A stretch of 64,000 nucleotides of DNA from Subtercola frigoramans (lineage in GTDB: Bacteria; Actinomycetota; Actinomycetes; Actinomycetales; Microbacteriaceae): positions 62,001 through 126,000 of the forward strand of contig NZ_JAFBBU010000001.1 in NCBI RefSeq assembly GCF_016907385.1, read 5' to 3'. Numbering within the stretch: the stretch's first letter is position 1; the number at the start of each line of letters is the position of its first letter. Shown piece by piece: positions 1 through 64,000 of the stretch. Below the pieces are notes generated by a model. The model was not told the origin of the DNA and ran no database searches. It was given only the letters and a program-made list of their open reading frames with translations. The position numbers and the translations under genes were made by a program.

Positions 1-363
1 GAACTGGCCGAAGGCACTGCCGATGGCTGCCACCGGCTTGCCCGAGATCGGGCTGGCGCCGTAGGGCCGCGAAGCCCAGTCGATGGCATTCTTGAGCACA
101 GCCGGGATCGTTCCGTTGTGCTCGGGGGTGACCACGAGCACGGCGTCAGCCGCGGCGACGGCTGCGCGGTAGGCCGCGGCCGCGGCGGGAACGGAACCCT
201 CGACGTCGATGTCCTCGTTGTAGAACGGGAGGTCGGAGAGTCCTTCGAAGATGGTGAGCGCCACGCCTTCGGGTGCCACGCCGATCGCTGCCTCAGCGAG
301 CTGGCGGTTGGTCGAGCCGGCGCGCAGGCTGCCGACGAGAACGAGAATGGAAGTGTCAGTCAT
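1..363 (-). CDS. NADPH-dependent FMN reductase family protein (partial)
   Basis: Flavodoxin-fold NAD(P)H-dependent oxidoreductase that reads leftward and leaves the window at base 1, so only the first 121 residues are visible. The N-terminus VLVGSLRAGSTNRQ is the phosphate-binding loop of this family (GSxRxxSxN), and PEHNGTIPAVLKNAIDW matches the flavin-contact motif PEYNGSxPGxLKNAIDW. It is probably a cytosolic quinone, flavin or azo reductase; the substrate cannot be told from sequence. The start is ATG at 361-363, with GGAG five bases upstream. It is divergent from the TetR gene at 488, with a palindrome between them, so control by that regulator is likely but inferred. Confidence 0.9.
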   Translation of the reverse strand, partial: MTDTSILVLVGSLRAGSTNRQLAEAAIGVAPEGVALTIFEGLSDLPFYNEDIDVEGSVPAAAAAYRAAVAAADAVLVVTPEHNGTIPAVLKNAIDWASRPYGASPISGKPVAAIGSAFGQF

Positions 364-445
364 TTCTTCTCCAAGAGGGTAGATCGAGAGGGGAGGTGTG
401 GTGAGCCAGCGAACGCGGACAGCGCGGCCCATCATCCAGTTCAAC

Positions 446-459
446 CGGACCACGGTCCG
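446..459. promoter_or_regulatory. Palindromic operator between reductase and tetR
   Basis: The sequence CGGACC-AC-GGTCCG is a perfect 6-bp inverted repeat with a 2-bp centre, 28 bases upstream of the TetR start and 82 upstream of the reductase start. TetR proteins usually bind such sites between divergent genes. Assignment to this regulator is inference. Confidence 0.55.
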
Positions 460-487
460 TTTATTCCCTCCGTGCTAAAGTCCGAGA

Positions 488-1150
488 ATGGATGCCCGCG
501 ACAACCTCCTCGCATCTGAGAGCCCGCCTCCGGGCCCTGTTGCGGCTTCGCGTGTGCCGCGCGAACGGGCGGATGCCCAGCGCAATCGTGCGCAACTTCT
601 CGAGGTCGCCCGCCGGATCGTTGACTCCGAGGGTGTCGATGCGCTCACCATGGACAGGCTCGCCCGTGAAGCCCACCTTGGCAAGGGCACGATCTTTCGT
701 CGCTTCGGGTCACGCAGCGGGCTCCTGCTCCAGCTGCTCAATGAGATCGAGACCGAGTTCCAGCGCGGGTTCCTTGCCGGGCCACCGCCACTCGGGCCGG
801 GAGCAGAGCCGATCATCCGTCTCGTCGCCTTCGGGCGCCAGCGACTCGAGTTGCTCTCGCTGCAGGGAGACCTGCTGCGGGCCGCCGAAGAGCGGCCCGA
901 TGACCGCTACTCCTCCCCCGCCCGCGGTGCCGGGTTGATGCATGTCAGCATGCTGCTTCGCCAGGCGGGATTCGACGGTGATGTTCCCGTGTTTGCCCTC
1001 AACCTGATCTCGATGCTCGACGCGACACTCGTGCTCTACGAGAACCGAACGCAGAACATCGAGATGACCCGGCTCGCGGACGGGTGGGAGCAGCTCGTGC
1101 TCTGCATCACAGCTGCTTGCGCATCTCCAGCTCGTGCTGATGAGGATTGA
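488..1150 (+). CDS. TetR family transcriptional regulator
   Basis: A 220-residue DNA-binding repressor of normal TetR length. Residues about 30-75 form the HTH: ARRIVDSEGVDALTMDRLAR, then AHLGKGTIFRRFGSRSGLL, which matches the TetR pattern of a recognition helix followed by xxFGSKxxL. The remaining roughly 140 residues are a helical ligand-binding domain with no diagnostic motif. It is transcribed away from the FMN reductase gene with a palindrome at 446-459, so it likely represses that gene and itself. Its last 44 bases overlap the end of the convergent acetyltransferase gene. ATG at 488 is the first start; there is no strong Shine-Dalgarno sequence. Confidence 0.9.
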   Translation: MDARDNLLASESPPPGPVAASRVPRERADAQRNRAQLLEVARRIVDSEGVDALTMDRLAREAHLGKGTIFRRFGSRSGLLLQLLNEIETEFQRGFLAGPPPLGPGAEPIIRLVAFGRQRLELLSLQGDLLRAAEERPDDRYSSPARGAGLMHVSMLLRQAGFDGDVPVFALNLISMLDATLVLYENRTQNIEMTRLADGWEQLVLCITAACASPARADED

Positions 1151-1616
1151 GGATGTACGGGAACAGTTGGCCTGTTGGCCGGTAGCCCCGCTTGGTGTAG
1201 GCGGCGATAGCGCGTGGATTCTCTGAGTGCACGTGCAGAGTCAGGCTGTCTGACTCGCTTCGCGCCCACTCCTCGACCGCCTTCAGCAGGAGATCGGTGA
1301 CGCCGGCGGCCCTACCGCGGTACTCGGGAGTCACGTAGACCCCGACCAGCATTGGCCCGACGCTGTCGAGGTAACCCCCCATGGAGCCCACCCACAGGGC
1401 GCCCGCGTTCTCATCCGTGGCGACCAGCGCGGTGCCGGTGGGCGCTTCGCCCCGTCGGGCGCGTGCCCGCCAGGCACCGTCGTCGAGCTCGAGCGCCGAG
1501 GCGAGGGTCTCACCGAAGGCCAGCGGGGTGTCGGCAAGCATCTCGAGCCTCAGCGCTCTGACCCGCAGCCAGTCGGCCTCAGTCGTGCTGCGGATGGCGA
1601 TATTCGGCGTGCTCAC
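1107..1616 (-). CDS. GNAT family N-acetyltransferase
   Basis: A 169-residue acetyl-CoA-dependent N-acetyltransferase. The GNAT motif A region is VGVYVTPEYRGRAAGVTDLLL, where the RGRAAG stretch binds the CoA pyrophosphate, followed by LHVHSENPRAIAAYTKRGY, the typical motif B with the family tyrosine. The open frame extends upstream to 1742, but homology begins only at VSTPNIAIRSTTEADW, so I chose GTG at 1614-1616. The GGGAGG just before it is too close to be a good ribosome site, so a leaderless start is possible. Substrate is unknown. The 3' end overlaps tetR convergently. Confidence 0.82.
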   Translation of the reverse strand: MSTPNIAIRSTTEADWLRVRALRLEMLADTPLAFGETLASALELDDGAWRARARRGEAPTGTALVATDENAGALWVGSMGGYLDSVGPMLVGVYVTPEYRGRAAGVTDLLLKAVEEWARSESDSLTLHVHSENPRAIAAYTKRGYRPTGQLFPYILNPHQHELEMRKQL

Positions 1617-1659
1617 CCTCCCAAGGGTACGCGGCGCAGAATGAGGAGACAATTGACCT

Positions 1660-2112
1660 GTGACAGTGACGATCGAAGTGACAGCGTGGAGTGATCCCGA
1701 CGGAGTGAAGCTGCGTGCAGCCCAACGAACCGAACTCGACACCCGCTACGGCGCAGACACCGAGCCCGGTGTGAAACCGACGGCAGACGACATCGCCGTC
1801 TTCCTGATTGCGAGAGACACGTCGGGCGAAGCGATCGGTTGTGGCGCCCTGCGGTTGCTCGGCGACGGCACCGCAGAGATCAAGAGGATGTTCGTGGTGG
1901 CCGCCGCACGGGGAACCGGTGCCTCCACCCTCCTTCTGCACCGCCTCGAGAGCGAAGCCGTCGCCCGGGGAATCACACGCCTGCTGCTTGAGACCGGCCC
2001 TGCGCAACCCGACGCGGTGCGGTTCTACCAGCGCGAGGGCTACACCCGTGCGGCAGCCTTCGGCCACTACGTGGACTCTGCGACTTCGCTGTTCTTCGGG
2101 CGTGATCTCTGA
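1660..2112 (+). CDS. GNAT family N-acetyltransferase
   Basis: A 150-residue acetyltransferase, divergent from the previous one with a 43-base gap. Motif A reads RMFVVAAARGTGASTLLLHRL: an RGTGAS-type CoA loop in place of the usual Q/RxxGxG/A. Motif B is LLLETGPAQPDAVRFYQREGY. The N-terminal part (IAVFLIARDTSGEAIGCGAL) is a standard GNAT beta-sheet. The start is GTG at 1660. The two neighbouring GNATs are not close copies of each other, so a recent duplication is not suggested. Substrate is unknown. Confidence 0.82.
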   Translation: MTVTIEVTAWSDPDGVKLRAAQRTELDTRYGADTEPGVKPTADDIAVFLIARDTSGEAIGCGALRLLGDGTAEIKRMFVVAAARGTGASTLLLHRLESEAVARGITRLLLETGPAQPDAVRFYQREGYTRAAAFGHYVDSATSLFFGRDL

Positions 2113-2177
2113 TCCACCGGATCGCTCATGCTGCTGTTCTCTGCTTCTGCTCTGTGCAGGAGCGTGACCACGAGGTA

Positions 2178-2196
2178 ATGTGAACATCGTACACAT
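2178..2196. promoter_or_regulatory. Imperfect palindrome upstream of DHA2 exporter
   Basis: A 19-base inverted repeat, ATGTGaAC...GT.CACAT, lies 125 bases upstream of the exporter start. Arms ATGTG and CACAT are perfect and inner AC/GT pairs also match. TetR- or MarR-type repressors of drug exporters bind such sites, but no dedicated regulator gene is adjacent. Confidence 0.35.
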
Positions 2197-2320
2197 ATGG
2201 TGACGACGGGTTACGGCCGTCGCCTCGGAATATGTGACAGTCACGTCGGCTTGTGGTGAACGTGGGGATTCGTGCGCGCCACAGTTCGACTCGTTTCAGC
2301 CTCAACCGACAGGAGCCCAG

Positions 2321-3898
2321 GTGTCAGAGAACACTGCCCCCGACACGTCGATCGCCTCGGAGATCCCCGTCGTGACGGCCGATGGATTTCGCACAGCCTC
2401 GGAACCCACGGGCGGGTCTTCTCTGAACGCCCGCAACGCGGGTGAGTCCCAGGCCGACGCCGACACGAGGATCGACGCGCGCAATCGCCTGGTCATCGGC
2501 ATTCTGCTTGTGAGCGCGTTCGTCGTCATCCTGAACGAGACCATCATGAGCGTCGCGCTCCCGCGGCTCATGTCGAGCCTCAGCATCCCCGCCGAGTCGG
2601 CCCAGTGGCTCACGACTGCCTTCATGCTGACGATGGCTGTCGTCATCCCGATCACGGGCTTCCTGCTCCAGCGTTTCAATACGCGGCCGGTCTTCATTGC
2701 GGCGATGACGTTCTTCAGCCTCGGCACGCTCATCTCGGCGACCGCGGCTGGGTTCGAGATCCTGCTGGTCGGCCGGGTCATCCAGGCCTGTGGCACGGCG
2801 ATCATGATGCCCCTGCTCATGACCACCGTCATGACTCTGGTGCCACCTGCGTCGAGAGGGCGCACGATGGGCAACATCTCCATCGTGATCTCGGTGGCTC
2901 CGGCCATCGGCCCGACGATCTCCGGGCTCATCCTGAGCGTGCTCGACTGGCGCTGGATGTTCTGGCTCGTCCTGCCGATCGCCCTTGCGGCGCTGGTGCT
3001 GGGGGCTCTCCGCATTCCGAATGTGACCACACCGCGTCGGGTGCCGTTCGACGTGTTCTCGGTGATCCTCTCGGCCATCGGGTTCGGTGGCCTGGTCTAT
3101 GGCCTCACAACGATCGGCGGAGGAACGCAACTCGGTGTGCTTCCCAACTGGGTTCCCCTGGCCGTCGGCATCGCGGGCCTTGCGGCGTTCATCCTGCGGC
3201 AGCTCGCCCTGCAGCGCTCCGACCGCGCCCTGCTCGATCTGCGTACCTTCACTTCGAAGAACTTCACCCTCTCGATCGTGATGTTCGCGATCAGCATGAT
3301 GGCTCTGTTCGGAACCCTCATCCTGCTTCCGCTCTACCTGCAGAACGTGCTCGGCCTCGATACCCTGGCGACCGGACTGCTGCTTCTGCCGGGCGGTTTG
3401 ATCATGGGAGTGCTTGCACCGTTCGTCGGCCGCATCTACGACAGGCGGGGCCCGGGGGTACTGCTTGTGCCGGGGGCGATCATCGTCAGCGTAGTGCTGT
3501 GGGTGCTGACGCAGGTGACGTCGACGACGCCGGTATGGATGATCCTCATTGCCCACATCGTGCTGAGTATCGGTCTCGCGCTGATGTTCACCCCGCTCTT
3601 CACGGCGAGCCTCGGGTCGCTGAAGCCAGCACTGTACTCCCACGGATCCGCCGTGGTCGGCACGGTGCAACAGGTTGCCGGTGCCGCGGGCACGGCGCTC
3701 TTCGTGACGATCATGGCGACGCACGCCGCCTCGCTGATCGCCACCGGCGTGGATCCGGTGCTGGCACAGACAGACGGTATCCGGGCCGCATTCTTCGTGG
3801 GTGCGGTCATCTCCCTCGCGGCCGTGGTGGTCTCGTTCTTCGTGCGGAAGCCGGCCGACAACATCGGCGGTGGTGAGATGGCAGGCATCTCCCACTGA
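2321..3898 (+). CDS. DHA2-type MFS multidrug efflux transporter
   Basis: A 525-residue inner-membrane drug:proton antiporter, the length expected of the 14-helix DHA2 (EmrB/QacA) family. The first helix carries the family motif C-like start LNETIMSVALPRLMSSL, then SAQWLTTAFMLTMAVVIP. Helices follow through VGRVIQACGTAIMMPLL. An open frame continues upstream to 2234, but GTG at 2321 has AGGAG at 2311-2315 with five-base spacing and begins VSENTAPDTS, a hydrophilic cytoplasmic tail of about 55 residues before helix 1. Substrate is unknown; these pumps export dyes, biocides and hydrophobic antibiotics. Confidence 0.88.
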   Translation: MSENTAPDTSIASEIPVVTADGFRTASEPTGGSSLNARNAGESQADADTRIDARNRLVIGILLVSAFVVILNETIMSVALPRLMSSLSIPAESAQWLTTAFMLTMAVVIPITGFLLQRFNTRPVFIAAMTFFSLGTLISATAAGFEILLVGRVIQACGTAIMMPLLMTTVMTLVPPASRGRTMGNISIVISVAPAIGPTISGLILSVLDWRWMFWLVLPIALAALVLGALRIPNVTTPRRVPFDVFSVILSAIGFGGLVYGLTTIGGGTQLGVLPNWVPLAVGIAGLAAFILRQLALQRSDRALLDLRTFTSKNFTLSIVMFAISMMALFGTLILLPLYLQNVLGLDTLATGLLLLPGGLIMGVLAPFVGRIYDRRGPGVLLVPGAIIVSVVLWVLTQVTSTTPVWMILIAHIVLSIGLALMFTPLFTASLGSLKPALYSHGSAVVGTVQQVAGAAGTALFVTIMATHAASLIATGVDPVLAQTDGIRAAFFVGAVISLAAVVVSFFVRKPADNIGGGEMAGISH

Positions 3899-3933
3899 AG
3901 ATGAGCGTGCTGTCGATCTGAACTCTCCTCGAA

Positions 3934-3951
3934 GTCTGCAACTTTGCAGAC
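3934..3951. promoter_or_regulatory. 18-bp perfect inverted repeat upstream of MHS transporter
   Basis: GTCTGCAA-CT-TTGCAGAC is a perfect 8-bp inverted repeat with a 2-base centre, between the two transporter genes. The loop is too short for a terminator hairpin, so an operator for a dimeric regulator is more likely. It is 131 bases upstream of the start at 4083. Confidence 0.45.
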
Positions 3952-4082
3952 GAACTGTGCGCAATCGGGCATTGCGATGCTTTTGATGTGCGCGAATACT
4001 CAGTGCAGCCGCAATGTGCGGTACGACGCACTGCTGGCTTCACAAACCAGGTGTCACTGACGACACAGAAGGAGACTCAATC

Positions 4083-5498
4083 GTGAGCGCTGACTCCCGC
4101 ATCAACACTTCCGGCCCCGACCCCTACTCCCAGGGCGCAAGCGACCCCGGCAAGCCCACTCCAACGGCCGTAGCAGGTCTCAAGAAGATCGTCGCCGCTT
4201 CGATGGTGGGCACCGTCGTCGAATGGTATGAGTTCTTCCTCTATGCCACAGCAGCAAGCCTGGTGTTCGGAAAGTTCTTCTTCCCGAATGCGAACACTCC
4301 GCTCGACGGCATCATCGCAGCGTTCATCACCTACGCCGTCGGGTTCATCGCCCGCCCGCTCGGCGGGATCGTGTTCGGCCAGATCGGCGACAAACTCGGC
4401 CGCAAGCAGACCCTGCAGGCGACGATCATCCTGATCGGAGTCTCGACCTTCCTGATGGGCTGCCTTCCCGGCTTCAACAACGTCGGGTACTGGGCACCGG
4501 CCATGCTCGTCGTGCTGCGGTTCGTGCAGGGCTTCGCGATCGGTGGGGAATGGGGAGGCGCCGTGCTGCTGGTCGCAGAGCACAGCCCCGACAAGTCGCG
4601 TGCCTTCTGGTCGAGCTGGCCGCAGGCCGCAGTCCCGGTCGGGAACCTCCTGGCAACCCTGGTGCTGCTGATCATGTCGTGGATCCTGCCCGGCGACCAG
4701 TTCCTCAGCTGGGGCTGGCGCGTGGCCTTCTGGCTCTCGGCTGTGATCGTGTTCGTCGGCTACTACATTCGTACACACGTCACTGAAGCCCCGATCTTTC
4801 TCGAGGCACGTGCCAAGGCCGAGGCTGAGAAGACGGCCAGCTATGGTGTCAAGGAGGTCGTTCGCAAGTACCCCAAGGGCGTGCTGCAGGCCATGGGACT
4901 GCGTTTTGCCGAGAACATCCTCTACTACATCATCGTGAGCTTCACGATCGTCTACCTCGTGGCCGTGCACAAGTACAACACGAGCCAGTTGCTGCTCGCC
5001 CTGCTCATCGCCCACGCCGTGCACTTCGCCGTGATCCCGCAGGTCGGGCGCCTCGCTGACCGGATCGGCCGCAAGCCGGTGTACTTCGCCGGTGCCGTGC
5101 TCGGAGCCACCTGGGCGTTCTTCGCCTTCCCGATGTTCGACACGCAGAACCCGGCGATCATCGTCTTCGCGGTGACGATCGGGCTCTGCTTCCACGCCCT
5201 GATGTACGCCGGCCAGCCGGCGATCATGGCCGAGATGTTCCCGACCCGCATGCGTTACTCCGGCGTCTCTCTCGGCTACCAGCTGACGTCGATCCTTGCC
5301 GGGTCGCTGGCTCCGATTATCGCGACGGCGCTGCTCCAGCAGTACCACTCCTGGGTGCCGGTGGCGATCTACATCGTGATCGCCTGCATCATCACGGGCA
5401 TCACGGTTCTCACGCTGCGCGAGACCAAGGGCGCCTCTCTCCGGGAGATTGACGCCGAAGATGCCCGCAAGCACAACCTCGAGACGGCAGACGTCTAG
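4083..5498 (+). CDS. MHS-family metabolite:proton symporter (MFS)
   Basis: A 471-residue inner-membrane uptake permease of the metabolite:H+ symporter branch of the MFS (ShiA/ProP/KgtP type). The diagnostic N-terminal segment is GTVVEWYEFFLYATAASLVF, followed by FGQIGDKLGRKQTL, the MFS loop 2-3 motif GxxxDRxGRK, and RFVQGFAIGGEWGGAVLL in helix 4-5. The frame is open from 4014, but GTG at 4083 has AAGGAG at 4069-4074. Likely substrates are small carboxylates, betaine or shikimate-like compounds; which one cannot be told. A strong hairpin follows the gene. Confidence 0.88.
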   Translation: MSADSRINTSGPDPYSQGASDPGKPTPTAVAGLKKIVAASMVGTVVEWYEFFLYATAASLVFGKFFFPNANTPLDGIIAAFITYAVGFIARPLGGIVFGQIGDKLGRKQTLQATIILIGVSTFLMGCLPGFNNVGYWAPAMLVVLRFVQGFAIGGEWGGAVLLVAEHSPDKSRAFWSSWPQAAVPVGNLLATLVLLIMSWILPGDQFLSWGWRVAFWLSAVIVFVGYYIRTHVTEAPIFLEARAKAEAEKTASYGVKEVVRKYPKGVLQAMGLRFAENILYYIIVSFTIVYLVAVHKYNTSQLLLALLIAHAVHFAVIPQVGRLADRIGRKPVYFAGAVLGATWAFFAFPMFDTQNPAIIVFAVTIGLCFHALMYAGQPAIMAEMFPTRMRYSGVSLGYQLTSILAGSLAPIIATALLQQYHSWVPVAIYIVIACIITGITVLTLRETKGASLREIDAEDARKHNLETADV

Positions 5499-5521
5499 AA
5501 CGCACAACGAGGAAGAACAGA

Positions 5522-5555
5522 GAGCCCGGCCGTTCCACGTGGAACGGCCGGGCTC
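5522..5555. terminator. Strong palindromic bidirectional terminator
   Basis: A perfect 17-bp arm palindrome: GAGCCCGGCCGTTCCAC at 5522-5538 and its exact complement at 5539-5555. It lies 24 bases after the symporter stop and 57 bases before the convergent gene's stop. No T-run follows, as is common in high-GC genomes. Because it is a loopless palindrome, the hairpin forms from either strand. Confidence 0.75.
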
Positions 5556-5612
5556 ATCTGTCGCGGCTCGGTGCAGGCGGTGGTAGGTGAAGGCGAACGC
5601 CCGCGATCGCGT

Positions 5613-5990
5613 CTACGCGAAGATGCGGAAGTTCGCGGAGATGCGGTTGACCGGGGTGTAGAGCGCAAACAGCGGAACGATCATCCGCAGCGTATAGGTG
5701 AAGACGAGAATCTCGTTGAGGTCGACGATCGCGAAGAGGGCGATGGCGATGACGCCGAAGAAGAGCGCCCTCACGGCCGTGCGCACCCAGTCGATGAAGA
5801 GCATCGAGAAGCCGACCGAGGCGAGAACCAGCGCAGTGTCGATGACGAAGTTGTTTGCAGCGGAGTCGGTCACGAGTGGTGAGATGCTCCAGAGCACGAT
5901 CGCGACGGCCCACATGAGCACGGTCGTGAAGACGGCGATCGGGCGCGGAAGCGCCTTTCCGGGGGACCTGTCGATGATGTTGTCTGACAT
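5613..5990 (-). CDS. Four-helix membrane protein of unknown function
   Basis: A 125-residue protein with four hydrophobic segments: AVFTTVLMWAVAIVLWSI, FVIDTALVLASVGFSMLFI, ALFFGVIAIALFAIVDL and ILVFTYTLRMIVPLFALY. A short charged N-terminus (MSDNIIDRSPGKALPRP) precedes helix 1. I do not recognise a family. It looks like a small integral membrane protein of the type common in Microbacteriaceae. The gene stands alone, convergent to the symporter and divergent from the small PLDc_N gene. Start ATG is at 5988-5990. Confidence 0.72.
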   Translation of the reverse strand: MSDNIIDRSPGKALPRPIAVFTTVLMWAVAIVLWSISPLVTDSAANNFVIDTALVLASVGFSMLFIDWVRTAVRALFFGVIAIALFAIVDLNEILVFTYTLRMIVPLFALYTPVNRISANFRIFA

Positions 5991-6172
5991 GAACTCTGAC
6001 TCCTCGTTCGTCGCTTTGTGCCCAGCGCTGTGTTAAGACTAGAGCCTGCGCACGGTGGAGTGTGCGGCCAGGCTGCGGAGTGTGCCCGATGGCTGCCCCT
6101 GAGGCCCGTCTGTGTTGGCCACTATGCTGGCAATCGACCGATCCGCGCGCGCCACGACAAGGGGATATCTTC

Positions 6173-6361
6173 ATGGAACCGATCAGCTTTCTGCTCAGCA
6201 TTCTGTATCTGATCATCTTCGTCGCGACGATCGTGTCGATCGTGCGAAACCCGAACCATGGTGCGCTGGGCAAGTTCGTTTGGATCCTGGTCGCCTTCTT
6301 CCTGAGCGTGGTCGGTACGATTCTCTGGCTGATTTTCGGCCGAGGCCGCGTCGGCCGCTAG
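6173..6361 (+). CDS. PLDc_N-domain small membrane protein
   Basis: A 62-residue protein with two membrane helices: ISFLLSILYLIIFVATIVSI and FVWILVAFFLSVVGTILWLI. The ending WLIFGRGR is the hallmark of the phospholipase D-nuclease N-terminal (PLDc_N) domain, which in Actinobacteria often occurs alone as a mini-protein of unknown role. In-frame codons extend upstream, but ATG at 6173 has AAGGGGA about seven bases before it and starts directly at the first helix. Nine bases separate it from the next small frame. Confidence 0.75.
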   Translation: MEPISFLLSILYLIIFVATIVSIVRNPNHGALGKFVWILVAFFLSVVGTILWLIFGRGRVGR

Positions 6362-6370
6362 GATTTCTGC

Positions 6371-6547
6371 ATGCTGAACAACCCCACCCCCCACAACGCA
6401 GCTTCTGAGCTGTCGGCTTCGCGCCCGCCATTCGTCGTCTCTGGCGCCGTGGAGGGCTTTGAGAACGAGCCGACACCGTCGTACCTGCTGCGATCAGCCG
6501 CCGACCACGAGTCGCACGCCACTGTCGACGTCGAGGGACTCGAGTAG
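6371..6547 (+). CDS. Possible small hypothetical protein (58 aa)
   Basis: A 58-codon frame begins at ATG 6371, nine bases after the PLDc_N gene, and encodes a hydrophilic protein (MLNNPTPHNAASEL... ending ATVDVEGLE). About four in five third positions are G or C, as in the neighbouring genes, which supports coding. No clear ribosome site and no recognised domain. A reverse-strand frame overlaps it, and I cannot rule out that the stretch is non-coding. Confidence 0.4.
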   Translation: MLNNPTPHNAASELSASRPPFVVSGAVEGFENEPTPSYLLRSAADHESHATVDVEGLE

Positions 6548-6635
6548 CTCAGGCCGCATCGGCCGAGACCGCGTCGGACACGACTGCGCCGGCAAGCTGC
6601 GTCGGGCACGACTGCGCCGCTGGAACGGAGCCGGT

Positions 6636-6917
6636 TCAGACCGGCTCCGACGGAGTTTCACCCGCTCGGCCGCCGGGCGGCTCGGAGTCGCGGGGGCTGC
6701 TGGGCGGAGGGCCCTCCGGTCGGCGCCGGGCGATCATCCGGGGTGCGACCCAGACGAGGGCGATGGTGCCGACAACAGCACGCACCGCAGCGAACACCAG
6801 TACCCACCAGCCGACGGGCTGGCCGCCCGCTATCAGGGCGATGCCGATGACCACCAGGGCCGCGTCGGCGGCATACGGGATCTTCAGCCAGAACATCAGG
6901 CGCCGCGTCGGGTCCAT
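6636..6917 (-). CDS. Small membrane protein of unknown function
   Basis: A 93-residue protein with two to three hydrophobic stretches (AADAALVVIGIALIAGG, VGWWVLVFAAVRAVVGTIAL, VWVAPRMI) followed by a proline/glutamate-rich cytoplasmic tail (RRPEGPPPSSPRDSEPPGG). The start ATG at 6915-6917 has AAGGAG nine bases upstream. No family is recognised. It follows the leftward deaminase gene by about 100 bases and may be its own unit. Confidence 0.65.
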   Translation of the reverse strand: MDPTRRLMFWLKIPYAADAALVVIGIALIAGGQPVGWWVLVFAAVRAVVGTIALVWVAPRMIARRRPEGPPPSSPRDSEPPGGRAGETPSEPV

Positions 6918-7019
6918 CAGGCTCTGCTCCTTCGAAAGATCGCTCGTCTCGGGCGTGGATTCACGGGATCACCTCGAGCGCTCGACTGCGTGGGGTGAGG
7001 CTCGTCTCCCGGCCAGCCG

Positions 7020-7529
7020 TCATGCCCAGAAGCCGTCGTGGGCCACGAGCGCTTCGCTGCTCAGAGCCGGGCCGAGCACAGTGATGCGCCGCTGGCCGCT
7101 GTTCAGCACGATCTCGCTGGTCAGTGACATGGTGGGATTCTCGGCGTGGTCGCCGGTGAGTTCGCCCAGCTCGGCTTCTGACATTGCGAAGACCATGCGG
7201 TTGATCCCCGACCAGTAGATGGCACCTGAGCACATTGCGCACGGCTCGCAGCTTGTGTAGAGCGAGTACGAGCCGAGAGCCTCGGGGCCGAAGGCCTTCC
7301 ACGCAGCGCGAACGAGGTTGGTCTCGGCGTGGCCTGTGCAGTCGTTACTCGTCACGACCGAGTTCTCTGCTTCGAGGACGACGGCACCGGATGCGTCGAC
7401 CAGAACGGCCCCGAACGGGTGGTTGCCGCTTCGAACAGAGCGCTTCGACACCTCGATCGCATCACGGAGCCGATCGAGATCGGCCTGCGTGAGGGCTGAT
7501 GATGCGCTGGGCTGCAGAAAATCAGTCAT
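7020..7529 (-). CDS. Nucleoside/guanine deaminase (CDA superfamily)
   Basis: A 169-residue zinc-dependent hydrolytic deaminase of the cytidine-deaminase-like superfamily, guanine deaminase/tRNA-adenosine deaminase branch. The catalytic motif is GHAETNLVRAAW (zinc ligand His, proton-shuttle Glu), and the two zinc cysteines are in CEPCAMCSGAIYWSGI. HPFGAVLVDASGAVV precedes them, as in GuaD-type enzymes. The C-terminus continues about 60 residues past the PCxxC motif, where guanine deaminases place their domain-swapped tail. Purine base salvage is the likely role; the exact base is uncertain. Confidence 0.85.
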   Translation of the reverse strand: MTDFLQPSASSALTQADLDRLRDAIEVSKRSVRSGNHPFGAVLVDASGAVVLEAENSVVTSNDCTGHAETNLVRAAWKAFGPEALGSYSLYTSCEPCAMCSGAIYWSGINRMVFAMSEAELGELTGDHAENPTMSLTSEIVLNSGQRRITVLGPALSSEALVAHDGFWA

Positions 7530-7651
7530 GGCTGTGGGTTCACAATCGTGAGATGAAGGATAATCGGTCTTTCACCCAGCGTAGCCATTTCGCCGGGGTA
7601 CCTGGCGCGGGCCGGCTCCCACTCCGATGCCCTCCGGCGAGAAGCAAGTGC

Positions 7652-7694
7652 TTGTTGCGACAACTAAGGCAGTTTCGAACAGTTGTTGCGTCAA
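7652..7694. promoter_or_regulatory. Two phased repeats upstream of marR
   Basis: TTGTTGCGACAA at 7652-7663 and TTGTTGCGTCAA at 7683-7694 differ by one base and are 31 bp apart, about three helical turns. Each is itself nearly palindromic (TTGtygcgRCAA). The second lies where the -35 element of the downstream promoter would fall. Binding by the adjacent MarR protein, giving autorepression, is the natural inference. Confidence 0.55.
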
Positions 7695-7703
7695 GTATTG
7701 GCC

Positions 7704-7709
7704 TAGAAT
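7704..7709 (+). promoter_or_regulatory. -10 element giving leaderless marR transcript
   Basis: TAGAAT ends six bases before the marR ATG at 7716, so transcription would begin at or next to the start codon. No Shine-Dalgarno sequence is present, which fits a leaderless mRNA. The -35 region falls in the second repeat. Confidence 0.4.
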
Positions 7710-7715
7710 GGGTTC

Positions 7716-8225
7716 ATGGGTGAACTCACATCGACGTCTGAACGGCGCTGGCTGACCGCTGACGAGCTGCAGGCCTGGGTGAAGTTCATCGCGGTCGTCG
7801 AGCTGCTGCCCGGTGTTCTCGACACGCAATTGCAGCGTGATGCAGACCTCACGCATTTCGAGTACTTCACCCTAGCGATGCTGTCGGAGGCTCCCCTGCG
7901 GACCCTGCGGATGACGGCGCTCGCTTCGGCGACCAACGCCACGCTGCCGAGACTCTCGCACGTCGTCTCGCGGCTCGAGAAACGCGGGTACGTGGCGCGC
8001 ACTCCCTGCGCCGAAGACAGGCGCGCCACCAACGCGGTGCTGACGGAGGAGGGGTGGCAGAAGGTCGTCGCCACCGCGCCGGGTCACGTCGCCACGGTCC
8101 TTCAGAATGCAATCGCTCCCCTCGGCCAGGATGACGTGGCCAGTCTTGATCGCATCATGACGCTCATGCTCGGCCGCCTCGACCCCGAGGGGCGCTTCCT
8201 GGCGGAGCTCTCCGGTGGTGCCTGA
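7716..8225 (+). CDS. MarR family transcriptional regulator
   Basis: A 169-residue winged-helix regulator. The HTH is TLRMTALASATNATLPRLSHVVSRLEKRGYV, and the wing RTPCAEDRRATNAVLTEEGW contains the MarR DxR signature (AEDRRA). Flanking helices make the dimer interface. Two nearly identical 12-mers lie upstream. The neighbouring cysteine (RTPCAED) is in the wing and may be redox-sensitive, but this is speculation. No obvious target gene is adjacent: the upstream deaminase diverges, so the shared 186-base intergenic region may control both. Confidence 0.88.
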   Translation: MGELTSTSERRWLTADELQAWVKFIAVVELLPGVLDTQLQRDADLTHFEYFTLAMLSEAPLRTLRMTALASATNATLPRLSHVVSRLEKRGYVARTPCAEDRRATNAVLTEEGWQKVVATAPGHVATVLQNAIAPLGQDDVASLDRIMTLMLGRLDPEGRFLAELSGGA

Positions 8226-8312
8226 GCCGTTCGCCGTCAAGGCCCCCCGCGCTTTCACCCGACCGGCCATGATAGAAGTGAAGAATCGGCTTCGTCAGAT
8301 GTGGAGAGATCG

Positions 8313-8564
8313 TTGAAAAAAATTCTGTGCTTCCTGTTCATCGCGTCACTGGGTTTCGCGGCGTATGTTCTCGGCGCCAAGGCGGGCAAGACCCGTTACA
8401 AGGAGATCGCTGCAACGGCGACCAGCTTCTGGAATGACCCCCAGGTGAAGAAGGCCCGTGTTCGTGCTGTGAAGGCGGCGAAGCAGGCCACTGCCGACGC
8501 CACGAAGGCAGCTGAGAAGGCTGCAAACAGGGCTTCGAAGAAAGCGAAGAAGCGCTTCAGCTAG
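8313..8564 (+). CDS. Membrane-anchored lysine/alanine-rich small protein
   Basis: An 83-residue protein with one N-terminal membrane helix (MKKILCFLFIASLGFAAYV) ending in LGAKAGKTRYKEI, then WNDPQVKKARVRAVKAAKQ and a highly basic Ala/Lys tail ending KKAKKRFS. The pattern of YVLGAKAGKxRYxxI followed by WNDPxVxK occurs in many uncharacterised actinobacterial proteins. TTG at 8313 is chosen because GGAGAGA lies at 8303-8309; the frame could instead start at GTG 8301. The 3' end overlaps the convergent methyltransferase gene by 8 bases. Possibly a peripheral DNA- or envelope-associated protein; function unknown. Confidence 0.65.
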   Translation: MKKILCFLFIASLGFAAYVLGAKAGKTRYKEIAATATSFWNDPQVKKARVRAVKAAKQATADATKAAEKAANRASKKAKKRFS

Positions 8565-9342
8565 CGACCAGGGTCACCCGCGTCACGTACGGCAACAGGT
8601 ACGAGGTTCGGCCGGCCAGGTGGGGGTGTTCGTCGAGCAGCAGTTCGATCATCCGGAGCATTTCGCCGCGCGCGTCGGGTTGCAGGGCGATCACGTAGCT
8701 GCGCGAGGTGACCATGGCCAGGAGTGATTCGCGGGTGATGGTGTTGTCCCAGTAGAAGTCTGCGTGGGCGTACGTGTGCAGCGGGGCCCCTACGGGTGGG
8801 CTGATGCTGTCGAAGCGCTCGGCCGACGAGGTGCCCATGATTGCGCCGAGCTCGGCGACCCACTCGGCGGAATCGTCGCGGATGTTCCAGACCAGGGCGA
8901 GGGTGCCGCCGGGTCGCAGCACTCGGGAAGCCTCGGCCGACGCGCGGGTGACGTCAACCCAGTGCCAGGACTGGGCGAAGGTCACGAGGTCGGCGCACGC
9001 CGCAGCCACGGGCAGAGCCTCTGCAGTGCCGTCGACTGCCGAAAGGGCTGTGCCGTAGCTGCTGCCGAAAGTGTCGGTGAGCCGGGTGCGCATGACTGGA
9101 TCGGGTTCCACGGCTGTGACGTTGAGGCCCCTCTCGAGGAGGGAGGCCGTGAACTTGCCGGTCCCGGCGCCGACGTCGAGCGCATCGAGGGGGCCGGCGG
9201 CGGCGTGAGCGGGCCCGAGTCTGCCGAGGGTCTGGGCCAGCACCCAGTCGACAGCGGCATCGGGGTAGCGGGGGCGGCCACGGTCATAGTCGCCGACAGC
9301 CCTGCCGAACGAGAGAGCGTGTGTCGGGTCGCGACGCGTCAT
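8557..9342 (-). CDS. Class I SAM-dependent methyltransferase
   Basis: A 261-residue cytosolic methyltransferase with a Rossmann-fold SAM site. Motif I is LDVGAGTGKFTASLLERG, the motif II acidic residue is in VTAVEPDP, then GTAEALPVAAACADLVTFAQ and the post-motif RVLRPGGTLALVWN. The family resembles UbiE/COQ5-like methyltransferases described as acting on small molecules; substrate unknown. The frame opens upstream at 9402, but homology begins at MTRRDPTHALSFGRAVGDYD, so ATG at 9340-9342 is preferred. It stands alone, convergent with the small basic protein gene. Confidence 0.8.
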   Translation of the reverse strand: MTRRDPTHALSFGRAVGDYDRGRPRYPDAAVDWVLAQTLGRLGPAHAAAGPLDALDVGAGTGKFTASLLERGLNVTAVEPDPVMRTRLTDTFGSSYGTALSAVDGTAEALPVAAACADLVTFAQSWHWVDVTRASAEASRVLRPGGTLALVWNIRDDSAEWVAELGAIMGTSSAERFDSISPPVGAPLHTYAHADFYWDNTITRESLLAMVTSRSYVIALQPDARGEMLRMIELLLDEHPHLAGRTSYLLPYVTRVTLVAS

Positions 9343-9453
9343 TGCGGGGACCTGTCTGTGGGGTAAGGGTTGGGGGGCCGAAGGGTCGCGCGGTGGCGGC
9401 ATCCGGGGTGGTTCGAGTTTGTGCTTTCTGTCTCTGGTTTCAGTCTAGGGAGA

Positions 9454-9505
9454 GGTGCGGTGTGAGCGTCAGCCCGCATTCGGCTTCCGACGCTCACACC
9501 GCGCC
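9454..9505 (-). terminator. Hairpin after the NmrA-type reductase gene
   Basis: Arms GGTGCGGTGTGAGCGTC (9454-9470) and GACGCTCACACCGCGCC (9489-9505) pair almost perfectly over 17 bp with an 18-base loop. It begins six bases past the stop of the leftward gene at 9512. No T-tract. A terminator is the simplest reading. Confidence 0.6.
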
Positions 9506-9511
9506 GTCAGG

Positions 9512-10378
9512 TCAGCTACAGCTGGCAGCCAGCGTGACGCCGACGGGGGTGGTGGGCCGGCCGATCAGGCGTGACAGGTCGTCGGAGGACTTGTCGAGGA
9601 GGCCGTCTGCGATGTTCGCATCGAGAGCGGTCACGAAGCCGATGGTTCCTTCGTCGAGGCCTGCGGCGCGCAGGGCTGCGGCATGCCCCTCAGTGGTCAC
9701 TGACGAATACGTGACCTCGCGGCCGAGCACGTCGCTCAGTGTCACGGCGAATTCGCTTCCGTTCCAGGCGACGTCACCAGAGAGCTCGTACGTGGCGTTC
9801 ACGTGCTCTGCGGGGTTCTCCGCTGTGAGCACAGCACCGATGGCTTCGGCGTAGTCGGCACGTGAGGCGCTCGCCACCCGACCCTCGCCGGTGCTTGCCA
9901 GGTAGATGCCCGTTTCGGCGATCTGGCCGAGGCCACCGGTGTAGTTCTCGTTGTACCAGTTGTTTCGAAGAATCGTGAAGTCGATTCCGGATGCCCGGAG
10001 GTACTCCTCGGTGGCCTTGTGCTCGGGGGCGAGAATCAGCGCGCTGGTGGTTGCGCGCGGGGCGCTCGTGTAGACGATTCGGGTGACTCCGGGAGCCTTC
10101 GCCGCATCGATGGCGTTGGAGTGCTGGGTGACACGCTGCCCGACCTCGCTGCCCGACACCAGGACGAGTGTGTCTGCGCCCTCGAACGCTGCAGCGAGAG
10201 ACGACGGGTCAGAGAAGTCGATGACGGCGGTGCGAACGCCGAGCTGCTGCAGGGCATCCAATCTCTCTGCATTGCGCCCGGCGGCGATGATGTCGCCCGG
10301 CGCAACACCACGTGCGAGCAGACTTTCGACGATGAGACGGCCGAGGTGGCCGGTGGCTCCGGTGACGACGATTGACAT
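9512..10378 (-). CDS. NmrA-like NAD(P)H:quinone oxidoreductase (QorB/YtfG type)
   Basis: A 288-residue atypical short-chain dehydrogenase. The N-terminal dinucleotide motif is VVTGATGHLGRLIVESLL (GxxGxxG), with the specificity region AAGRNAERLDAL. The substrate region RNNWYNENYTGGLGQIA and the absence of an SDR YxxxK motif place it in the NmrA/QorB (quinone reductase 2, azoreductase) group. The ATG at 10376-10378 has AAAGGA eight bases upstream; an open frame continues to 10438 but adds only a low-quality extension. Likely role: two-electron reduction of quinones or azo dyes using NADPH. Confidence 0.83.
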   Translation of the reverse strand: MSIVVTGATGHLGRLIVESLLARGVAPGDIIAAGRNAERLDALQQLGVRTAVIDFSDPSSLAAAFEGADTLVLVSGSEVGQRVTQHSNAIDAAKAPGVTRIVYTSAPRATTSALILAPEHKATEEYLRASGIDFTILRNNWYNENYTGGLGQIAETGIYLASTGEGRVASASRADYAEAIGAVLTAENPAEHVNATYELSGDVAWNGSEFAVTLSDVLGREVTYSSVTTEGHAAALRAAGLDEGTIGFVTALDANIADGLLDKSSDDLSRLIGRPTTPVGVTLAASCS

Positions 10379-10548
10379 GACGTTCCTTTCGGGTGACGCT
10401 GACGAGGGTGCGGTGCCGATATTTCGGGCACCTCGCACGGGTCAACCGCGCAGCCGCCCGAGTACTTCCCGACCGCTCGACAGAGAGGCGACATCGTCGC
10501 GGGGTTGGACAGGCCGTGCGTCGGGAGGGGGTTGAGCCGGGCCCAGGC

Positions 10549-11166
10549 TCAGCCTGCGGTGCGAGCGCGTTTGCTTCGCGTGCCGGGCGTCTTCGGGTCG
10601 GCTGGTGACTTCGCTTCGGCGGTCGCGTCCAGATCTGAGGTCGCATCGGGCGCAGACGGTGAAGACGCAGCGCGTTCGGCCTTGGCGGCGCGGGACTTCT
10701 CGAGGTACGCCGTTGCATCGGCCAGGGCAAAGCGGCGATGGGTTCCGCGGTACTCGACGGGGATGACGCCCTCATTTGCCAGACGCAACAGGTACGTCGC
10801 CGAAATGCCGATCAGCTCCGCTGCCTGCGAAGTCGTCAGGAGCGAGTCGGTCGAGGCGACAACCACAGCGTGCCCCTCGGCGAACCGGCGCAGGAGGTCG
10901 AGAACCGCTTCGACCACTTCGGGCGTGACGGGGAGAGTGCGATCATCCACCATGATCGTCGGCGCGGCAGTGCCTTTCGCCCGGCGCGGTTCGGTGGTTC
11001 GAGCCGGAGGGGGTGGGGTCGTCGCGTCGCGGTTCGGAGCCTCGGCCGGAGCCGCCTTGACGCGGCGGCCGCGCGCGGCGTTCGCCTCGGTCTGAAGCGC
11101 AACGGTGAGGCGCTGTGCGCTGGCCTGGTCGAGCGCGCTGGTGGCTCGTTCGTTGAGGAGGGGCAC
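10549..11166 (-). CDS. Excisionase-family HTH protein (antitoxin-like)
   Basis: A DNA-binding protein of about 205 residues. The core LTTSQAAELIGISATYLLRL followed by EGVIPVEYRGTHRRFALADA is the MerR-like excisionase HTH (HTH_17), with the usual THRR segment. The preceding DRTLPVTPEVVEAVLDLLRR and AEGHAVVV matches the N-terminal half of actinobacterial antitoxins encoded next to PIN-domain toxins. Here no PIN gene is adjacent, so it may be an orphan antitoxin or simple regulator. The N-terminal 60 residues are Pro/Ala/Arg-rich and the C-terminal 45 are disordered. The start is uncertain; GTG at 11164-11166 is chosen. Confidence 0.68.
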   Translation of the reverse strand: MPLLNERATSALDQASAQRLTVALQTEANAARGRRVKAAPAEAPNRDATTPPPPARTTEPRRAKGTAAPTIMVDDRTLPVTPEVVEAVLDLLRRFAEGHAVVVASTDSLLTTSQAAELIGISATYLLRLANEGVIPVEYRGTHRRFALADATAYLEKSRAAKAERAASSPSAPDATSDLDATAEAKSPADPKTPGTRSKRARTAG

Positions 11167-11353
11167 GGGTGTGGGTTCGTCCGTTCGCGTATCGGTGAGG
11201 AGAGTACTCCCTCGGCCAATGTACGCTGCCCTCCCTGTAAAATCGATTCCGATGCGGAGGGCAGTCGCGGTCCAGCCACCGCACTTGGATTTCGCTGAAC
11301 CGGTCGTGCGGCTCGCTGACGGTGACGATCGCCGGGCGAGTAGGGTGTCTGCC

Positions 11354-12265
11354 ATGAGAGCCATCTCCTTCGACACCTACGGCGGCACCGATGTTCTGCG
11401 TCTGACCGACGATCGCCCGGTTCCGGGCATCGCGCCCGACGAAGTACTCGTTCGAGTGCGGCTCGCGGCTGTGAACCCCTTCGACCTCAAGCTGCGCTCC
11501 GGCAGCATGCAGAAGGTCATCCACCCGACCTTCCCGCTTGTGCCCGGTAGTGAGATGGCGGGTACCGTCGAACAGCTCGGTGCGGAGGTCTCCGGCATCG
11601 AAGTCGGCGACGAGGTGTTCGGTTGGGCGACGAGCGGCTCGTACGCCGAGTTCGCGGCGGCCCGGGTGGTGGCGAAGAAGCCGCACGCGCTGCACTGGGA
11701 GGCCGCGGCATCCTTGCCGGTCGCAGCAGACGCGGCAACCCGCGGGCTCGGCCTTCTGCACCTGGTGCCGCACGAGACGCTGCTCATCCACGGCGGAGCG
11801 GGCGTCGTCGGCTCGCTCGCCGTGCAACTGGCCGTTCGCGCCGACGTCACCGTGATTGCGACCTGCAGCTCGCGCGACGTGGATGCCCTGCGGCACCTCG
11901 GCGCGCACCCGGTGCTCTACGGCGAGGGTGTGTTCGAACGCGTGCGTGAGCTCGCTCCCGACGGGGTCGATGCCGTGCTCGACGCCGCGGGCGCCGGAGT
12001 GCTGCCCGGCTCGATCGAACTCGTGGGCGGCACGGATCGCGTTGTGACGCTGGCCGATCCTGCCGCCTACGCGCTGGGTGTCACCTTCTCATCGGGATCT
12101 GCGAAAGATCAGAGTGCAGCTGTGCTGGACGAGGTAGCGGCGCTCGTCGTCGCGGGTGCGCTCGTGCTGCCGGTCGCGCGGCACTTTGCCCTCGCCGATG
12201 CGGCCGAAGCCCAAGATGCCGTCGCTGCGGGCGGCCGACGCGGCAAAGTGCTGCTCGACCTCTGA
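11354..12265 (+). CDS. NADP-dependent oxidoreductase (zinc-independent MDR/quinone reductase)
   Basis: A 303-residue medium-chain dehydrogenase/reductase of the quinone oxidoreductase type. The N-terminal GroES-like domain includes VRVRLAAVNPFDLKLRSG and PLVPGSEMAGTVEQLG; the nucleotide-binding fold has LLIHGGAGVVGSLAVQLA. Catalytic and structural zinc cysteines of alcohol dehydrogenases are absent. The frame opens far upstream (11105), but ATG at 11354 starts exactly at the family N-terminus MRAISFDTYGGTDVLRL. It is divergent from the HTH gene. Likely reduces quinones or enones with NADPH. Confidence 0.85.
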   Translation: MRAISFDTYGGTDVLRLTDDRPVPGIAPDEVLVRVRLAAVNPFDLKLRSGSMQKVIHPTFPLVPGSEMAGTVEQLGAEVSGIEVGDEVFGWATSGSYAEFAAARVVAKKPHALHWEAAASLPVAADAATRGLGLLHLVPHETLLIHGGAGVVGSLAVQLAVRADVTVIATCSSRDVDALRHLGAHPVLYGEGVFERVRELAPDGVDAVLDAAGAGVLPGSIELVGGTDRVVTLADPAAYALGVTFSSGSAKDQSAAVLDEVAALVVAGALVLPVARHFALADAAEAQDAVAAGGRRGKVLLDL

Positions 12266-12325
12266 CCCCGCGCCGACCGACTGGCTCGCGCAGCGCATGA
12301 CTGCCACCCGGTCAGGATGCTGCGG

Positions 12326-13969
12326 TCAGACCATCTCGGCGAAGGAGGGCAGCTCCGGGGCGAGCGGGCGACCATTCAGGTCGTGCCAGGTGTGCTGCAG
12401 GGCATCCAGAGCGCGGTGCGTATCGGCGGGCGAGTAGCTCGTCGGAATGCGCAGGAACCGCTCGAAGGCCCCGTCGATGCCGAAGCGGGGGCCGGCGTTC
12501 ATGAGGATGCCCCGGGCCCGGAGGTTCAGAACCAATTGGGAGCTTGCGGCACGCGGCATCTTCGCCCAGAGGCAGAGGCCACCCGAGATGACCGGCAACT
12601 GCCAGTCGGGCAGGGTGACGGCAAGGGTATCGCGCACCAGGTCGCGGCCCGCGCGCAGCACCTTCTGGCGCTCGGGCAGTATTGACGCTGTCTGCCTGAT
12701 GAGGTGCGTTGCCGCGAGTTGTTCGAGCAGCGGCGTGCCGATATCGGTGAACGCGCGGGTGCCGAGGAGGCGGCGGATCATGGTGCGGGGCGCGCGGATC
12801 CAGCCGATGCGGAGCCCGCCCCACAGGGTCTTCGCCGCCGAACCGAGCATGATGGCGTCTCCGAAGACAGCGAGGGGAGCGAAGGAGTCGTTGTCAGCGC
12901 GGTCGATGTTGAGTTCGGCCGTGGTCTCGTCGGCGATGAGCACGGTCCCTGCGCGTTGGGCGGCGTCGACCAGTCGGCGGCGAAAGTCGTTGCTCATCGT
13001 CTCGCCGGTGGGGTTGTGGAAGTCGGGCATGATGTACGCCACCGTGGGGGCGGTGCGAGCCAACGCCTGGATGAAGGCGTCTTCGTCCCATCCCTCCCCC
13101 ACGGTGACCGCGACGGGTACAAGCCGAGCGCCGGCCGCTGCCAGCGCATCGGCGGCGTGCGGGTAGGTCGGGGACTCGATGATGGCGCGGTCGCCACGGC
13201 TGACGAGGGTCCTGGCGATGAGACTGAGGCCGCTGAGCGCGCCGCTGGTCACGAGGATCTCGTCGGGGTGTGTGGGCAGCCCGCGCTCGCCGTATCGGTC
13301 GGCTATCGCCTGGCGGAGCGCCGGCAGGCCGAACGGCTCGAAGCCGGTGGTCTTCAGGAACGGGCCGATCTCACCCGCGGCGAGTTGCAGGGCCTCGCTG
13401 ACTTCGCGTGCGGCGGGCAGGGCCGCCTGGGTGAAGTTGAGCATCGAATCGAAGGCGGGCAGGGGGGCGTTCTGGCCGGCCCGCCGGTCACGATGGCTGT
13501 CGATGCCTGTCGGCGGCAGTGAATCGGCCTCGCCGGAGACAAATGCCGCAGTGATGTGGTCGAACTCGTCACTGGCGTCGTCGGCGAACCCGGTGCCGGA
13601 TTCGGAGCTGAAACCTTCGGTGAAGTCCCCGTCGAAGTCCCCGTCGACGTCGTCGCCCAACCCGATGTGGAACCCCGCGTGCGTCGTCGCCGGGGGCTGG
13701 TAGCGCGTGACGCTGCCTGAGCCGCGGATGCTCTCGACGTAACCCGATTCGCGGAGGTGGGCGTAGGCGGCACCGATCGTGCTGCGACTGAGTGAGAGTC
13801 TCGCGGCCAGTTCGCGCTCGGCCGGGAGCCTGCTGCCCCCGGGAATCCGCCCGTCGAGCGAAAGGAGGCGAATGCGATCAGCGAGCGCGACATAGGTCGT
13901 GGCTGAGCCGATTCTCCACTCACCGAGGAGGTTTTCGAGTGCGCGGGCAGAGAGGCGGAGGGCGGTCAC
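12326..13969 (-). CDS. MocR/PdxR-type regulator (GntR HTH fused to aminotransferase domain)
   Basis: A 547-residue PLP-sensing transcription factor. Residues about 1-90 are a GntR winged helix (ALADRIRLLSLDGRIPGGSR, then AARLSLSRSTIGAAYAHLRESGYV). A linker follows, and then a fold-type I aminotransferase domain with the PLP lysine in GSAAKTLWGGLRIGW and the PDFHNPTGE motif. The linker contains an acidic Gly/Asp/Phe-rich insert (near residues 115-150, with GDDVDGDFDGDFTEGF) that I do not expect in the family. GTG at 13967-13969 gives a possible leaderless transcript (TATGCT six bases upstream). It is divergent from the 14096 gene, with direct repeats between them. Confidence 0.88.
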   Translation of the reverse strand: MTALRLSARALENLLGEWRIGSATTYVALADRIRLLSLDGRIPGGSRLPAERELAARLSLSRSTIGAAYAHLRESGYVESIRGSGSVTRYQPPATTHAGFHIGLGDDVDGDFDGDFTEGFSSESGTGFADDASDEFDHITAAFVSGEADSLPPTGIDSHRDRRAGQNAPLPAFDSMLNFTQAALPAAREVSEALQLAAGEIGPFLKTTGFEPFGLPALRQAIADRYGERGLPTHPDEILVTSGALSGLSLIARTLVSRGDRAIIESPTYPHAADALAAAGARLVPVAVTVGEGWDEDAFIQALARTAPTVAYIMPDFHNPTGETMSNDFRRRLVDAAQRAGTVLIADETTAELNIDRADNDSFAPLAVFGDAIMLGSAAKTLWGGLRIGWIRAPRTMIRRLLGTRAFTDIGTPLLEQLAATHLIRQTASILPERQKVLRAGRDLVRDTLAVTLPDWQLPVISGGLCLWAKMPRAASSQLVLNLRARGILMNAGPRFGIDGAFERFLRIPTSYSPADTHRALDALQHTWHDLNGRPLAPELPSFAEMV

Positions 13970-13979
13970 CAAGCCAGCA

Positions 13980-14047
13980 TACCAAAAGTGGCCTGTTGAC
14001 GAAAGAGACATTCTGCAATTGGATGGCATCGTCTACCAAAACGGGCC
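13980..14047. promoter_or_regulatory. MocR-type direct repeats
   Basis: TACCAAAAgtGGCC at 13980-13993 and TACCAAAAcgGGCC at 14034-14047 are direct repeats 54 bp apart, about five helical turns. A third related stretch, CAAGTGGACTGTT at 14058-14070, resembles AAAGTGGCCTGTT at 13985-13997. MocR/PdxR proteins bind spaced direct repeats between divergent genes. The first copy overlaps the likely -10 region of the regulator gene, consistent with autorepression. Confidence 0.6.
13996..14024 (+). promoter_or_regulatory. Sigma-70 type promoter for the 14096 gene
   Basis: TTGACG (13996-14001) and TTGGAT (14019-14024) are separated by 17 bases, and the pair lies between the two MocR repeats. Start of transcription would be near 14031, giving a 65-base leader before ATG 14096. 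Confidence 0.5.
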
Positions 14048-14095
14048 AATCAGGCGCCAAGTGGACTGTTTAATAATCGAATGGAGTGAGCGGCG

Positions 14096-14281
14096 ATGAT
14101 ATTTCTCGGGCTTTTGGCCGTAATTGGTCTGGTAGCGATCGTTGCCAGCCTGCACGCCATTCGACAGGGCGGGTATGCTCCCATTCGCACACGTGACTCT
14201 GGCTTCTACCGCGACGACTTTCACAGTTCAGGGTTCATGGATGCCCCGCCGACCGTCGCGGAGCGGGCGAACCAGTCATGA
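14096..14281 (+). CDS. Small single-helix membrane protein
   Basis: A 61-residue protein with one N-terminal membrane helix (IFLGLLAVIGLVAIVASLHAI) and a hydrophilic tail (RTRDSGFYRDDFHSSGF). The ATG at 14096 has GGAG at 14083-14086. No known family. It is the first gene downstream of the promoter and repeats shared with mocR, and it precedes the broken phzF gene by 31 bases, so it may be a target of the MocR protein. Confidence 0.6.
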   Translation: MIFLGLLAVIGLVAIVASLHAIRQGGYAPIRTRDSGFYRDDFHSSGFMDAPPTVAERANQS

Positions 14282-14312
14282 GCAGCGAACCACCAGAAGA
14301 AGAGAGCCAGCC

Positions 14313-15169
14313 ATGAGAACCAGAGCATTCACCCAGGTCGACGTCTTCACCCCTGTCGCCTATCGAGGCAACCCCCTGGCAGTGGTCCTCGACGCCGAAG
14401 GCATCGAGGACGCGACCCTGGCTCGATTTGCGAACTGGACCAATCTCTCTGAGACGACCTTCCTCCTGCCACCACCGCCGCCGGCGCCGCGGCGGGCGCC
14501 GACTATCGGGTGCGCATCTTCACTCCCAGCAGCGAGCTGCCGTTCGCCGGGCATCCGACCCTCGGTTCTGCGCACGCCTGGCTGGAGGCGGGTGGAGTGC
14601 CGCGTCAGAGCGGCACCGTCGTTCAGGAATGCGGAGTCGGCCTGGTACGGATTCGTGTCGATGCGGCATCGGCTCGACTCGCTTTTGCGGCGCCCCCGCT
14701 GCTGCGGAGTGGCCCGATCGACAGCGACGAGCTCGCAGGCATCGTGGCTGCTCTCGGCATCTCGGGCGCCGATGTGGTCGACTCGAACTGGGTCGACAAC
14801 GGCCCGGGCTGGGCTGGGCTGCTGCTTGCCACGGCCGAGGCCGTGCTCGCCGTGGAGCCAGACATCGAGGCGCTGGGCGAACGCTCGATCGGCATCGTGG
14901 GCCCGCACGCGAGTACTGCCGGGCATCCGGAATTCGAAGTGCGTGGCTTCGCAGGTGGCGTGGGGGTGCGTGAAGACCCGGTCACCGGCAGTCTCAACGC
15001 CAGCCTTGCCCAATGGATGATCGGCGCCGGCCACGCCCCGAATCACTACGTGGCCCGTCAGGGCGCCCGGCTCGGCCGTGACGGCCTGGTCGACCTCGAG
15101 CTCATCGACGGCCAGGTCTGGGTCGGCGGGCAGACGGTGACCTGCGTGTCGGGGACGGTGTTGCTGTAG
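14313..15169 (+). pseudogene. PhzF-family isomerase, interrupted by a one-base frameshift
   Basis: The PhzF family (phenazine biosynthesis-like isomerases/epimerases with diaminopimelate-epimerase fold) is encoded in two pieces. ATG 14313 begins MRTRAFTQVDVFTPVAYRGN and runs through TNLSETTFLLP, which contains the catalytic Glu. At about 14468-14470 the frame must gain one base to continue as ADYRVRIFTPSSELPFAGHP through GVREDPVTGSLN, the conserved C-terminal motif, to TAG at 15167-15169. A single missing base restores a full-length protein of about 285 residues. Either a real inactivating mutation or an assembly error; the rest of the coding sequence shows no decay. Confidence 0.82.
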
Positions 15170-15207
15170 CTCGCGGGAGATACGGCCGCGCGTGCAATGA
15201 TGAAGCG

Positions 15208-16392
15208 GTGACACCCGCGACTCCCGACGTAACGGCTGCCCGACGACGCCGCTGGCCGACGGTGGTGGTGGCGGTCATCGCGGCCCTGGCACTGGTTGCG
15301 GGCGGGGTGCTCGGTGCTGCAGCGCTCCTCGTGAAGCAGGCACCAGCGGTGTCGACCCTGTCGGCCGCGAAACTGGGCACCTGGAGCAGTGTCGTCGTGG
15401 CTGCCCCCGCCGCGAACGGCGATGGAACACCCTTCACCATCTTCGTCAAGCCCGGCAGCAGTGACAAGGTGATGCTGTTCTTCGGTGACGGTGGCCTCAA
15501 CTGGAACGGAGACACGGCGATCCAGCCGGTCACGCTGGCCTCGAGCATCATCGGTGGTGGCAACTTCTACTCGCCGAACCTGCCCTTCTACGAGGTGAAC
15601 AGCTTCGGCGGCATACTGCGAACGACAGCCGACAACCCCTTCTCGGACTACACCACGGTGTACATCCCGACAACGACGGGAGACCTCGGAGTCGGTGATG
15701 CGACCCGCACCTTCACATCGGAGAGCGGGGAGAAAGCCACGGCCTTCTTCAACGGCTACAACAACACCCGGGCCGCTCTCGACTGGGTGTACGGCCAGGT
15801 CGCGAAGCCCGAAACCGTGCTTGTCGCCGGCACCGGCACCGGTGGGCTCAGCGCCGCGTTCTGGCTGGGCGACGTCGCCGACCACTACGCTTCAGCCGCG
15901 CTCTTCCAGTACTCAGACAGCGCCTACTTCGCCGCCACCGCCTTCCCGAGCGTGGTCGAGGTCTGGGGTGCCGATTTCGAGTCGCGCTACGGCTTCGCGG
16001 TCACTCGCAACCCGCTGAAGGACGCCGTGACCTACAATTCGGCGCGGTACGGATCGCGTCTCACGACCCTCATCTCCCAGACCCTCCTCGACAAGACGCT
16101 CGCCGCCTTCTCCGCCAGTCTCGACGGCGGCTACTATTCCCCGCAGGCCGGCTCCGACTGGAACTACGGACTCAAGTCGACACTCAGGGTTCTCGTCGAC
16201 TCCCTGCCAGGCGTGAGCGTGTTCCTCACGAACGTCGATGCCGACAGTCGCGGCGAGACACCCCACATTCTTGCCAGTAGAGACCGGTACACGTCGTCGG
16301 AACAAGACGGAGTCACCCTCGAAACCTGGTTGTCGAACACCGTGAATCACGGCGACAGTCGCTCATTCGGGCTCGAGTTTCTCCGGCAGTAG
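15208..16392 (+). CDS. Pectin-acetylesterase-like membrane-anchored protein
   Basis: A 394-residue protein with an N-terminal Arg-rich stretch and one membrane helix (TVVVAVIAALALVAGGVLGA), so the bulk lies outside the cell. The fold resembles the pectin acetylesterase/NOTUM family: FFGDGGLNWNGDT matches its GGGWCW region, VYIPTTTGDLGVGD its PYCTGDxxxG, and NGYNNTRAALDWV its Gy.N..aaldW segment. The nucleophile motif GCSAGGL appears as GTGTGGL near residue 209, so the serine is replaced by glycine. It may be inactive as an esterase or bind rather than cut. GTG at 15208 is the start; no clear ribosome site. Confidence 0.68.
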   Translation: MTPATPDVTAARRRRWPTVVVAVIAALALVAGGVLGAAALLVKQAPAVSTLSAAKLGTWSSVVVAAPAANGDGTPFTIFVKPGSSDKVMLFFGDGGLNWNGDTAIQPVTLASSIIGGGNFYSPNLPFYEVNSFGGILRTTADNPFSDYTTVYIPTTTGDLGVGDATRTFTSESGEKATAFFNGYNNTRAALDWVYGQVAKPETVLVAGTGTGGLSAAFWLGDVADHYASAALFQYSDSAYFAATAFPSVVEVWGADFESRYGFAVTRNPLKDAVTYNSARYGSRLTTLISQTLLDKTLAAFSASLDGGYYSPQAGSDWNYGLKSTLRVLVDSLPGVSVFLTNVDADSRGETPHILASRDRYTSSEQDGVTLETWLSNTVNHGDSRSFGLEFLRQ

Positions 16393-16416
16393 CCTTCGGG
16401 TGGTTGACTGAAGGCT

Positions 16417-17823
16417 ATGGATGCTGAACCCGACTACATCGACGACTTTGCCCAGTTCATCACCGCGTCTCCCTCGTCGTACCACGCTGTCGCAGAGGTT
16501 GCCCGGCAACTATCGGCCGCGGGCTTCACCGAACTCGACGAGCGGGAGGAGTGGCCGAGCCCCGAGGCCAGAGCGGACGGCGCCGACGGGTCACCAGCTC
16601 GGCACTACGTGGTGCGCGACGGGTCCATCGTCGCCTGGAGCGTGCCCGCCACTGCCGGCCCCACGACACCGTTCCGCATCGTCGGCACGCACACCGATTC
16701 GCCCGGCTTCAAACTGAAGCCCAAGCCCACCACCTCGTCGAACGGTTGGCTGCAGGCCGGTGTCGAGGTCTACGGCGGCCCCCTGCTGAACTCCTGGCTC
16801 GACCGCGAACTCGAGCTCGCCGGCCGCATCGTCACCGTCGCTGGCACCACGCATCTCGTTCGAACCGGCGCCTTCCTGCGTATCCCACAGCTGGCCATCC
16901 ACCTCGATCGCGATGCCAATACGGGTCTCACGCTCGACCGCCAGCGGCACACCAGCCCGGTCTTCGGGGTCGGCGACCTATCGCAGGCCGACCTGCTCGA
17001 CCACCTCGCCGGCCTCGTGCCCCGGGCCGAGCTCGAGGGCACGGCGTTCCACGACTCTGGCCTCCACGGTTCAGACGTTCTCGGCTATGACATCCTCACC
17101 GCCGACACCGCCCCGCCCCGGAGGTTCGGCCTGGACAACCAGCTCTTCGCTGCGGGACGCATGGACAACCTCAGCTCTGTCTTCGCCGGCCTGGTTGCAC
17201 TGCTCTCGCTGTCGGAGCCCGACAGCCCCGGGCGAAGCGACGGGCACGTGAGCGTACTCGCGTGCTTCGACCACGAAGAACTCGGCTCAGCGTCGCGCTC
17301 AGGCGCAAGTGGCCCACTACTCGACGACATTCTCACGCGCATCTCGGGAGGGTTGGGGGCGACGACCGAGCAGCGGCTCCGGGCCTACGCCGGGTCGTGG
17401 TGCATCTCTGCCGATGCGGGGCATGCCGTGCATCCGAACTACCCAGAGAAGCACGATCCGGTGAATCGCCCGATCGCCGGCGGCGGCCCCCTGCTGAAGA
17501 TCAACGCCAACCAGCGCTACGCGACGGATGCCCGGGGTGCCGCCCTCTGGGCTGACGTCTGCGCCGATGCCGGCGTCAGCTACCAGGAGTTCGTCTCGAA
17601 CAACACCGTGCCGTGCGGCTCGACGATCGGGCCACTGACGGCCACTCGACTGGGAATCAGCACGGTGGACGTCGGGGTGCCCCTGCTGTCGATGCACTCC
17701 GCGCGGGAGCTGGCCCACGTGGCCGACCCACCGGCGCTCTCGGCGGCATTGACGGCATTCCTCGCACCGGCGGAGCGGAGCATATTCGTGGCACGCCACG
17801 CGATCGAGCAGGGGAATGCGTGA
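16417..17823 (+). CDS. M18 family aminopeptidase
   Basis: A 468-residue cytosolic zinc aminopeptidase of family M18 (aspartyl aminopeptidase type). The metal ligands are all visible: His in GTHTDSPGFKLKP, Asp in AAGRMDNLSSVFAGL, Glu pair in ACFDHEELGSASRSGASG, Asp/His in SADAGHAVHPNYPEKHDP and His in LSMHSARELAHVADP. N-terminal FITASPSSYHAVAEVARQL is the conserved opening. It removes N-terminal Asp/Glu (or other) residues from peptides. Its stop overlaps the start of the next gene in TGATG, implying translational coupling. Confidence 0.93.
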   Translation: MDAEPDYIDDFAQFITASPSSYHAVAEVARQLSAAGFTELDEREEWPSPEARADGADGSPARHYVVRDGSIVAWSVPATAGPTTPFRIVGTHTDSPGFKLKPKPTTSSNGWLQAGVEVYGGPLLNSWLDRELELAGRIVTVAGTTHLVRTGAFLRIPQLAIHLDRDANTGLTLDRQRHTSPVFGVGDLSQADLLDHLAGLVPRAELEGTAFHDSGLHGSDVLGYDILTADTAPPRRFGLDNQLFAAGRMDNLSSVFAGLVALLSLSEPDSPGRSDGHVSVLACFDHEELGSASRSGASGPLLDDILTRISGGLGATTEQRLRAYAGSWCISADAGHAVHPNYPEKHDPVNRPIAGGGPLLKINANQRYATDARGAALWADVCADAGVSYQEFVSNNTVPCGSTIGPLTATRLGISTVDVGVPLLSMHSARELAHVADPPALSAALTAFLAPAERSIFVARHAIEQGNA

Positions 17824-19046
17824 TGCGGACCTTCCACGGGAGTGAAGACAAGGGCATGGTCTGGGTCGGAAGCTACACTGCCGACGCGGGTCGCGACGGC
17901 GTCGGGATCGGCGCGCTGAGGGTGCAGAGCGGAGTGCCCACGGCATCCGACTACGTCGACGTCAACATCGACGTCATAGGCATGGCTGAATCGGGCGGAG
18001 GCGCACCGGGTCTGCAGTGGCTGGGAACAGCGAGAGCCCTCCCCTCCCCGTCCTTCCTGGCGACCCACCCGAGGCTGCCCGTCGTGTATGCGGTCGGCGA
18101 GAAGGCACAGACCGTCGGCGCTTATATACGCGCCGGGGAATACGACCTCGAGCCCCTCGGCGAGACCTGGCCCTCCGGTTCCGCTGCCTGTCATGTCGCC
18201 GTTGACCCGCAGGGCCGATTCCTCGTCGTCTCGTGCTGGAACGACGGCAGGCTGGTGCTCTACGACCTCGACGGATCGGGTGCCATCGTCTCACGCTTCG
18301 AAGATGCGACGGCCAGCGACCCCTTCGCCGAGCAGGCAGCGCTCGCAGTCACCACGACGAAGGCTGCCGAGGCTGGGTTCGCGCCGCGGACCAGCCGCGC
18401 TCACTGCAGCATCGTGATCCCCGATGGCCGCGTCGTCAGCACTGACCTCGGGTTCGACCTGGTGCGGGTCTGGCAGTACCGCCCCACCGCCGAGAATTCT
18501 GATGTGTCACCCGAGGCGGCCCCTGGCTCTCGTCTTGTGCTCGACCATGAGATCGTGCTCCCCTTCTGGAGCGGTCCACGCCACCTGGCGCTCCACCCGA
18601 GCGGCGCGCTGCTGGTTCTCACCGAGTACTCGGTGGAAGTCGTCACCATCGCGCCTGCCGAGAACGTGCGTGCCTACGGCCCGTCAGGGCTCCCGCTCCT
18701 GCAGATCACCAGCACGTCGTCGGCGGTCTCAGCGCCGATCGAGCTGTTCGACGCGGCCGCGGAGATCTCTCTGTCGGCCGACGCGCGGTTCGCCTACGTC
18801 ACAGTCCGCGGGTCGAATCGGCTGAGCACCTTGTCGGTGGATGATCGGGGAGCCGTGCATCCGGTTGCCGACGTACCGACCGGCGGCGTCAAGCCTCGTC
18901 ACCATGTTGTTCTCGGCACACACGTGCTCGTGGCCCACACCGAATCGAATGACGTAACACTGTTCGAGCGCGACCCCGCCACGGGCATCCCGAGCCCTGC
19001 TGGCCGGCTGTCGGTCGCAGCGCCGACCGTGCTGGTCCCTGCGTAG
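17823..19046 (+). CDS. Lactonase-family beta-propeller protein (YbhE-type)
   Basis: A 407-residue protein of the 7-bladed lactonase (6-phosphogluconolactonase YbhE/Pgl-like) family. Repeated blade sequences are visible: FLATHPRLPVVYAVGEK, CHVAVDPQGRFLVVSCW, RHLALHPSGALLVLTEYS, SLSADARFAYVTVRGSN and HHVVLGTHVLVAHTESND. ATG at 17823 overlaps the aminopeptidase stop, so both are made from one message. Role in the oxidative pentose phosphate pathway is possible, but many members act on other lactones. The gene ends at 19046, followed by a strong hairpin. Confidence 0.82.
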   Translation: MRTFHGSEDKGMVWVGSYTADAGRDGVGIGALRVQSGVPTASDYVDVNIDVIGMAESGGGAPGLQWLGTARALPSPSFLATHPRLPVVYAVGEKAQTVGAYIRAGEYDLEPLGETWPSGSAACHVAVDPQGRFLVVSCWNDGRLVLYDLDGSGAIVSRFEDATASDPFAEQAALAVTTTKAAEAGFAPRTSRAHCSIVIPDGRVVSTDLGFDLVRVWQYRPTAENSDVSPEAAPGSRLVLDHEIVLPFWSGPRHLALHPSGALLVLTEYSVEVVTIAPAENVRAYGPSGLPLLQITSTSSAVSAPIELFDAAAEISLSADARFAYVTVRGSNRLSTLSVDDRGAVHPVADVPTGGVKPRHHVVLGTHVLVAHTESNDVTLFERDPATGIPSPAGRLSVAAPTVLVPA

Positions 19047-19067
19047 AACGCAGAAGGGGCAGGTGCA

Positions 19068-19118
19068 GGCCTGGCGAGGGGCTCCGGGAACATGCGCTCC
19101 CGGAGCCCCTCGCAGGCC
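19068..19118. terminator. Bidirectional hairpin terminator
   Basis: Arms GCGAGGGGCTCCGGGA (19074-19089) and TCCCGGAGCCCCTCGC (19098-19113) are exact complements with an 8-base loop, extended by GGCCT/AGGCC outside a one-base bulge. It separates the convergent lactonase and csbD genes. Confidence 0.78.
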
Positions 19119-19159
19119 GAACCACCCTATGCAGTGGAGTTACCGCTCCGGTGGAGTCA

Positions 19160-19333
19160 CTACTTCTTGAAGACGTCCTTGACGTTCTCGCCGGCCTTCT
19201 TCGCGCTGGCACCGGCCTGGTCGGCCTTGCCCTCCGCGGTGAGTGAATCGTTGCTGGTGACCTTGCCGGCGGCCTCTTTGGCCTTGCCCGCGAGATCCTG
19301 AGCTGCGTTGTTGATCTTCTCTGAAGCGCCCAT
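19160..19333 (-). CDS. CsbD family stress protein
   Basis: A 57-residue hydrophilic protein, MGASEKINNAAQDLAGKAKE then AAGKVTSNDSLTAEGKADQA, ending ENVKDVFKK. The repeated (A)GKxKEaxGKxxxxxxLxAEGKxDQ pattern is the CsbD signature. Such proteins are induced by general stress (sigma-B regulon in Bacillus) and have no known catalysis. The ATG at 19331-19333 has AAAGGA eight bases upstream. It lies directly next to the Asp23 envelope-stress operon, which fits a shared stress regulon. Confidence 0.88.
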   Translation of the reverse strand: MGASEKINNAAQDLAGKAKEAAGKVTSNDSLTAEGKADQAGASAKKAGENVKDVFKK

Positions 19334-19468
19334 AGTCGGTTATTCCTTTCCTCATTTTCCAGCGCGGGGTTCGCAGCCGGAAGGTCGTGTGTCCAGTCGC
19401 TCCCCGTCGGTGCGGGGTTCTGGAGGTGAAATCTGTTTCTCTGGTGCAAGTCCAGCCGAAGAGACGAA

Positions 19469-20074
19469 TCACTGCAAGCGGGTTGACGACGAGGCGCGAA
19501 CCCTGAATCCTCCGCTCAGCTGGATCACCGCTGCGATGCGGGCACCCAGCTGCTCGTCGAGCGACGCCAGCAGGTTTTCGATAGTGCGAGCCGTTTCCGC
19601 CGGTGAGACGCCCCGTCGACACGTGACGGAGACCTTGAGCACTGACTGCCCCCGCACACGGTAGGTGGAGACCCGTGACGACAGCAGTTCGGGCCGCGAC
19701 TCCATCGCACGCCCGAGAAGCTGCTCGGCCACGCCCGCTTCGACGAGGGTCGAGCCATCGATCGTGGCCGGCGCAGCGAGCAGTCGGCGCGTGTGACCGC
19801 CGCCCTGGCGGAGCACGAAGATCACCAGGATGGCGGCAGCGGCGAGAAGAAGAACGGCGGCGACAGCCAGCAGCCAGCTGTGCCCGAGTGCGGCGAGAGG
19901 AGTGGCGCGCAGCCAGCTCTCCACCGTTATGGTGGCCGCGGGCGCGACCGAACGCCACGCATCGGCAAACGGCTGCGAGCCGGCGAGCAGAATCGCACTG
20001 CCGCCGACGCCGATCAGCACAAGCCCTGCGAGGAGGAGGAGCGTGCGGTTGAGGACGCGATTCGTGCTGTTCAT
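19469..20074 (-). CDS. AmaP-like alkaline-shock membrane anchor protein
   Basis: A 201-residue protein with two N-terminal membrane helices (NRTLLLLAGLVLIGVGGSAI and LLAVAAVLLLAAAAILVIFV) and a cytoplasmic domain with Asp23-like secondary-structure pattern (STYRVRGQSVLKVSVTC, then TIENLLASLDEQLGARIAAV). This matches AmaP, which tethers Asp23 to the membrane in Staphylococcus. ATG at 20072-20074 overlaps the stop of the upstream DUF6286 gene. Last gene of the leftward Asp23 operon. The open frame continues upstream to 20113, but that would run into the preceding gene. Confidence 0.75.
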   Translation of the reverse strand: MNSTNRVLNRTLLLLAGLVLIGVGGSAILLAGSQPFADAWRSVAPAATITVESWLRATPLAALGHSWLLAVAAVLLLAAAAILVIFVLRQGGGHTRRLLAAPATIDGSTLVEAGVAEQLLGRAMESRPELLSSRVSTYRVRGQSVLKVSVTCRRGVSPAETARTIENLLASLDEQLGARIAAVIQLSGGFRVRASSSTRLQ

Positions 20075-20781
20075 GCTCCGACCTTTCCGTGTTCGGCGAC
20101 GGTGACCCGGCACCGGATGCCCGTGCCCAGGGCCAGCGAACCGACGTGTTCCTCAACGGCACGGCGCACTGCCGCGGTGTCGACGGGAACTCCCGACGCC
20201 GGCACGATGTGCACGAGCGCGGTGCGGCCGGACACGCTCACCGTGACGTTGTCAGGGCTGGTTCGCGCTGCACGAGCGGCGTGCCGGGCAATCGACGAGG
20301 CGACAACTTCGTTGTCGGCGATGACGACGGCACGCGCGGAGGTGAGCGCACGCCGGGCGCGACGCCCGGGCGACACGGCGACTACGAGCAGGGCCAGGCC
20401 GACGACCACGATGATGAGGCCACCGGCGAGCAGCAACCCGCTCGGGTATGTCGCGGCGTCGGCCGTGCCCGCCGCAAGCGCGGAAGGCGCAGCCAGCAGG
20501 GCCGGCTGCCCGAACAGGCGCAGTACGATCTCCGTCCCGACGTAGGCGAGTACGAGGATGACCACCAGTGCCGTTGCGATCGCCGCTGTGGAGCGGGGGG
20601 AGTGCAACTCGCGGCGGCGCAGCCGCGAGTACAGCCGGGAAAGCCGCGGGTCGGAGTCTGCGCCGACCGCAGCATCCGGAGCGTTCGTGGCGTGTGCACC
20701 AGGCTGCTGCGCCCGAGCAGCGACCGGTCGCGCCGACTCGGTCGTGGCCGTTCGGGACTCAGTCTCCGTCACGCTGGTCAT
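20071..20781 (-). CDS. DUF6286-type membrane protein
   Basis: A 236-residue protein: a disordered Ala/Thr-rich N-terminus, then two membrane helices (AAIATALVVILVLAYVGTEI and GLLLAGGLIIVVVGLALLVV), then a soluble C-terminal domain (TSARAVVIADNEVVASSIAR, NVTVSVSGRTALVHIVPASG). This layout and its position next to asp23 genes match proteins annotated DUF6286 in Actinobacteria. Function is unknown; by context it is part of an envelope-associated Asp23 complex. Overlaps both neighbours by 4 bases. Confidence 0.72.
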   Translation of the reverse strand: MTSVTETESRTATTESARPVAARAQQPGAHATNAPDAAVGADSDPRLSRLYSRLRRRELHSPRSTAAIATALVVILVLAYVGTEIVLRLFGQPALLAAPSALAAGTADAATYPSGLLLAGGLIIVVVGLALLVVAVSPGRRARRALTSARAVVIADNEVVASSIARHAARAARTSPDNVTVSVSGRTALVHIVPASGVPVDTAAVRRAVEEHVGSLALGTGIRCRVTVAEHGKVGA

Positions 20782-21161
20782 TCCACTCTCCGATCGTTTT
20801 CGAGCCGAACGCCGGTCAGTCGAACCTCGACCAGGCCGACGGCCGAGCCCGTGAGTACGCCGACTCGGTGCTTGATCGTGTGCTGGGCAGCGTCGGCGCG
20901 CTGCACCAGGGTGACTGCAGGCTGCGTGCCCGATTCCGCTGGACGGGCCACGCGAGCCGGCGAATCCAGGGGAACCGCCCGGATGGGGGAGGCCACCGCG
21001 ATCGCCAGGCTGCCCTTGTCATCGCCGAGCCGCACGTGCACTGCTTTCGTCGCAACCCCGAGGGCGTCTGCTGCTACGGCGCCGACGACCCGGTCGAGGG
21101 CCCGCGACGAGATCTGGGTGCGCCCGGCCCGGGTTTCAGGAGCCTGCTGTTCGGGCGTCAT
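20778..21161 (-). CDS. Asp23/Gls24-related small protein
   Basis: A 127-residue cytosolic protein. The pattern ISSRALDRVVGAVAADALGV, then VHVRLGDDKGSLAIAVASPI and QHTIKHRVGVLTGSAVGLVE, then VRLTGVRL follows the Asp23/Gls24 fold (helix, strands, helix, final strand), although the classical glycine/valine motifs are degenerate. It is the third gene of the leftward operon, overlapping its neighbours by 4 bases on each side. Likely a partner or paralogue of the canonical Asp23 protein upstream. Confidence 0.65.
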   Translation of the reverse strand: MTPEQQAPETRAGRTQISSRALDRVVGAVAADALGVATKAVHVRLGDDKGSLAIAVASPIRAVPLDSPARVARPAESGTQPAVTLVQRADAAQHTIKHRVGVLTGSAVGLVEVRLTGVRLENDRRVE

Positions 21162-21406
21162 GACGAGGAACGCTTGCCCCTGAACGCCCCGACCAGCGCC
21201 GCGATGTCGAGCCTGCCGTCGAGGGCGCGGCCGATCACGGCACCGAGAGCCATCGCCACCACGACGAAGACGAACGCCCAGAAACCGAGCACGATCCAGG
21301 TGAGGGCGAGAACGGCCCCCACAAGAATGCCGGTCCGGGTTGCGGAGACTCGCGCGGTCACGGGCGCCGGAACCCCGAGGCGCGTGCTGTCGTTGCCGAG
21401 GCTCAC
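21158..21406 (-). CDS. DUF2273-like small membrane protein
   Basis: An 82-residue protein with two membrane segments within GILVGAVLALTWIVLGFWAF and VFVVVAMALGAVIGRALDGR. It resembles the small DUF2273 proteins (AmaP operon members) that contain GxxxGxxxAllwlxxGFw, followed by ALGAxIGRxxDGxLD. It sits between two Asp23-type genes with 4-base overlaps. Role: probable membrane partner of Asp23. Confidence 0.72.
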   Translation of the reverse strand: MSLGNDSTRLGVPAPVTARVSATRTGILVGAVLALTWIVLGFWAFVFVVVAMALGAVIGRALDGRLDIAALVGAFRGKRSSS

Positions 21407-21861
21407 TGGACCCGAGCCTCGGTCTCGGTGCTGGCGTCGTCGGTCGGGATGTAGACGTCGTCGATGGTCACGTTGACCTCGGTTACCTCCATGCCCACGA
21501 GGTCTTCGATGGCCCGGATGATCGACTGCCGAACCCCGTCAGCGACGTCCTGCAGCGGCACCGGGTACTCGGCGACGATTGTCACGTCGACGGCGACCTG
21601 CGTCTCGCCCACCTCGACGCTGATGCCCTGGGAGAGGTCGGTGCTGCTGATCGCGTTGCGGATCGCTCCGATGGCACGGGCCGCACCGCCGCCGAGGGCG
21701 TGAACGCCGGCCACTTCGCGTGCAGCGATGCCGGCGACCTTGGCGATGACGCTGTCGTTGATGACCGTCTTGCCTACGGCGACTTCGGCGCTCGGAGACA
21801 GCGTGGGCGTCGCCACGATCGTGGGGGTCACGCTGGTCGGTGCGGTGTTCGAGTTTGCCAT
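21403..21861 (-). CDS. Asp23/Gls24 family envelope stress response protein
   Basis: A 152-residue protein and the first gene of the leftward operon. The Asp23 signature is clear: VGKTVINDSVIAKVAGIAAR, then EVAGVHALGGGAARAIGAIR, and the strand series VEVGETQVAVDVTIVAEYPV, SIIRAIEDLVGMEVTEVNVT. Family members (Asp23 of Staphylococcus, Gls24 of Enterococcus) form a membrane-proximal layer and respond to cell-envelope stress. ATG at 21859-21861 has AGGAGA seven bases upstream. It is divergent from a sigma-factor gene across 132 bases, which probably controls both directions. Confidence 0.9.
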   Translation of the reverse strand: MANSNTAPTSVTPTIVATPTLSPSAEVAVGKTVINDSVIAKVAGIAAREVAGVHALGGGAARAIGAIRNAISSTDLSQGISVEVGETQVAVDVTIVAEYPVPLQDVADGVRQSIIRAIEDLVGMEVTEVNVTIDDVYIPTDDASTETEARVQ

Positions 21862-21993
21862 GGAACTTCTCCTCGGTTCAAGCCCCCCGCTGGTGCGGGT
21901 GCTGGTGTGCGATAGTCGTTAGTGAGACGGCATCACAGGCTGATTCGTCACGCTCGGAGAAAAAGTTCTGTTCTGAATCGGGGTGCGCGCATC

Positions 21994-22608
21994 GTGGGAG
22001 ACCCTCGACCGTCTCTGCAGACCGAGCAGCCGTCGCAGTCGGCGCAGACACCGCACGACTCGCTGCCACTCGGTGACGCCGACGACCGCACCATCGTGGG
22101 CCGTGCAGCAGATGGCGATGTGCGCGCCTTCGAGGTGCTGGTTCGCCGCTACGGCCCGCTCATGCGCGCCTACGCCACGCGGGTGCTCGGCAACAACGAC
22201 GAGACCGACGATGTTGTGCAGGAGTCATTCATCACCGCGTGGCAGCAGCTGCCGAATCTCAACGACGGCAGTGTTGTGAAGAGCTGGCTGATGCGCATTG
22301 TCAGTCGCAAGAGCATCGACCGCATCCGTGCCCGCAAGCTGCACGTGGACATCGATGATCACGACCAGCCGGCGCCCGCTGCCGACGCCCCCGCGGTGGT
22401 CGCCGAATCCCGTTCCCGACAGGCGGCCCTCAGCGAGGCCCTCTCACGGCTTTCGCCGGAGCAGCGGCAGTGCTGGGTGCTGAAAGAACTCGCGGGTTAC
22501 AGTTACGACGACATAGCCAGCGAGCTCGATGTTCCCGTCTCGACGGTTCGAGGCCTACTGGCCCGGGCGCGAAAGAACGTCATCCGCGAGATGGAGGAGT
22601 GGCGATGA
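21994..22608 (+). CDS. ECF-like RNA polymerase sigma-70 family factor
   Basis: A 204-residue sigma factor. Region 2 is FEVLVRRYGPLMRAYATRVL, then DVVQESFITAWQQLPNLNDG and SWLMRIVSRKSIDRIRARKL. Region 4 is SEALSRLSPEQRQCWVLKEL, then YSYDDIASELDVPVSTVRGL and LARARKNVIREM. The GTG at 21994 is the most plausible start; the frame continues upstream to 21922 with basic residues. It overlaps the next gene in ATGA. Divergent from asp23, so it may drive the envelope-stress regulon including both transcripts; this is inference. Confidence 0.88.
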   Translation: MGDPRPSLQTEQPSQSAQTPHDSLPLGDADDRTIVGRAADGDVRAFEVLVRRYGPLMRAYATRVLGNNDETDDVVQESFITAWQQLPNLNDGSVVKSWLMRIVSRKSIDRIRARKLHVDIDDHDQPAPAADAPAVVAESRSRQAALSEALSRLSPEQRQCWVLKELAGYSYDDIASELDVPVSTVRGLLARARKNVIREMEEWR

Positions 22609-23207
22609 GCGATATTCTCAAGGGCTTCGAGCCCGACGACCTCGACGGCCACACCATCGACGAGCTCAGTGACTACCTCGACTCCGGGCGCCTGCCGGTC
22701 ATCGCTTCGATCGAGAATTCGCCGGGCTGCCAGATCGCGCTCTCGGCGATCGAACGGCTGCGCGCCGTGTCTGGGTCGCTGCTCGACACCGATGCTCTGA
22801 ATGAACCGTCACGCGACGAGAGCTGGATCTCGGGCATCCTGAACCGCATCGGCCTGGAATCCCGGGCGGGCCGCGAGATCCCCATCCAGCACCCCTCTCC
22901 CGCGGCCAAACTCAGTCTCACCGAAGGGGCCGTGCGTGGTCTCATCCGTGCGGCCGGCGACTCGGTTGCCGGCGTGCTCATCGGGCGGTGCCAGCTGGTG
23001 GGCGACGTCAGTGTCCCGGGTGAGCCGATCACCGTTCTGCTCGACGTGAGTGTGTTCTGGGGCGAATCGATGCAGGGTGCGGCCGCCCGCGTTCGCAGCG
23101 CGATCTACGCTGAACTGCTTCGGCACACCGAACTCACCATCGCCTCGATCGACGTGAACATCCACGACGTGCACTTCATCAAGAGCACACCAGACGAGAG
23201 CGAATGA
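22605..23207 (+). CDS. Asp23-domain protein with anti-sigma-like N-terminus
   Basis: A 200-residue protein translationally coupled to the sigma factor (ATGA overlap), the usual place for an anti-sigma factor. Residues 10-60 (GHTIDELSDYLDSGRLPVIA, then IENSPGCQIALSAIERLRAV) resemble the start of zinc-associated anti-sigma domains (H..xDELSxYLDG... C..C), but only one cysteine remains. Residues about 100-190 (LSLTEGAVRGLIRAAGDSVA, then VLLDVSVFWGESMQGAAARV, IASIDVNIHDVHF) have the Asp23/Gls24 pattern. No membrane helix. I infer a cytosolic sigma-binding Asp23 protein; not proven. Confidence 0.66.
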   Translation: MSDILKGFEPDDLDGHTIDELSDYLDSGRLPVIASIENSPGCQIALSAIERLRAVSGSLLDTDALNEPSRDESWISGILNRIGLESRAGREIPIQHPSPAAKLSLTEGAVRGLIRAAGDSVAGVLIGRCQLVGDVSVPGEPITVLLDVSVFWGESMQGAAARVRSAIYAELLRHTELTIASIDVNIHDVHFIKSTPDESE

Positions 23208-23210
23208 CCC

Positions 23211-23549
23211 ATGGATGATCGCACTGCACTCCCTTCGCAACTCAGCGCCGTCGTGCGCGCAGTGCCGGGGGTCGAATCGCTCTATGCGAGTACGCCGGGC
23301 CCGGTCGAGCTGGTCTCCCGGGTGGTCGAACTCGTGACCCAGCGGGAGGTCGAATCGGCCGAGGTCTCGGTTTCGGGCAAGCCGGACAACACGGCCGACC
23401 TGGTCATCAAGGTCACGATCGGGGTCGAGGAGGCTGCCTCGGCGACCGAGGTGTGCCGCGATGTCTACGACTCCATCTGCTCGTTCTTCACCCTGAAGGG
23501 TGAGACCGCGCCCGCCACGATCGCGGTGACTGTCGGCCGTATCGGCTGA
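23211..23549 (+). CDS. Asp23-like small protein
   Basis: A 112-residue protein, three bases after the previous gene. VELVSRVVELVTQREVESAE, then VSVSGKPDNTADLVIKVTIG, and the C-terminal TAPATIAVTVGRI suggest a short Asp23-like alpha/beta fold, with a helix-rich N-terminus (LSAVVRAVPGVESLYASTPG). Sequence similarity is weak; the call rests on secondary-structure pattern and operon position. Third gene of the sigma-factor transcript. Confidence 0.55.
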   Translation: MDDRTALPSQLSAVVRAVPGVESLYASTPGPVELVSRVVELVTQREVESAEVSVSGKPDNTADLVIKVTIGVEEAASATEVCRDVYDSICSFFTLKGETAPATIAVTVGRIG

Positions 23550-23653
23550 CCTCCGCCCCGGACGCCTGTCACGGGTAACTCGCGCTGGGGCTTCTGTGTC
23601 GTGCCTCTTGCGTCGTGTGCCCGTCGCCGGGGCGCAGGCGGCCGACGACCGGC

Positions 23654-25252
23654 TCAGCTGGTGCGCTCGCCGGAACCCTGCTCGGCGTCAGCCGGAATCA
23701 CGGCGGTGACGTTCGGCCCGATCTCGACGGTGTCGGCGTCGCTGAACTCGATGCCCGTGCCCGCGCTGGAGGTGGAGTCGGTGCCGAGTGCGGCCCGGGT
23801 CTCCGCGGCGGGCAGGGCTTCATACGCCGCGACCTCTGCCGGGGGTCGTTGGAGCAGCTCGAGAACGATCAGCACCACCACGATCCACACGGCAGTTCCG
23901 ATGATGAGGCCCGGTGACAGCGGCCGGGTGAGGAGGATGATCGCCGCACCGATCACGGCCAGGGCACTTCGCGTGATGTAGCGGTACCGGTACAGCCACA
24001 CCCCGACCCTGCCACTGGTGACGCCACGCTTGGCGACGGCGCCGCGGGCCTTCGACGCCCCCGACTCGGCCAGGCTCCGGGCCGCGCGCGAGACCCGGAA
24101 TGGCCCTGTGGCGAAGCCGATGATGGCGATCGTGAGCGCGAGCACGGCGACCGCGATGGCGCTGTTCTGGGCCAGGGCCAGAATGTGCTCGTAGAGGGTC
24201 CCAGCCACGTTGCTCGGTACGTACTGAGGCGAGACCGAACCCACGAAGATCAGCTCACCGATGGGTACGCCGGCGATGATCAACCCCATGGCAAGCGCGA
24301 GGGCGATAGCGGCCCAGATCATCGCTACCGTGCGACGCCGAGCCACGACGACTCCGGCAACCAGAAAGAGCAGAGCGAGCCAGGGGAGCCAGGCGCCGGC
24401 CGCAACGGCAGCCCGATAACCGAGCTGCGCCTTGACGACCGAATCCGACTGCGCAACGACGATGGTCTTGTTGATGGTGGGGATGTTCTGGGCGAAGGTG
24501 ATTCCCTGGTTCACCAGCACCGTCTTGACCTGGTCGATGATCGGGCCGAGTTGAATGCCCACCTCGCCGGTGCCGCTGATCGTGAGTGCGGCGTTCGGGT
24601 CACCATTCATCGCGTCGATGAGCTGCTGGTGGCTGGTGGTGAGCGCCTGCCGCCAGATCGCCGCGAAGGCATCGGACCTGACAAAGGTGCCGACGGCATT
24701 GGTCATCAGCGTACGGATGCCATTTGCAGCGACACCCTTGAATGCGCCGAGCGCAGTGGTTGCCACGGGTGGCAGGCCGAGATTCGAAATGGAATCGAAG
24801 ACGTCGGAGGTGAGCTTGTCGATGTGGATCTGGTTGTCGATCGCGATGACCACCTGGGCGGTGATGTAGTCCTGTACGCCCGGGTCGTCGGCGAGCGGAG
24901 CGAAGGTGTCGACGAATGCGTTTGTGTCGCTGAGCTGCAGTTTCGCCCAGTTGGCGACGACGGCGACCGGGGAGAGCAGCGCGCCGATGACGATCAGGGC
25001 CGTGGCGAGAACAGTCCAGCCCCTGCCTCTGGGTTTGCGCCCCTTGGGCGCGGCGGCGGCAGAGGCGGCGGCGGCCGAAGCAGCTGAGGCGGCCGCGGTC
25101 GATTCGGCTGCTGCCGTCTCAGCAGCACGCCTCGCGGTCGCCTCTGCCTCTGCCTTCGCTGCCGCTGCATCGCGCTCGTCGCGCAGCACGTTCTTCTCGT
25201 CTTCGAGCTGCTCGACAAGCTGCTCGAGCTGCGCATTCGACAGTCGTGCCAT
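23654..25252 (-). CDS. Large membrane protein with N-terminal coiled coil
   Basis: A 532-residue protein of unknown function. Residues 1-85 are a charged coiled coil (LSNAQLEQLVEQLEDEKNVL) running into an Ala/Ser-rich linker. A first membrane helix (VLATALIVIGALLSPVAVVA) is followed by about 190 residues probably outside the cell (KLQLSDTNAFVDTFAPLADD, TLMTNAVGTFVRSDAF), then four to five helices and a cytoplasmic acidic tail. ATG at 25250-25252 has GGAGGAG upstream; the frame continues to 25495 but this extension is low quality. It abuts the Asp23 locus and may belong to envelope stress by context only. Confidence 0.7.
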   Translation of the reverse strand: MARLSNAQLEQLVEQLEDEKNVLRDERDAAAAKAEAEATARRAAETAAAESTAAASAASAAAASAAAAPKGRKPRGRGWTVLATALIVIGALLSPVAVVANWAKLQLSDTNAFVDTFAPLADDPGVQDYITAQVVIAIDNQIHIDKLTSDVFDSISNLGLPPVATTALGAFKGVAANGIRTLMTNAVGTFVRSDAFAAIWRQALTTSHQQLIDAMNGDPNAALTISGTGEVGIQLGPIIDQVKTVLVNQGITFAQNIPTINKTIVVAQSDSVVKAQLGYRAAVAAGAWLPWLALLFLVAGVVVARRRTVAMIWAAIALALAMGLIIAGVPIGELIFVGSVSPQYVPSNVAGTLYEHILALAQNSAIAVAVLALTIAIIGFATGPFRVSRAARSLAESGASKARGAVAKRGVTSGRVGVWLYRYRYITRSALAVIGAAIILLTRPLSPGLIIGTAVWIVVVLIVLELLQRPPAEVAAYEALPAAETRAALGTDSTSSAGTGIEFSDADTVEIGPNVTAVIPADAEQGSGERTS

Positions 25253-26435
<1,183 letters not shown>

Positions 26436-26500
26436 CCGCGGGCCCGCGCGGCCCGGCCCGCCCGTGCCGCGGGGGCAGCGTCGTGAGCCTCCTGCCATGG

Positions 26501-26532
26501 TGAGGCGCGTGTGCCGGCCTCACTACGGCGCA
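26501..26532. repeat. Intergenic repeat, copy 1
   Basis: A 32-base stretch, TGAGGCGCGTGTGCCGGCCT then CACTACGGCGCA, that recurs with three differences at 27981-28012. The core TGAGG...CCTCA is an inverted repeat. A degenerate partial copy starts at 27463 (TGAGGCGCG). Probably a small interspersed palindromic repeat. Confidence 0.55.
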
Positions 26533-26612
26533 CGCGACTCACCTTCGAGATGGGGGCGACGAAGCCTCGATCCCCGGTCCACGTGTCTCGCCTCGGGCGG
26601 TGTCGTCTGAAT

Positions 26613-26894
26613 TCAGGGCTGGGGGCAGTGCAACTGGGTGCGCTCGCCGCTGCGGTCGACGTCGTGAGCGTTCATCGGCGCACCACAGAGGGGGCACGCG
26701 CTGGCGAGGGCCGCGCGTGCCCTGTCGTCGGGCGTTGCTGTGTCGAACGGCCCGAGTGGCGGCGGCCCGAGGTACGGAAACAGCCGCTCGTTCAGCCAAT
26801 TGCCCAGGCCACCGGCTTCTTTCACGCTGATCTTGTGGGGCTTTGCGCGCTCAGACGGTGACGCCGCTGTGTCGTCGGTGGACGTGGTGCTCAT
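26613..26894 (-). CDS. Conserved small protein with zinc-ribbon-like C-terminus
   Basis: A 93-residue hydrophilic protein. The middle SVKEAGGLGNWLNERLFPYL then GPPPLGPF is distinctive but not a known domain to me. The C-terminus has CPLCGAPM and a final CP (LHCPQP) with a histidine between (AHDVDRSG), suggesting a small zinc-binding ribbon. ATG at 26892-26894. It is divergent from the broken MarR gene, with a palindrome in the 52-base gap, so it may be that regulator's target. Confidence 0.62.
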   Translation of the reverse strand: MSTTSTDDTAASPSERAKPHKISVKEAGGLGNWLNERLFPYLGPPPLGPFDTATPDDRARAALASACPLCGAPMNAHDVDRSGERTQLHCPQP

Positions 26895-26897
26895 TCT

Positions 26898-26911
26898 GTT
26901 AGTGTACTAAC
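26898..26911. promoter_or_regulatory. Palindromic operator upstream of MarR gene
   Basis: GTTAG-TGTA-CTAAC is a perfect 5-bp inverted repeat with a 4-base centre, between two divergent genes, directly before the ATG of the leftward gene. The extended AT-rich stretch TTAGTGTACTAACTAA resembles MarR-type sites. Binding is inferred. Confidence 0.5.
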
Positions 26912-26946
26912 TAAATGTGGAGATGGGCCCGGTGAGAGGAATCGAC

Positions 26947-27395
26947 ATGAGCGAGGATGCGGTCGAGCCGAACATCCTGAGCCTGGAGAACCAGGTGTGC
27001 TTCGCGCTGGCGATTGCCGCGCGCACGGTGATCGGCCTCTACCGCCCCATCCTCGAGCCGATGGGGCTGACGCACCCGCAGTACCTCGTGATGCTGGCGC
27101 TCTGGCAGGCAGCCCCCGGTCGGTGAAAGACCTGGCCGCGACCCTTCGGCTTGAGCCGGCGACACTCTCGCCGTTGCTCAAACGACTCGAGGCAGCTGGC
27201 TACGTCAGGCGCGAGCGCAGCGGAACCGACGAACGGATGCTCGACATCACGCTTACCGATTCAGGTCGCGCCCTGCGCGCCGAGGCGCTCACCATCCCGC
27301 CGCGGATCGCAGGCGCGCTGGCCATGTCGGTGCCCGAGCTGGAGCAGCTGAGGTCGATGCTGCACGGGGTCATCGCGTCGGCATCCACCGTCTGA
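26947..27395 (+). pseudogene. OhrR/MarR-type regulator, frameshifted at a C run
   Basis: A redox-sensing MarR regulator split into two frames. ATG 26947 starts MSEDAVEPNILSLENQVCFA, whose Cys corresponds to the reactive Cys of OhrR, then YRPILEPMGLTHPQYLVMLA. At the five-C run 27113-27117 the frame breaks and a stop follows at 27124. One additional C restores SVKDLAATLRLEPATLSPLL, KRLEAAGYVRRERSGTDERM and the rest of the HTH and wing, to TGA at 27395. OhrR proteins sense organic hydroperoxides and repress ohr; no ohr gene lies nearby. The location in a homopolymer makes a sequencing error likely. Confidence 0.83.
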
Positions 27396-27476
27396 CCGCC
27401 GGTCGCGCACGTGAGCCCGGTGCGGGCCCGAGTCAGCGTGGTCGTGAGTCCGCTGCACCGTGGTGAGGCGCGCTAG

Positions 27477-27526
27477 GTGCGGCGAAACGTCCTCAAAAGT
27501 GGCGATTCGGGGACGTTTCTGCGCAC
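27477..27526. repeat. Long palindromic element between convergent genes
   Basis: GAAACGTCC (27484-27492) and GGACGTTTC (27511-27519) are exact complements, extended after a 2-base mismatch by GTGCG (27477-27481) and CGCAC (27522-27526), with an 18-base loop. It could act as a bidirectional terminator between the MarR and TraR/DksA genes, or be a REP-like repeat. Only one copy is in this window. Confidence 0.5.
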
Positions 27527-27565
27527 CCAGGGTTCGGTGTTCCAGTGGGCCGCCAGCGGCACGCT

Positions 27566-27940
27566 CTACGCGTGCGTTCGGCCTGCGATCTCGCGGGCGC
27601 AGGTTATGCAGAGTTCTGCAGCGGGCACGGCCTCGAGCCGCGCGAAGCCGATCTGTTGGTCGCAGCGGATGCACGTGCCGAAGGTTCCGTCGGCCATGCG
27701 TGCAAGCGCACGGTCGAGGGTCTCGGAGCGGGAGACGAGTTCGGAATCCAGGCCGGCGATACGCGACCACTCCTGCGACAGGGTCGCCCCCTCGGGGTCG
27801 TGCTCGTCATCGGCGTCTCTCCCGCTCCGAGCCTCGCGCACCGAGGCGAGTGACTGCGCCGAACGCTGCAGTTCTGCCGTGAGGGTGTCGCGCTGGTGCC
27901 GGAGCTCGCCGTGCAGACGCGCACGCTCGGCCCCGGTCAT
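27566..27940 (-). CDS. TraR/DksA-type zinc-finger protein
   Basis: A 124-residue cytosolic protein with an N-terminal coiled coil (ARLHGELRHQRDTLTAELQR, then SELVSRSETLDRALARMADG) and a C4 zinc finger, GTCIRCDQQI...LCITCAREIAGR. The arrangement is that of TraR/DksA proteins, which enter the RNA polymerase secondary channel. The DxxDxA catalytic-tip residues of true DksA are not evident. The frame opens at 28003, but that part overlaps an intergenic repeat, so the ATG at 27938-27940 is preferred. Confidence 0.82.
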   Translation of the reverse strand: MTGAERARLHGELRHQRDTLTAELQRSAQSLASVREARSGRDADDEHDPEGATLSQEWSRIAGLDSELVSRSETLDRALARMADGTFGTCIRCDQQIGFARLEAVPAAELCITCAREIAGRTHA

Positions 27941-27980
27941 CCTGCGCTCGAAGCTGTCTTCTGTGTCCGCTGCGTCGTTA

Positions 27981-28012
27981 TGAGGCACGTGTGCCGGCCT
28001 CATTTCGGCGCA
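27981..28012. repeat. Intergenic repeat, copy 2
   Basis: Copy of the element at 26501-26532, with 29 of 32 bases identical. It contains the palindrome GGCACGTGTGCC and outer arms TGAGGC/GCCTCA. Lies between the divergent... same-strand HAD and TraR/DksA genes, 41 bases upstream of the latter's start. Confidence 0.55.
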
Positions 28013-28085
28013 GGATTCTCACGGCGCAGCGAGCGGTCTCGGGGGAGGCGACCCCCGCAGCGCCGGACTCGGTGCAAAACACGCC

Positions 28086-28856
28086 CTATGAGCGCGGCGC
28101 GAACTGCGGGATGAGCTCTTCGAGGTACGCGGCGGTGTCTGGCCAGCCTTCGACCGCGACACACTCGACGCCCAGCGCCTTGACGGGGTAGTCGTTCCCG
28201 TTCTCGTCGAGCCGGTCGCCCACGAAGATCATGTCGTCGAGGGGGATGCCCGTGAGTTCAGCCAGCTTCTTCATGCCGTAGGCCTTGTCGATGCCCTGGC
28301 GGGTGATGTCGACCGACGTCGAGCCGCCTGACCGCACTTCGAGGTCGGGGAGTTCGGCCTGGGCGGCCTCGCGGAGGGTGTTCTTCTTCTCACCCGTCGG
28401 GTCCCACGCGGTCTTCTCCGACACGGGGGCCGCCTGCCCGAGAGCGGAGAAGGTGATCTGCGAGCCCCGGTCTTCGAGGATGGGCCCCCAGGTCTTTGCC
28501 TCCCAGTAGCCGAGCGAGCGGGCGACTCGCTCCACGACCGCGAGGGCGCGGGCCTTCTCGTCTTCGGTCAGGTTCTCGGCGTAGATCTGGTTCCAGCCGC
28601 TGTTCTGGTGCAGGTAGTACTGGGTGCCGCAGGTGGGCATCATGTGCAGGTGCGAGAGCGCTTCGTCACTGGCGCCCTGCAGGTTCTCGATGACCTGCGA
28701 GGTGAACTGGGCGATCTGGCCGCCCGAGATGATGCACACCTCTGTCACGTCAAGAAGGCGCACCAGCAGTTCGGCCATTGCGGGGTCGAGCGGGGACTTC
28801 GAGGGGGCGAGCGTGTCGTCGAGGTCGAACGCTACAAGCCGGGGGAGTGTCGTCAC
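28086..28856 (-). CDS. HAD-IIB family hydrolase (phosphomannomutase-like)
   Basis: A 256-residue Mg-dependent phosphohydrolase or mutase of the HAD superfamily, type IIB cap. Motif I LVAFDLDDTLAPSKSPLD carries the nucleophile and acid/base aspartates; motif II is VCIISGGQIAQF; motif IV is FVGDRLDENGNDYPV. Cap sequences EDRGSQITFSALGQ and TRQGIDKAYGMKKL resemble the eukaryotic-type phosphomannomutase (EFRNGMLNVSPIGR, GWDKTYCLxxL). Substrate likely a sugar phosphate; whether phosphatase or mutase is unclear. It starts at ATG 28854-28856. Confidence 0.8.
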   Translation of the reverse strand: MTTLPRLVAFDLDDTLAPSKSPLDPAMAELLVRLLDVTEVCIISGGQIAQFTSQVIENLQGASDEALSHLHMMPTCGTQYYLHQNSGWNQIYAENLTEDEKARALAVVERVARSLGYWEAKTWGPILEDRGSQITFSALGQAAPVSEKTAWDPTGEKKNTLREAAQAELPDLEVRSGGSTSVDITRQGIDKAYGMKKLAELTGIPLDDMIFVGDRLDENGNDYPVKALGVECVAVEGWPDTAAYLEELIPQFAPRS

Positions 28857-29048
28857 GGAGGGGTTTCCTTCGGTTCAGGGAGTCTGCGGTCAGGTACTGC
28901 GGAGTTCTCGTGTGCCGTGCGCAGGGGGAGGGAGTCTGGCCTGTCTGCCGGCGCACGCGCGGGGCGGCGCCGAATTCAGCCTGAGCACCCACGCAACGCC
29001 TCTAGAGTATTCGACGAACGCCCCGAGCGCGATTTTGCGTTCTTCGGT

Positions 29049-30242
29049 TCACTTGCCCGCGCGCTCTGGCGCGAGTTCGAAGTCGACCCGGCCTGACGCT
29101 TTGCCGTTCAGCTGCACCTCGATGGAGTGGACGCCGGGGTGGTAGACGCGCGTGGTGATGCGTTTGAACGAGTGCCGCCGCGAGAGCTCAACAGAGGCAC
29201 CCGGCTGCAGCACCATCGTCGTCAGCTTGAACACCTTCGCCGTCTGGGTGCCGTTCGCCTTGCGATGGTGGACCACGTAGTCGATCACGAGCCGAGCTGG
29301 TTTGGCCGTCGGGTTCTGCAGCCTGACGGAGAACGGCAGCTCGTCGCCGACCGCCACAGTGTATGCCCCGAGCGCAGGGCCCGACACGCTCACCCCGTGC
29401 CCGGGATCGAAGCCGAACAACGCCAGGGTGGCGGGGTGCCCCTTCTTCACGAGGCTGCGGAGGCCGTGCTTCACGAGGCGGGCCGTGTTTGCGTCGGCCG
29501 CGAGCATCCATTCGGCGGCGATCGAAGCAGCGAGGTCGGGGTTCTGCCGGCTGAGGTCGTTCAGGTGGTTCGCGACCGATCGACGCACGTACTCACTCTC
29601 GTCGCGATAGAGGGCGTGGATGATCGGCACCGTGCTCTCTGGCCGCTCGAGCAACCCGGGCACACGGGTGGCCCAGGGCAGAAAGGCGCGAGTGCCCTCG
29701 CTCGCCAACCGCCGAACGTGTTCATCGGGGTGGGCGGTCCAGGCCTGGACGTGTGGGAGCGCTCGCGGCAGGTCTGCGCGCAGCAGCGGCCTGATGGCGA
29801 ATTCGGCCGTCAACCGTGGGGTGAGTTCGGCAAGCAGGGCGAGGGCTGCGTCGAATGCCGAGCCGGGGTCTTCGTCGAACGACGTGTTCGCACCCGTGGT
29901 TGAACCCGCTCCCTCCTCCACGCCAGAACGCGCTTCGACGCGCCGGCCGGCCTCCAGCGCCCTCGTGCTCACCGCCTCCGACACCGGCCAGATCATCCAC
30001 CCCGTGAAACGGGGACTCTTCAGCGCCGTGTGGATGACGCCGTCGAGCTCGGCCGCAGTGCCCGGCAGGTCGACGAGGATCGCGTCTTTCAGCAGGTCGC
30101 TGCGCTCTCGCAGGCTGAGCGCTGGGAGTGAACCAGCACACGCCCGCAGGGCGCTGAACGGATGCCCGGGCCGAACGCTCTCGAGCACGTCGATGAGGCT
30201 CGTGAGCACGCCTGGCCCGAGGAGTTCGTCTGCAGTGGGCAT
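29049..30242 (-). CDS. DNA alkylation repair protein (AlkD-like HEAT repeats)
   Basis: A 397-residue helical-repeat protein. HEAT-like repeats are visible in FAIRPLLRADLPRALPHVQA, HPDEHVRRLASEGTRAFLPW, ALYRDESEYVRRSVANHLND and WMLAADANTARLVKHGLRSL. The family (COG4335) is related to AlkC/AlkD glycosylases that remove bulky or cationic alkylated bases without base flipping. An additional C-terminal beta-rich domain (LQNPTAKPARLVIDYVVHHR) is usual for the longer members. ATG at 30240-30242 (MPTADELLG) is favoured over 30260. No operon partner. Confidence 0.83.
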   Translation of the reverse strand: MPTADELLGPGVLTSLIDVLESVRPGHPFSALRACAGSLPALSLRERSDLLKDAILVDLPGTAAELDGVIHTALKSPRFTGWMIWPVSEAVSTRALEAGRRVEARSGVEEGAGSTTGANTSFDEDPGSAFDAALALLAELTPRLTAEFAIRPLLRADLPRALPHVQAWTAHPDEHVRRLASEGTRAFLPWATRVPGLLERPESTVPIIHALYRDESEYVRRSVANHLNDLSRQNPDLAASIAAEWMLAADANTARLVKHGLRSLVKKGHPATLALFGFDPGHGVSVSGPALGAYTVAVGDELPFSVRLQNPTAKPARLVIDYVVHHRKANGTQTAKVFKLTTMVLQPGASVELSRRHSFKRITTRVYHPGVHSIEVQLNGKASGRVDFELAPERAGK

Positions 30243-30296
30243 GGGCCAATACTGTCGCATGCCGCCGACGTTCCCGCTCCGCCGAGAAGTGCCCGG

Positions 30297-31547
30297 TTAC
30301 TCGAACGCGCGGTGGGCGCCAGGGGTACCGGCGCGGACGACGGCGAGGTGAGAGATACGACGAAACACAAGCCGGGTCATCAGAGCGAGAACCGCAGAGG
30401 AGCCGATGATGGCGGCGAGCGGCAGGGCAGTGGTGACGCCGAGCACCCCGACGAGCGGCGTCACCAGGCCTGCGACGCAGAAGTTGGCACCCCCGAGCAC
30501 CGAGGCGGCGGTGCCGGCCTGTGCGGCCTGGTGCTGCAGCCCCAGGATCTGCAGGCACGGCATAGCGCAGGCGCAGCAGACGACCACCGCCATCAGCGCA
30601 GCGATGAACGCCAGGAGTCCGCCAGCCGCTGCGATCGCGCTCAGAGCCACCGCGCCCGCCGCGCCGAGAAGTCCGACCATGGCCGCTGTGAGCACGCGCT
30701 CCGCCCCGAATCGCGGGATGAGCACCCGCGACGTGTTCTGGCCCGCCGCCAGGCCCACCACGGCGTTTCCCGCGAAGATGAGCCCGTACTGCTGGGCATC
30801 AAGCGCGTAGACGTTCTGGAACAGGAATGACGAGGCCGCCAGGTAACTGAACAGGGCCGACCAGGTCAGCGCCCCGACGACAGCGATGCCCGCGAAGCCC
30901 GGGTCGCGCCCGAGCGCCCGGTAGCGGCCCAGAACCACCGGCAGTCGCAATCGTGATCGGAACTCGGGCCGCAAGGTCTCAGGCACGAGCAGCATCACCA
31001 GCACGAACGCAACCACGGCATAACCGCAGATGACCAGAAAGGTACCCCGCCAGTCGGTGATCCGCAGAAGCTGCGACCCGAACACGGGGGCGGCGATGGG
31101 TGCGATCCCGCTGATCACCGCCACGTTCGCCAGCGTCTGCACCAGTCGCTGGCCCGAAAACAGGTCTCGCGCGATGGCGATCACGACGACGCCGGTTGCG
31201 GTGACGCCCATGCCCTGCGCCACGCGGAATGCCGTCAGCGATTCGACCGACAGCGCGCTGGCTGCTCCCGCGCTCGCAACGATGTGCAGGGCGATCGACA
31301 CGATCAGAGGAACCCTGCGCCCCACCGAATCGCTGAGGGGTCCCACGATGAGCTGGCCGATGCCGAACCCCAGCGTGGCTCCGGTGAGCGTCAGCGTGAT
31401 CGCGGCCGGCGTGGTGTCGAAATCGTGCTGTATCGCCGGGAAGGCCGGCAGATAGAGGTCGATGGTGAAGGGGCCGAGGGCCACGAGCATCCCGAGCACG
31501 ATGACGAGGGAGCGGGGGTGACGGAGGGCGACGCTCGCACCCGTCAC
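30297..31547 (-). CDS. Bcr/CflA-type MFS transporter, last gene of GH operon
   Basis: A 416-residue 12-helix membrane transporter. N-terminal LGPFTIDLYLPAFPAIQHDF is the signature of the Bcr/CflA drug-resistance family, followed by GQLIVGPLSDSVGRRVPLI, the MFS GxxxDRxGRR motif. GTG at 31545-31547 overlaps the GH95 stop (GTGA), so it is co-translated with glycoside hydrolases. Although family members export antibiotics, the context suggests export or uptake of a sugar, oligosaccharide or plant phenolic; this is inference. Confidence 0.82.
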   Translation of the reverse strand: MTGASVALRHPRSLVIVLGMLVALGPFTIDLYLPAFPAIQHDFDTTPAAITLTLTGATLGFGIGQLIVGPLSDSVGRRVPLIVSIALHIVASAGAASALSVESLTAFRVAQGMGVTATGVVVIAIARDLFSGQRLVQTLANVAVISGIAPIAAPVFGSQLLRITDWRGTFLVICGYAVVAFVLVMLLVPETLRPEFRSRLRLPVVLGRYRALGRDPGFAGIAVVGALTWSALFSYLAASSFLFQNVYALDAQQYGLIFAGNAVVGLAAGQNTSRVLIPRFGAERVLTAAMVGLLGAAGAVALSAIAAAGGLLAFIAALMAVVVCCACAMPCLQILGLQHQAAQAGTAASVLGGANFCVAGLVTPLVGVLGVTTALPLAAIIGSSAVLALMTRLVFRRISHLAVVRAGTPGAHRAFE

Positions 31548-33961
31548 CAGCGCAGTCGCCCGGATGCCCTGCCCGACGTGAGGTCGAGTCGAAACCCTCG
31601 CGGCGAGGCCTGGGTCAGAAGCTCGGCACTCTCGACAGCGCCGTCGCGCGCCGTCTGCACTGTCAGGATGTCACTCGTGCGGCTGGCCTCGCTGCCCTCC
31701 ACCGTGCTGATCTCGAACTCTGCACCGCCCGGTGCCCAGGCCAGGCGGTCGATGCGGATTCCGCCTCGCGCCGTGAAGCCGCGGATCTCGCCGCTGCTCC
31801 AGCTCTCGGGAAGCGCGGGAAAGAGCCCGAGAATTCCGGGCTGCGATCGGATGATCATGCTCGAGGCGAGCGCGGGCAGGCCTCCGCTCGCATCGACGTT
31901 GAAGATCACGCCCGCGTCGTGCGTGGAGACCATGTTGGGTTTCCAGTGGTCTCGGGCGAGTAGCACCACACAGCTCAATGCCAGCTCGGATTCGCCCAGG
32001 GCGCTCGCGGCGAGGCCGAGTTGCACGAGACCGAATGCCATCTCCATCCGACCCGGCGGCGGAGTCGGGTCTTCCAGGCGCCAGGCGAGTTTCTGCTCGA
32101 TCGTGAGTCGGGCCGCCGCTCGCAGCTCCGGCGTGTTGAAGGCGTCATCGATGCCATACCAGAGCGGGTAGAGCTGCGAGGTATGCCGGTGTTCGAGGCG
32201 GTTGGCGTACTGCGGGTCGAGCCACTCGGCCACCGTGCCGTCAGGCGCCACCAGGTACGGAGGCAGGGAATCGCGCAGGTGCGACCACGCAGAACTGAAC
32301 CGGTGGTCGTCGAGAACCCGCGCGAACTCCAGCCCGATCGCCACGGCATCCCGGATGATCGCAACGTCGCAGGTGGCGTCGACGGCCAGGGGGCTCGTGC
32401 GGCCGCCGGGAAGGTTCTCGGGGGAGTACGACGGCACGATGTGCAGGGCGCCCTCGTGCTCGACGAGTGCTGTCTCGTAGAACCGGAGAACCTGTTGCGC
32501 AAACGGCCAGGCCCACTCGCGGAGAAAGGCGATGTCTCCGGTGGTGCTGAAGTAGTCGAAGGCGAAGCGCAGCGCCCACCCTCCCGCCCCGACCCAGAAC
32601 AGATGCGGGTAGTCGGCAACGAAGTGGTTCGCGCGGCCGTGTGTCGTGGCACGGGCGTTGAGGAGATAGCCCTCGGCAGCATAGAGTCGCGCGGCGTTCT
32701 CGACGTAGTCGTCGGTGAAGGCTCCGACCAGGTCGAAGTACGGCAGGAGCAGCTCGGGGTTCCCGGTCGACGCCAGGGCGGCGATCGCTCCGTTCTGCAC
32801 GTTGCCGTTGAGCGTGTAGTCAGCAGACCACGCCGGTGTCCAGGTGCCCTGCCACACGCCCTGGAGCGTGGGTGGCAGGGCGCCGGTCGAGGAGATGATA
32901 GTGTGCCGGCCGGCAGCGAAAGCCGTTTCGATGACGGCGTTCACCGCGTCTGTGGTCGCGTTCTCGCGCCGGGCTTCTTCGAAGAGCTGTTCCGAGGTGA
33001 GGGTGGAGGGGTGTGGGCATCCATCGCCTCGGCCGAGGGTGAAAGAACTCGCAGCCATGAGAGACCCGTGGCTCGAGCGCTGCTGGCTGAGTGCCTGCTC
33101 CGGCGTTTCGGCGCTGGGCGAGAATCCGGGCAGCACGGGGGGAAGTTCACGCCCCGAGAGCGGATACGGAGTGACCTGCACTTCGATGACGAGGGGATGA
33201 TCGGGGCTGACCGTGAGGCGCACCGCACCCTCGTCGCCACCCGCCGTCACAACACGGCCGGTGCCGGTGAAACGAACCGTCGTCAGCACTCCGGCGGCGG
33301 TTCCCGCTTCGCGCCCGGGTGCGCGAAGATCTAGCCAGAGGGCGCGGTCGGTGGCGCCGGCCAGAGAGGTCACGAAATCGAGGTAGTCGACGGCCCCCAC
33401 GCCCACTCCGCTCGGCTCCACGACATTCTCGTTCGAGATGGCCAGGGTTCCGGTCGCATCGCGCTCAGACCGGATCGTGATGACGACGCGCGACGATGAT
33501 CGAACGGCAAGGGTCGAGATCGACTGGCGATGCCCTTCTCCGCCCCACTCCACGGTGGCCTCGCCCGTGGTGAAGTCGACGGTGCGGAGATACTGCCCGG
33601 GTTCGCTCGGCGCATCGGGCCGCCACGACACTGACGCACAGGGCACCAGCGGGTCGGTCCAGATCAGTTCAGCCGGAGCATCTCCGTCGGCCGCCGCCCC
33701 GAGCATGATCTCGGAAGCGGTGCTGGAGTCGCCCTCGAACAACGCGCGCCTCAGCTCGCTGAGACTCGCCTTCATGTCTGGTGCCGGTGAACGACGGTTG
33801 GCGGGCAGAAAGAACTGCTCGTGGGCGAAAGTGATGCGGTGCTGCACCGGTGTGCCGTAGATGACGGCGCCGACCGTGCCGCTGCCGGAGACGATCCCGT
33901 CTGCCCAGGATAGGGCCTGGGTGGTGCTGGTGAACCCTTGCGGGCCGACCGGTTCAGCCAT
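31544..33961 (-). CDS. GH95-family alpha-L-fucosidase/galactosidase
   Basis: An 805-residue glycoside hydrolase without signal peptide, so probably cytoplasmic. The all-alpha toroid domain contains LQGVWQGTWTPAWSADYTLN, in which the NGNVQN segment corresponds to the family's catalytic-site asparagines, PSYSPENLPGG carries the general-acid Glu and GVIFNVDASGG the conserved Asp (usually FQIDGNFG). GH95 inverts alpha-1,2-L-fucosyl or alpha-L-galactosyl bonds in xyloglucan and milk-type glycans. It overlaps GH3 by 8 bases. Sequence is divergent, so the sugar is uncertain; the nearby fucose genes favour L-fucose. Confidence 0.83.
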   Translation of the reverse strand: MAEPVGPQGFTSTTQALSWADGIVSGSGTVGAVIYGTPVQHRITFAHEQFFLPANRRSPAPDMKASLSELRRALFEGDSSTASEIMLGAAADGDAPAELIWTDPLVPCASVSWRPDAPSEPGQYLRTVDFTTGEATVEWGGEGHRQSISTLAVRSSSRVVITIRSERDATGTLAISNENVVEPSGVGVGAVDYLDFVTSLAGATDRALWLDLRAPGREAGTAAGVLTTVRFTGTGRVVTAGGDEGAVRLTVSPDHPLVIEVQVTPYPLSGRELPPVLPGFSPSAETPEQALSQQRSSHGSLMAASSFTLGRGDGCPHPSTLTSEQLFEEARRENATTDAVNAVIETAFAAGRHTIISSTGALPPTLQGVWQGTWTPAWSADYTLNGNVQNGAIAALASTGNPELLLPYFDLVGAFTDDYVENAARLYAAEGYLLNARATTHGRANHFVADYPHLFWVGAGGWALRFAFDYFSTTGDIAFLREWAWPFAQQVLRFYETALVEHEGALHIVPSYSPENLPGGRTSPLAVDATCDVAIIRDAVAIGLEFARVLDDHRFSSAWSHLRDSLPPYLVAPDGTVAEWLDPQYANRLEHRHTSQLYPLWYGIDDAFNTPELRAAARLTIEQKLAWRLEDPTPPPGRMEMAFGLVQLGLAASALGESELALSCVVLLARDHWKPNMVSTHDAGVIFNVDASGGLPALASSMIIRSQPGILGLFPALPESWSSGEIRGFTARGGIRIDRLAWAPGGAEFEISTVEGSEASRTSDILTVQTARDGAVESAELLTQASPRGFRLDLTSGRASGRLRW

Positions 33962-36344
33962 GGGTCACCGGGCACAAGACGATTCGAGTGTGGTCGAGCA
34001 TCCGGTCGCCACCGACGAGGGTGACGGGAATGGCGTACGCCGTTTCGGAACTCGAGCGCCCGAGCCGCAGTTCGATGTCGCCCTGCTGCACGGTCCATTC
34101 CCTGGAGAGCCCGGTGAATGCGGTGAGCTCGGCACTGACGTCGAATGACACCGTCGTGCTCTGCCCGGGGTCGAGCTCGACCCGCGAATAGCCGATCAGG
34201 CGGCTCGCTGGTTGGACGACCTGGGCCGAATCACGGTGCAGGTACAGCTGCACGACATCGGCACCGGCGCGCTGCCCGGTGTTCGTGACCGTGACGCTGA
34301 CGCGGGTTGAGGCGTCGGTCGCGAGCGAGAACGACTCACCGACCGGGCGACCGCCCACTCGTGGCCGGTCCCAGTCGAAGCTTGTGTAGCCCAAACCGTG
34401 GCCGAACGGGAACAGCGCAGTGGGGTCGATGTTCGACACCTCGCTCGGCCCGGCAAGGGGTGCTTGCAGGTAGGTGGACGGCTGCGAGCCCGGCAGCGCC
34501 GGAATGCTCACGGGGAGCCGGCCAGAGGGGTTGACCCTCCCGCTGATGGCTCCCGCGATGGCGCCGGCACCCTCTTCGCCGGGGAAGAACGTCTGGATGA
34601 CCGCGGCGAGGCCGTCGACCAGCGAACCGAGGGCGTACGGGCGACCGGCGACGGCGACCAGTACGACGGGTGTTCCCTGGCTGCTGAGGGCTGCGACGAG
34701 CTCCTCCTGCACCCCGGGAAGCTGCAGTGATGGCGCATCGCAGCCCTCGCCCGAGGTGCCACGGCCGAACAGGCCGGCCCTGTCACCGACGACAGCGATC
34801 ACGAGGTCGGCCGTGCGGGCGAGCTCGGCGGCGGCCGCGACGTGGGAGCGGTCGTCTCCGTCTATCGAGCAGCCTTCGGCAACGATGATCTCGCTGTTCG
34901 GGTACTCGGTGCGAACGGCCTCGGCCACGGTCCGGATCTCGACACCGAGCGCCACATCAGGATGATGCGAGCCGACGTGTGCCGGAAACGAATAGCAGCC
35001 CAGCAGGGTCAGTGCATCTGACGCGCTCGGCCCGATGATCGCAATGCGGGCAGGGGCCGAGGCGGGATCAAGCGGCAGGAGGCCGTCGTTCTTCACCAGC
35101 ACAAGGCCCTGCTCGGCGATCGCCCTCGCGGTTTCGCGGTGCGAGGGCGGGTCGAGCGTGATGCGGCCGACGTTCGCGCCGGGGTCAGCCAGATCGCTCT
35201 CGCTGAAGCCTTCAGGCAGCGCGTCCCAGGTGTGATCGAGAAGACCGAGCTCGATCTTCTGCCGGAGCACGCGCCGTGCAGCCCGGTCGACATAGGACTC
35301 GGCAATGCGGCCCCGGTCGAGGGCATCGAGCAGCGGCGCACCGAAGGCCTTGCGGGTGGGGAGTTCGACGTCGACCCCGGCGGTGAGCGCGAGGGCGGCT
35401 GCGTCGCCCAGCGTCGGTGCCACCCGGTGGAGGGTGTGCAGGAAGGCGATGCCGAAGTAGTCGGCGACGACCGTTCCGTCGAAGCCCCATCTCTCGCGCA
35501 GGAGCCTGGTGAGCAGCGATGCGTCGGCGGCCGTGGGTACGCCGTCGATGTCGGTGTAGGCATGCATGACCGATCGCACTCCGCTGTGCTTGATCGCCAT
35601 CTCGAACGGGGCGAGCAGGACGTCGTGCAGTTCGCGGTGGCCCACAGAGACCGGCGCCAGGTTGCGGGCGGCTTTCGAGGCAGAGTATCCGACGAAATGC
35701 TTGAGCGTGGCGACGATACCTGCCGATTCGAGACCCTGGATGTAGGCCGTGGCAATTGTTCCGACGAGGTGCGGGTCTTCGCCGATGGTCTCTTCGGTTC
35801 GGCCCCAGCGCGGGTCGCGGGTCACATCGAGCACAGGGGCCAGGCCCTGGTGCACGCCCACCGCACGCATACTTGTGCCGATCTGGGCCGCCATCGCCCT
35901 CACGATGTCGGGGTTGAACGTCGCACCCCAGGTCAATGGCACGGGGTAGGCCGTCGCGCCCCAGGCGGTGAAGCCGGCGAGGCACTCCTCATGGGCCACC
36001 GCCGGTATGCCGAAACGGCTGGCCGCCATGATTCGTCGCTGGCTGGTGGTGAGCGAGATCGCACCCACTGCGGCATCGACCGGGGCGGTGCCGAAGGGGC
36101 GGGTGAGTTGGCCGAGCCCGTTCGGGAGGAGATCGTCGAGGTCGAGCGTCTCCTCCATGTCGTGTTGGTGCGGCGCGACGTCGCCACCATCGGCGGAGGC
36201 GCCGACCCAGACTCCATAGAGTTGGCCGACCTTCTCTTCGAGGGTCATGTTCTGGAGCAGGTAGTCGACCCGTTCGGTGACGGTGAGCGCAGCATCCTGC
36301 CAGACCGGCACGGTGTCGAGCGTCGGTGGCTTCTCGAGGGTCAT
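33954..36344 (-). CDS. GH3-family beta-glucosidase/xylosidase
   Basis: A 796-residue intracellular GH3 enzyme. N-terminal (beta/alpha)8 domain: DVTRDPRWGRTEETIGEDP, TLKHFVGYSASKAARN, and the nucleophile Asp in TVVADYFGIAFLHTLHR. The middle alpha/beta sandwich has GLVLVKNDGLLPLDPA and VGDRAGLFGRGTSGEGCD, and a C-terminal fibronectin-III-like domain follows (FPFGHGLGYTSFDW). It likely cleaves beta-linked glucose or xylose from oligosaccharides after import by the upstream ABC permeases. The start ATG lies exactly adjacent to the permease stop. Confidence 0.92.
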   Translation of the reverse strand: MTLEKPPTLDTVPVWQDAALTVTERVDYLLQNMTLEEKVGQLYGVWVGASADGGDVAPHQHDMEETLDLDDLLPNGLGQLTRPFGTAPVDAAVGAISLTTSQRRIMAASRFGIPAVAHEECLAGFTAWGATAYPVPLTWGATFNPDIVRAMAAQIGTSMRAVGVHQGLAPVLDVTRDPRWGRTEETIGEDPHLVGTIATAYIQGLESAGIVATLKHFVGYSASKAARNLAPVSVGHRELHDVLLAPFEMAIKHSGVRSVMHAYTDIDGVPTAADASLLTRLLRERWGFDGTVVADYFGIAFLHTLHRVAPTLGDAAALALTAGVDVELPTRKAFGAPLLDALDRGRIAESYVDRAARRVLRQKIELGLLDHTWDALPEGFSESDLADPGANVGRITLDPPSHRETARAIAEQGLVLVKNDGLLPLDPASAPARIAIIGPSASDALTLLGCYSFPAHVGSHHPDVALGVEIRTVAEAVRTEYPNSEIIVAEGCSIDGDDRSHVAAAAELARTADLVIAVVGDRAGLFGRGTSGEGCDAPSLQLPGVQEELVAALSSQGTPVVLVAVAGRPYALGSLVDGLAAVIQTFFPGEEGAGAIAGAISGRVNPSGRLPVSIPALPGSQPSTYLQAPLAGPSEVSNIDPTALFPFGHGLGYTSFDWDRPRVGGRPVGESFSLATDASTRVSVTVTNTGQRAGADVVQLYLHRDSAQVVQPASRLIGYSRVELDPGQSTTVSFDVSAELTAFTGLSREWTVQQGDIELRLGRSSSETAYAIPVTLVGGDRMLDHTRIVLCPVTHG

Positions 36345-37163
36345 CTACTTTCCCCCCACGCCCATGAGACCGGAGACCAGGGCGCGCCGGGCGAACAGGT
36401 AGACGACCAGGATCGGCAGCGCCGAGAGAATGACCGCGGCGAGAAGCCCGGGCACGTTGGCACCGTACTGGTTGATGAAGGTGAAGAGGCCGAGGGTGAC
36501 GACTTTCGTACCCTGCGACTGCGTGAGGATCAGAGGGAAGAGGAACCCGTTCCACGCCTGGAGTGCGGTGAAGACCGCAATGGTCGAGATGCCCGACTTC
36601 GAGAGCGGCAGAACGAGCGTGAAGAAGATCTTGCTGGGGCTCGCGCCGTCGAGCGTCATCGCCTCGTACAGTTCATTCGAGATGTCACGCATGCTGCCGG
36701 TGAGGATCAGCACACTGACAGGCAGTGAGAAGGCAGCAGTCGGCAGGATGATCGCCCAGAGGGTGTCGTACAGGCCGAGCTGGTTGATCAGAAGGAAGAG
36801 CGGAATGATCACGGCCTGCGAGGGGATCGCGAGGCCGAGCAGGAACACCCGGAACGTCGCCATATTGATGCGGCCCCGGCCCCGCACAACCCCGTAGGCC
36901 AGCGGCAGAACGAGCACCAGCACGAGGGCGACGACACCGATGCCGACGAGGACGGTGTTGAGCAGGTAGAGCAGGAATCCGTTCTGGAAGACGGAGGCGT
37001 AGTTCTCGAGCGTGAGTGAACTCGGAAGAGAGAGGGGCCCACCCTTGAGGTAGGAGGAGCGGGGCTGGAGCGAGGCCGAGAGTACGACGTACAGCGGCAC
37101 GCCGACCACGATCAGCCAGAGGATCGAGCCGAATCCGGCGAAGATGTTCGTGCGCGGTCTCAT
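36345..37163 (-). CDS. Carbohydrate ABC transporter permease (MalG type)
   Basis: A 272-residue inner-membrane permease with six predicted helices. The cytoplasmic EAA loop ELYEAMTLDGASPSKIFFTL then VLPLSKSGI is diagnostic for binding-protein-dependent sugar permeases of the CUT1 family. ATG overlaps the preceding permease stop (ATGA), and the gene ends directly against GH3. It pairs with the next gene to form the transmembrane channel; no ATPase is encoded here, so a shared MsiK-type ATPase is expected. Confidence 0.92.
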   Translation of the reverse strand: MRPRTNIFAGFGSILWLIVVGVPLYVVLSASLQPRSSYLKGGPLSLPSSLTLENYASVFQNGFLLYLLNTVLVGIGVVALVLVLVLPLAYGVVRGRGRINMATFRVFLLGLAIPSQAVIIPLFLLINQLGLYDTLWAIILPTAAFSLPVSVLILTGSMRDISNELYEAMTLDGASPSKIFFTLVLPLSKSGISTIAVFTALQAWNGFLFPLILTQSQGTKVVTLGLFTFINQYGANVPGLLAAVILSALPILVVYLFARRALVSGLMGVGGK

Positions 37164-38089
37164 AGCCCCTCCTGGGTGCTGGTCATCTTGTCGTAACCGG
37201 TGAGTCGCACCATCGCGATGGAGACCAGGGTGGCCACAATCACGAGCAGCAGCGCGATCGCGCTTCCGTAGCCCATATCGAAGCCCTTGAAGGCCGTCTT
37301 GTACATCAGGTAGGGGAGCGTTGTGGTGTCGGTGCCCGGGCCGCCTTGGGTCAGGATCAGCACCAGGTCGAAGGCGGTGAGGCCGCCGACGACCATGAGC
37401 ACGGTCGACGTCACCATGGCGTTGCGCAGCTGCGGCAGGGTGATCGCGAAGAAGGAGCGCACGGTGCCCGCGCCGTCGATCGAGGCGGCTTGGTACAGAG
37501 TCGGCGAGATCGCCCGGGCGGCACCCTGGTAGATCAGTGTGTGGAACGGGATGAACTGCCAGCTCGAGACGATGATGAGCGCGGCGACCGCGCCCGTCAG
37601 CGTACCGAGAAAGCTGCCGTCACCGCCGAAGATCTTGGCCAGTTGGCTCGGAATTCCGAAGTTCGGGTCGAGCAGCTGTTTCCACATGATCGCCGTGGCA
37701 GCCGACGAGAGCAGAAGCGGGAGGAAATAGATGGCAGACAGCACCGCGCGGTTCTTCTGGAAGCCGGCCGCCCACACCCCCAGCAGCAAGCTGAGCGGAA
37801 CCTGCACAACGATCGTGCCGACGAGGAGAACCAGCGTGATGCCGATGGCCTGGGGCATGACCGGGTCGCTGAAGAGCTTCGCCCAATTGTCCAGTCCGGT
37901 GAATTCCGGTGTGCCGAGCCCGTTCCACGAGGTGAACGAGAGATAGGCGACTCCCACCAGCGGTACGACCGCGAAGAGGGCGAAGAACAGGGTGCCCGGC
38001 AGAATCCACAGAGAGCTCGGCCGACCTACTGACAGGCCGACCGAACTCTGTGTCTTGTGCCGTGGCAACGTCATGGTGCGAGTGCTCAC
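37160..38089 (-). CDS. Carbohydrate ABC transporter permease (MalF type)
   Basis: A 309-residue CUT1-family permease with six helices; the first is LWILPGTLFFALFAVVPLVG. The EAA loop is TLYQAASIDGAGTVRSFFAI then TLPQLRNAM. GTG at 38087-38089 follows the binding-protein gene by 17 bases. Heterodimer partner of the MalG-type permease. Confidence 0.92.
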   Translation of the reverse strand: MSTRTMTLPRHKTQSSVGLSVGRPSSLWILPGTLFFALFAVVPLVGVAYLSFTSWNGLGTPEFTGLDNWAKLFSDPVMPQAIGITLVLLVGTIVVQVPLSLLLGVWAAGFQKNRAVLSAIYFLPLLLSSAATAIMWKQLLDPNFGIPSQLAKIFGGDGSFLGTLTGAVAALIIVSSWQFIPFHTLIYQGAARAISPTLYQAASIDGAGTVRSFFAITLPQLRNAMVTSTVLMVVGGLTAFDLVLILTQGGPGTDTTTLPYLMYKTAFKGFDMGYGSAIALLLVIVATLVSIAMVRLTGYDKMTSTQEGL

Positions 38090-38106
38090 GGTTGACTTCC
38101 TTGTGG

Positions 38107-39408
38107 TTACTTGAGCGCCAGTACGGCGGCCACGAACTGTTCCGGCGTGTCCTGGCCGTTGAACAACTTCTGCAACTCGGTGAGGAGCGGTGCTGAAATG
38201 GTGGGGCTGATGGCCTGGTCCCAGGAGAGCTGGAAGCTGGGCGCATTCTTCACGAGGTCGAACTGGAAGTTCGCGAAGTCGGGGTTCGGCGTCGTGTCGA
38301 GTTTGGTGGCGGTGGCCGTGGTTGTCGGAACTTCGCCACCGGCGAGCAGGGCATCCGTGTATTCGGCTGACGAGAGCGATTTCAGGAACGCGATTGCCGT
38401 GTCAGGGTACTTCGTCGCAGAGTTGACCGAGAAGTAGTTCGACGGATTGCCGACGACGTCGCTGGGGTCTCCGGCACCGCCGGCGACGGAGGGGAACGCC
38501 ACATAGCCGAGATCGTTCTTCGCGAAGTCGGGGTTCTCGCCCAACTGGGTCGCGAATTCCCAGGTACCCATGAGCTGCATGCCGGCCCGACCCTCAGCAA
38601 GGAGAGTCGACGTGCCGCCAGAGCCGTAGTTGACTGATCCGAAGTTGGTACCGAAGGCGCCGGCATCGACGAGGGTCTTGATCTGCGTGGCGGCTTCGAG
38701 GATCGCGGGGTCAGACCATCCGGTGGTGTCTCCGCCTTCGATCTTCTTGAAGACTTCGGGGCCGCCGATGCGGTCGACCAGGTATTCCAGCCACATCAGT
38801 TCGGTCCATGATCCGGCGCCGGCGAGGGCGAATGGCGTCACGCCCGCAGCTGCGAGCTTGGGGATGTCGGCCATCACGTCGGCCATGCTCGTCGGGGCCG
38901 TGACCCCGGCAGACGACAGCACTGACTTGTTGTAGAACATCACGACCGGCTGGGTGCCGCGCATCGGGACGGCGTACTGCTTGCCGTCGATCTGCCCGAC
39001 ATCGAAGATCGAGGGGACGAACGCGTCTTTGAATGACGGGTCCTTTGCGATCGCGTCGTCGAGGCTGAGGAGCTTTCCGGCGTCGACGTAGTCACGGATG
39101 CTGCCGCCCGACCAGTTGAAGAAGATGTCCGGCGCCTGGTTCGAGCCCATCGCGGTGCGGACCTTGTCCTGGTAGCCGTCGTTCGCGATCTCGTTGTACA
39201 CGATCTTCACGTCGGAGGTCTTGTTGAACGTTTCGACGGCCGCCTTCTGGGCCGAGTCGAGCTGGTCCTGGAGCACCCACAACTGGATGCTCTTGTCTCC
39301 TCCACCTGCTGCACCGCCCGACGACGCGCACGCGCCGAGGCCGAGCACCAATGAGCCTGCAATTCCGAGCGAAACGAGTGCCTTGACCCGCTTGTTCTTG
39401 ATGTTCAA
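38107..39408 (-). CDS. ABC transporter extracellular sugar-binding lipoprotein
   Basis: A 433-residue solute-binding protein of the CUT1 cluster. The signal peptide ALVSLGIAGSLVLGLGAC ends in a lipobox (LGAC), so Cys 27 or so is lipidated after cleavage and the protein is anchored outside the membrane. The mature part has typical family segments (VETFNKTSDVKIVYNEIAND, FFNWSGGSIRDYVDAGKLLS). Start is TTG at 39406-39408, chosen because GAAAGG precedes it with seven-base spacing. First gene of the operon, divergent from lacI. Likely binds a fucosylated or xylose-containing oligosaccharide. Confidence 0.9.
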   Translation of the reverse strand: MNIKNKRVKALVSLGIAGSLVLGLGACASSGGAAGGGDKSIQLWVLQDQLDSAQKAAVETFNKTSDVKIVYNEIANDGYQDKVRTAMGSNQAPDIFFNWSGGSIRDYVDAGKLLSLDDAIAKDPSFKDAFVPSIFDVGQIDGKQYAVPMRGTQPVVMFYNKSVLSSAGVTAPTSMADVMADIPKLAAAGVTPFALAGAGSWTELMWLEYLVDRIGGPEVFKKIEGGDTTGWSDPAILEAATQIKTLVDAGAFGTNFGSVNYGSGGTSTLLAEGRAGMQLMGTWEFATQLGENPDFAKNDLGYVAFPSVAGGAGDPSDVVGNPSNYFSVNSATKYPDTAIAFLKSLSSAEYTDALLAGGEVPTTTATATKLDTTPNPDFANFQFDLVKNAPSFQLSWDQAISPTISAPLLTELQKLFNGQDTPEQFVAAVLALK

Positions 39409-39446
39409 CGTTGAACCTTTCGAAAGTTTCGATGTTATAGTCGAAA
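39403..39446. promoter_or_regulatory. Nested palindromes in the lacI / ABC intergenic region
   Basis: Three adjacent palindromes: GTTCAACGTTGAAC at 39403-39416 (perfect, spanning the TTG start), CTTTCGAAAG at 39417-39426 (perfect), and TTTCGA-N8-TCGAAA at 39427-39446. LacI-family operators are usually centred on a CG step like the first two. Repression of the ABC-GH operon by the divergent LacI protein is the natural reading. Confidence 0.6.
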
Positions 39447-39466
39447 TGTGATTGGACTGTTGTCAC

Positions 39467-39482
39467 TATAGGTCAGATGAAT
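39467..39482. promoter_or_regulatory. Shared element TATAG(G/A)TCAGATGAAT, copy 1
   Basis: TATAGGTCAGATGAAT lies 61 bases before the lacI start; the same element with one change is at 43459-43474, 56 bases before the FadR-type gene. It could be a common operator that ties the two operons together, or a shared promoter -10 (TATAGG) with conserved initial sequence. Confidence 0.45.
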
Positions 39483-39543
39483 TGCGGCGTCAACTGAAAA
39501 TTCGACCCCTTATTCTCTCTCGAAAACCAGATTGATTGGACGC

Positions 39544-40566
39544 ATGGCAAAGAACGGCAATGATGCCCGCAACGAAGTTCGGCTCGATCGCATCGCACTC
39601 GATGCCGGAGTATCGATTGCCACCGTGTCGAAGGTCCTCAATGGTCGATCCGACGTCGCCCAGAGCACCCGCGAGAGGGTCGAGGCACTTCTGGCGCACC
39701 AGGGGTACGAGCCTCGAGCGGTTCGCAAGCGATCGAAGATGATCGAGCTCGTCTTTCATGAACTCGACTCCGCGTGGGCGATCGAGGTCATCCGCGGCGT
39801 CGAGCGTGTCGTTCGGCAGATGGACCTGAGTCTCATCCTTACAGAGAGCGGCGACCGTCACTCGCCCGGAACGAGATGGATAGCGGGCGTGCTGGAGCGC
39901 CGCCCGCTGGGGGTCATACTGGTGTTCTCCGACTTGACGGCCGACGAGAAAGCCAAACTGCGTACCCGGGACATCCCCTTCGTCATCGTGGATCCCGCGG
40001 GCGACCCGGCTCCAGACGTTCCTGCCATCGGCTCGGCGAACTGGGCCGGGGGCCTCTCGGCGACACGGCATCTCGTCTCGCTGGGGCACCGTCGAATCGG
40101 CATGATCAGCGGCCCCGATGACATCATGTGTTCTCGTGCGCGCGTCGACGGCTACCGCGCAGCACTCCAGGAGGCGGGGATCCCCTTCGATCCAGCGCTC
40201 GTGCGTGAAGGTGACTTCCACGTCGAGGGTGGTGCGGCCGGCGCCAGGGAGCTTCTCGGCCTGGCCGAACCGCCGACGGCCATCTTCGCTGGCAGCGATC
40301 TGCAGGCGATGGGCGTGTACGAGGCTGCTCGCGAGCGTGGCCTGACGATTCCGCGCGACCTGTCTGTCGTCGGGTACGACGACCTCCAGGCATCGGCATG
40401 GCTTGGCCCGCCCTTGACGACGATCCGTCAGCCGCTTGCCGAGATGGCTGAGCAGGCCACGCGGCTGGTGGTTCGCCTGGCCAGTGGTGAGAAGGTCGAC
40501 ACGGTTCGTCTCGACCTCGCCACCAGCCTGGTTTCTCGCCTCAGCTGCGCGGCACCTCGTAGCTGA
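39544..40566 (+). CDS. LacI family transcriptional regulator
   Basis: A 340-residue repressor. The HTH is RLDRIALDAGVSIATVSKVL then NGRSDVAQSTRERVEALLAH with hinge helix; the rest is the periplasmic-binding-like sensor domain (HLVSLGHRRIGMISGPDDIM, PTAIFAGSDLQAMGVYEAAR, DLSVVGYDDLQASAWLGPPL then TTIRQP). ATG 39544 (MAKNGN) is preferred over the earlier TTG. Divergent from the ABC-GH3-GH95 operon with palindromes between, so it probably represses that operon until an oligosaccharide signal binds. Its 3' end overlaps GH43 convergently by 26 bases. Confidence 0.92.
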   Translation: MAKNGNDARNEVRLDRIALDAGVSIATVSKVLNGRSDVAQSTRERVEALLAHQGYEPRAVRKRSKMIELVFHELDSAWAIEVIRGVERVVRQMDLSLILTESGDRHSPGTRWIAGVLERRPLGVILVFSDLTADEKAKLRTRDIPFVIVDPAGDPAPDVPAIGSANWAGGLSATRHLVSLGHRRIGMISGPDDIMCSRARVDGYRAALQEAGIPFDPALVREGDFHVEGGAAGARELLGLAEPPTAIFAGSDLQAMGVYEAARERGLTIPRDLSVVGYDDLQASAWLGPPLTTIRQPLAEMAEQATRLVVRLASGEKVDTVRLDLATSLVSRLSCAAPRS

Positions 40567-42091
40567 AGGCAGCGAGGTGGAGTGGGCCTCCCGAAGAGGT
40601 CGTGAAGTATGGCCCGACGAGGCTGCCGATGAAGCCGCCTGCCGTTTCCGTACTGAGAATGCGGGCATCTGCCACGCCGATCGTCGTGACGCTGCCTCTG
40701 TGTGCCAGGCGGAACTCGACATTATCGCCTGAGAGTCGGCCGATGAGGCTCATGCCCGCCCGGCCTCCGTCATCGACAGGTACCGAACTCTGAGCGACGA
40801 CCGTGCTCACACCACCAGCCGTCTCGACCACCGCGCAGGAGGCGGTTCCGTGTTCGAGCGTCACTGCGAGCCTGGCATTGTGTGACGAGTTCTGGAGGAA
40901 CAACAGACCGAATTCGGCACGGGCGGCCAGATCATCCGGTGGCACGACAATGGCGGTGATATCGACACCGTGGTGCGCCAGCCGGCGCCCGACGAACCCT
41001 GATTCGCCCGCATCGTTGACGTCGGGGCCGCCCAGAAGCGGCAGGCCGCGTTCAGAGGGAGCGCCCAGTCGGGGGTTGCTGCGGGGTGCCAGCCATCCCC
41101 CGTCTGGTGCAGTCGCGCCCGTCAGGTCGAGGTGGTAGCTGAAGGGCTCGACGCCGGTGCCACGCTCTTCCCGCAGGGCGTCGCTGAGCATACCGACTCC
41201 GGGATTGAAGACGGGCCAGCCCTGCTCCCAGGCGACGGGAACGGCGAACGTCTCGCGGCCGAGAAGCGTGTGCCCGCTCGCTGGCCGTGTGCCGAGCAGG
41301 AGGGCGAACCAGTTGCCGTCGGCGTTCTCGACGAGGTCGGCGTGGCCGACGCACTGCACGGGGTAGTCGGTGCCGAGGTTCCGGTGGGTGAAGACCGGGT
41401 TTCGGGGGCAGCCTTCGTAGGGCCCCGTGATCGAACGCGATCGCGCCACTACAACAGAGTGGTTGCCCTCGGTGCCGCCCTCGGCGGTCAGCAGGTAGAA
41501 CCAGCCGTCGCGTTTGTAGAGGTGCGGGCCCTCCGACCAGACGCCGCCCTTGACGGCACCATTCCAGATGACGAATTCCTGGCCGACGAGCCGTTCATCG
41601 TTCAGATCGAGACGACGGAGCCAGATCTCGGTCTGGCCCTCGTACTCCCCGTGTTCGACGAGTCGGCAGCCGGCCCACCAGGCATCGTCGCCGTCGAAGA
41701 ACAGGTCCGGGTCCATGCCGACCGCGTCGGGGAGGAACACCGGCGCCGACCATGGGCCGGCCGGGTCGGTTGCGCTGGTGTAGAACGACCCAGCACCCGT
41801 CGGGGTACCGACGACGGTGCAGACAATGTAGAAGACCCCCCGGTGATGGCGGATGGTCGGGGCATAGAGCCCGCCGGAGTCGGGTGCTTCGCGCAGGTCG
41901 ATGAGCTCGCCGGTCACGACGTTGCCGAGCTGATGCCACGTCACCAGGTCGGTGCTCGAATGAAGCGGGAGCCCCGGCTGATAGTGGAACGTCGAGTTCA
42001 CAAGGTAGTACAGCGAACCGACGCGGCACACCGAGGGATCGGGGTAGAGGCCCGGGAGCACGGGAGTTGCACCCGTGGCGACGGGCGTCAT
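40541..42091 (-). CDS. GH43-family beta-xylosidase/arabinofuranosidase
   Basis: A 516-residue glycoside hydrolase, probably cytoplasmic. The five-bladed propeller catalytic residues are visible: Asp base in [15 protein letters not shown], Asp pKa modulator in [14 protein letters not shown], and Glu acid in [15 protein letters not shown]. The C-terminal 190 residues form the concanavalin-like domain found in GH43 subfamilies 10-12 ([20 protein letters not shown]). ATG 42089-42091 overlaps the fuconate dehydratase stop, so the two are co-translated. Expected to remove terminal xylose or arabinose. Confidence 0.88.
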
Positions 42092-43389
42092 CGCCTGCCA
42101 GCCCAGTAGCTGCCCGACGGGTAGGAGAATTCCTCGATGGTGCTGTCGTACATTTCTGCACTGTACCCCGGCGCCTGGGGGAGCCGGTACGCTCCGTCGG
42201 TGACGACGCAAGGCTCGACGAAATGCTCATGCAGGTGGTCGACGTATTCGGTCACGCGGTTCTCCAGCGAGCCCGAGATCGCGACGTAGTCGAACACCGA
42301 GAGGTGCTGGACGAGTTCGCACAGGCCCACCCCGCCAGCATGCGGGCACACAGGGACCCCGAACTTCTGGGCCATGAGGTACACCGAGAGTATTTCGTTG
42401 ATGCTGGCAAGTCTGGCGGAGTCGAGTTGGCAGAAATCGATTGCTTCGGCCTGGAACATCTGCTTGAAGAGCACCCGGTTCATGCCGTGTTCTCCGGTGG
42501 CGACACCCACAGGGGCGACGGCCCGGCGCACGGCCGCATGACCCAGAATGTCGTCCGGGCTGGTCGGTTCCTCGATCCAGAGGGGCCGGAACTGCGCCAG
42601 CGCGTTGACCCATTCGATGGCAACAGGCACGTCCCAGACCTGGTTCGCATCGATCATGAGGTTCGCGTCGTCGCCGATCACCTCACGGGCGATCGAACAG
42701 CGCCTGATGTCGTCGTCGAGATTCGCCCCCACTTTGAGTTTGATGTGCCGGTAGCCCGCATCGACGGCCTCCTGGCACAACCGGCGCAGCTTCTCATCCG
42801 AATACCCCAGCCACCCGGCGCTGGTGGTGTAGCACGGGTAGCCGCTGGCTTCGAGCTGCGTGATCCTCTCCTGGCGGGTCGGAGCCTGTCTCTGGAGGAT
42901 GGCCATCGCTTCCTCTCTCGTGAGCGCGTCAGAGAGGTACTGGAGGTCTGCGACGTCGACGAGTTGCTCGGGTGACATGTCGGCGAGCAGTCTCCAGAGC
43001 GGCTTGCCCGCGCGCCGGGCGGCCAAGTCCCACAGCGCATTCATGACTGCTGCCATCGCCAGATGTTCGACGCCCTTCTCGGGCCCGAGCCAGCGGAGCT
43101 GCGAGTCGGACTTGAGCTCGCGGTACGCCCCGCCCAGGTCGTCGAGCAGGTCGTCGACATCGCGGCCGATGAGCGGTTCGGCACGCTGCCGGGCAGCCAG
43201 AACGCAGATGTCGTTGCCCCGACCGATCGTGAAGGTGAACCCGAACCCACTCAGCGAGGCATCGTCCGTGTGCAGGATGACGTAGGCGGCCGAATAGTCA
43301 CCATCTTTATTCATCGCATCGGATCCGTCTGCCGACAGCGACGTGGGGAAGCGAACGTCGTGCACGCTCACTCTCGTGATCTGGGTCAT
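42088..43389 (-). CDS. L-fuconate dehydratase (enolase superfamily)
   Basis: A 433-residue Mg-dependent sugar acid dehydratase that converts L-fuconate to 2-keto-3-deoxy-L-fuconate. Metal ligands are Asp in [10 protein letters not shown], Glu in [15 protein letters not shown] and Glu in [13 protein letters not shown]; the acid/base Lys is in [13 protein letters not shown] and the catalytic His in [14 protein letters not shown]. The N-terminus [20 protein letters not shown] then [14 protein letters not shown] is specific to the FucD subgroup. Co-transcribed with GH43, divergent from the FadR-type regulator. Confidence 0.92.
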
Positions 43390-43403
43390 GGGCGCCTTTG
43401 ATT

Positions 43404-43419
43404 AGATGTATCGATGAAT
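43404..43419. promoter_or_regulatory. Operator-like half-sites upstream of fuconate dehydratase
   Basis: AGATGTATCGATGAAT contains GATGTAT and GATGAAT half-sites, 15 bases upstream of the dehydratase start. The same half-sites (TACATC/GATGTA, GATGAAT) recur at 43459-43474, 43537-43543, 47804-47816 and 47867-47879. Likely recognition by the FadR-type regulator. Confidence 0.45.
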
Positions 43420-43458
43420 TCGGTTCTGAATTGGCCCGCTCAAGCCGGACCGATCCAG

Positions 43459-43474
43459 TATAGATCAGATGAAT
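43459..43474. promoter_or_regulatory. Shared element TATAG(G/A)TCAGATGAAT, copy 2
   Basis: TATAGATCAGATGAAT, identical in 15 of 16 positions to 39467-39482, between the divergent dehydratase and regulator genes. Confidence 0.45.
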
Positions 43475-43530
43475 AATGGAGAATAGCGATTTCATTCAGA
43501 AGAAATGCCGGAATTGGCTAAACTTCGGAT

Positions 43531-44253
43531 ATGTCTGATGAATCGTCGCTCTCTCAAACAGATGTCGTGGTCTTCGGCATCAAGCAGATGATCCTCGACG
43601 GGGAACTGACCCCGGGTGCCCGGCTGCCGATCGAGAAAGATCTGGCGCCTCGTCTGAACGTGTCACGAGGTTCACTGCGCGAAGGTGTGAGGGCGCTGTC
43701 GATCATGGGTGTTCTGGAGACCCGCCAGGGCGCCGGAACATTTGTGACGGCCCTTGACCCCTCACTACTGCTCGCGCCGATGGGGTTCGTCGTCGATCTC
43801 CAGCACGCCGCCGGCATCGAGAACGTGCACACCGTGCGGCGAATCCTCGAGACGGCTGCAGCGGGCCGGGCGGTGTCACAGATGACGCAGTCGCAGCTCG
43901 ACGAAGCGTCCCGCATCCTGGACCGCAGCGAGGTCGCCATCAGCTCCGACCCGATTGACCATGAGACCGCGCTGGACTGCGACATCGAATTCCATCGGCT
44001 CATCTCCGCCAATTCCGGCAATGCCGTGCTTGCTGCCCTGATCGAGGCGCTCTCGAGCCGCACGGTGCGCGGGAGGCTCTGGCGCGCAATCGCTGACGAG
44101 AACGCACTGTTTGTGACGCTCGCCGAACACCGGGCCATTCTCGCGTCGATCGCCAAGCGTGATCCCGAGGCTGCCCAGCTGAGGATGGGCGCACACCTTC
44201 TCGCCGTCGAGGAATTCCTCGCCGAGCACGAACCCGATCAGACGGCTGTCTGA
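43531..44253 (+). CDS. FadR/GntR-family regulator with FCD domain
   Basis: A 240-residue regulator. Winged helix: LTPGARLPIEKDLAPRLNVS then RGSLREGVRALSIMGVLETR and QGAGTFV. The C-terminal all-helical FCD ligand domain has VRRILETAAAGRAVSQMTQS, DCDIEFHRLISANSGNAVLA and LAEHRAILASIAKRDPEAAQ with the metal-binding Asp/His pattern. Such regulators sense sugar acids; here probably L-fuconate or 2-keto-3-deoxy-L-fuconate, controlling the flanking dehydratase and catabolic operons. The terminal TCAGAC...GTCTGA palindrome is shared with the convergent gene end. Confidence 0.9.
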   Translation: MSDESSLSQTDVVVFGIKQMILDGELTPGARLPIEKDLAPRLNVSRGSLREGVRALSIMGVLETRQGAGTFVTALDPSLLLAPMGFVVDLQHAAGIENVHTVRRILETAAAGRAVSQMTQSQLDEASRILDRSEVAISSDPIDHETALDCDIEFHRLISANSGNAVLAALIEALSSRTVRGRLWRAIADENALFVTLAEHRAILASIAKRDPEAAQLRMGAHLLAVEEFLAEHEPDQTAV

Positions 44254-45134
44254 GCGAGCCTCGCGCGTTCGAGACGAGCGGGGTCGAGGGTGTAGAACTC
44301 GGCCGCCGTTCCGCCGAGCATCCGGCCTGCTTCTGTCGGCGATAACTCGCCGATGAGCGACGAGAGTGCAGACCACACGCGGTCGTAGCCGCCGGCGAGC
44401 TCGCAGACGGGCCAGTCGCCGCCGAACATGAGACGCTCCGCCCCGAACGCCTCGAGAGCACGATCGAAGAAGGGCGCGACCGCCTCCGGGGTCCACGCCG
44501 AAGTGTGGCCCTCGGCGGAATACAGGCCGGAGACCTTGGCATGGACGCGAGGGTTCTCTGCGGCATCACGAAGGAGTCTCCACCATGCCTCAGGGGTGTC
44601 GTCTGAACGCCCGATCGGAGGTTTGCCGAGGTGGTCGATCACGATGTCCAGGGCGGGAAAACGCTCAGACATCCATTGCACGTGCTGCAGGTGACGCGGC
44701 AGTTCGGCGACGAGGTCGAACGGGGTCCCGCTCGCTTCGAGAAGTCTCAGCCCGTCCATGACCTCGGGTCTCCTCAGCCAGTCGGCATCCTCTTGGTCGT
44801 GAATCAGATTCCGGATGCCCACCACCAGCTCATTCCGGTGCAATCGGTTGAGCTCGTGCTCGGCCTGCTCCGGTTGGTCGAGTGGAATCCAGCCCACGAC
44901 GCCCACGATCCGCGGCCATCGCTCCGCAACGTCGAGCATGTACTCCGTGTCAGCCGAATTGTCGGCAGACTGCACCAGGATCGCCGCGTCGAGTCCCGAC
45001 CGCGCGAGCAGCGGTGCCGCATCCTCGAAATGCATCGGGCGGTCTATCGGTGCGTGTTGGGCCCCGAGCCAGGCGTAGTGCACACGGCCGGGATCCCAGA
45101 CGTGCAGGTGAGCGTCGATGCGGGTGTCTCTCAC
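44238..45134 (-). CDS. Amidohydrolase (L-fucono-lactone lactonase type)
   Basis: A 298-residue metal-dependent hydrolase of the COG3618 TIM-barrel group, which includes L-fuconolactonase and L-rhamnonolactonase. Metal ligands: DAHLHVWDP (HxH), His in VIDHLGKPP, and Asp in LMFGGDWPV. It would open L-fucono-1,5-lactone to L-fuconate. GTG at 45132-45134 overlaps the aldo/keto reductase stop. Last gene of the leftward four-gene operon. An upstream frame to 45542 is spurious. Confidence 0.86.
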   Translation of the reverse strand: MRDTRIDAHLHVWDPGRVHYAWLGAQHAPIDRPMHFEDAAPLLARSGLDAAILVQSADNSADTEYMLDVAERWPRIVGVVGWIPLDQPEQAEHELNRLHRNELVVGIRNLIHDQEDADWLRRPEVMDGLRLLEASGTPFDLVAELPRHLQHVQWMSERFPALDIVIDHLGKPPIGRSDDTPEAWWRLLRDAAENPRVHAKVSGLYSAEGHTSAWTPEAVAPFFDRALEAFGAERLMFGGDWPVCELAGGYDRVWSALSSLIGELSPTEAGRMLGGTAAEFYTLDPARLERARLAQTAV

Positions 45135-46114
45135 GCAGAGCCGACCGATTCTTCGCGGAGCAGGCCGGCCGAGACCAGGTCGCTCCAGAGACCGACTGGT
45201 ATCGAGGCCCCAGCACGTTCGATCGTGCCCCTGACCTGCCCAGCCGTGCGGGCACCGACCACCACCGAGGCCGTGGAGGAGTGCTGCAGGGGGAACGCCA
45301 AGGCAGCTTCCGGCAGCGTCACAGAATGGCTCTCGCAGATGTCGGCGATGCGGTTTGCGCGCTCGATGAGCTCGGGCGGGGCAGGAAGGTAGTCGAACTT
45401 GGCGTCTGCCGGTGGACGCCTCTGCGCCAGAAGGCCTGAGTTGTAGACGCCGGCGATGACGACGCCGACTCCGCGGTGCTCGGCTGCCGGCAGCAGATCG
45501 TCGAGCGCACCCTGTTCCAGGAGTGTGTAGCGACCGGCGCACATCACAACGTCGACATCGCTCTCAGCGACGATTCTCGCCAGTGCTGCGGAGTCATTCA
45601 TGCCTGCGCCGATGGCCGTGATCACTCCCTCGTCGCGAAGGCGAGCCAGAGCGGGCAGGGCCTCGGCGATCGCCTGGTCGAGGTGGTCGTCTGGGTCGTG
45701 GAGGTAGACGATGTCGACTCGGTCAAGGCCCAGGCGTTCGAGGCTCTGCTCGAGCGAGCGCCGTACCCCGTCGGCCGAGAAGTCCCACTTGCGTCGCAAC
45801 GAAGCGGGCACATCGAACCCCTCGTCATCGCGGGTATGGGCACCAGCGGGGTTCGCGACGAGGAGCCTGCCGACTTTGGTCGACAACACGTACTCATGAC
45901 GCGGGTGCGCACGAAGCTCTCTGCCGAGCCGCCGTTCCGAGAGCCCGAGGCCGTAGTGCGGGGCTGTGTCGAAGTACCGGATGCCCGCTTCCCACGCCTC
46001 GCTGACGGCGCCCTCGACCTCGGCATCGCTCGTCGCGCGGTACAGGTTGCCGAACTGCGCGGCTCCGAGGCCCAACTCGGAGACGTCGAGCCCACGCACT
46101 GTGCGGTGTTTCAC
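45131..46114 (-). CDS. Aldo/keto reductase (L-fucose dehydrogenase type)
   Basis: A 327-residue NAD(P)-dependent oxidoreductase of the AKR superfamily, close to the D-threo-aldose/L-fucose 1-dehydrogenases: LDVSELGLGAAQFGNLYRAT, then YFDTAPHYGLGLSERRLGRE with the catalytic Asp and Tyr, RVDIVYLHDPDDHLDQ and the cofactor-binding end VVVGARTAGQV. Oxidation of L-fucose to L-fucono-lactone is the likely first catabolic step. GTG at 46112-46114 has GAAGGG five bases upstream; the alternative GTG at 46132 overlaps the SDR stop. Confidence 0.86.
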   Translation of the reverse strand: MKHRTVRGLDVSELGLGAAQFGNLYRATSDAEVEGAVSEAWEAGIRYFDTAPHYGLGLSERRLGRELRAHPRHEYVLSTKVGRLLVANPAGAHTRDDEGFDVPASLRRKWDFSADGVRRSLEQSLERLGLDRVDIVYLHDPDDHLDQAIAEALPALARLRDEGVITAIGAGMNDSAALARIVAESDVDVVMCAGRYTLLEQGALDDLLPAAEHRGVGVVIAGVYNSGLLAQRRPPADAKFDYLPAPPELIERANRIADICESHSVTLPEAALAFPLQHSSTASVVVGARTAGQVRGTIERAGASIPVGLWSDLVSAGLLREESVGSA

Positions 46115-46128
46115 AATGACCCTTCGAT

Positions 46129-46896
46129 TCACGCGGGTCGCGGGCGGAGCGAATCCATGCCGCCGTCGACAGCGAGAATGATACCGTTCGTGCTGCCCGA
46201 GCTCGGCGACGCCAGGTAGGCGACGGCCTCCGCGACTTCTTCGGGACGAACAAGGCGCTTTGTGGGCTGCCGGTTCTCCAGCGCCGCCCGCTCGGCCTGC
46301 GGGTCTTTCGCTCCGTCGAGAAGCCGCCCCACCCACGGGGTGTCGGCCGTACCCGGCGCGACGGCATTCACGCGGATGCCATACGGCAGGCAATCGACTG
46401 CCACGGCACGAGTCAGGGCTGAGATCGCGCCCTTCGACGCCGAGTAGAGGGCCCGGTCAGGCAGCCCCGCCGATGCCGCGATCGATGAGGTGAACACGAT
46501 GGCCGCGGCGGATGACCGGCGCAGGTGTGGCATGGCCGCTCGCACCGTGCGGGCGGAGCCGATGACGTTGACGTTCAGAACGCGCGCCCACTCCTCGTCG
46601 TCGTTCGCCTCGATGTCACCCTGTGCCCCGATGCCCGCGTTCGCGACGACGATGTCGAGCTGGTGTGCTTGCCTGATGACCTCGTCGATCGCTGCCTCGA
46701 CACTCGACGAGCTGCCGATGTCGCAGACGATGCCGACCAGGGGCAACTCGACCCTCTCGATCGTGAGATCGAGACAGTACACAGTCGCGCCGCGACTGCT
46801 CAGCTCCCTGGCGATGGCCGTGCCGAGCCCGGATGCGCCTCCCGTCACCGCAGCGACGAGCCCTTCGTACGGCAGGGGGATACGGGAATCGGTCAC
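46129..46896 (-). CDS. Short-chain dehydrogenase (2-keto-3-deoxy-L-fuconate dehydrogenase type)
   Basis: A 255-residue classical SDR. Cofactor motif VTGGASGLGTAIAREL (TGxxxGxG), NAG in VVANAGIGAQGD, and catalytic Ser and YxxxK in IVFTSSIAASAG and ALYSASKGAISAL. In non-phosphorylative L-fucose catabolism an SDR oxidises 2-keto-3-deoxy-L-fuconate at C4. Overlaps the FAH gene stop (GTGA). Substrate is assigned from pathway context. Confidence 0.85.
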   Translation of the reverse strand: MTDSRIPLPYEGLVAAVTGGASGLGTAIARELSSRGATVYCLDLTIERVELPLVGIVCDIGSSSSVEAAIDEVIRQAHQLDIVVANAGIGAQGDIEANDDEEWARVLNVNVIGSARTVRAAMPHLRRSSAAAIVFTSSIAASAGLPDRALYSASKGAISALTRAVAVDCLPYGIRVNAVAPGTADTPWVGRLLDGAKDPQAERAALENRQPTKRLVRPEEVAEAVAYLASPSSGSTNGIILAVDGGMDSLRPRPA

Positions 46897-47765
46897 AGTG
46901 TGGTTCCTTGCCTGATGAGCTGGCGCTGGGCGCCCAGCCCGGTGATCGTGGAGGTGTATTCGTCGCCGTCGCTGAGGTAGGGGAACCGGCCAGAGAGAGC
47001 CACGCCCTCCGGGGTGCCGGTGTTGATGAGGTCTCCCGGCTCGAGCACCATGTACTGGCTGAGGCGCAGCACGATGTCGGCGCAGGCGAAGATCAGATCG
47101 CTGGTCGTCGAGTCCTGGCGGGGCTCGCCATTCACTGCCGACGCGAGACGCAGCCCGCTCCCGTCCCCGACTTCAGCGGTCGGTACGAGCCACGGCCCCA
47201 GGGGATTGAACGTCTCGGCGCACTTGCCCTTGCTCCACTGGCCACCGGAGATCTCCAACTGGTATTCGCGCTCAGAGACATCGTTCGAAATGGTGAAACC
47301 GGCAATGGATGCCAGAGCCTCTGCGTGGCTCTGCAGGTATCGCGCGCGTCTGCCGATCACCAGGCCGAGTTCGACCTCCCAGTCGGTCTTCACCGACCCT
47401 GGAGGAAGGAGAACGGTGTCGTAGGGCCCGACGACGGTGTTCGGGTGTTTGAAGAAGATCACCGGCTCTGTGGGAGGCTCCGCGCCTGATTCGGCAGCGT
47501 GGGCTGCGTAGTTCATGCCCACACAGACGACCGCACCCGGTCTCGCAATCGGTGCGCCGATCCGCTGGCCCGTGCCGTCGCCCGGATCGTCGATCGCCGT
47601 CAAACCGCCCTGGTCCAGAGCGATCTGCACCTGTTCGATGCCTCCACGTTCAAGGAATGACCCGGTGATGTCGTCGGTGATCGTCGAGATGTCGAACAAC
47701 TGCCCGCGATCATCCATCACCGCAGGTGCTTCCAGGCCTGGGGGGCCCAACCGCAGAAACTTCAC
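46893..47765 (-). CDS. FAH-family hydrolase (2,4-diketo-3-deoxy-L-fuconate hydrolase type)
   Basis: A 290-residue fumarylacetoacetate hydrolase family member. Key segments: AVVCVGMNYAAHAAESGAEP, VIFFKHPNTVVGPYDTVLLP, DWEVELGLVIGRRARYL (metal-binding Glu), TISNDVSEREYQ and WSKGKCAETFNPLGPWLV. It would split the 2,4-diketo acid to pyruvate and L-lactate, the final step of the route. First gene of the operon; operator-like half-sites lie upstream at 47801-47879. Confidence 0.88.
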   Translation of the reverse strand: MKFLRLGPPGLEAPAVMDDRGQLFDISTITDDITGSFLERGGIEQVQIALDQGGLTAIDDPGDGTGQRIGAPIARPGAVVCVGMNYAAHAAESGAEPPTEPVIFFKHPNTVVGPYDTVLLPPGSVKTDWEVELGLVIGRRARYLQSHAEALASIAGFTISNDVSEREYQLEISGGQWSKGKCAETFNPLGPWLVPTAEVGDGSGLRLASAVNGEPRQDSTTSDLIFACADIVLRLSQYMVLEPGDLINTGTPEGVALSGRFPYLSDGDEYTSTITGLGAQRQLIRQGTTL

Positions 47766-47800
47766 TGTGACCTCACACTTCTCGGTTCATGACGAACGAC

Positions 47801-47879
47801 AGATACATCATATGTCATTGAGAAGATTGAGAGAGATACCGTGCTGATTTCAGTCAATTACCCGATTACATCGGATGTA
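47801..47879. promoter_or_regulatory. Operator-like palindromes upstream of FAH operon
   Basis: TACATC-G-GATGTA is a perfect inverted repeat at 47867-47879, and GATACATCATATGTC at 47802-47816 is a weaker version. The same half-sites occur around the FadR-type gene, so joint control is plausible. The region also lies upstream of no rightward gene, since the next gene reads toward it from 47886. Confidence 0.5.
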
Positions 47880-47885
47880 TCTCTG

Positions 47886-48875
47886 TCAGGGGCGGACGGC
47901 GGCCGCGCCCTGGATGCGCTCGAGCAGCGCGATGTTCTGCATCGTGTGCGCCAGAAGCAGCCGGTGATCCAGCGGTGCCCTCTGTCGCACGGCTGCGCTG
48001 ACACCCTCGATTTCATAGGCGAATCCCGCCGCAGCCGAGTCGACGGTGAAGTGTTCGACGCGGCCGTCGTTCCAGCCGATGGTGAGTTCGGCCGGGCTGT
48101 AGATCTCACGCAGCTCCACCCACGCGTTCTCGAACTGCAGCTGGGCAGCCGAAGGGGCGGCGCCCGACGAGTCTGCGGCAAAGCTGCCGCCGAACTGCGC
48201 GAAGGACGTGTCGCGGCTGAGCAGCACAGCGGTCGCGAAATCCGTCCCATCGGCGGTGCGCTGCGAGGTGGCGGCTATCGAGGCGGGCTCGTGGAACCCG
48301 CTGTCGACTGCCGTGAGGATGGCCAGGGGATACACCAGGCACTCCCAGAGAAAGCTGCCACCGAGTTCAGCCGTCAGGGCGCGATGGCCCCTGGGAACGC
48401 CGATCGGCCCCGCGTTCGCCGTGAAGGCCCGCAGCGCGCCCAGCGAACCCGAGTCGACGAGGCCGAGCAACTGGGAGACCAGGGGATTGAACAGCGTCCA
48501 CATGCCCTCGATCGCCAGCGTCGGGCGATCGCCGAGCTCTTGGGCGATGGTCTCGGCATCGCTCGAGTTCAGCACCAGCGGTTTCTCGACCACAACGTGT
48601 TTGCCGTGGCCGATGGCCAGCAGGGCATCATCGCGATGGCGGTGCTGGGGGGTTGCGATGTAGACGGCTTCGATGGCCGGGTCGCTCACCAGTTCTTCGT
48701 AGCTCCCATATGCCCTGGCGCCGTCGCGGCCTTCTGTGAAGGCTTCGGCGCGGCCGAGGGAACGGCTGGCCACGGCGCTCAGCGTTGCGACCGAGGAGCG
48801 CTCGAGCGCCCCGCTGAACTCGGCGGCGATCATCCCTGTTCCCAGGATGCCCCACCGCACAGGTGCGTCAGTCAT
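47886..48875 (-). CDS. Gfo/Idh/MocA family oxidoreductase
   Basis: A 329-residue NAD(P)-dependent sugar oxidoreductase. Rossmann motif VRWGILGTGMIAAEFSGALE, the EKP catalytic lysine in HVVVEKPLVLNSSDAET, and PQHRHRDDALLAIGHGKH before it. Substrates in this family are sugars or inositols. It overlaps the upstream TolB-like gene by 4 bases. The region after the gene leads into the FAH operon start with 120 bases between. Confidence 0.88.
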   Translation of the reverse strand: MTDAPVRWGILGTGMIAAEFSGALERSSVATLSAVASRSLGRAEAFTEGRDGARAYGSYEELVSDPAIEAVYIATPQHRHRDDALLAIGHGKHVVVEKPLVLNSSDAETIAQELGDRPTLAIEGMWTLFNPLVSQLLGLVDSGSLGALRAFTANAGPIGVPRGHRALTAELGGSFLWECLVYPLAILTAVDSGFHEPASIAATSQRTADGTDFATAVLLSRDTSFAQFGGSFAADSSGAAPSAAQLQFENAWVELREIYSPAELTIGWNDGRVEHFTVDSAAAGFAYEIEGVSAAVRQRAPLDHRLLLAHTMQNIALLERIQGAAAVRP

Positions 48876-49753
48876 TTGGTGTTCTCCGGGTAGCTCACAA
48901 AGGCGAATCGAGTCGAATCAGGACTCCAGCTGTTGACGTTCAGGCTGCCCTGGCCGCCGAAGACGCGGGCGACCGTGCGGGGCGAACTCCAGTCGTCGAT
49001 GTCGACGATCTTGATCTCGACCCAGACGTCGGGTGGATGCCCTTCGGTACCGGGTGGAAAGGAGATGTAGCTCGCGTGCCTGCCATCCGGCGAGATGTGC
49101 GGAAACCAGTTGACGTTCTCATCGAAGGTGAGCTGTTCGAGATCCGATCCGTCAGCGCGCATTCTGCCCAGCTGCGCGTGCCCGTCGAACCGTTCGGTGT
49201 TGACGTAGAGCCACTCGCCGTCGGGGGAGTATTCGGAGCCGTCGAAGGGCGACACGCCCTCCGTCAGCCGCCGGTAGTCGTCACCGGCCGATGACACAGT
49301 GAAGACGTTCGCGTGCGCCCACCAGTTGTCTCCCTCCGGTTCCAGACCGATGAAGGCGAGCCGCTCGCCGTCGGGGCTGACCCCGTGCAAGAAGTGCATC
49401 AGCCCGGCGATCTCTGGGTTCCCGGTCACCAGCACCCCCTCACCGCCGGCAAGTGGTGCGCGGTAGATCTGCCAGTCGTTGGCAGAGAGGTAGATGTGTT
49501 CGCCATCGGGGTCGAGCACGTGATCGTTGTTCAGGTCAGGAACCCCGCTGAGCTCGACAGCGATGAGATCGCCGTCGAGTCCGAGCCGCCACAGCCCACC
49601 GGCACCGTTCAACACGAGACGGCCGTCGCTAGCCCAGTTCGGTGCCTCCAGGAGAAGAGAGTCGCTCCGGTAGATCTCGGTGGTGCGTTCCAGCAGCCGA
49701 TCGTAGATGCTGACCGCGGTCGATTGTGCGGTGCCAAGTGTTCTCAGGTCCAT
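48872..49753 (-). CDS. TolB-like beta-propeller protein
   Basis: A 293-residue protein with WD40-like PD40 repeats: APNWASDGRLVLNGAGG, HFLHGVSPDGERLAFIGLE, DGSEYSPDGEWLYVNTERFD, WFPHISPDGRHASYISFP and NSWSPDSTRFAFVSYP. No signal peptide, so unlike periplasmic TolB it is likely cytoplasmic. Similar propellers occur in oligogalacturonate lyases and beside Gfo/Idh genes in sugar loci. ATG at 49751-49753 has GGGGAGAG upstream; an in-frame extension to 49819 lacks a ribosome site. Confidence 0.75.
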   Translation of the reverse strand: MDLRTLGTAQSTAVSIYDRLLERTTEIYRSDSLLLEAPNWASDGRLVLNGAGGLWRLGLDGDLIAVELSGVPDLNNDHVLDPDGEHIYLSANDWQIYRAPLAGGEGVLVTGNPEIAGLMHFLHGVSPDGERLAFIGLEPEGDNWWAHANVFTVSSAGDDYRRLTEGVSPFDGSEYSPDGEWLYVNTERFDGHAQLGRMRADGSDLEQLTFDENVNWFPHISPDGRHASYISFPPGTEGHPPDVWVEIKIVDIDDWSSPRTVARVFGGQGSLNVNSWSPDSTRFAFVSYPENTK

Positions 49754-49845
49754 GTTTCTCTCCCCACTGGCAGCTTCGTTGCCGCGCGGTACGTGTACAT
49801 CGACGGTAGACGCATTCACTGAAGGCGTTCTACGACCTTCATGTG

Positions 49846-49889
49846 CTTTTTCAGAGCACAGAAGCAGCGCGTCTTCTGCTCTGAAAAAG
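49846..49889. promoter_or_regulatory. 44-bp inverted repeat between divergent sugar operons
   Basis: CTTTTTCAGAG (49846-49856) and CTCTGAAAAAG (49879-49889) are exact complements; inside, CAGAAG (49859-49864) and CTTCTG (49873-49878) also pair, with CA unpaired on the left side and an 8-base centre. It sits just upstream of a -10-like GATAAT at 49913-49918. A good candidate for the ROK repressor encoded at 54954. Confidence 0.6.
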
Positions 49890-49980
49890 TACAGAAGGTG
49901 CTTTGAAAGGGCGATAATGCGAGGCTACCTTGTGGTGTGGGCCCGAACCGGCCTTCCCGAAAACTCAAAGAGGAGTAGCA

Positions 49981-50982
49981 ATGAAACACAGCAGAATTCG
50001 CTGGGGCGTGGGTGCGGTATCCGCCGGCACAGCCCTGGTCTTCGTTCTCTCTGGTTGTGCCAGCGGGAGCACCCCGCAGGCGTCGAAGGATGCGAACACC
50101 TTCAGTGTCATCTACAGCGTGGACAAGATCGACGAGAACCAGACGGCGTACATCAAGTTCATGACGGATGAGGTGGCAGTCCTGAACGCCAAGGGCAAGC
50201 ACATCACCTTCGAGTCGTACGACGCAAACGGCAGTGTCGACAAGCAGATCTCCGATGTGCAGACGGCGCTTCAGAAGCACCCCGATGTGATGATCTTCTC
50301 GGCCGTCGACCCGGCCGGGTCGCTGCCCGCTGTTCAGGCCGCGAAGGATGCGGGGGTGAAGACGATCGACTTCCGCCCCTCCGACCCCGAGCCCGATGTC
50401 TACGATGTCGCCTTCGGAGCGAGCGAGAAGGACTACGCAGCGGCAACGACCGACTGGATGAAGAGCCTGCTCGACGCCGACCCCAAACTGACGCTCAATG
50501 TCGGACTGATCTACGGGGCTGCGGCGCAGACTCCGCAACTCATCCGAGAAGACGGAGTCAAGGCGTTCGCCACGGCAAACCCTGACCGCGTGAAGATCAT
50601 CGGCGAACAGTACGGCAACTGGCAGACCGACATCGCCCAGAACACCACCGCCGACTGGCTCCAGTCCCACCCGGAAGTCAACCTCATCTCCGCCGCGAAC
50701 TCCACGATGGGCCAGGGTGCCTCGAACGCACTCACCACGGCTGGCGTACGCAACAAGGTGCTCGTCTCCGGTTACGACATCAACCAGTCCAGCCTCGACG
50801 CAGTCAAGAGCGGCGCGATCGATTTCACGACCGGAGTTCTCGGCCCGGACTACGGCCAGATCATCGATGTGGCAGCCGGCCTGATGGACGGCTCGTTCAC
50901 CGACAAGGTCTACTCGATCAAGCCGGTCTACTCCGTGACCACCACGAACGTCGATGACGTCATTTCGAAGTTGAAGGGCTGA
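49981..50982 (+). CDS. Ribose-type ABC transporter sugar-binding lipoprotein
   Basis: A 333-residue CUT2 (RbsB-like) solute-binding protein with lipobox LSGC in TALVFVLSGCASGS, thus a cell-surface lipoprotein. The mature fold has VQTALQKHPDVMIFSAVDPA, TIDFRPSDPEPDVYD and KVLVSGYDINQSSLDAVKSG. ATG at 49981 has AGGAG ten bases upstream. Family substrates include pentoses, galactose and inositols; MocB of rhizopine catabolism is a relative. A hairpin follows. Confidence 0.9.
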   Translation: MKHSRIRWGVGAVSAGTALVFVLSGCASGSTPQASKDANTFSVIYSVDKIDENQTAYIKFMTDEVAVLNAKGKHITFESYDANGSVDKQISDVQTALQKHPDVMIFSAVDPAGSLPAVQAAKDAGVKTIDFRPSDPEPDVYDVAFGASEKDYAAATTDWMKSLLDADPKLTLNVGLIYGAAAQTPQLIREDGVKAFATANPDRVKIIGEQYGNWQTDIAQNTTADWLQSHPEVNLISAANSTMGQGASNALTTAGVRNKVLVSGYDINQSSLDAVKSGAIDFTTGVLGPDYGQIIDVAAGLMDGSFTDKVYSIKPVYSVTTTNVDDVISKLKG

Positions 50983-50995
50983 CCCAGCCCCTGAA

Positions 50996-51026
50996 GCCGG
51001 GCCCGGTGTACGACTCCGGGCCCGGC
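50996..51026 (+). terminator. Stem-loop between binding protein and permease genes
   Basis: GCCGGGCCCGG (50996-51006) pairs exactly with CCGGGCCCGGC (51016-51026) over a 9-base loop. It starts 14 bases past the binding-protein stop and 28 bases before the permease start. Such hairpins stabilise the binding-protein message and reduce read-through, giving excess binding protein. Confidence 0.6.
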
Positions 51027-51053
51027 ATCTCGTCACACACGAAGGTGAAAACA

Positions 51054-52064
51054 ATGTCTACAACCATGGCCAGTCGCGGGGACTTCATCGTCCAACGTAT
51101 TCTTCTCGGCAACAAGGCGGCCCTGTTCGCCGTGATCTTCGGGGTCGCCCTCTCGATCGGCAGCCCCTACTTCCTCACGGCGTCGAACCTCGGTTCCCTG
51201 CTCGACCAGATCGTCGTCATCTCGATCGTCGCCTTCGGGTTCACGTTCCTCCTTGGTGCGGGCGAGATCGACTTGTCGATCACCGGGGTCGTTCCGCTTG
51301 TCGGCGTCATCTCCGCCAAGTCGATGACCGAGTTCGGCTTCCCCGCCTGGGCGGCCGTCCTCGTCGGCATCGTGGTCGGCGCACTCTGCGGGCTCATCAA
51401 CGCCGCTATCGTGAATCTGTTCGAGCTGCCCGCATTCATCGTGACCTTCGCCGCTGGAGCCGTGTACATCGGTATCACCTACGTCATCACGAACCTCGTT
51501 CCCGTCTCGCAGCTCCCTCCCGCCTTCGTCGCAATCGGCCAGGGACGAGTGGGCGTCATCTCGGTGGCCACGCTGATTCTGATTCCCGTTTTCGCGCTGT
51601 TCGTGGTCGTGTCTCGTTCCACCGTCTTCGCCCAACATCTCATCGCCATGGCTGTCAGCCCCCAGGCAGTCAGAGTGGCCGGTATCAGCATCCCCTGGAT
51701 GCGTGTGCGCCTGTTCACCATTGCCGGCGCCTGTTACGGGTTCGCTTCGGTGCTCCTCACGGCACGATCGGCATCCGCACAGATCTCTGCGGGCTCGACC
51801 CTCCTGCTGCTCGTCGTCGCAGCGGTCGTCATCGGGGGCACCCCCCTGCTCGGCGGAAAGATCGCAATGGTCGGCACGCTCTTCGGCTGCCTCGTCATCG
51901 GCATGATCAGCAACGGCATGAATCTCCTGGGTGTGAACGCCAACTTCCAGATCATCTGGCAGGGTCTGTTGATCCTTCTCGCCCTGTTCATCGATGTGAA
52001 CTCGACCAAGCTCGCCGCCCGGATGGCAAAACGGCGAATGATGAGAACCCGAGTGGAGATCTGA
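51054..52064 (+). CDS. Ribose-type ABC transporter permease
   Basis: A 336-residue CUT2 family permease with eight to ten helices (ALFAVIFGVALSIGSPYFLT, VVISIVAFGFTFLLGAGEID). The motif GEIDLSITGVVPLVGVI and STLLLLVVAAVVIGGTPLLG match RbsC-type proteins (GGIDLSVG..., GxDAIAAVVIGG). ATG at 51054 has AAGG before it. It is homodimeric by family. Confidence 0.92.
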   Translation: MSTTMASRGDFIVQRILLGNKAALFAVIFGVALSIGSPYFLTASNLGSLLDQIVVISIVAFGFTFLLGAGEIDLSITGVVPLVGVISAKSMTEFGFPAWAAVLVGIVVGALCGLINAAIVNLFELPAFIVTFAAGAVYIGITYVITNLVPVSQLPPAFVAIGQGRVGVISVATLILIPVFALFVVVSRSTVFAQHLIAMAVSPQAVRVAGISIPWMRVRLFTIAGACYGFASVLLTARSASAQISAGSTLLLLVVAAVVIGGTPLLGGKIAMVGTLFGCLVIGMISNGMNLLGVNANFQIIWQGLLILLALFIDVNSTKLAARMAKRRMMRTRVEI

Positions 52065-52069
52065 GAACG

Positions 52070-52879
52070 ATGACTACGACAATCGAGCCCGGCGCAACGC
52101 GCGTCGCCGCTGTCAGTATGCGCAACATCGACGTGGCTTTCGGAGGCGTCCATGCGGTGAGGGATGTGTCGATCGACCTGTATTCCGGTGAGGTCGTTGC
52201 ACTGCTCGGCCACAACGGTGCCGGAAAGTCCACTCTCGTCAGTATTCTGGCCGGGGCGACCATCCGCGACAGCGGCACCATTCTCATCAACGGAGCTGAG
52301 GCGCAGATCGACTCTCCCCGCACTGCGCGCGACGCGGGTATCGAGACGATCTTCCAGAATCTTGCGCTCGCAGACAACCTCGATGCCCCATCGAACCTGT
52401 TCCTCGGTCGAGAGATGCGAACTTTCGGGTTCTTTCGCAAGAAAAAGGCGATGGCTGCCGCCGCGGCGGAGGTGCTCCAGCGCATCAATCCACGCTTCAA
52501 GAACCTCGACGACCAGGTGCGCAACCTCTCCGGGGGCCAGAGGCAGTCGATCGCCATCGCCCGAGCGGTGTACTTCAATGCCCGGGTCATCATCTTCGAC
52601 GAACCGACCGCGGCCCTGGGGCCTGCGGAATCGAAGCTGTTCCAGGAACTGGTGACCCGCCTGAAGTCAGAGGGTGTTGCCATTCTGATCATCAGCCACG
52701 ACATCCACGAAGTCTTCGAGCTCGCAGACAAGCTGGTCGTCATGACCGACGGCAAGGTCGTCGGCCGGCTCAACACGGCAGAAGCCACCAAGCAGCAGGT
52801 ACTCTCGATGATCATCCTGGGTGGTTCTGACGATGGGGATTCCGACGCCGCGAAGTCGTTGGTGGAGTCACTCCTGTGA
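52070..52879 (+). CDS. Single-domain sugar ABC transporter ATPase
   Basis: A 269-residue ATPase. Walker A GHNGAGKSTLVSILAG, signature RNLSGGQRQSIAIARAVYF, Walker B VIIFDEPTAALG, and the His switch LIISHDIHEVFELADK. Usual ribose-type ATPases (RbsA) have two fused domains of about 500 residues; this one has one, as in FrcA-type transporters, and would act as a homodimer. It overlaps the next gene in GTGA. Confidence 0.92.
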   Translation: MTTTIEPGATRVAAVSMRNIDVAFGGVHAVRDVSIDLYSGEVVALLGHNGAGKSTLVSILAGATIRDSGTILINGAEAQIDSPRTARDAGIETIFQNLALADNLDAPSNLFLGREMRTFGFFRKKKAMAAAAAEVLQRINPRFKNLDDQVRNLSGGQRQSIAIARAVYFNARVIIFDEPTAALGPAESKLFQELVTRLKSEGVAILIISHDIHEVFELADKLVVMTDGKVVGRLNTAEATKQQVLSMIILGGSDDGDSDAAKSLVESLL

Positions 52880-54018
52880 ACACAGGGGTGCCGTCACTGA
52901 ACATCGGGATGGTCGGGCATGCGTTCATGGGTGCAGCCCACAGTCACGCGTGGCGCAACGCCGCGAGGGTCTTCGACTTGCCGCTCGAGCCGCGAATGGT
53001 GGCCGTGGCCGGTACCTCCCCTGAGCGCACCGCAGCTGCTGCACAGCGGCTGGGCTGGTCCGAGGCAGTCACCGACTGGCGTGAACTGATCGAGCGTGAC
53101 GATATCGACGTCATCGACATCTGTACTCCCAGTGACACTCACCGTGAGATCGCCGTCGCTGCACTTGCAGCAGGCAAGCACGTGCTGTGCGAGAAGCCCC
53201 TGGCCAATTCGCTGGCTGAGGCCGACGAGATGGCTGAAGCGGCGCGAAAGGCGGCCGAGCTCGGAATCTGGGCGTCGTGTGGCTTCACGTATCGCCGCCA
53301 GCCGGCGGTGGCATTGGCCCGCCAGCTCATCCAGGATGGCTCGCTGGGAACGATCCGCCACGTGCGCGTGACCTATCTGCAGGACTGGCTGAGCAACGAG
53401 AAGGCGGAGCACAGTTGGCGCCTGGACGCCAGTCGCTCGGGCTCTGGTGCGCTGGGTGACCTCGGCGCCCACGCAATCGATCTTGCGCAGTGGGTGCTGG
53501 GCGAGAAGATCACGACGCTGAGCGCTCGAACGCGAATCTTCGTGGATGCCAGGCCCTCGGCCGGCAGCGGAAACCTCGAGCCGGTGACCGTCGACGATGC
53601 CGCCTTCGTTCTCGCAGAGTTCTCCGATGGCGTGATCGGCACGATCGAGGCCAGCCGGTATGCGTTGGGCCGCAAGAATGCCTTCGGGTTCGAGATCAAC
53701 GGATCGAACGGTTCAGTGGCCTGGGAATTCGAGCGCAACAACGAGCTCCAGCGGTATGACGGCGGCGCTGACCCACGAAGCGCTGGTTTCACCCGCGTGC
53801 TCGTGACAGAACCATCCCACCCCTATCTCCAGAACTGGTGGCCCGCTGGGCACACCCTGGGGTACGACCATGCCTTCGTGAACCAGGCGGCCGATTTTGT
53901 GACGTCGATCTGCGCGGGCCTCCAGCCCACCCCGTCGTTCGCTGACGCCGCCTATGTTCAGCGTGTTCTCTCGGCCGTACAGCTGAGCGAGAACTCCCAC
54001 CAGTGGCAAGCAGTGTGA
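52876..54018 (+). CDS. Gfo/Idh/MocA family oxidoreductase
   Basis: A 380-residue NAD(P)-dependent dehydrogenase, the second of this family in the locus. Rossmann start NIGMVGHAFMGAAHSHAWRN, catalytic EKP in HVLCEKPLANSLAEADE, and the substrate domain RHVRVTYLQDWLSNEKAEHS and GALGDLGAHAIDLAQWVLGE, in which DxxxH is catalytic. GTG start overlaps the ATPase stop. It may oxidise an imported glycoside at C3 or an inositol to an inosose. Confidence 0.9.
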   Translation: MNTGVPSLNIGMVGHAFMGAAHSHAWRNAARVFDLPLEPRMVAVAGTSPERTAAAAQRLGWSEAVTDWRELIERDDIDVIDICTPSDTHREIAVAALAAGKHVLCEKPLANSLAEADEMAEAARKAAELGIWASCGFTYRRQPAVALARQLIQDGSLGTIRHVRVTYLQDWLSNEKAEHSWRLDASRSGSGALGDLGAHAIDLAQWVLGEKITTLSARTRIFVDARPSAGSGNLEPVTVDDAAFVLAEFSDGVIGTIEASRYALGRKNAFGFEINGSNGSVAWEFERNNELQRYDGGADPRSAGFTRVLVTEPSHPYLQNWWPAGHTLGYDHAFVNQAADFVTSICAGLQPTPSFADAAYVQRVLSAVQLSENSHQWQAV

Positions 54019-54042
54019 CTTGCCGAGAAATGAGGAACAGAA

Positions 54043-54891
54043 ATGAATGAATCCGACGACGGCTTCGAGCCGCTCTTCAACGGACACGATCTCAGTGGCT
54101 GGGTCGTCCAGCCCCGGCAGTACGGCCCGGTCTATCCCGGTGGCCCTGACGTGACCGAGGTCCTCACGGTCTTCCCCTCGAACTACAACGAACTCGCTGC
54201 CGAGCATCCGGCGGCCTGGACAGTCGAAGACGGCACCATTGTCGGTCGGCAGGATGCCCCCGGAAGTGGCTGGGGCGGATATCTCGTCACCGAGGAGAAA
54301 TATGGCGACTTCGAGCTGCGCCTCGAGATGAAGCCCGACTGGCCGGCCGACACAGGCGTCATGATCCGCAGGCGCTTCGACTCGTGGGATGGACTCCAGG
54401 TGCTCGTCGATCACCGCCAGTCCGGCTCGATCGGAGGCTTCTTCGGCAATGGACTCGGCAGTTTCCATGCCGTTCCCTTCGCGCTGACCGCGAAGTTCGA
54501 CGAATCCGGGACTGCTGTCGCCTTGAAAGAAGACGACCCTGAAACGTCTGTCGAACCATTCGAGCAGAGCAAGGCCGACATGCTCGACTTTGCCGGAGAT
54601 GTGACCGCTTTCCTCGACGCCTGGAAGTGGAACGACTGGAATTCGCTCACCATCCGGTGCGTGGGAGAGATTCCCAGGGTCACGACGTGGGTGAACGGAG
54701 TCAAGGTCGCCGAAATAGACCTCGCGACTCTCGAAGCGCCCGACTATGTCGCTGGCGACGTGGCCGAACTTCTCGGCTCGAGTGGTCACATCGCTCTCGA
54801 GGTGCACGACAACGACCCCATGCTGGGCGATGGCCGTTGGGCTCCGGGGGCTGCATGCCGGTGGCGTGATTTGCGCATCAAGTCGTTGTGA
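54043..54891 (+). CDS. DUF1080 (3-keto-disaccharide hydrolase-type) protein
   Basis: A 282-residue protein of the DUF1080 (3-keto-disaccharide hydrolase, LamG/concanavalin-like) family. Signature: FEPLFNGHDLSGWVV, WTVEDGTIVGRQDAPGSGWG, YLVTEEKYGDFELRLEMKPD and TGVMIRRRFDSWDGLQVLVD. Members hydrolyse 3-keto-glycosides made by Gfo/Idh oxidoreductases. No signal peptide, so it works in the cytosol, unlike many secreted relatives in Bacteroidetes. It follows the oxidoreductase gene by 24 bases. Confidence 0.85.
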   Translation: MNESDDGFEPLFNGHDLSGWVVQPRQYGPVYPGGPDVTEVLTVFPSNYNELAAEHPAAWTVEDGTIVGRQDAPGSGWGGYLVTEEKYGDFELRLEMKPDWPADTGVMIRRRFDSWDGLQVLVDHRQSGSIGGFFGNGLGSFHAVPFALTAKFDESGTAVALKEDDPETSVEPFEQSKADMLDFAGDVTAFLDAWKWNDWNSLTIRCVGEIPRVTTWVNGVKVAEIDLATLEAPDYVAGDVAELLGSSGHIALEVHDNDPMLGDGRWAPGAACRWRDLRIKSL

Positions 54892-54953
54892 CCGAGACTG
54901 GCCCCGCCGATGGGCGAGAATTGGCCAGGGTAACCAGTATTCAAGGGAAGACG

Positions 54954-56189
54954 ATGACGTCACTCAGACTCTCCGCACCGCTCCTTTCTGCGCGGATCGA
55001 CTCCGAACTGCTGGCCAGCACGCTGGCGAAACTGCTCGGAAGCGGAAACGCCGCATGCAAGGCAGACCTCGTGCGTGTCACTGGGCTGTCGCGGACCACT
55101 GTCGACACGGGCATCCGGTTGCTTCTCGAACACTCCGTCATCAGACGGGCCGGATTCCGCCAGACATCGGGGCGCGGTCGTTCGGCTGAGCTGCTCGAAC
55201 TCAGCCCGGATTACGGCTACGTGCTGGTCGCCGACTGCAGTGCCCACATGGCCCAGCTGGGAGTGTTCGATCTCAACCAGAAGGAACTCAGTTCGAGTTC
55301 TGTGCGATACGAACTGAGTGAGGGGCCCCAGAAGGTCCTGGGTGCGATCGTCGCCGAATTCCTGCGTCTGCTCGACGAGCTCCCGCACTCGGCCGTCGTC
55401 ACGGTGATGGGACTGCCGGGGCCGGTCGACAACAGGTCAGGCACCGTGGTGCGCCCACCCATCATGCCCGGCTGGGACGGCTTCCCGATTGCTCAGTTCG
55501 TGGGCACAGCCCTTGAGTGCCAGGTCGTGCTCGAGAACGACGTCAACCTGAGGGCCCTGGGCGAAGCGAGGGCTATCGGCCCCCTTTCCGGCCCCCTGCT
55601 GTATGTGAAGGTGAGTACGGGAATCGGGGCGGGGATCGTCACCGCGAATGGTGAACTGATGCACGGTGCCGACGGCTCGGCGGGTGACATCGGGCACATC
55701 AAGCTCGCGTCCCAGGATCGCCCCTGTGTCTGCGGGAACAATGGTTGCCTCGAGGCGGTGGCCTCGGCCGCTGCACTGACGCGCCGGATGATCGGAGCCC
55801 CGTACACCGCGGCAGTCGACGGTGCCGACATCGACCGGTTGCTGGAGAGGATCAACGCTGGCGACCCGGAGGCGCTTGCGAACCTGAAGGAGGCAGCCCA
55901 GTACGTGGGCGAGGCGATCGCGAATCTCGTCCATGTGCTGAATCCGTCCCGGATTGTGATCGGGGGCATGCTGGCCAACGCCGGCGACGACCTCCTGGCC
56001 ACTGTTCGGGGCATCGTCTACCAACGGGCTCTGCCCTTGGCGACGCGCGAGCTCACTGTCGGCAAACCCCTTCTCGGGGTTCGTTCGGGCATGGCCGGCG
56101 GCCTCATCACCGGTATCGAACGAGCTCTCAGCCCCGACTCATTGAACGCCCACATCAATCTGGGCAAAGGATTGGAAAACATCGCATGA
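54954..56189 (+). CDS. ROK family transcriptional repressor
   Basis: A 411-residue regulator inside the operon. Residues 15-75 are a winged helix (LLASTLAKLLGSGNAACKAD, then LVRVTGLSRTTVDTGIRLLL). The ROK domain has VVLENDVNLRALGEA, VSTGIGAGIVTANGELMHGA, and the zinc motif CVCGNNGCLEAVAS. The presence of an HTH marks a repressor rather than a sugar kinase. ATG at 54954 has AAGGGAAG upstream; an alternative GTG at 54888 overlaps the DUF1080 stop. Likely target: the inverted repeat at 49846-49889. Confidence 0.9.
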   Translation: MTSLRLSAPLLSARIDSELLASTLAKLLGSGNAACKADLVRVTGLSRTTVDTGIRLLLEHSVIRRAGFRQTSGRGRSAELLELSPDYGYVLVADCSAHMAQLGVFDLNQKELSSSSVRYELSEGPQKVLGAIVAEFLRLLDELPHSAVVTVMGLPGPVDNRSGTVVRPPIMPGWDGFPIAQFVGTALECQVVLENDVNLRALGEARAIGPLSGPLLYVKVSTGIGAGIVTANGELMHGADGSAGDIGHIKLASQDRPCVCGNNGCLEAVASAAALTRRMIGAPYTAAVDGADIDRLLERINAGDPEALANLKEAAQYVGEAIANLVHVLNPSRIVIGGMLANAGDDLLATVRGIVYQRALPLATRELTVGKPLLGVRSGMAGGLITGIERALSPDSLNAHINLGKGLENIA

Positions 56190-57082
56190 CCGTTATCGCC
56201 ATCAACCCCCTTCCGTGGTTCCTCGGACCGCACGGCGAGCCCCTGCTCACTCCGGAAAGCCTCGATGAGGCACTCGGCGTGCTCGTGCGCGCCGGTTTCG
56301 GTGCCGTGAGCATCGCCATCCCCGAGGGCATGAGCCCTTCGGACTACCTCGCGGCACTCGCCACGCAGACTGTCGTCCCGGCGGCGGGTTACTTCGGTGC
56401 CGACCTGCACGATGAGGCAACCCGCGACTCGGTCGTCGAGGCCGCCGTGCTGCACGCGCGACAGCATCGCGAACTGGGCGTGACCCAGACCTTCATCGCC
56501 TCGAACCTCTCGCCCGAACGGATCCTGCTGCCAGCGCAGGGGGCTCTTGCCGATCCGGTGCGCACAGCTGTCATCGCAGAGACGGTGGGCCAGGTCATGC
56601 GCGCAATGGCTGACGAAGGCGTCACGGCGTGCCTGCACCCACACGTGGGGAGCTGGATCGAGACCGAGGAGGAGATCGACCAGGTCATGGCTGCCGTTCC
56701 CGAACTGCGGTTCGGCCCCGACACCGGCCACCTGTTCTGGGCGGGCATGGATCCGGCCCGGGTGATGCAGCGCTACAGCGGCCGCCTGGGAGGGGTCCAC
56801 ATCAAAGACGCCTCGCTCGACGCGATGAAACGTGCTCTGGATGCCCGGCTCGACTACTTCGATGCAGCACAGCTCCACGTCTGGACGGAGCTCGGCGAGG
56901 GTGACGTCGACCTGGTGGCGGCCCTTGCCACCGTGCCCGACGATTTCGACGGATGGCTGGTGGTCGAAGTCGACGTGCCGAGTGCGCCCACGGCGGAGGA
57001 GTCGACCCTCGCTTCAGGCGAATGGATCCGCCGGAACGTGGCCGTGCTGCCCGACGCAGAGGAGACCCCGAGCCATGTCTGA
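56186..57082 (+). CDS. IolE/MocC-like TIM-barrel dehydratase or epimerase
   Basis: A 298-residue metal-dependent TIM-barrel (xylose isomerase-like) enzyme. Motifs [43 protein letters not shown] and [12 protein letters not shown] match the IolE/MocC subgroup (HPHxGTxxET, DTGHl.aG.D, HlKD, E.D), which dehydrates 2-keto-myo-inositol or acts in rhizopine and levoglucosan-type pathways. It overlaps the ROK stop by 4 bases and the next gene by 8 bases. Confidence 0.85.
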
Positions 57083-58103
57083 CTCCCTCGCGCTGCCCGG
57101 GCAGCCCCCGGTCACCCTCTTCACCGGCCAGTGGGCCGACCTTCCCTTTGAGGAGGTCTGCCGCCTCGCCGCCTCCTGGGGGTACGACGGTCTTGAGATC
57201 GCAGCCTCGGGAGATCACCTCGACCTTCTGAGGGCCGAGGAAGACCCGTCGTACCTGCAGGGCAGGCTCGACATTCTCGACCGGCACGGGCTCAGTGTGC
57301 ACGCAATCTCCAACCATCTCACCGGTCAGGCCATCTGCGACGACCCCATCGACTTCAGGCACCAGGCGATTGTGCGCCCCTACACCTGGGGTGACGGTGA
57401 GCCCGAAGGCGTACGCCAACGGGCGGCCGAAGATATGAAACGTGCCGCTCGCGTGGCGCGGCGATTGGGTGCTGACGTCGTGACCGGTTTCACCGGGTCG
57501 AAGATCTGGCCGTATGTCGCCCAGTTCCCACCCGTGCCGCAGAGCGTGATCGACGACGGTTATGCCGATTTCGCGACGAGGTGGAACCCGATCCTCGATG
57601 TCTTCGACTCGGAGGGCGTGCGTTACGCCCACGAAGTGCATCCCTCCGAGATCGCCTACGATCACTGGACGCTTCTCGCGACACTGGATGCCATCGACCA
57701 CCGGCACGCCTTCGGTGTCAACTGGGACCCGTCGCACATGCTGTGGCAGCAGATCGACGTCGTTGCCTTCATCTGGGAGTTTCGCGACAGGATCTGTCAC
57801 GTGGACTGCAAAGACACCAGGCTGCGTCGCCCCGATGGTCGCAACGGTGTGCTCGGTTCTCACCTGCCGTGGGGCGACCCGCGCCGGGGCTGGGACTTCG
57901 TGTCGACGGGCCACGGCGATGTTCCGTGGGAGGACTCCTTCCGCGCCCTTCGTTCGATCGGCTATTCGGGCCCGATCTCCATCGAATGGGAAGACGCCGG
58001 GATGGACCGGATGCGCGGTGCCGCCGAGGCGATCGGTTTTGTTCGCGGGCTGCTGTGGGAACGACCATCGAGCAGTTTCGACAGCGCCTTCAGCCAGCAG
58101 TGA
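57075..58103 (+). CDS. Sugar phosphate isomerase/epimerase (TIM barrel)
   Basis: A 342-residue TIM-barrel protein of the AP-endonuclease-2 superfamily. Metal ligands are in [16 protein letters not shown] (Glu, His), [17 protein letters not shown] (Asp, His), [16 protein letters not shown] and [12 protein letters not shown] (Glu). The long loop [20 protein letters not shown] is characteristic of members found with Gfo/Idh dehydrogenases. Likely acts on a keto-sugar. Overlaps the previous gene in ATGTCTGA. Confidence 0.87.
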
Positions 58104-58185
58104 CTCTCGCCTTCTCGCCCCCCGTCACGCTGGCAGTCGCCGGCGTGCGTGCGCCCACCTCCCGTCGAACGAAGGACGTCCGTTC

Positions 58186-58920
58186 ATGATCTCGATCCAA
58201 CTGTGGACTCTGCGTGCAGAGATCGCCGAGCGCGGACTGGGCGGTGTCGTCGACGAACTCGCCTCGGTCGGCTTCGCCCACGTCGAACCGTTCCAGATCG
58301 CCACCTGCGCAGCCGAGCTGGCTCCGGCCCTTGTGCGCAACGGGATGACCGCGCCCACCGTGCACGGCGACCTGCTCGGTGACGCCCTCGCGGCCTCGCT
58401 CGATGCCGCGGCCGCGGTCGGCGCTGGGCTGCTGATGCACCCCGCGTTCCTCGCCGACTACTGGAATACGCCCGACGGCACCGAGCGCGTTTCCGACGTT
58501 CTCAACCGGGCGGCCGAAGCGGCGATCCCGTACGGGATCCGGGTCGCCTTCCACAATCACGACGACGAGCTGAAGTCCATGGTCGATGGTAGGCCGGCGC
58601 TGGTGTCGTTGATGGACCTTCTCAGCCCGACGGCGGGCGTCGAGTTCGACCCCTATTGGACCACGATCGCCGGCGCCGACGTGCTGGACACGATCGATGC
58701 CCTCGGCGAACACCTCTTCGCGTTGCACCTCAAAGACGGCCCCCTCGTCGGGCGAAACGAGGACCAGGTGGCGGTCGGCGACGGCGAGATCGACCTGGCG
58801 GCGGTGCTCGCGGCCGTCGACTCGTCGGTGCCGCGGGTGATCTCGCTCGACCTGATTCAGACCGACCCGTTCACGGCCGTCGTGCGCAGCAAGAACTGGC
58901 TTGACCGCGCCGAAGCTTGA
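58186..58920 (+). CDS. Sugar phosphate isomerase/epimerase (TIM barrel)
   Basis: A 244-residue, shorter TIM-barrel relative. ISIQLWTLRAEIAERGLGGV, VAFHNHDDELKSMVDGRPAL, GVEFDPYWTTIAGADV, LFALHLKDGPLV and VGDGEIDLAAVL are the usual elements, including metal-binding His, Asp and His. ATG 58186 has GAAGGAC nine bases upstream; the frame is open for 600 bases upstream only by chance. Third barrel enzyme in a row, separated by 82 bases from the second. Confidence 0.85.
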   Translation: MISIQLWTLRAEIAERGLGGVVDELASVGFAHVEPFQIATCAAELAPALVRNGMTAPTVHGDLLGDALAASLDAAAAVGAGLLMHPAFLADYWNTPDGTERVSDVLNRAAEAAIPYGIRVAFHNHDDELKSMVDGRPALVSLMDLLSPTAGVEFDPYWTTIAGADVLDTIDALGEHLFALHLKDGPLVGRNEDQVAVGDGEIDLAAVLAAVDSSVPRVISLDLIQTDPFTAVVRSKNWLDRAEA

Positions 58921-58937
58921 CAGGAGGGGCGCCGAAG

Positions 58938-60329
58938 ATGCCAGACTTCTGGCATCTCGACGAAAGGCGCACTGTGATCGACAGAACCCGTTTGGCAGCA
59001 CTCTACGCCAGGGAACAGGCATCCTTCGTCAGTGCGCACCCGCGATCGGCCCGGGCCTACGCCGACGCGAACCACCTCTTCGGCCAGGTGCCGATGACCT
59101 GGATGAACAAGAAGGCCGGCGCCTACCCCATCTACCTCGACCGGGCGCTCGGCAATCGCGTGTGGGATCTCGACGGCTTCGAGTACATCGACTTCGCGCT
59201 CGGTGACACCGGCGCGATGGCCGGCCACTCGCCTGCGGCAACGGTCGCGGCGGTTCAGCACCGGGCATCCGATCTCGGTGGCATCACGACGATGCTGCCC
59301 ACCGAAGACGCCGAGTGGGTGGGCGCCGAGCTGACCCGCCGCTTCGGCCTCGACCGCTGGAGCTTCGCTCTGACGGCGACGGATGCGAATCGCTGGGCGA
59401 TTCGACTCGTGCGAGCCATCACCGGGCGGCCGAAGATCCTCTTCAACAGCTACTGCTACCACGGCAGCGTCGACGAATCCCTGATCGTGGTCGGCCCCGA
59501 CGGCGAAGGAATGTCGCGACCCGGCAACGTGGGCGAGCCGGTCGACGTCACCGTCACCTCGCGCGTCGCCGAGTTCAACGACCTCGAGGGCCTCGAGCGC
59601 CAGCTCGCGCACGGCGACGTCGCAGCGGTGCTCATGGAGCCCGCGCTCACCAACATCGGCATCGTCTTGCCCGAACCGGGGTACCTCGAGGGCGTGCGCG
59701 AGTTGACCCGCAAGTACGGCACGCTGCTGATCAACGACGAGACACACACCTTCTCGGCGGGGCCGGGCGGCGCGACCCGCCTGTGGAACCTCGAACCCGA
59801 CATCCTGGTGATCGGCAAGTCGATCGGCGGAGGTATTCCGATCGGGGCATATGGCCTGAGTGCCGAGTTCGCGGCCTCCGCGCTCGCCCGCACCGACCTC
59901 GACCTCATCGACATGGGCGGAGTCGGCGGAACGCTCGCCGGCAACCCACTCTCGATGGCGGCCGCGCGGGCGACCCTCGAGAATGTGCTCACCGACGAGG
60001 CGTTCGAGCACATGATCGCGACCGCGACTCTCTTCACCGAGGGCGTACAGGCAGCCATCGACCGTTTCGGACTGCCGTGGTCGGTCAGCCAGCTCGGTGC
60101 CCGCACCGAGTACCGCTTCTCGAACCCGGCCCCGCGCGACGGTACGGAGTCGAACGCAGCCGCCGACGGTGAACTCGAAGACTTCCTGCACCTCTACCTG
60201 TTGAACCGCGGTATCCTCCTCACGCCGTTCCACAACATGGCGCTCATGTCGCCGGTGACGACGGCCGCCGATGTCGTCGCCCACCACGTGATCTTCGAAC
60301 AGGCCCTCGGCGAACTGCTCGGCTCCTAG
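58938..60329 (+). CDS. Class-III aminotransferase (glutamate-1-semialdehyde aminomutase-like)
   Basis: A 463-residue PLP enzyme. PLP lysine in ILVIGKSIGGGIPIGAYGLS, Asp in LLINDETHTFSAGPGG, and N-terminal YLDRALGNRVWDLDGFEYID. The usual phosphate-binding motif SGTEA is TATDA here, and the following YCYHGSVDES is conserved. No typical pathway neighbour for haem synthesis is present; the gene lies 17 bases after a sugar epimerase, so it may transaminate a keto-sugar, cyclitol or their semialdehyde. ATG 58938 has AGGAGG 10 bases upstream. Confidence 0.82.
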   Translation: MPDFWHLDERRTVIDRTRLAALYAREQASFVSAHPRSARAYADANHLFGQVPMTWMNKKAGAYPIYLDRALGNRVWDLDGFEYIDFALGDTGAMAGHSPAATVAAVQHRASDLGGITTMLPTEDAEWVGAELTRRFGLDRWSFALTATDANRWAIRLVRAITGRPKILFNSYCYHGSVDESLIVVGPDGEGMSRPGNVGEPVDVTVTSRVAEFNDLEGLERQLAHGDVAAVLMEPALTNIGIVLPEPGYLEGVRELTRKYGTLLINDETHTFSAGPGGATRLWNLEPDILVIGKSIGGGIPIGAYGLSAEFAASALARTDLDLIDMGGVGGTLAGNPLSMAAARATLENVLTDEAFEHMIATATLFTEGVQAAIDRFGLPWSVSQLGARTEYRFSNPAPRDGTESNAAADGELEDFLHLYLLNRGILLTPFHNMALMSPVTTAADVVAHHVIFEQALGELLGS

Positions 60330-60378
60330 GCGCGCCGGTTCGACGGGTGTCGGCCGGGCGAACTAGTCTTCGATCACC

Positions 60379-61341
60379 ATGGATGCCCTGCTCGAAGCCA
60401 CGCGGCCGCTGACGACCAGCTACTTTCCGCGCAGCCCGCTGAATCTGCGGCAGACGGTGGGCCCCCTCCTGCGTGGCCTCGGCGACCCGACCATGAGACT
60501 GACACCCAACGGGTTCTGGCGCGTCATGCGCACGCCGCTGGGTCCGGCGACCCTGCACGTCGAATCAGGGCAGAGCAGAATCATCGCCACGGCCTGGGGT
60601 GAAGGTGCTGAGTGGGCTCTGGATGCCCTGCCGGCCCTCCTCGGCGCGGCCGACGACTGGTCGGGCCTGGACCTGTCGGGGGTTCCGCCGCTCGCCGAGG
60701 TGCGCCGCCAGCACCAGGGAATGTGGCTGACGAAGACCTCGCTGGTGTTCGAATCGCTGGTTCCGACCATCCTGGAGCAGAAGGTCACGACCGTCGAGGC
60801 GCGACGGGCCTGGCGCTACCTGCTCGCACGGTTCGGTGAGGTGCCCCCGGGTCCCGCGCCTGCAGGGATGCGGGTGCAGCCGAGCGCAAGGGGCTGGGCG
60901 TTGGTGCCGTCGTGGGAGTGGCACCGTGCTGGTGTCGGCCCCGACCGTTCGCGCGCTATCGTCACCGCGGCCGCCGTCGCCGATGCGCTCGACCGACTCG
61001 CCGCACCGACGGGCTCGGCGTCCACCTTCGCTCCGGGCGAGGTGCTCACAATCGTTCTCGAGAAGCTGCAGTCGGTGCGCGGGGTGGGGCCGTGGACGGC
61101 TGCGGAGACGAGCCAACGCTCGCACGGTCATCCGGATGCCGTCAGCGTCGGGGACTTTCACCTCGCGGCCCACGTGGGCTGGGTGCTGATCGGCAAGCCG
61201 GTCGACGACGACGGCATGCTCGAACTGCTCGAGCCGTGGCGGGGTCACCGTCAGCGCGTCGTGCGACTTCTGCTCGCGAGCGGGGTCGCGAAGCCGCGGT
61301 TCGGGCCGCGTGCCACCATCGCCGACCATCGCTGGCACTGA
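60379..61341 (+). CDS. DNA-3-methyladenine glycosylase (HhH-GPD, AlkA-like)
   Basis: A 320-residue base-excision repair glycosylase. The helix-hairpin-helix is LEKLQSVRGVGPWTAAETSQ and the catalytic Asp is in DAVSVGDFHLAAHVGWVLIG, as in AlkA (DxxPxxDxxL). TSLVFESLVPTILEQKVTTV then EARRAWRYLL is the family helix. N-terminal 100 residues form the AlkA-type beta domain (GFWRVMRTPLGPATLHVESG). It removes alkylated purines. Monocistronic, ending in a hairpin. Confidence 0.85.
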   Translation: MDALLEATRPLTTSYFPRSPLNLRQTVGPLLRGLGDPTMRLTPNGFWRVMRTPLGPATLHVESGQSRIIATAWGEGAEWALDALPALLGAADDWSGLDLSGVPPLAEVRRQHQGMWLTKTSLVFESLVPTILEQKVTTVEARRAWRYLLARFGEVPPGPAPAGMRVQPSARGWALVPSWEWHRAGVGPDRSRAIVTAAAVADALDRLAAPTGSASTFAPGEVLTIVLEKLQSVRGVGPWTAAETSQRSHGHPDAVSVGDFHLAAHVGWVLIGKPVDDDGMLELLEPWRGHRQRVVRLLLASGVAKPRFGPRATIADHRWH

Positions 61342-61376
61342 CCCCTGCCGCTGACCCGGTCGTTCCGGGCAGGTCA
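61339..61376 (+). terminator. Hairpin at the end of the glycosylase gene
   Basis: Outer arms TGACC and GGTCA, with CCTGCC/GGCAG and inner CCCGG/CCGGG pairs, loop TCGTT. It begins at the stop codon itself. No T-run. A weak but plausible terminator. Confidence 0.4.
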
Positions 61377-61457
61377 ATGCAGGAATGATGGCGGGAGAAT
61401 GCAGCCCAGTCGGCACGTGCAGGGCGAAATCGAAATGCAGGGGGATATTCTCAGAGC

Positions 61458-64000
61458 ATGGTCGACCCGGCACACGAACCCGAAACAGTTGTGGCCGGCC
61501 CGCGGCCGGAACCCGGCGATCTCACTGGGTTGGGCGAGGCGGCGACAGCCCTGGTTCGTCGGTGGCTCGCCGAGAGCGCAGACTCACCGGTCGATGACTC
61601 GGCTGCCCGGCTGGCCGGGGTGCTCAAAGACCCCAACGGGCTCGCCTTCACCGTGGGGTTCGTCGACGGCGTTGCACGACCCGATGATGCCGTCGTCGCG
61701 GGCAAGAATCTCGGCGAGCTGGCCGGTCTGACGCCCGAGTTCCTGCCACCACAGCTGCGTGCGGCGATCAAGGTCGGGGGTGCCCTGGGCGAGGCGCTGC
61801 CGTGGGTCGTCGTGCCCACGTCGAAGCGGGTGCTTCGCCGCATGGTCGGCCACCTCATTGCCGACGCCAGCCCTGCGAAGCTCGGCAAGGCCATTGCGGC
61901 ACTCAGCGCTGAGGGTGTGCGGCTGAACATCAACCTGCTCGGCGAAGCTGTGCTCGGCGACCGGGAGGCGCAGAACCGGCTCAGCGGCACCCTCGAACTG
62001 CTGGCACGGCCAGACGTGGACTACGTCTCGGTCAAGGTGTCGTCGATCGCGGCAGAGCTGTCGATGTGGGCGTTCGACGAAACCGTGGAGCGGGTGGCGA
62101 ACAGCCTCGTGCCGCTGTACAGGCTCGCGCTTCCGGGTGCTACCGGCGGCGGCGCCACGGGCTCCGCGAAGTTCATCAACCTCGACATGGAGGAGTATCG
62201 CGATCTCGACCTCACGATCGCCGTGTTCCAGAATGTGCTCGAGCGGCCCGAGTTCCGGCACCTCGAGGCCGGGATCGTGTTGCAGGCCTACCTGCCCGAC
62301 GCGCTCCGGGCGATGCGCGGCCTGCAGGCCTGGGCGGCAGCACGCGTCGCGAACGGCGGGGCGCCGATCAAGGTGCGGCTCGTCAAGGGCGCGAACCTGG
62401 CGATGGAGCGGGTCGATTCGATCATCCATGGCTGGCCCTTGGCCACCTGGAGCAGCAAGCAGGAGACCGATACGAACTACAAGCGGGTGCTCGACTGGGC
62501 GCTCACACCGGAGCGCGTCGATGCCGTGAAGGTCGGCATCGCCGGCCACAACCTCTTCGACATCGCCTTCGCCTGGCTCCTCGCCGAACGCAGGGGCGTC
62601 ACCGGGTCGATCGACTTCGAGATGCTGCTCGGCATGGCCACGGCGCAGGCCGACGCAGTGCGGCGCCAGGTCGGCGGGCTCCTGCTCTACACGCCGGTCG
62701 TGCATCCTCGGGAATTCCCCGTGGCCATCAACTACCTCGTGCGACGGCTCGAGGAGAACGCGAGCGACGAGAACTTCATGTCGGCGGTGTTCGACATCGG
62801 TGCCGACCCGGCGGCCTTCGAGCGCGAGAGGGCCCGTTTCGCCGCGTCGCTGGCCGTGCTCGAGGCCGAGCTGGCGGCGCCAATGGATGATCGGGCTCCC
62901 CGTTCTGCAGACGAACCCGCTGCCGCCGTCGTGCCGCTGCCGCTGCCGCGCCGAACCCAGGACCGCGCCGACCCCGAGACCCTCGAGGCACCGCCGCGGG
63001 GAGTCTTCGAGAACACGCCAGACACCGACCCCTCGCTGCCGGCCAACCGCGACTGGGCCAGGGCAATTCTGAGTGGGGTCGAATCGTCGACCCTGGGAGA
63101 ACAGACGCTCCAAGGCGTGCACTACGCCGACCCCGAGTTGCTCGACGGGCTGCTCGAGCGCGTCGCGGCGGCCGGGCGCGCGTGGGGTGCACAACCGGCC
63201 GAGGTTCGTGCCGCAGCGCTCCGACGGGCTGGCCTGGCGCTCGAGGCGAACCGCGACCTCCTGCTCGAGGTCATGGCGAGCGAGACGGGCAAGACCATCG
63301 CCGAGGGTGACCCCGAGGTCAGCGAGGCCGTCGACTTCGCCCGTTACTACAGCGTGCAGGCGAGCGAACTCGAACGAGTAGATGGCGCGACTTTCGTGCC
63401 GCCCGCACTCGTCGTCGTTGCGCCGCCGTGGAACTTTCCGGTGTCGATCCCCGCGGGGGGTGTGCTTGCCGCGCTTGCGGCCGGGGCGGGCGTGGTCTTC
63501 AAGCCTGCGCCCCAGGCGAGGCGCTGCGCCGCGGTCATCGCCGAGTCGCTCTGGCAGGCGGGCATCCCGACCGACCTGCTCGCCCTGGTCGACATCGACG
63601 AAGCGGAGCTCGGCAGCGAACTCATCACGCACCCGCTCGTCGACCGGGTCATTCTCACCGGCTCGTTCGACACCGCAGCCCTGTTCCGCTCATGGCGTCA
63701 CGACCTGCCCCTGCTCGCCGAGACGAGTGGCAAGAACGCGATCATCGTCACACCGAGCGCCGACCTCGACCTAGCGGCCGCCGACGTCGTGAAGAGCGCC
63801 TTCGGGCACGCGGGCCAGAAGTGTTCGGCCGCGAGCCTCGTGATTCTGGTGGGGTCGGTCGGCCGATCGGCCCGCTTTCGAAACCAGCTGGTCGACGCGG
63901 TCACCTCGCTCCGGGTGGGGTACCCGGCCGACGCGACGACCCAGCTGGGCCCGCTCATCGAGCCGGCTGCCGGCAAGCTTCTGGATGCCCTGACCACCCT
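61458..64000 (+). CDS. putA: Bifunctional proline dehydrogenase / P5C dehydrogenase (partial)
   Basis: At least 847 residues; it runs off the right edge. Residues about 70-480 are the FAD proline dehydrogenase barrel (YVSVKVSSIAAELSMWAFDE, KFINLDMEEYRDLDLTI, IKVRLVKGANLAMERVDSII). The second half is the aldehyde dehydrogenase domain: VVVAPPWNFPVSIPAGG, LLAETSGKNAIIVTPSADLD (catalytic Glu), and FGHAGQKCSAASLVILVG (catalytic Cys). It oxidises proline to glutamate. Actinobacterial-type PutA without a DNA-binding N-terminus: it starts directly with the helical arm. ATG 61458; AGGGGGA lies 12 bases before. Confidence 0.92.
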   Translation, partial: MVDPAHEPETVVAGPRPEPGDLTGLGEAATALVRRWLAESADSPVDDSAARLAGVLKDPNGLAFTVGFVDGVARPDDAVVAGKNLGELAGLTPEFLPPQLRAAIKVGGALGEALPWVVVPTSKRVLRRMVGHLIADASPAKLGKAIAALSAEGVRLNINLLGEAVLGDREAQNRLSGTLELLARPDVDYVSVKVSSIAAELSMWAFDETVERVANSLVPLYRLALPGATGGGATGSAKFINLDMEEYRDLDLTIAVFQNVLERPEFRHLEAGIVLQAYLPDALRAMRGLQAWAAARVANGGAPIKVRLVKGANLAMERVDSIIHGWPLATWSSKQETDTNYKRVLDWALTPERVDAVKVGIAGHNLFDIAFAWLLAERRGVTGSIDFEMLLGMATAQADAVRRQVGGLLLYTPVVHPREFPVAINYLVRRLEENASDENFMSAVFDIGADPAAFERERARFAASLAVLEAELAAPMDDRAPRSADEPAAAVVPLPLPRRTQDRADPETLEAPPRGVFENTPDTDPSLPANRDWARAILSGVESSTLGEQTLQGVHYADPELLDGLLERVAAAGRAWGAQPAEVRAAALRRAGLALEANRDLLLEVMASETGKTIAEGDPEVSEAVDFARYYSVQASELERVDGATFVPPALVVVAPPWNFPVSIPAGGVLAALAAGAGVVFKPAPQARRCAAVIAESLWQAGIPTDLLALVDIDEAELGSELITHPLVDRVILTGSFDTAALFRSWRHDLPLLAETSGKNAIIVTPSADLDLAAADVVKSAFGHAGQKCSAASLVILVGSVGRSARFRNQLVDAVTSLRVGYPADATTQLGPLIEPAAGKLLDALTT

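Follow-up and report, generated by a model that had tools for sequence, protein, structure and literature searches.

A Subtercola gene cluster predicted to break down 3-keto-O-glycosides, and an adjoining aminotransferase that most likely takes no part

Background

A route by which 3-keto-O-glycosides are broken down through oxidation, beta-elimination, hydration and reduction is already known; it strips plant-type compounds of their sugars. In the passages of PMC10628242 used here, the first oxidation in Agrobacterium tumefaciens is carried out by a flavoenzyme, GlycDH, rather than by a Gfo/Idh protein, and the O-glycoside eliminase of this organism (termed AtOGE) has the Mn ligands H132, D163, H189 and, weakly, E233, H134 as its base and, in addition, a metal site in a shifted position, formed by H66, E39 and E161; the position of His132 is occupied by Glu in enzymes that act on C-glycosides. 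The same passages name a levoglucosan pathway of Bacillus smithii, and DUF1080 proteins of the literature include BT2157 (described in PMC9007349) and CCNA_01705.

Here a 64,000-nucleotide stretch of Subtercola frigoramans DNA (contig NZ_JAFBBU010000001.1, positions 62,001 to 126,000; termed here the window) is analysed with respect to one gene cluster, for which a sequence-only reading had proposed a new combination that degrades either a keto-glycoside or an amino-cyclitol, with a class-III aminotransferase removing or adding nitrogen.

Results

Gene content and layout

Pfam profiles and open reading frames confirm the gene content, order and strands that this reading gave for 47886-60329: two leftward genes, encoding the second dehydrogenase and the TolB-like propeller, lie opposite ten rightward genes (Table 1). 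The short gaps and overlaps likewise hold, with overlaps of 4 bp (TolB/Gfo, ATPase/Gfo and ROK/TIM1) and 8 bp (TIM1/TIM2) and a gap of 17 bp between TIM3 and the aminotransferase gene on the same strand. Third-position GC is 0.76-0.87 across all twelve genes, given the start codons chosen in this analysis. Large antisense reading frames (e.g., 49816-51054 and 51033-51638) are without support and were taken as spurious. The sugar-importer models matched by the CUT2 ATPase are about 500 positions long; TIM1, TIM2 and TIM3 are all AP_endonuc_2 TIM barrels.

Table 1. Features of the cluster region, in window coordinates
Feature	Position	Strand	Basis or remark
GfoB, Gfo/Idh/MocA oxidoreductase, candidate 3-keto-sugar reductase or dehydrogenase	47886..48875	-	PF01408
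TolB-like propeller	48872..49753	-	PD40
Inverted pair of 17-bp sites, possible repressor operator	49842..49893	.	divergent intergenic region
Ribose-type (CUT2) solute-binding lipoprotein (SBP)	49981..50982	+	PF13407; LSGC lipobox by eye in translation
CUT2 permease	51054..52064	+	PF02653
CUT2 ATPase, single-domain, 269 aa	52070..52879	+	profile matches
GfoA, Gfo/Idh, candidate glycoside 3-dehydrogenase	52876..54018	+	levoglucosan dehydrogenase relative
DUF1080 protein, 3-keto-glycoside hydrolase or eliminase-hydratase family	54043..54891	+	PF06439
ROK-family repressor	54954..56189	+	PF00480; alternative GTG start 54888
TIM1, IolE-like TIM barrel	56186..57082	+	PF01261
TIM2, 2-hydroxy-3-keto-glucal hydratase homologue	57075..58103	+	8ro4, 2zds
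TIM3, O-glycoside beta-eliminase-like barrel	58186..58920	+	8bvk; AtOGE residue pattern
Class-III aminotransferase, most likely outside the system	58938..60329	+	PRK07046 subfamily

TIM barrels

TIM3 matches the AtOGE structure 8BVK weakly (44 bits, E 1e-10, over residues 74-212). Paired by order and spacing rather than by residue-by-residue alignment to the AtOGE sequence, the TIM3 counterparts of the AtOGE residues listed above are, in the same order, H123, D155, H181, D222, H125, H60, E34 and E153; by this pairing the ligand and base residues H123, D155, H181 and H125 fall within the 8BVK-matched stretch, while E34, H60 and D222 fall outside it. The weak ligand Glu233 given for AtOGE thus corresponds to Asp222, and at the position where C-glycoside enzymes are described as having Glu, TIM3 has His. 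The predicted Mn site of TIM3 is H123/D155/H181/(D222), with H125 as the predicted base.

TIM2 is a homologue of the 2-hydroxy-3-keto-glucal hydratase 8RO4 (135 bits, residues 25-336) and matches 2zds with 509 bits; a barrel of the 2zds type occurs in 140 of 394 genomes of the class at E<=1e-90. In a set of 40 TIM2 loci, GfoA-type genes recur in 25, ROK genes in 23 and TIM3-type genes in 12; DUF1080, TolB and GfoB were each found in none of the 40. On three Arthrobacter plasmids, as in one further genome (G017), GfoA lies immediately 5' of TIM2, and TIM1 adjoins DUF1080 at two loci (L080 and L097). TIM3-like matches in four other genomes of the genus reach just 32-34%, and within the genus gene order is traceable in one sister genome (G004) alone. 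Among the loci examined, all eleven genes other than the aminotransferase gene occur together in the window only. The proposal of a new combination stands for the exact gene set, but not for the chemistry, which is already known.

Gfo/Idh and DUF1080 proteins

The two Gfo/Idh proteins are candidates for a C3 dehydrogenase and a 3-keto-glucose reductase; none of the twelve genes was identified as a flavin dehydrogenase by profile search. For GfoB, the six top-ranked of 958 plasmid records are Gfo genes lying between DUF1080 and TolB. A second locus in the window's own genome has a gene without Pfam match between its two Gfo/Idh genes. Two plasmid loci (L120 and L122) likewise have a Pfam-less gene at this place; their two proteins are related (37%), and the protein from the window's own genome has no detectable relation to either.

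The DUF1080 protein scores 90.2 bits against PF06439 (gathering score 26.8) and has no signal peptide visible by eye. Fold matches of its predicted model include BT2157, 8tda, 8v31, 8rr2 and 9fbe; because this model is of moderate quality (pLDDT 76; query TM 0.42-0.49 against DUF1080 structures), the fold was not used to choose between hydrolase and eliminase-hydratase. DUF1080 is present in 1 of 12 genomes of the genus and, in the collections searched, its close relatives (50-61%) are few, being actinobacterial and alphaproteobacterial. Within the open-licence PMC literature, DUF1080 was found together with Gfo only in the context of iron deficiency.

TolB-like propeller

The propeller is the least expected part of the cluster and a recurring partner of GfoB: it adjoins the same Gfo/Idh (and DUF1080) gene both in Actinobacteria and on Agrobacterium/Rhizobium plasmids, which carry DUF1080-Gfo-TolB operons, and it also occurs without these partners. 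It matches 2ojh (151 bits), its AF2 model has a pLDDT of 84, no signal peptide is seen by eye, and H78, H123, H219 and Q268 are invariant in 24/24 homologues. Perhaps the propeller is an unrecognised metal-dependent cytosolic 3-keto-glycoside enzyme that uses His78, His123, His219 and Gln268--such as a lyase, epimerase or mutarotase paired with the coupled Gfo/Idh--though this we propose only tentatively. Searches of the open-licence PMC literature found no link between TolB-like proteins and 3-keto glycosides, nothing relevant on 2OJH, and nothing joining oligogalacturonate lyase, manganese and beta-propeller.

Several database records name the propeller 'biopolymer transporter Tol'. Identity with the TolB of the Tol-Pal system was rejected: the protein scores 51 bits against an equivalog cut-off of 343 and, at 293 aa, matches E. 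coli TolB over about 153-431 only, the N-terminal part having no match.

Divergent promoter

The inverted 17-bp sites between the divergent operons are 16/17 complementary and separated by an 18-nt spacer. As the search pattern was derived from the sites themselves, the expectation of 0.12 per window at <=3 mismatches concerns further copies, of which the window has none; nor does the genome hold another copy at <=1 mismatch. Since the same pattern reversed, used as a control, is likewise matched only 1 time, rarity in itself says little, and the argument for a possible operator is instead the facing pair within a divergent promoter.

Discussion

Proposed pathway

By homology, the eleven genes other than the aminotransferase gene fit the known four-step route as a variant of it, and the cluster probably serves the breakdown of an O-glycoside or anhydro-sugar, with no role for the aminotransferase. 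In the pathway that we infer, an O-glycoside or anhydro-sugar would be imported by the ABC importer and oxidised to a ketone at C3 by one Gfo/Idh, most likely GfoA; the aglycone would be lost by beta-elimination, catalysed by TIM3 (as an AtOGE-like enzyme that uses Mn2+), by the DUF1080 protein or by both, yielding 2-hydroxy-3-keto-glucal; TIM2 (and/or the DUF1080 protein) would add water to give 3-keto-glucose; and the other Gfo/Idh, most likely GfoB, would reduce this to an ordinary sugar. The propeller may act on keto-sugars beside GfoB, and the ROK protein may bind the paired sites and so repress the two divergent operons. The keto-glycoside half of the sequence-only reading is supported as a pathway match, through Gfo/Idh, DUF1080 and TIM-barrel proteins, the AtOGE pattern and the homology of TIM2. 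Several points speak against this assignment: the weakness of the TIM3 match to 8BVK, the flavoenzyme that performs the first oxidation in A. tumefaciens, the lack of a second locus with all eleven genes among those examined, and the absence of DUF1080, TolB and GfoB from the 40 TIM2 loci. Candidates for cleavage and hydration also outnumber the needs of the pathway, and CUT2 importers usually carry monosaccharides.

This assignment drops a misleading member from the proposed pathway and links two actinobacterial TIM barrels that had no assigned role (including the 2zds type) to specific reactions in the beta-elimination of glycosides. It also singles out a propeller family with a misleading name as an enzyme candidate, open to experimental test, in 3-keto-glycoside chemistry.

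Alternative readings

A small substrate would suit the CUT2 importer, and the cluster might instead follow a levoglucosan-like anhydro-sugar route (of the LgdA/B1/B2/C type), in which import is followed by oxidation, opening by elimination, hydration and reduction. GfoA matches the levoglucosan dehydrogenase model NF052479 over its full length (323 bits) and 6a3f with 266 bits, the latter being listed as 'Putative dehydrogenase' and taken by us to be levoglucosan dehydrogenase; yet the former score is half of the cut-off of 650, GfoA is closer to the functionally uncharacterised 4h3v (482 bits), and the Lgd set is not known to include DUF1080 or TolB partners. We consider this route rather unlikely.

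The remaining alternatives turn on the aminotransferase, which belongs to the PRK07046 subfamily (598 bits; cut-off 425). In 37 other genomes its surroundings hold none of the ten gene types specific to the cluster. Conversely, 74 loci selected through DUF1080, TolB, TIM1 or TIM2 contain nothing that matches it down to E 1e-3, and it is missing from all of the 40 TIM2 loci. That homologous clusters should never keep the aminotransferase had been named with the sequence-only reading as one outcome that would refute that reading, and it is what every locus examined displays. A search for partners of its own (loci L038-L044 and L046-L061, setting aside L045 and L062-L077) found none conserved in 21 genomes and 23 loci, but lineage-specific synteny only, common to <=5 loci; larger recurring groups were read as the aminotransferase together with frames that overlap it. 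Another reading is recruitment in this lineage alone, with the enzyme acting together with the cluster; in its favour, the adjacency to TIM3 is older than the split from G004, because G004 retains the last 59 bp of TIM3 beside the aminotransferase gene. That genome, however, lacks about 29.8 kb (window 29091-58861), leaving colinear scraps, and so lost the remaining cluster at this locus, yet kept the aminotransferase (97% identical, dN/dS about 0.04); DUF1080 and TIM3, the two genes sought genome-wide, were not found elsewhere in it. Such recruitment is very improbable. An amino-cyclitol or amino-sugar pathway, degradative or biosynthetic and rhizopine-like, is likewise very improbable: the aminotransferase gene may be co-transcribed with TIM3, and TIM1 is related to IolE over its whole length (93 bits; cut-off 290; 9zmu, 68 bits), but against it stand the aminotransferase's absence from other clusters, its persistence in G004, and low scores with the specific models, namely 27 bits for the SBP with the rhizopine SBP model (cut-off 420), 32 and 19 bits for TIM2 and TIM3 with the IolE model, and 129 and 55 bits for GfoA and GfoB with the IolG model (cut-off 355). 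The amino-cyclitol half of the sequence-only reading thus finds no support, and the aminotransferase, which merely abuts TIM3, is most likely an unrelated neighbour. TIM1, as a full-length though sub-threshold relative of IolE, nevertheless leaves some probability for an inositol-like substrate.

Comparison with known systems

With Moc/Iol catabolism of rhizopine and myo-inositol the cluster shares, at the superfamily level, Gfo/Idh proteins, an IolE-like barrel (TIM1) and a CUT2 importer, but its proteins fall below the cut-offs of the specific models. The Bacillus smithii levoglucosan pathway resembles it in its four-step logic and in the relationship of GfoA to levoglucosan dehydrogenase, although GfoA scores far under the cut-off; that pathway is not known to include the additional DUF1080, TolB-like, TIM1 and ROK proteins. 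Bacteroides DUF1080 systems (BT2157, PMC9007349; 8TDA, 8V31, 8RR2 and 9FBE, identified by their structure titles) share the DUF1080 fold and profile and 3-keto-glycoside chemistry, whereas in the DUF1080 protein of the window no signal peptide is visible, and over its match the protein exceeds the Pfam profile by about 90 residues. To C-glycoside deglycosylation clusters (PMC8563793) there is a link through a TIM2 homologue (75%) in a gene run with the C-glycoside deglycosidase beta subunit (CGDB, PF19906) on Novosphingobium pSA2; no match to this subunit was found at E 0.001 among the twelve proteins encoded at 47886-60329, and TIM3 carries the His of OGE rather than the Glu of CGE. Finally, in the Agrobacterium tumefaciens GlycDH-OGE-HYD-Gfo operon GlycDH performs the oxidation that in the window probably falls to a Gfo/Idh, and its description, in the passages of PMC10628242 used here, names no DUF1080, TolB-like or ROK protein; what the two have in common are OGE- and HYD-type barrels (8BVK, 8RO4), a Gfo/Idh reductase and the same predicted chemistry.

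Gene content and promoter region

The eleven genes that remain once the class-III aminotransferase is set aside constitute a real, coherent cluster, probably for 3-keto-glycoside catabolism. All twelve genes described in the sequence-only reading are borne out by the open reading frames called, by GC at third codon positions and by scans against Pfam and NCBIfam.

Genes of the cluster and the adjoining aminotransferase, in window coordinates
Gene	Position	Direction	Remark
GfoB (Gfo/Idh/MocA oxidoreductase)	47886-48875	leftward	4-bp overlap with TolB-like propeller gene
TolB-like propeller (TolB)	48872-49753	leftward	4-bp overlap with GfoB
CUT2 binding lipoprotein (SBP)		rightward	first of rightward genes
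Permease		rightward	
Single-domain ATPase		rightward	
GfoA (Gfo/Idh/MocA oxidoreductase)	52876-54018	rightward	
DUF1080 (PF06439)		rightward	
ROK		rightward	
TIM1 (AP_endonuc_2 barrel)		rightward	
TIM2 (AP_endonuc_2 barrel)		rightward	
TIM3 (AP_endonuc_2 barrel)		rightward	
Class-III aminotransferase	58938-60329	rightward	last of rightward genes

The divergent intergenic region (227 bp) contains two 17-bp sites in facing orientation that are complementary at 16 of 17 positions; the evident candidate for binding them is the ROK protein. No additional copy occurs in the window, and allowing one mismatch genome-wide yields none either; because a reversed control pattern likewise gives just one genome match, the rarity of the site is by itself weak evidence. 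Upstream of the cluster is a separate gene set that resembles an L-fucose pathway and includes GH95, GH3 and GH43; this stretch (31544-47765, encoding GH95, GH3, a CUT1 importer, GH43, MR_MLE, GntR/FCD, an amidohydrolase, an aldo/keto reductase, an SDR and FAH) probably serves L-fucose catabolism.

The aminotransferase and the sister genome

The aminotransferase, which the sequence-only reading had counted as a cluster member, is most likely a bystander. Homologues (E<=1e-90) occur in 112 of 394 genomes of the class, the S. frigoramans genome itself counted. Their flanks--about 10 kb, shorter at contig ends, with a minimum of 3.5 kb in all (G050)--were compared in 36 of the 111 other homologue-bearing genomes plus G004, a same-genus sister genome. 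Across these 37 genomes, the SBP, permease, GfoA, GfoB, TolB, DUF1080, ROK and TIM1-3 are unmatched within the flanks at E<=1e-8, the sole matches being to the ABC-ATPase (26-33%), to an SDR (31-34%) and to other aminotransferases. In turn, across 74 loci picked by cluster genes the aminotransferase is unmatched at a threshold as loose as E 1e-3; these loci comprise 27 via DUF1080 or TolB (two of which are halves of a single S. frigoramans locus), 7 via TIM1 or TIM2, and 40 via TIM2. (Outside this count are L086, with a short DUF1080 match only; L115, a stretch of the S. frigoramans genome; and L123, picked by the aminotransferase itself.) The gene is also kept in G004, which lacks the cluster at this locus. 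With it, the amino-cyclitol reading is to be dropped.

Comparison with G004 shows flanking DNA on either side to be about 85-91% identical, while window 29091-58861 (about 29.8 kb) is absent (locus L040). The absent island carries the probable fucose pathway, GH95/GH3/GH43, importers and the 3-keto-glycoside cluster. The G004 junction keeps colinear remnants of window 29342-29399, 29998-30067 and 30257-30286, adjacent scraps sharing 2 to 9 bases, followed by the final 59 bp of TIM3 and then the full aminotransferase. This pattern is most simply read as an ancestral island that was removed stepwise in G004. The aminotransferase is 97% identical between the two genomes (dN 0.017, dS 0.395), a ratio that spans the whole time since their split and hence does not alone demonstrate selection after the loss. 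The gene downstream of it (60379-61341; no Pfam match at E 0.001) is also present in G004, at 87%.

Likely chemistry

TIM3 matches the Agrobacterium O-glycoside eliminase AtOGE (8BVK) at 44 bits over residues 74-212. As described in the AtOGE report (PMC10628242), Mn2+ is bound by His132, Asp163, His189 and, weakly, Glu233, with His134 as the base; in the other subunit the metal has moved to His132, His66, Glu39 and Glu161; and in C-glycoside enzymes (CGEs) His132 is replaced by Glu. Against these published residue numbers, TIM3 H123, D155, H181, D222, H125, H60, E34 and E153 occur in the same order and at similar spacing; H123, H125, E153, D155 and H181 fall within the 8BVK-matched stretch, and D222, H60 and E34 beyond it. 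TIM2 matches the 2-hydroxy-3-keto-glucal hydratase 8RO4 along its length, and a 75% homologue on Novosphingobium pSA2 is found in a gene run with a C-glycoside deglycosidase beta subunit. Relatives of DUF1080 include the 3-ketotrehalose hydrolase BT2157 and the lactose-fitness gene CCNA_01705 (both PMC9007349), as well as structures whose titles name a 3-keto-2-hydroxy-glucal hydratase and a 3-keto-glycoside eliminase/hydratase. Together these relationships place at least two candidate eliminases and at least two candidate hydratases in one operon, an arrangement that suggests that two substrate types or linkages are cleaved in parallel. TIM1 is an IolE relative scoring under the cut-off, and GfoA is akin to levoglucosan dehydrogenase, with a score far under that model's cut-off; which Gfo/Idh protein oxidizes and which reduces is a guess.

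Recurring modules

Three modules recur elsewhere. The first consists of GfoA and TIM2, frequently with ROK and TIM3: the two adjoin in class genome G017 as well as on three Arthrobacter plasmids, StoSoilB13, ERGS1:01 and AK-1 (GfoA 49-51%, TIM2 69-72%). The 40 TIM2 loci (38 genomes; the best matches below the S. frigoramans one, in list order, minus G017 (L111)) contain GfoA-type genes in 25, ROK in 23, a ribose-type ATPase in 19, a permease in 18, TIM3-type genes in 12 and TIM1-type genes in 2, and DUF1080, TolB, GfoB and the aminotransferase in none; at the threshold applied (>=60 bits, 40% coverage) these counts include paralogues, many of the GfoA-type genes being just 28-40% identical and several kb distant.

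The second module is GfoB with TolB, DUF1080 being present or absent. Operons comprising LacI, a CUT1 importer, DUF1080, Gfo and TolB occur on plasmids of Agrobacterium leguminum, A. larrymoorei and Rhizobium AB2/73; Microbacterium aoyamense has the order TolB-Gfo-DUF1080; and GfoB adjoins TolB in StoSoilB13 and G017. In a plasmid search with GfoB alone, the top six of 958 records are exactly the DUF1080/Gfo/TolB operons. TolB is about 1 kb from DUF1080 in six of seven DUF1080-bearing plasmid records, those with both genes representing about three distinct lineages, judged by matching identities. TolB is not exclusive to these partners, being found without GfoB or DUF1080 as well; DUF1080 is unmatched in 24 of 30 TolB-bearing plasmid records. 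The TolB-like protein merits a bench test.

Several neighboring features were also seen. In M. aoyamense (L085, 8095-12369) a pair of TolB-like genes (56% and 46% to that of the window) flanks Gfo/Idh and DUF1080; a ThuA-domain gene adjoins the TolB-like gene in Arthrobacter and Marivivens (L100, L102); and a gene for a heme-degrading or heme-binding domain joins the Agrobacterium/Rhizobium operon on two Ti plasmids (L093, L094) and an At plasmid (L095). The substrate of that plasmid operon may, as a guess, be a plant or opine-like glycoside.

The third module, DUF1080 with TIM1, occurs in Novosphingobium KACC 22771 and at a second S. frigoramans locus (C1:646 kb), with DUF1080 at 60%, TIM1 at 44%, two Gfo/Idh genes, a CUT1 importer and LacI. 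(At this second cluster, C1:641-651 kb (L080/L081), a 275-aa Pfam-less ORF sits between the two Gfo/Idh genes.) DUF1080 of the window's kind is rare, being found at E<=1e-25 in one of 394 class genomes, that of S. frigoramans itself. All three modules are combined in the window. The eleven-gene cluster is a new variant of a kind already known.
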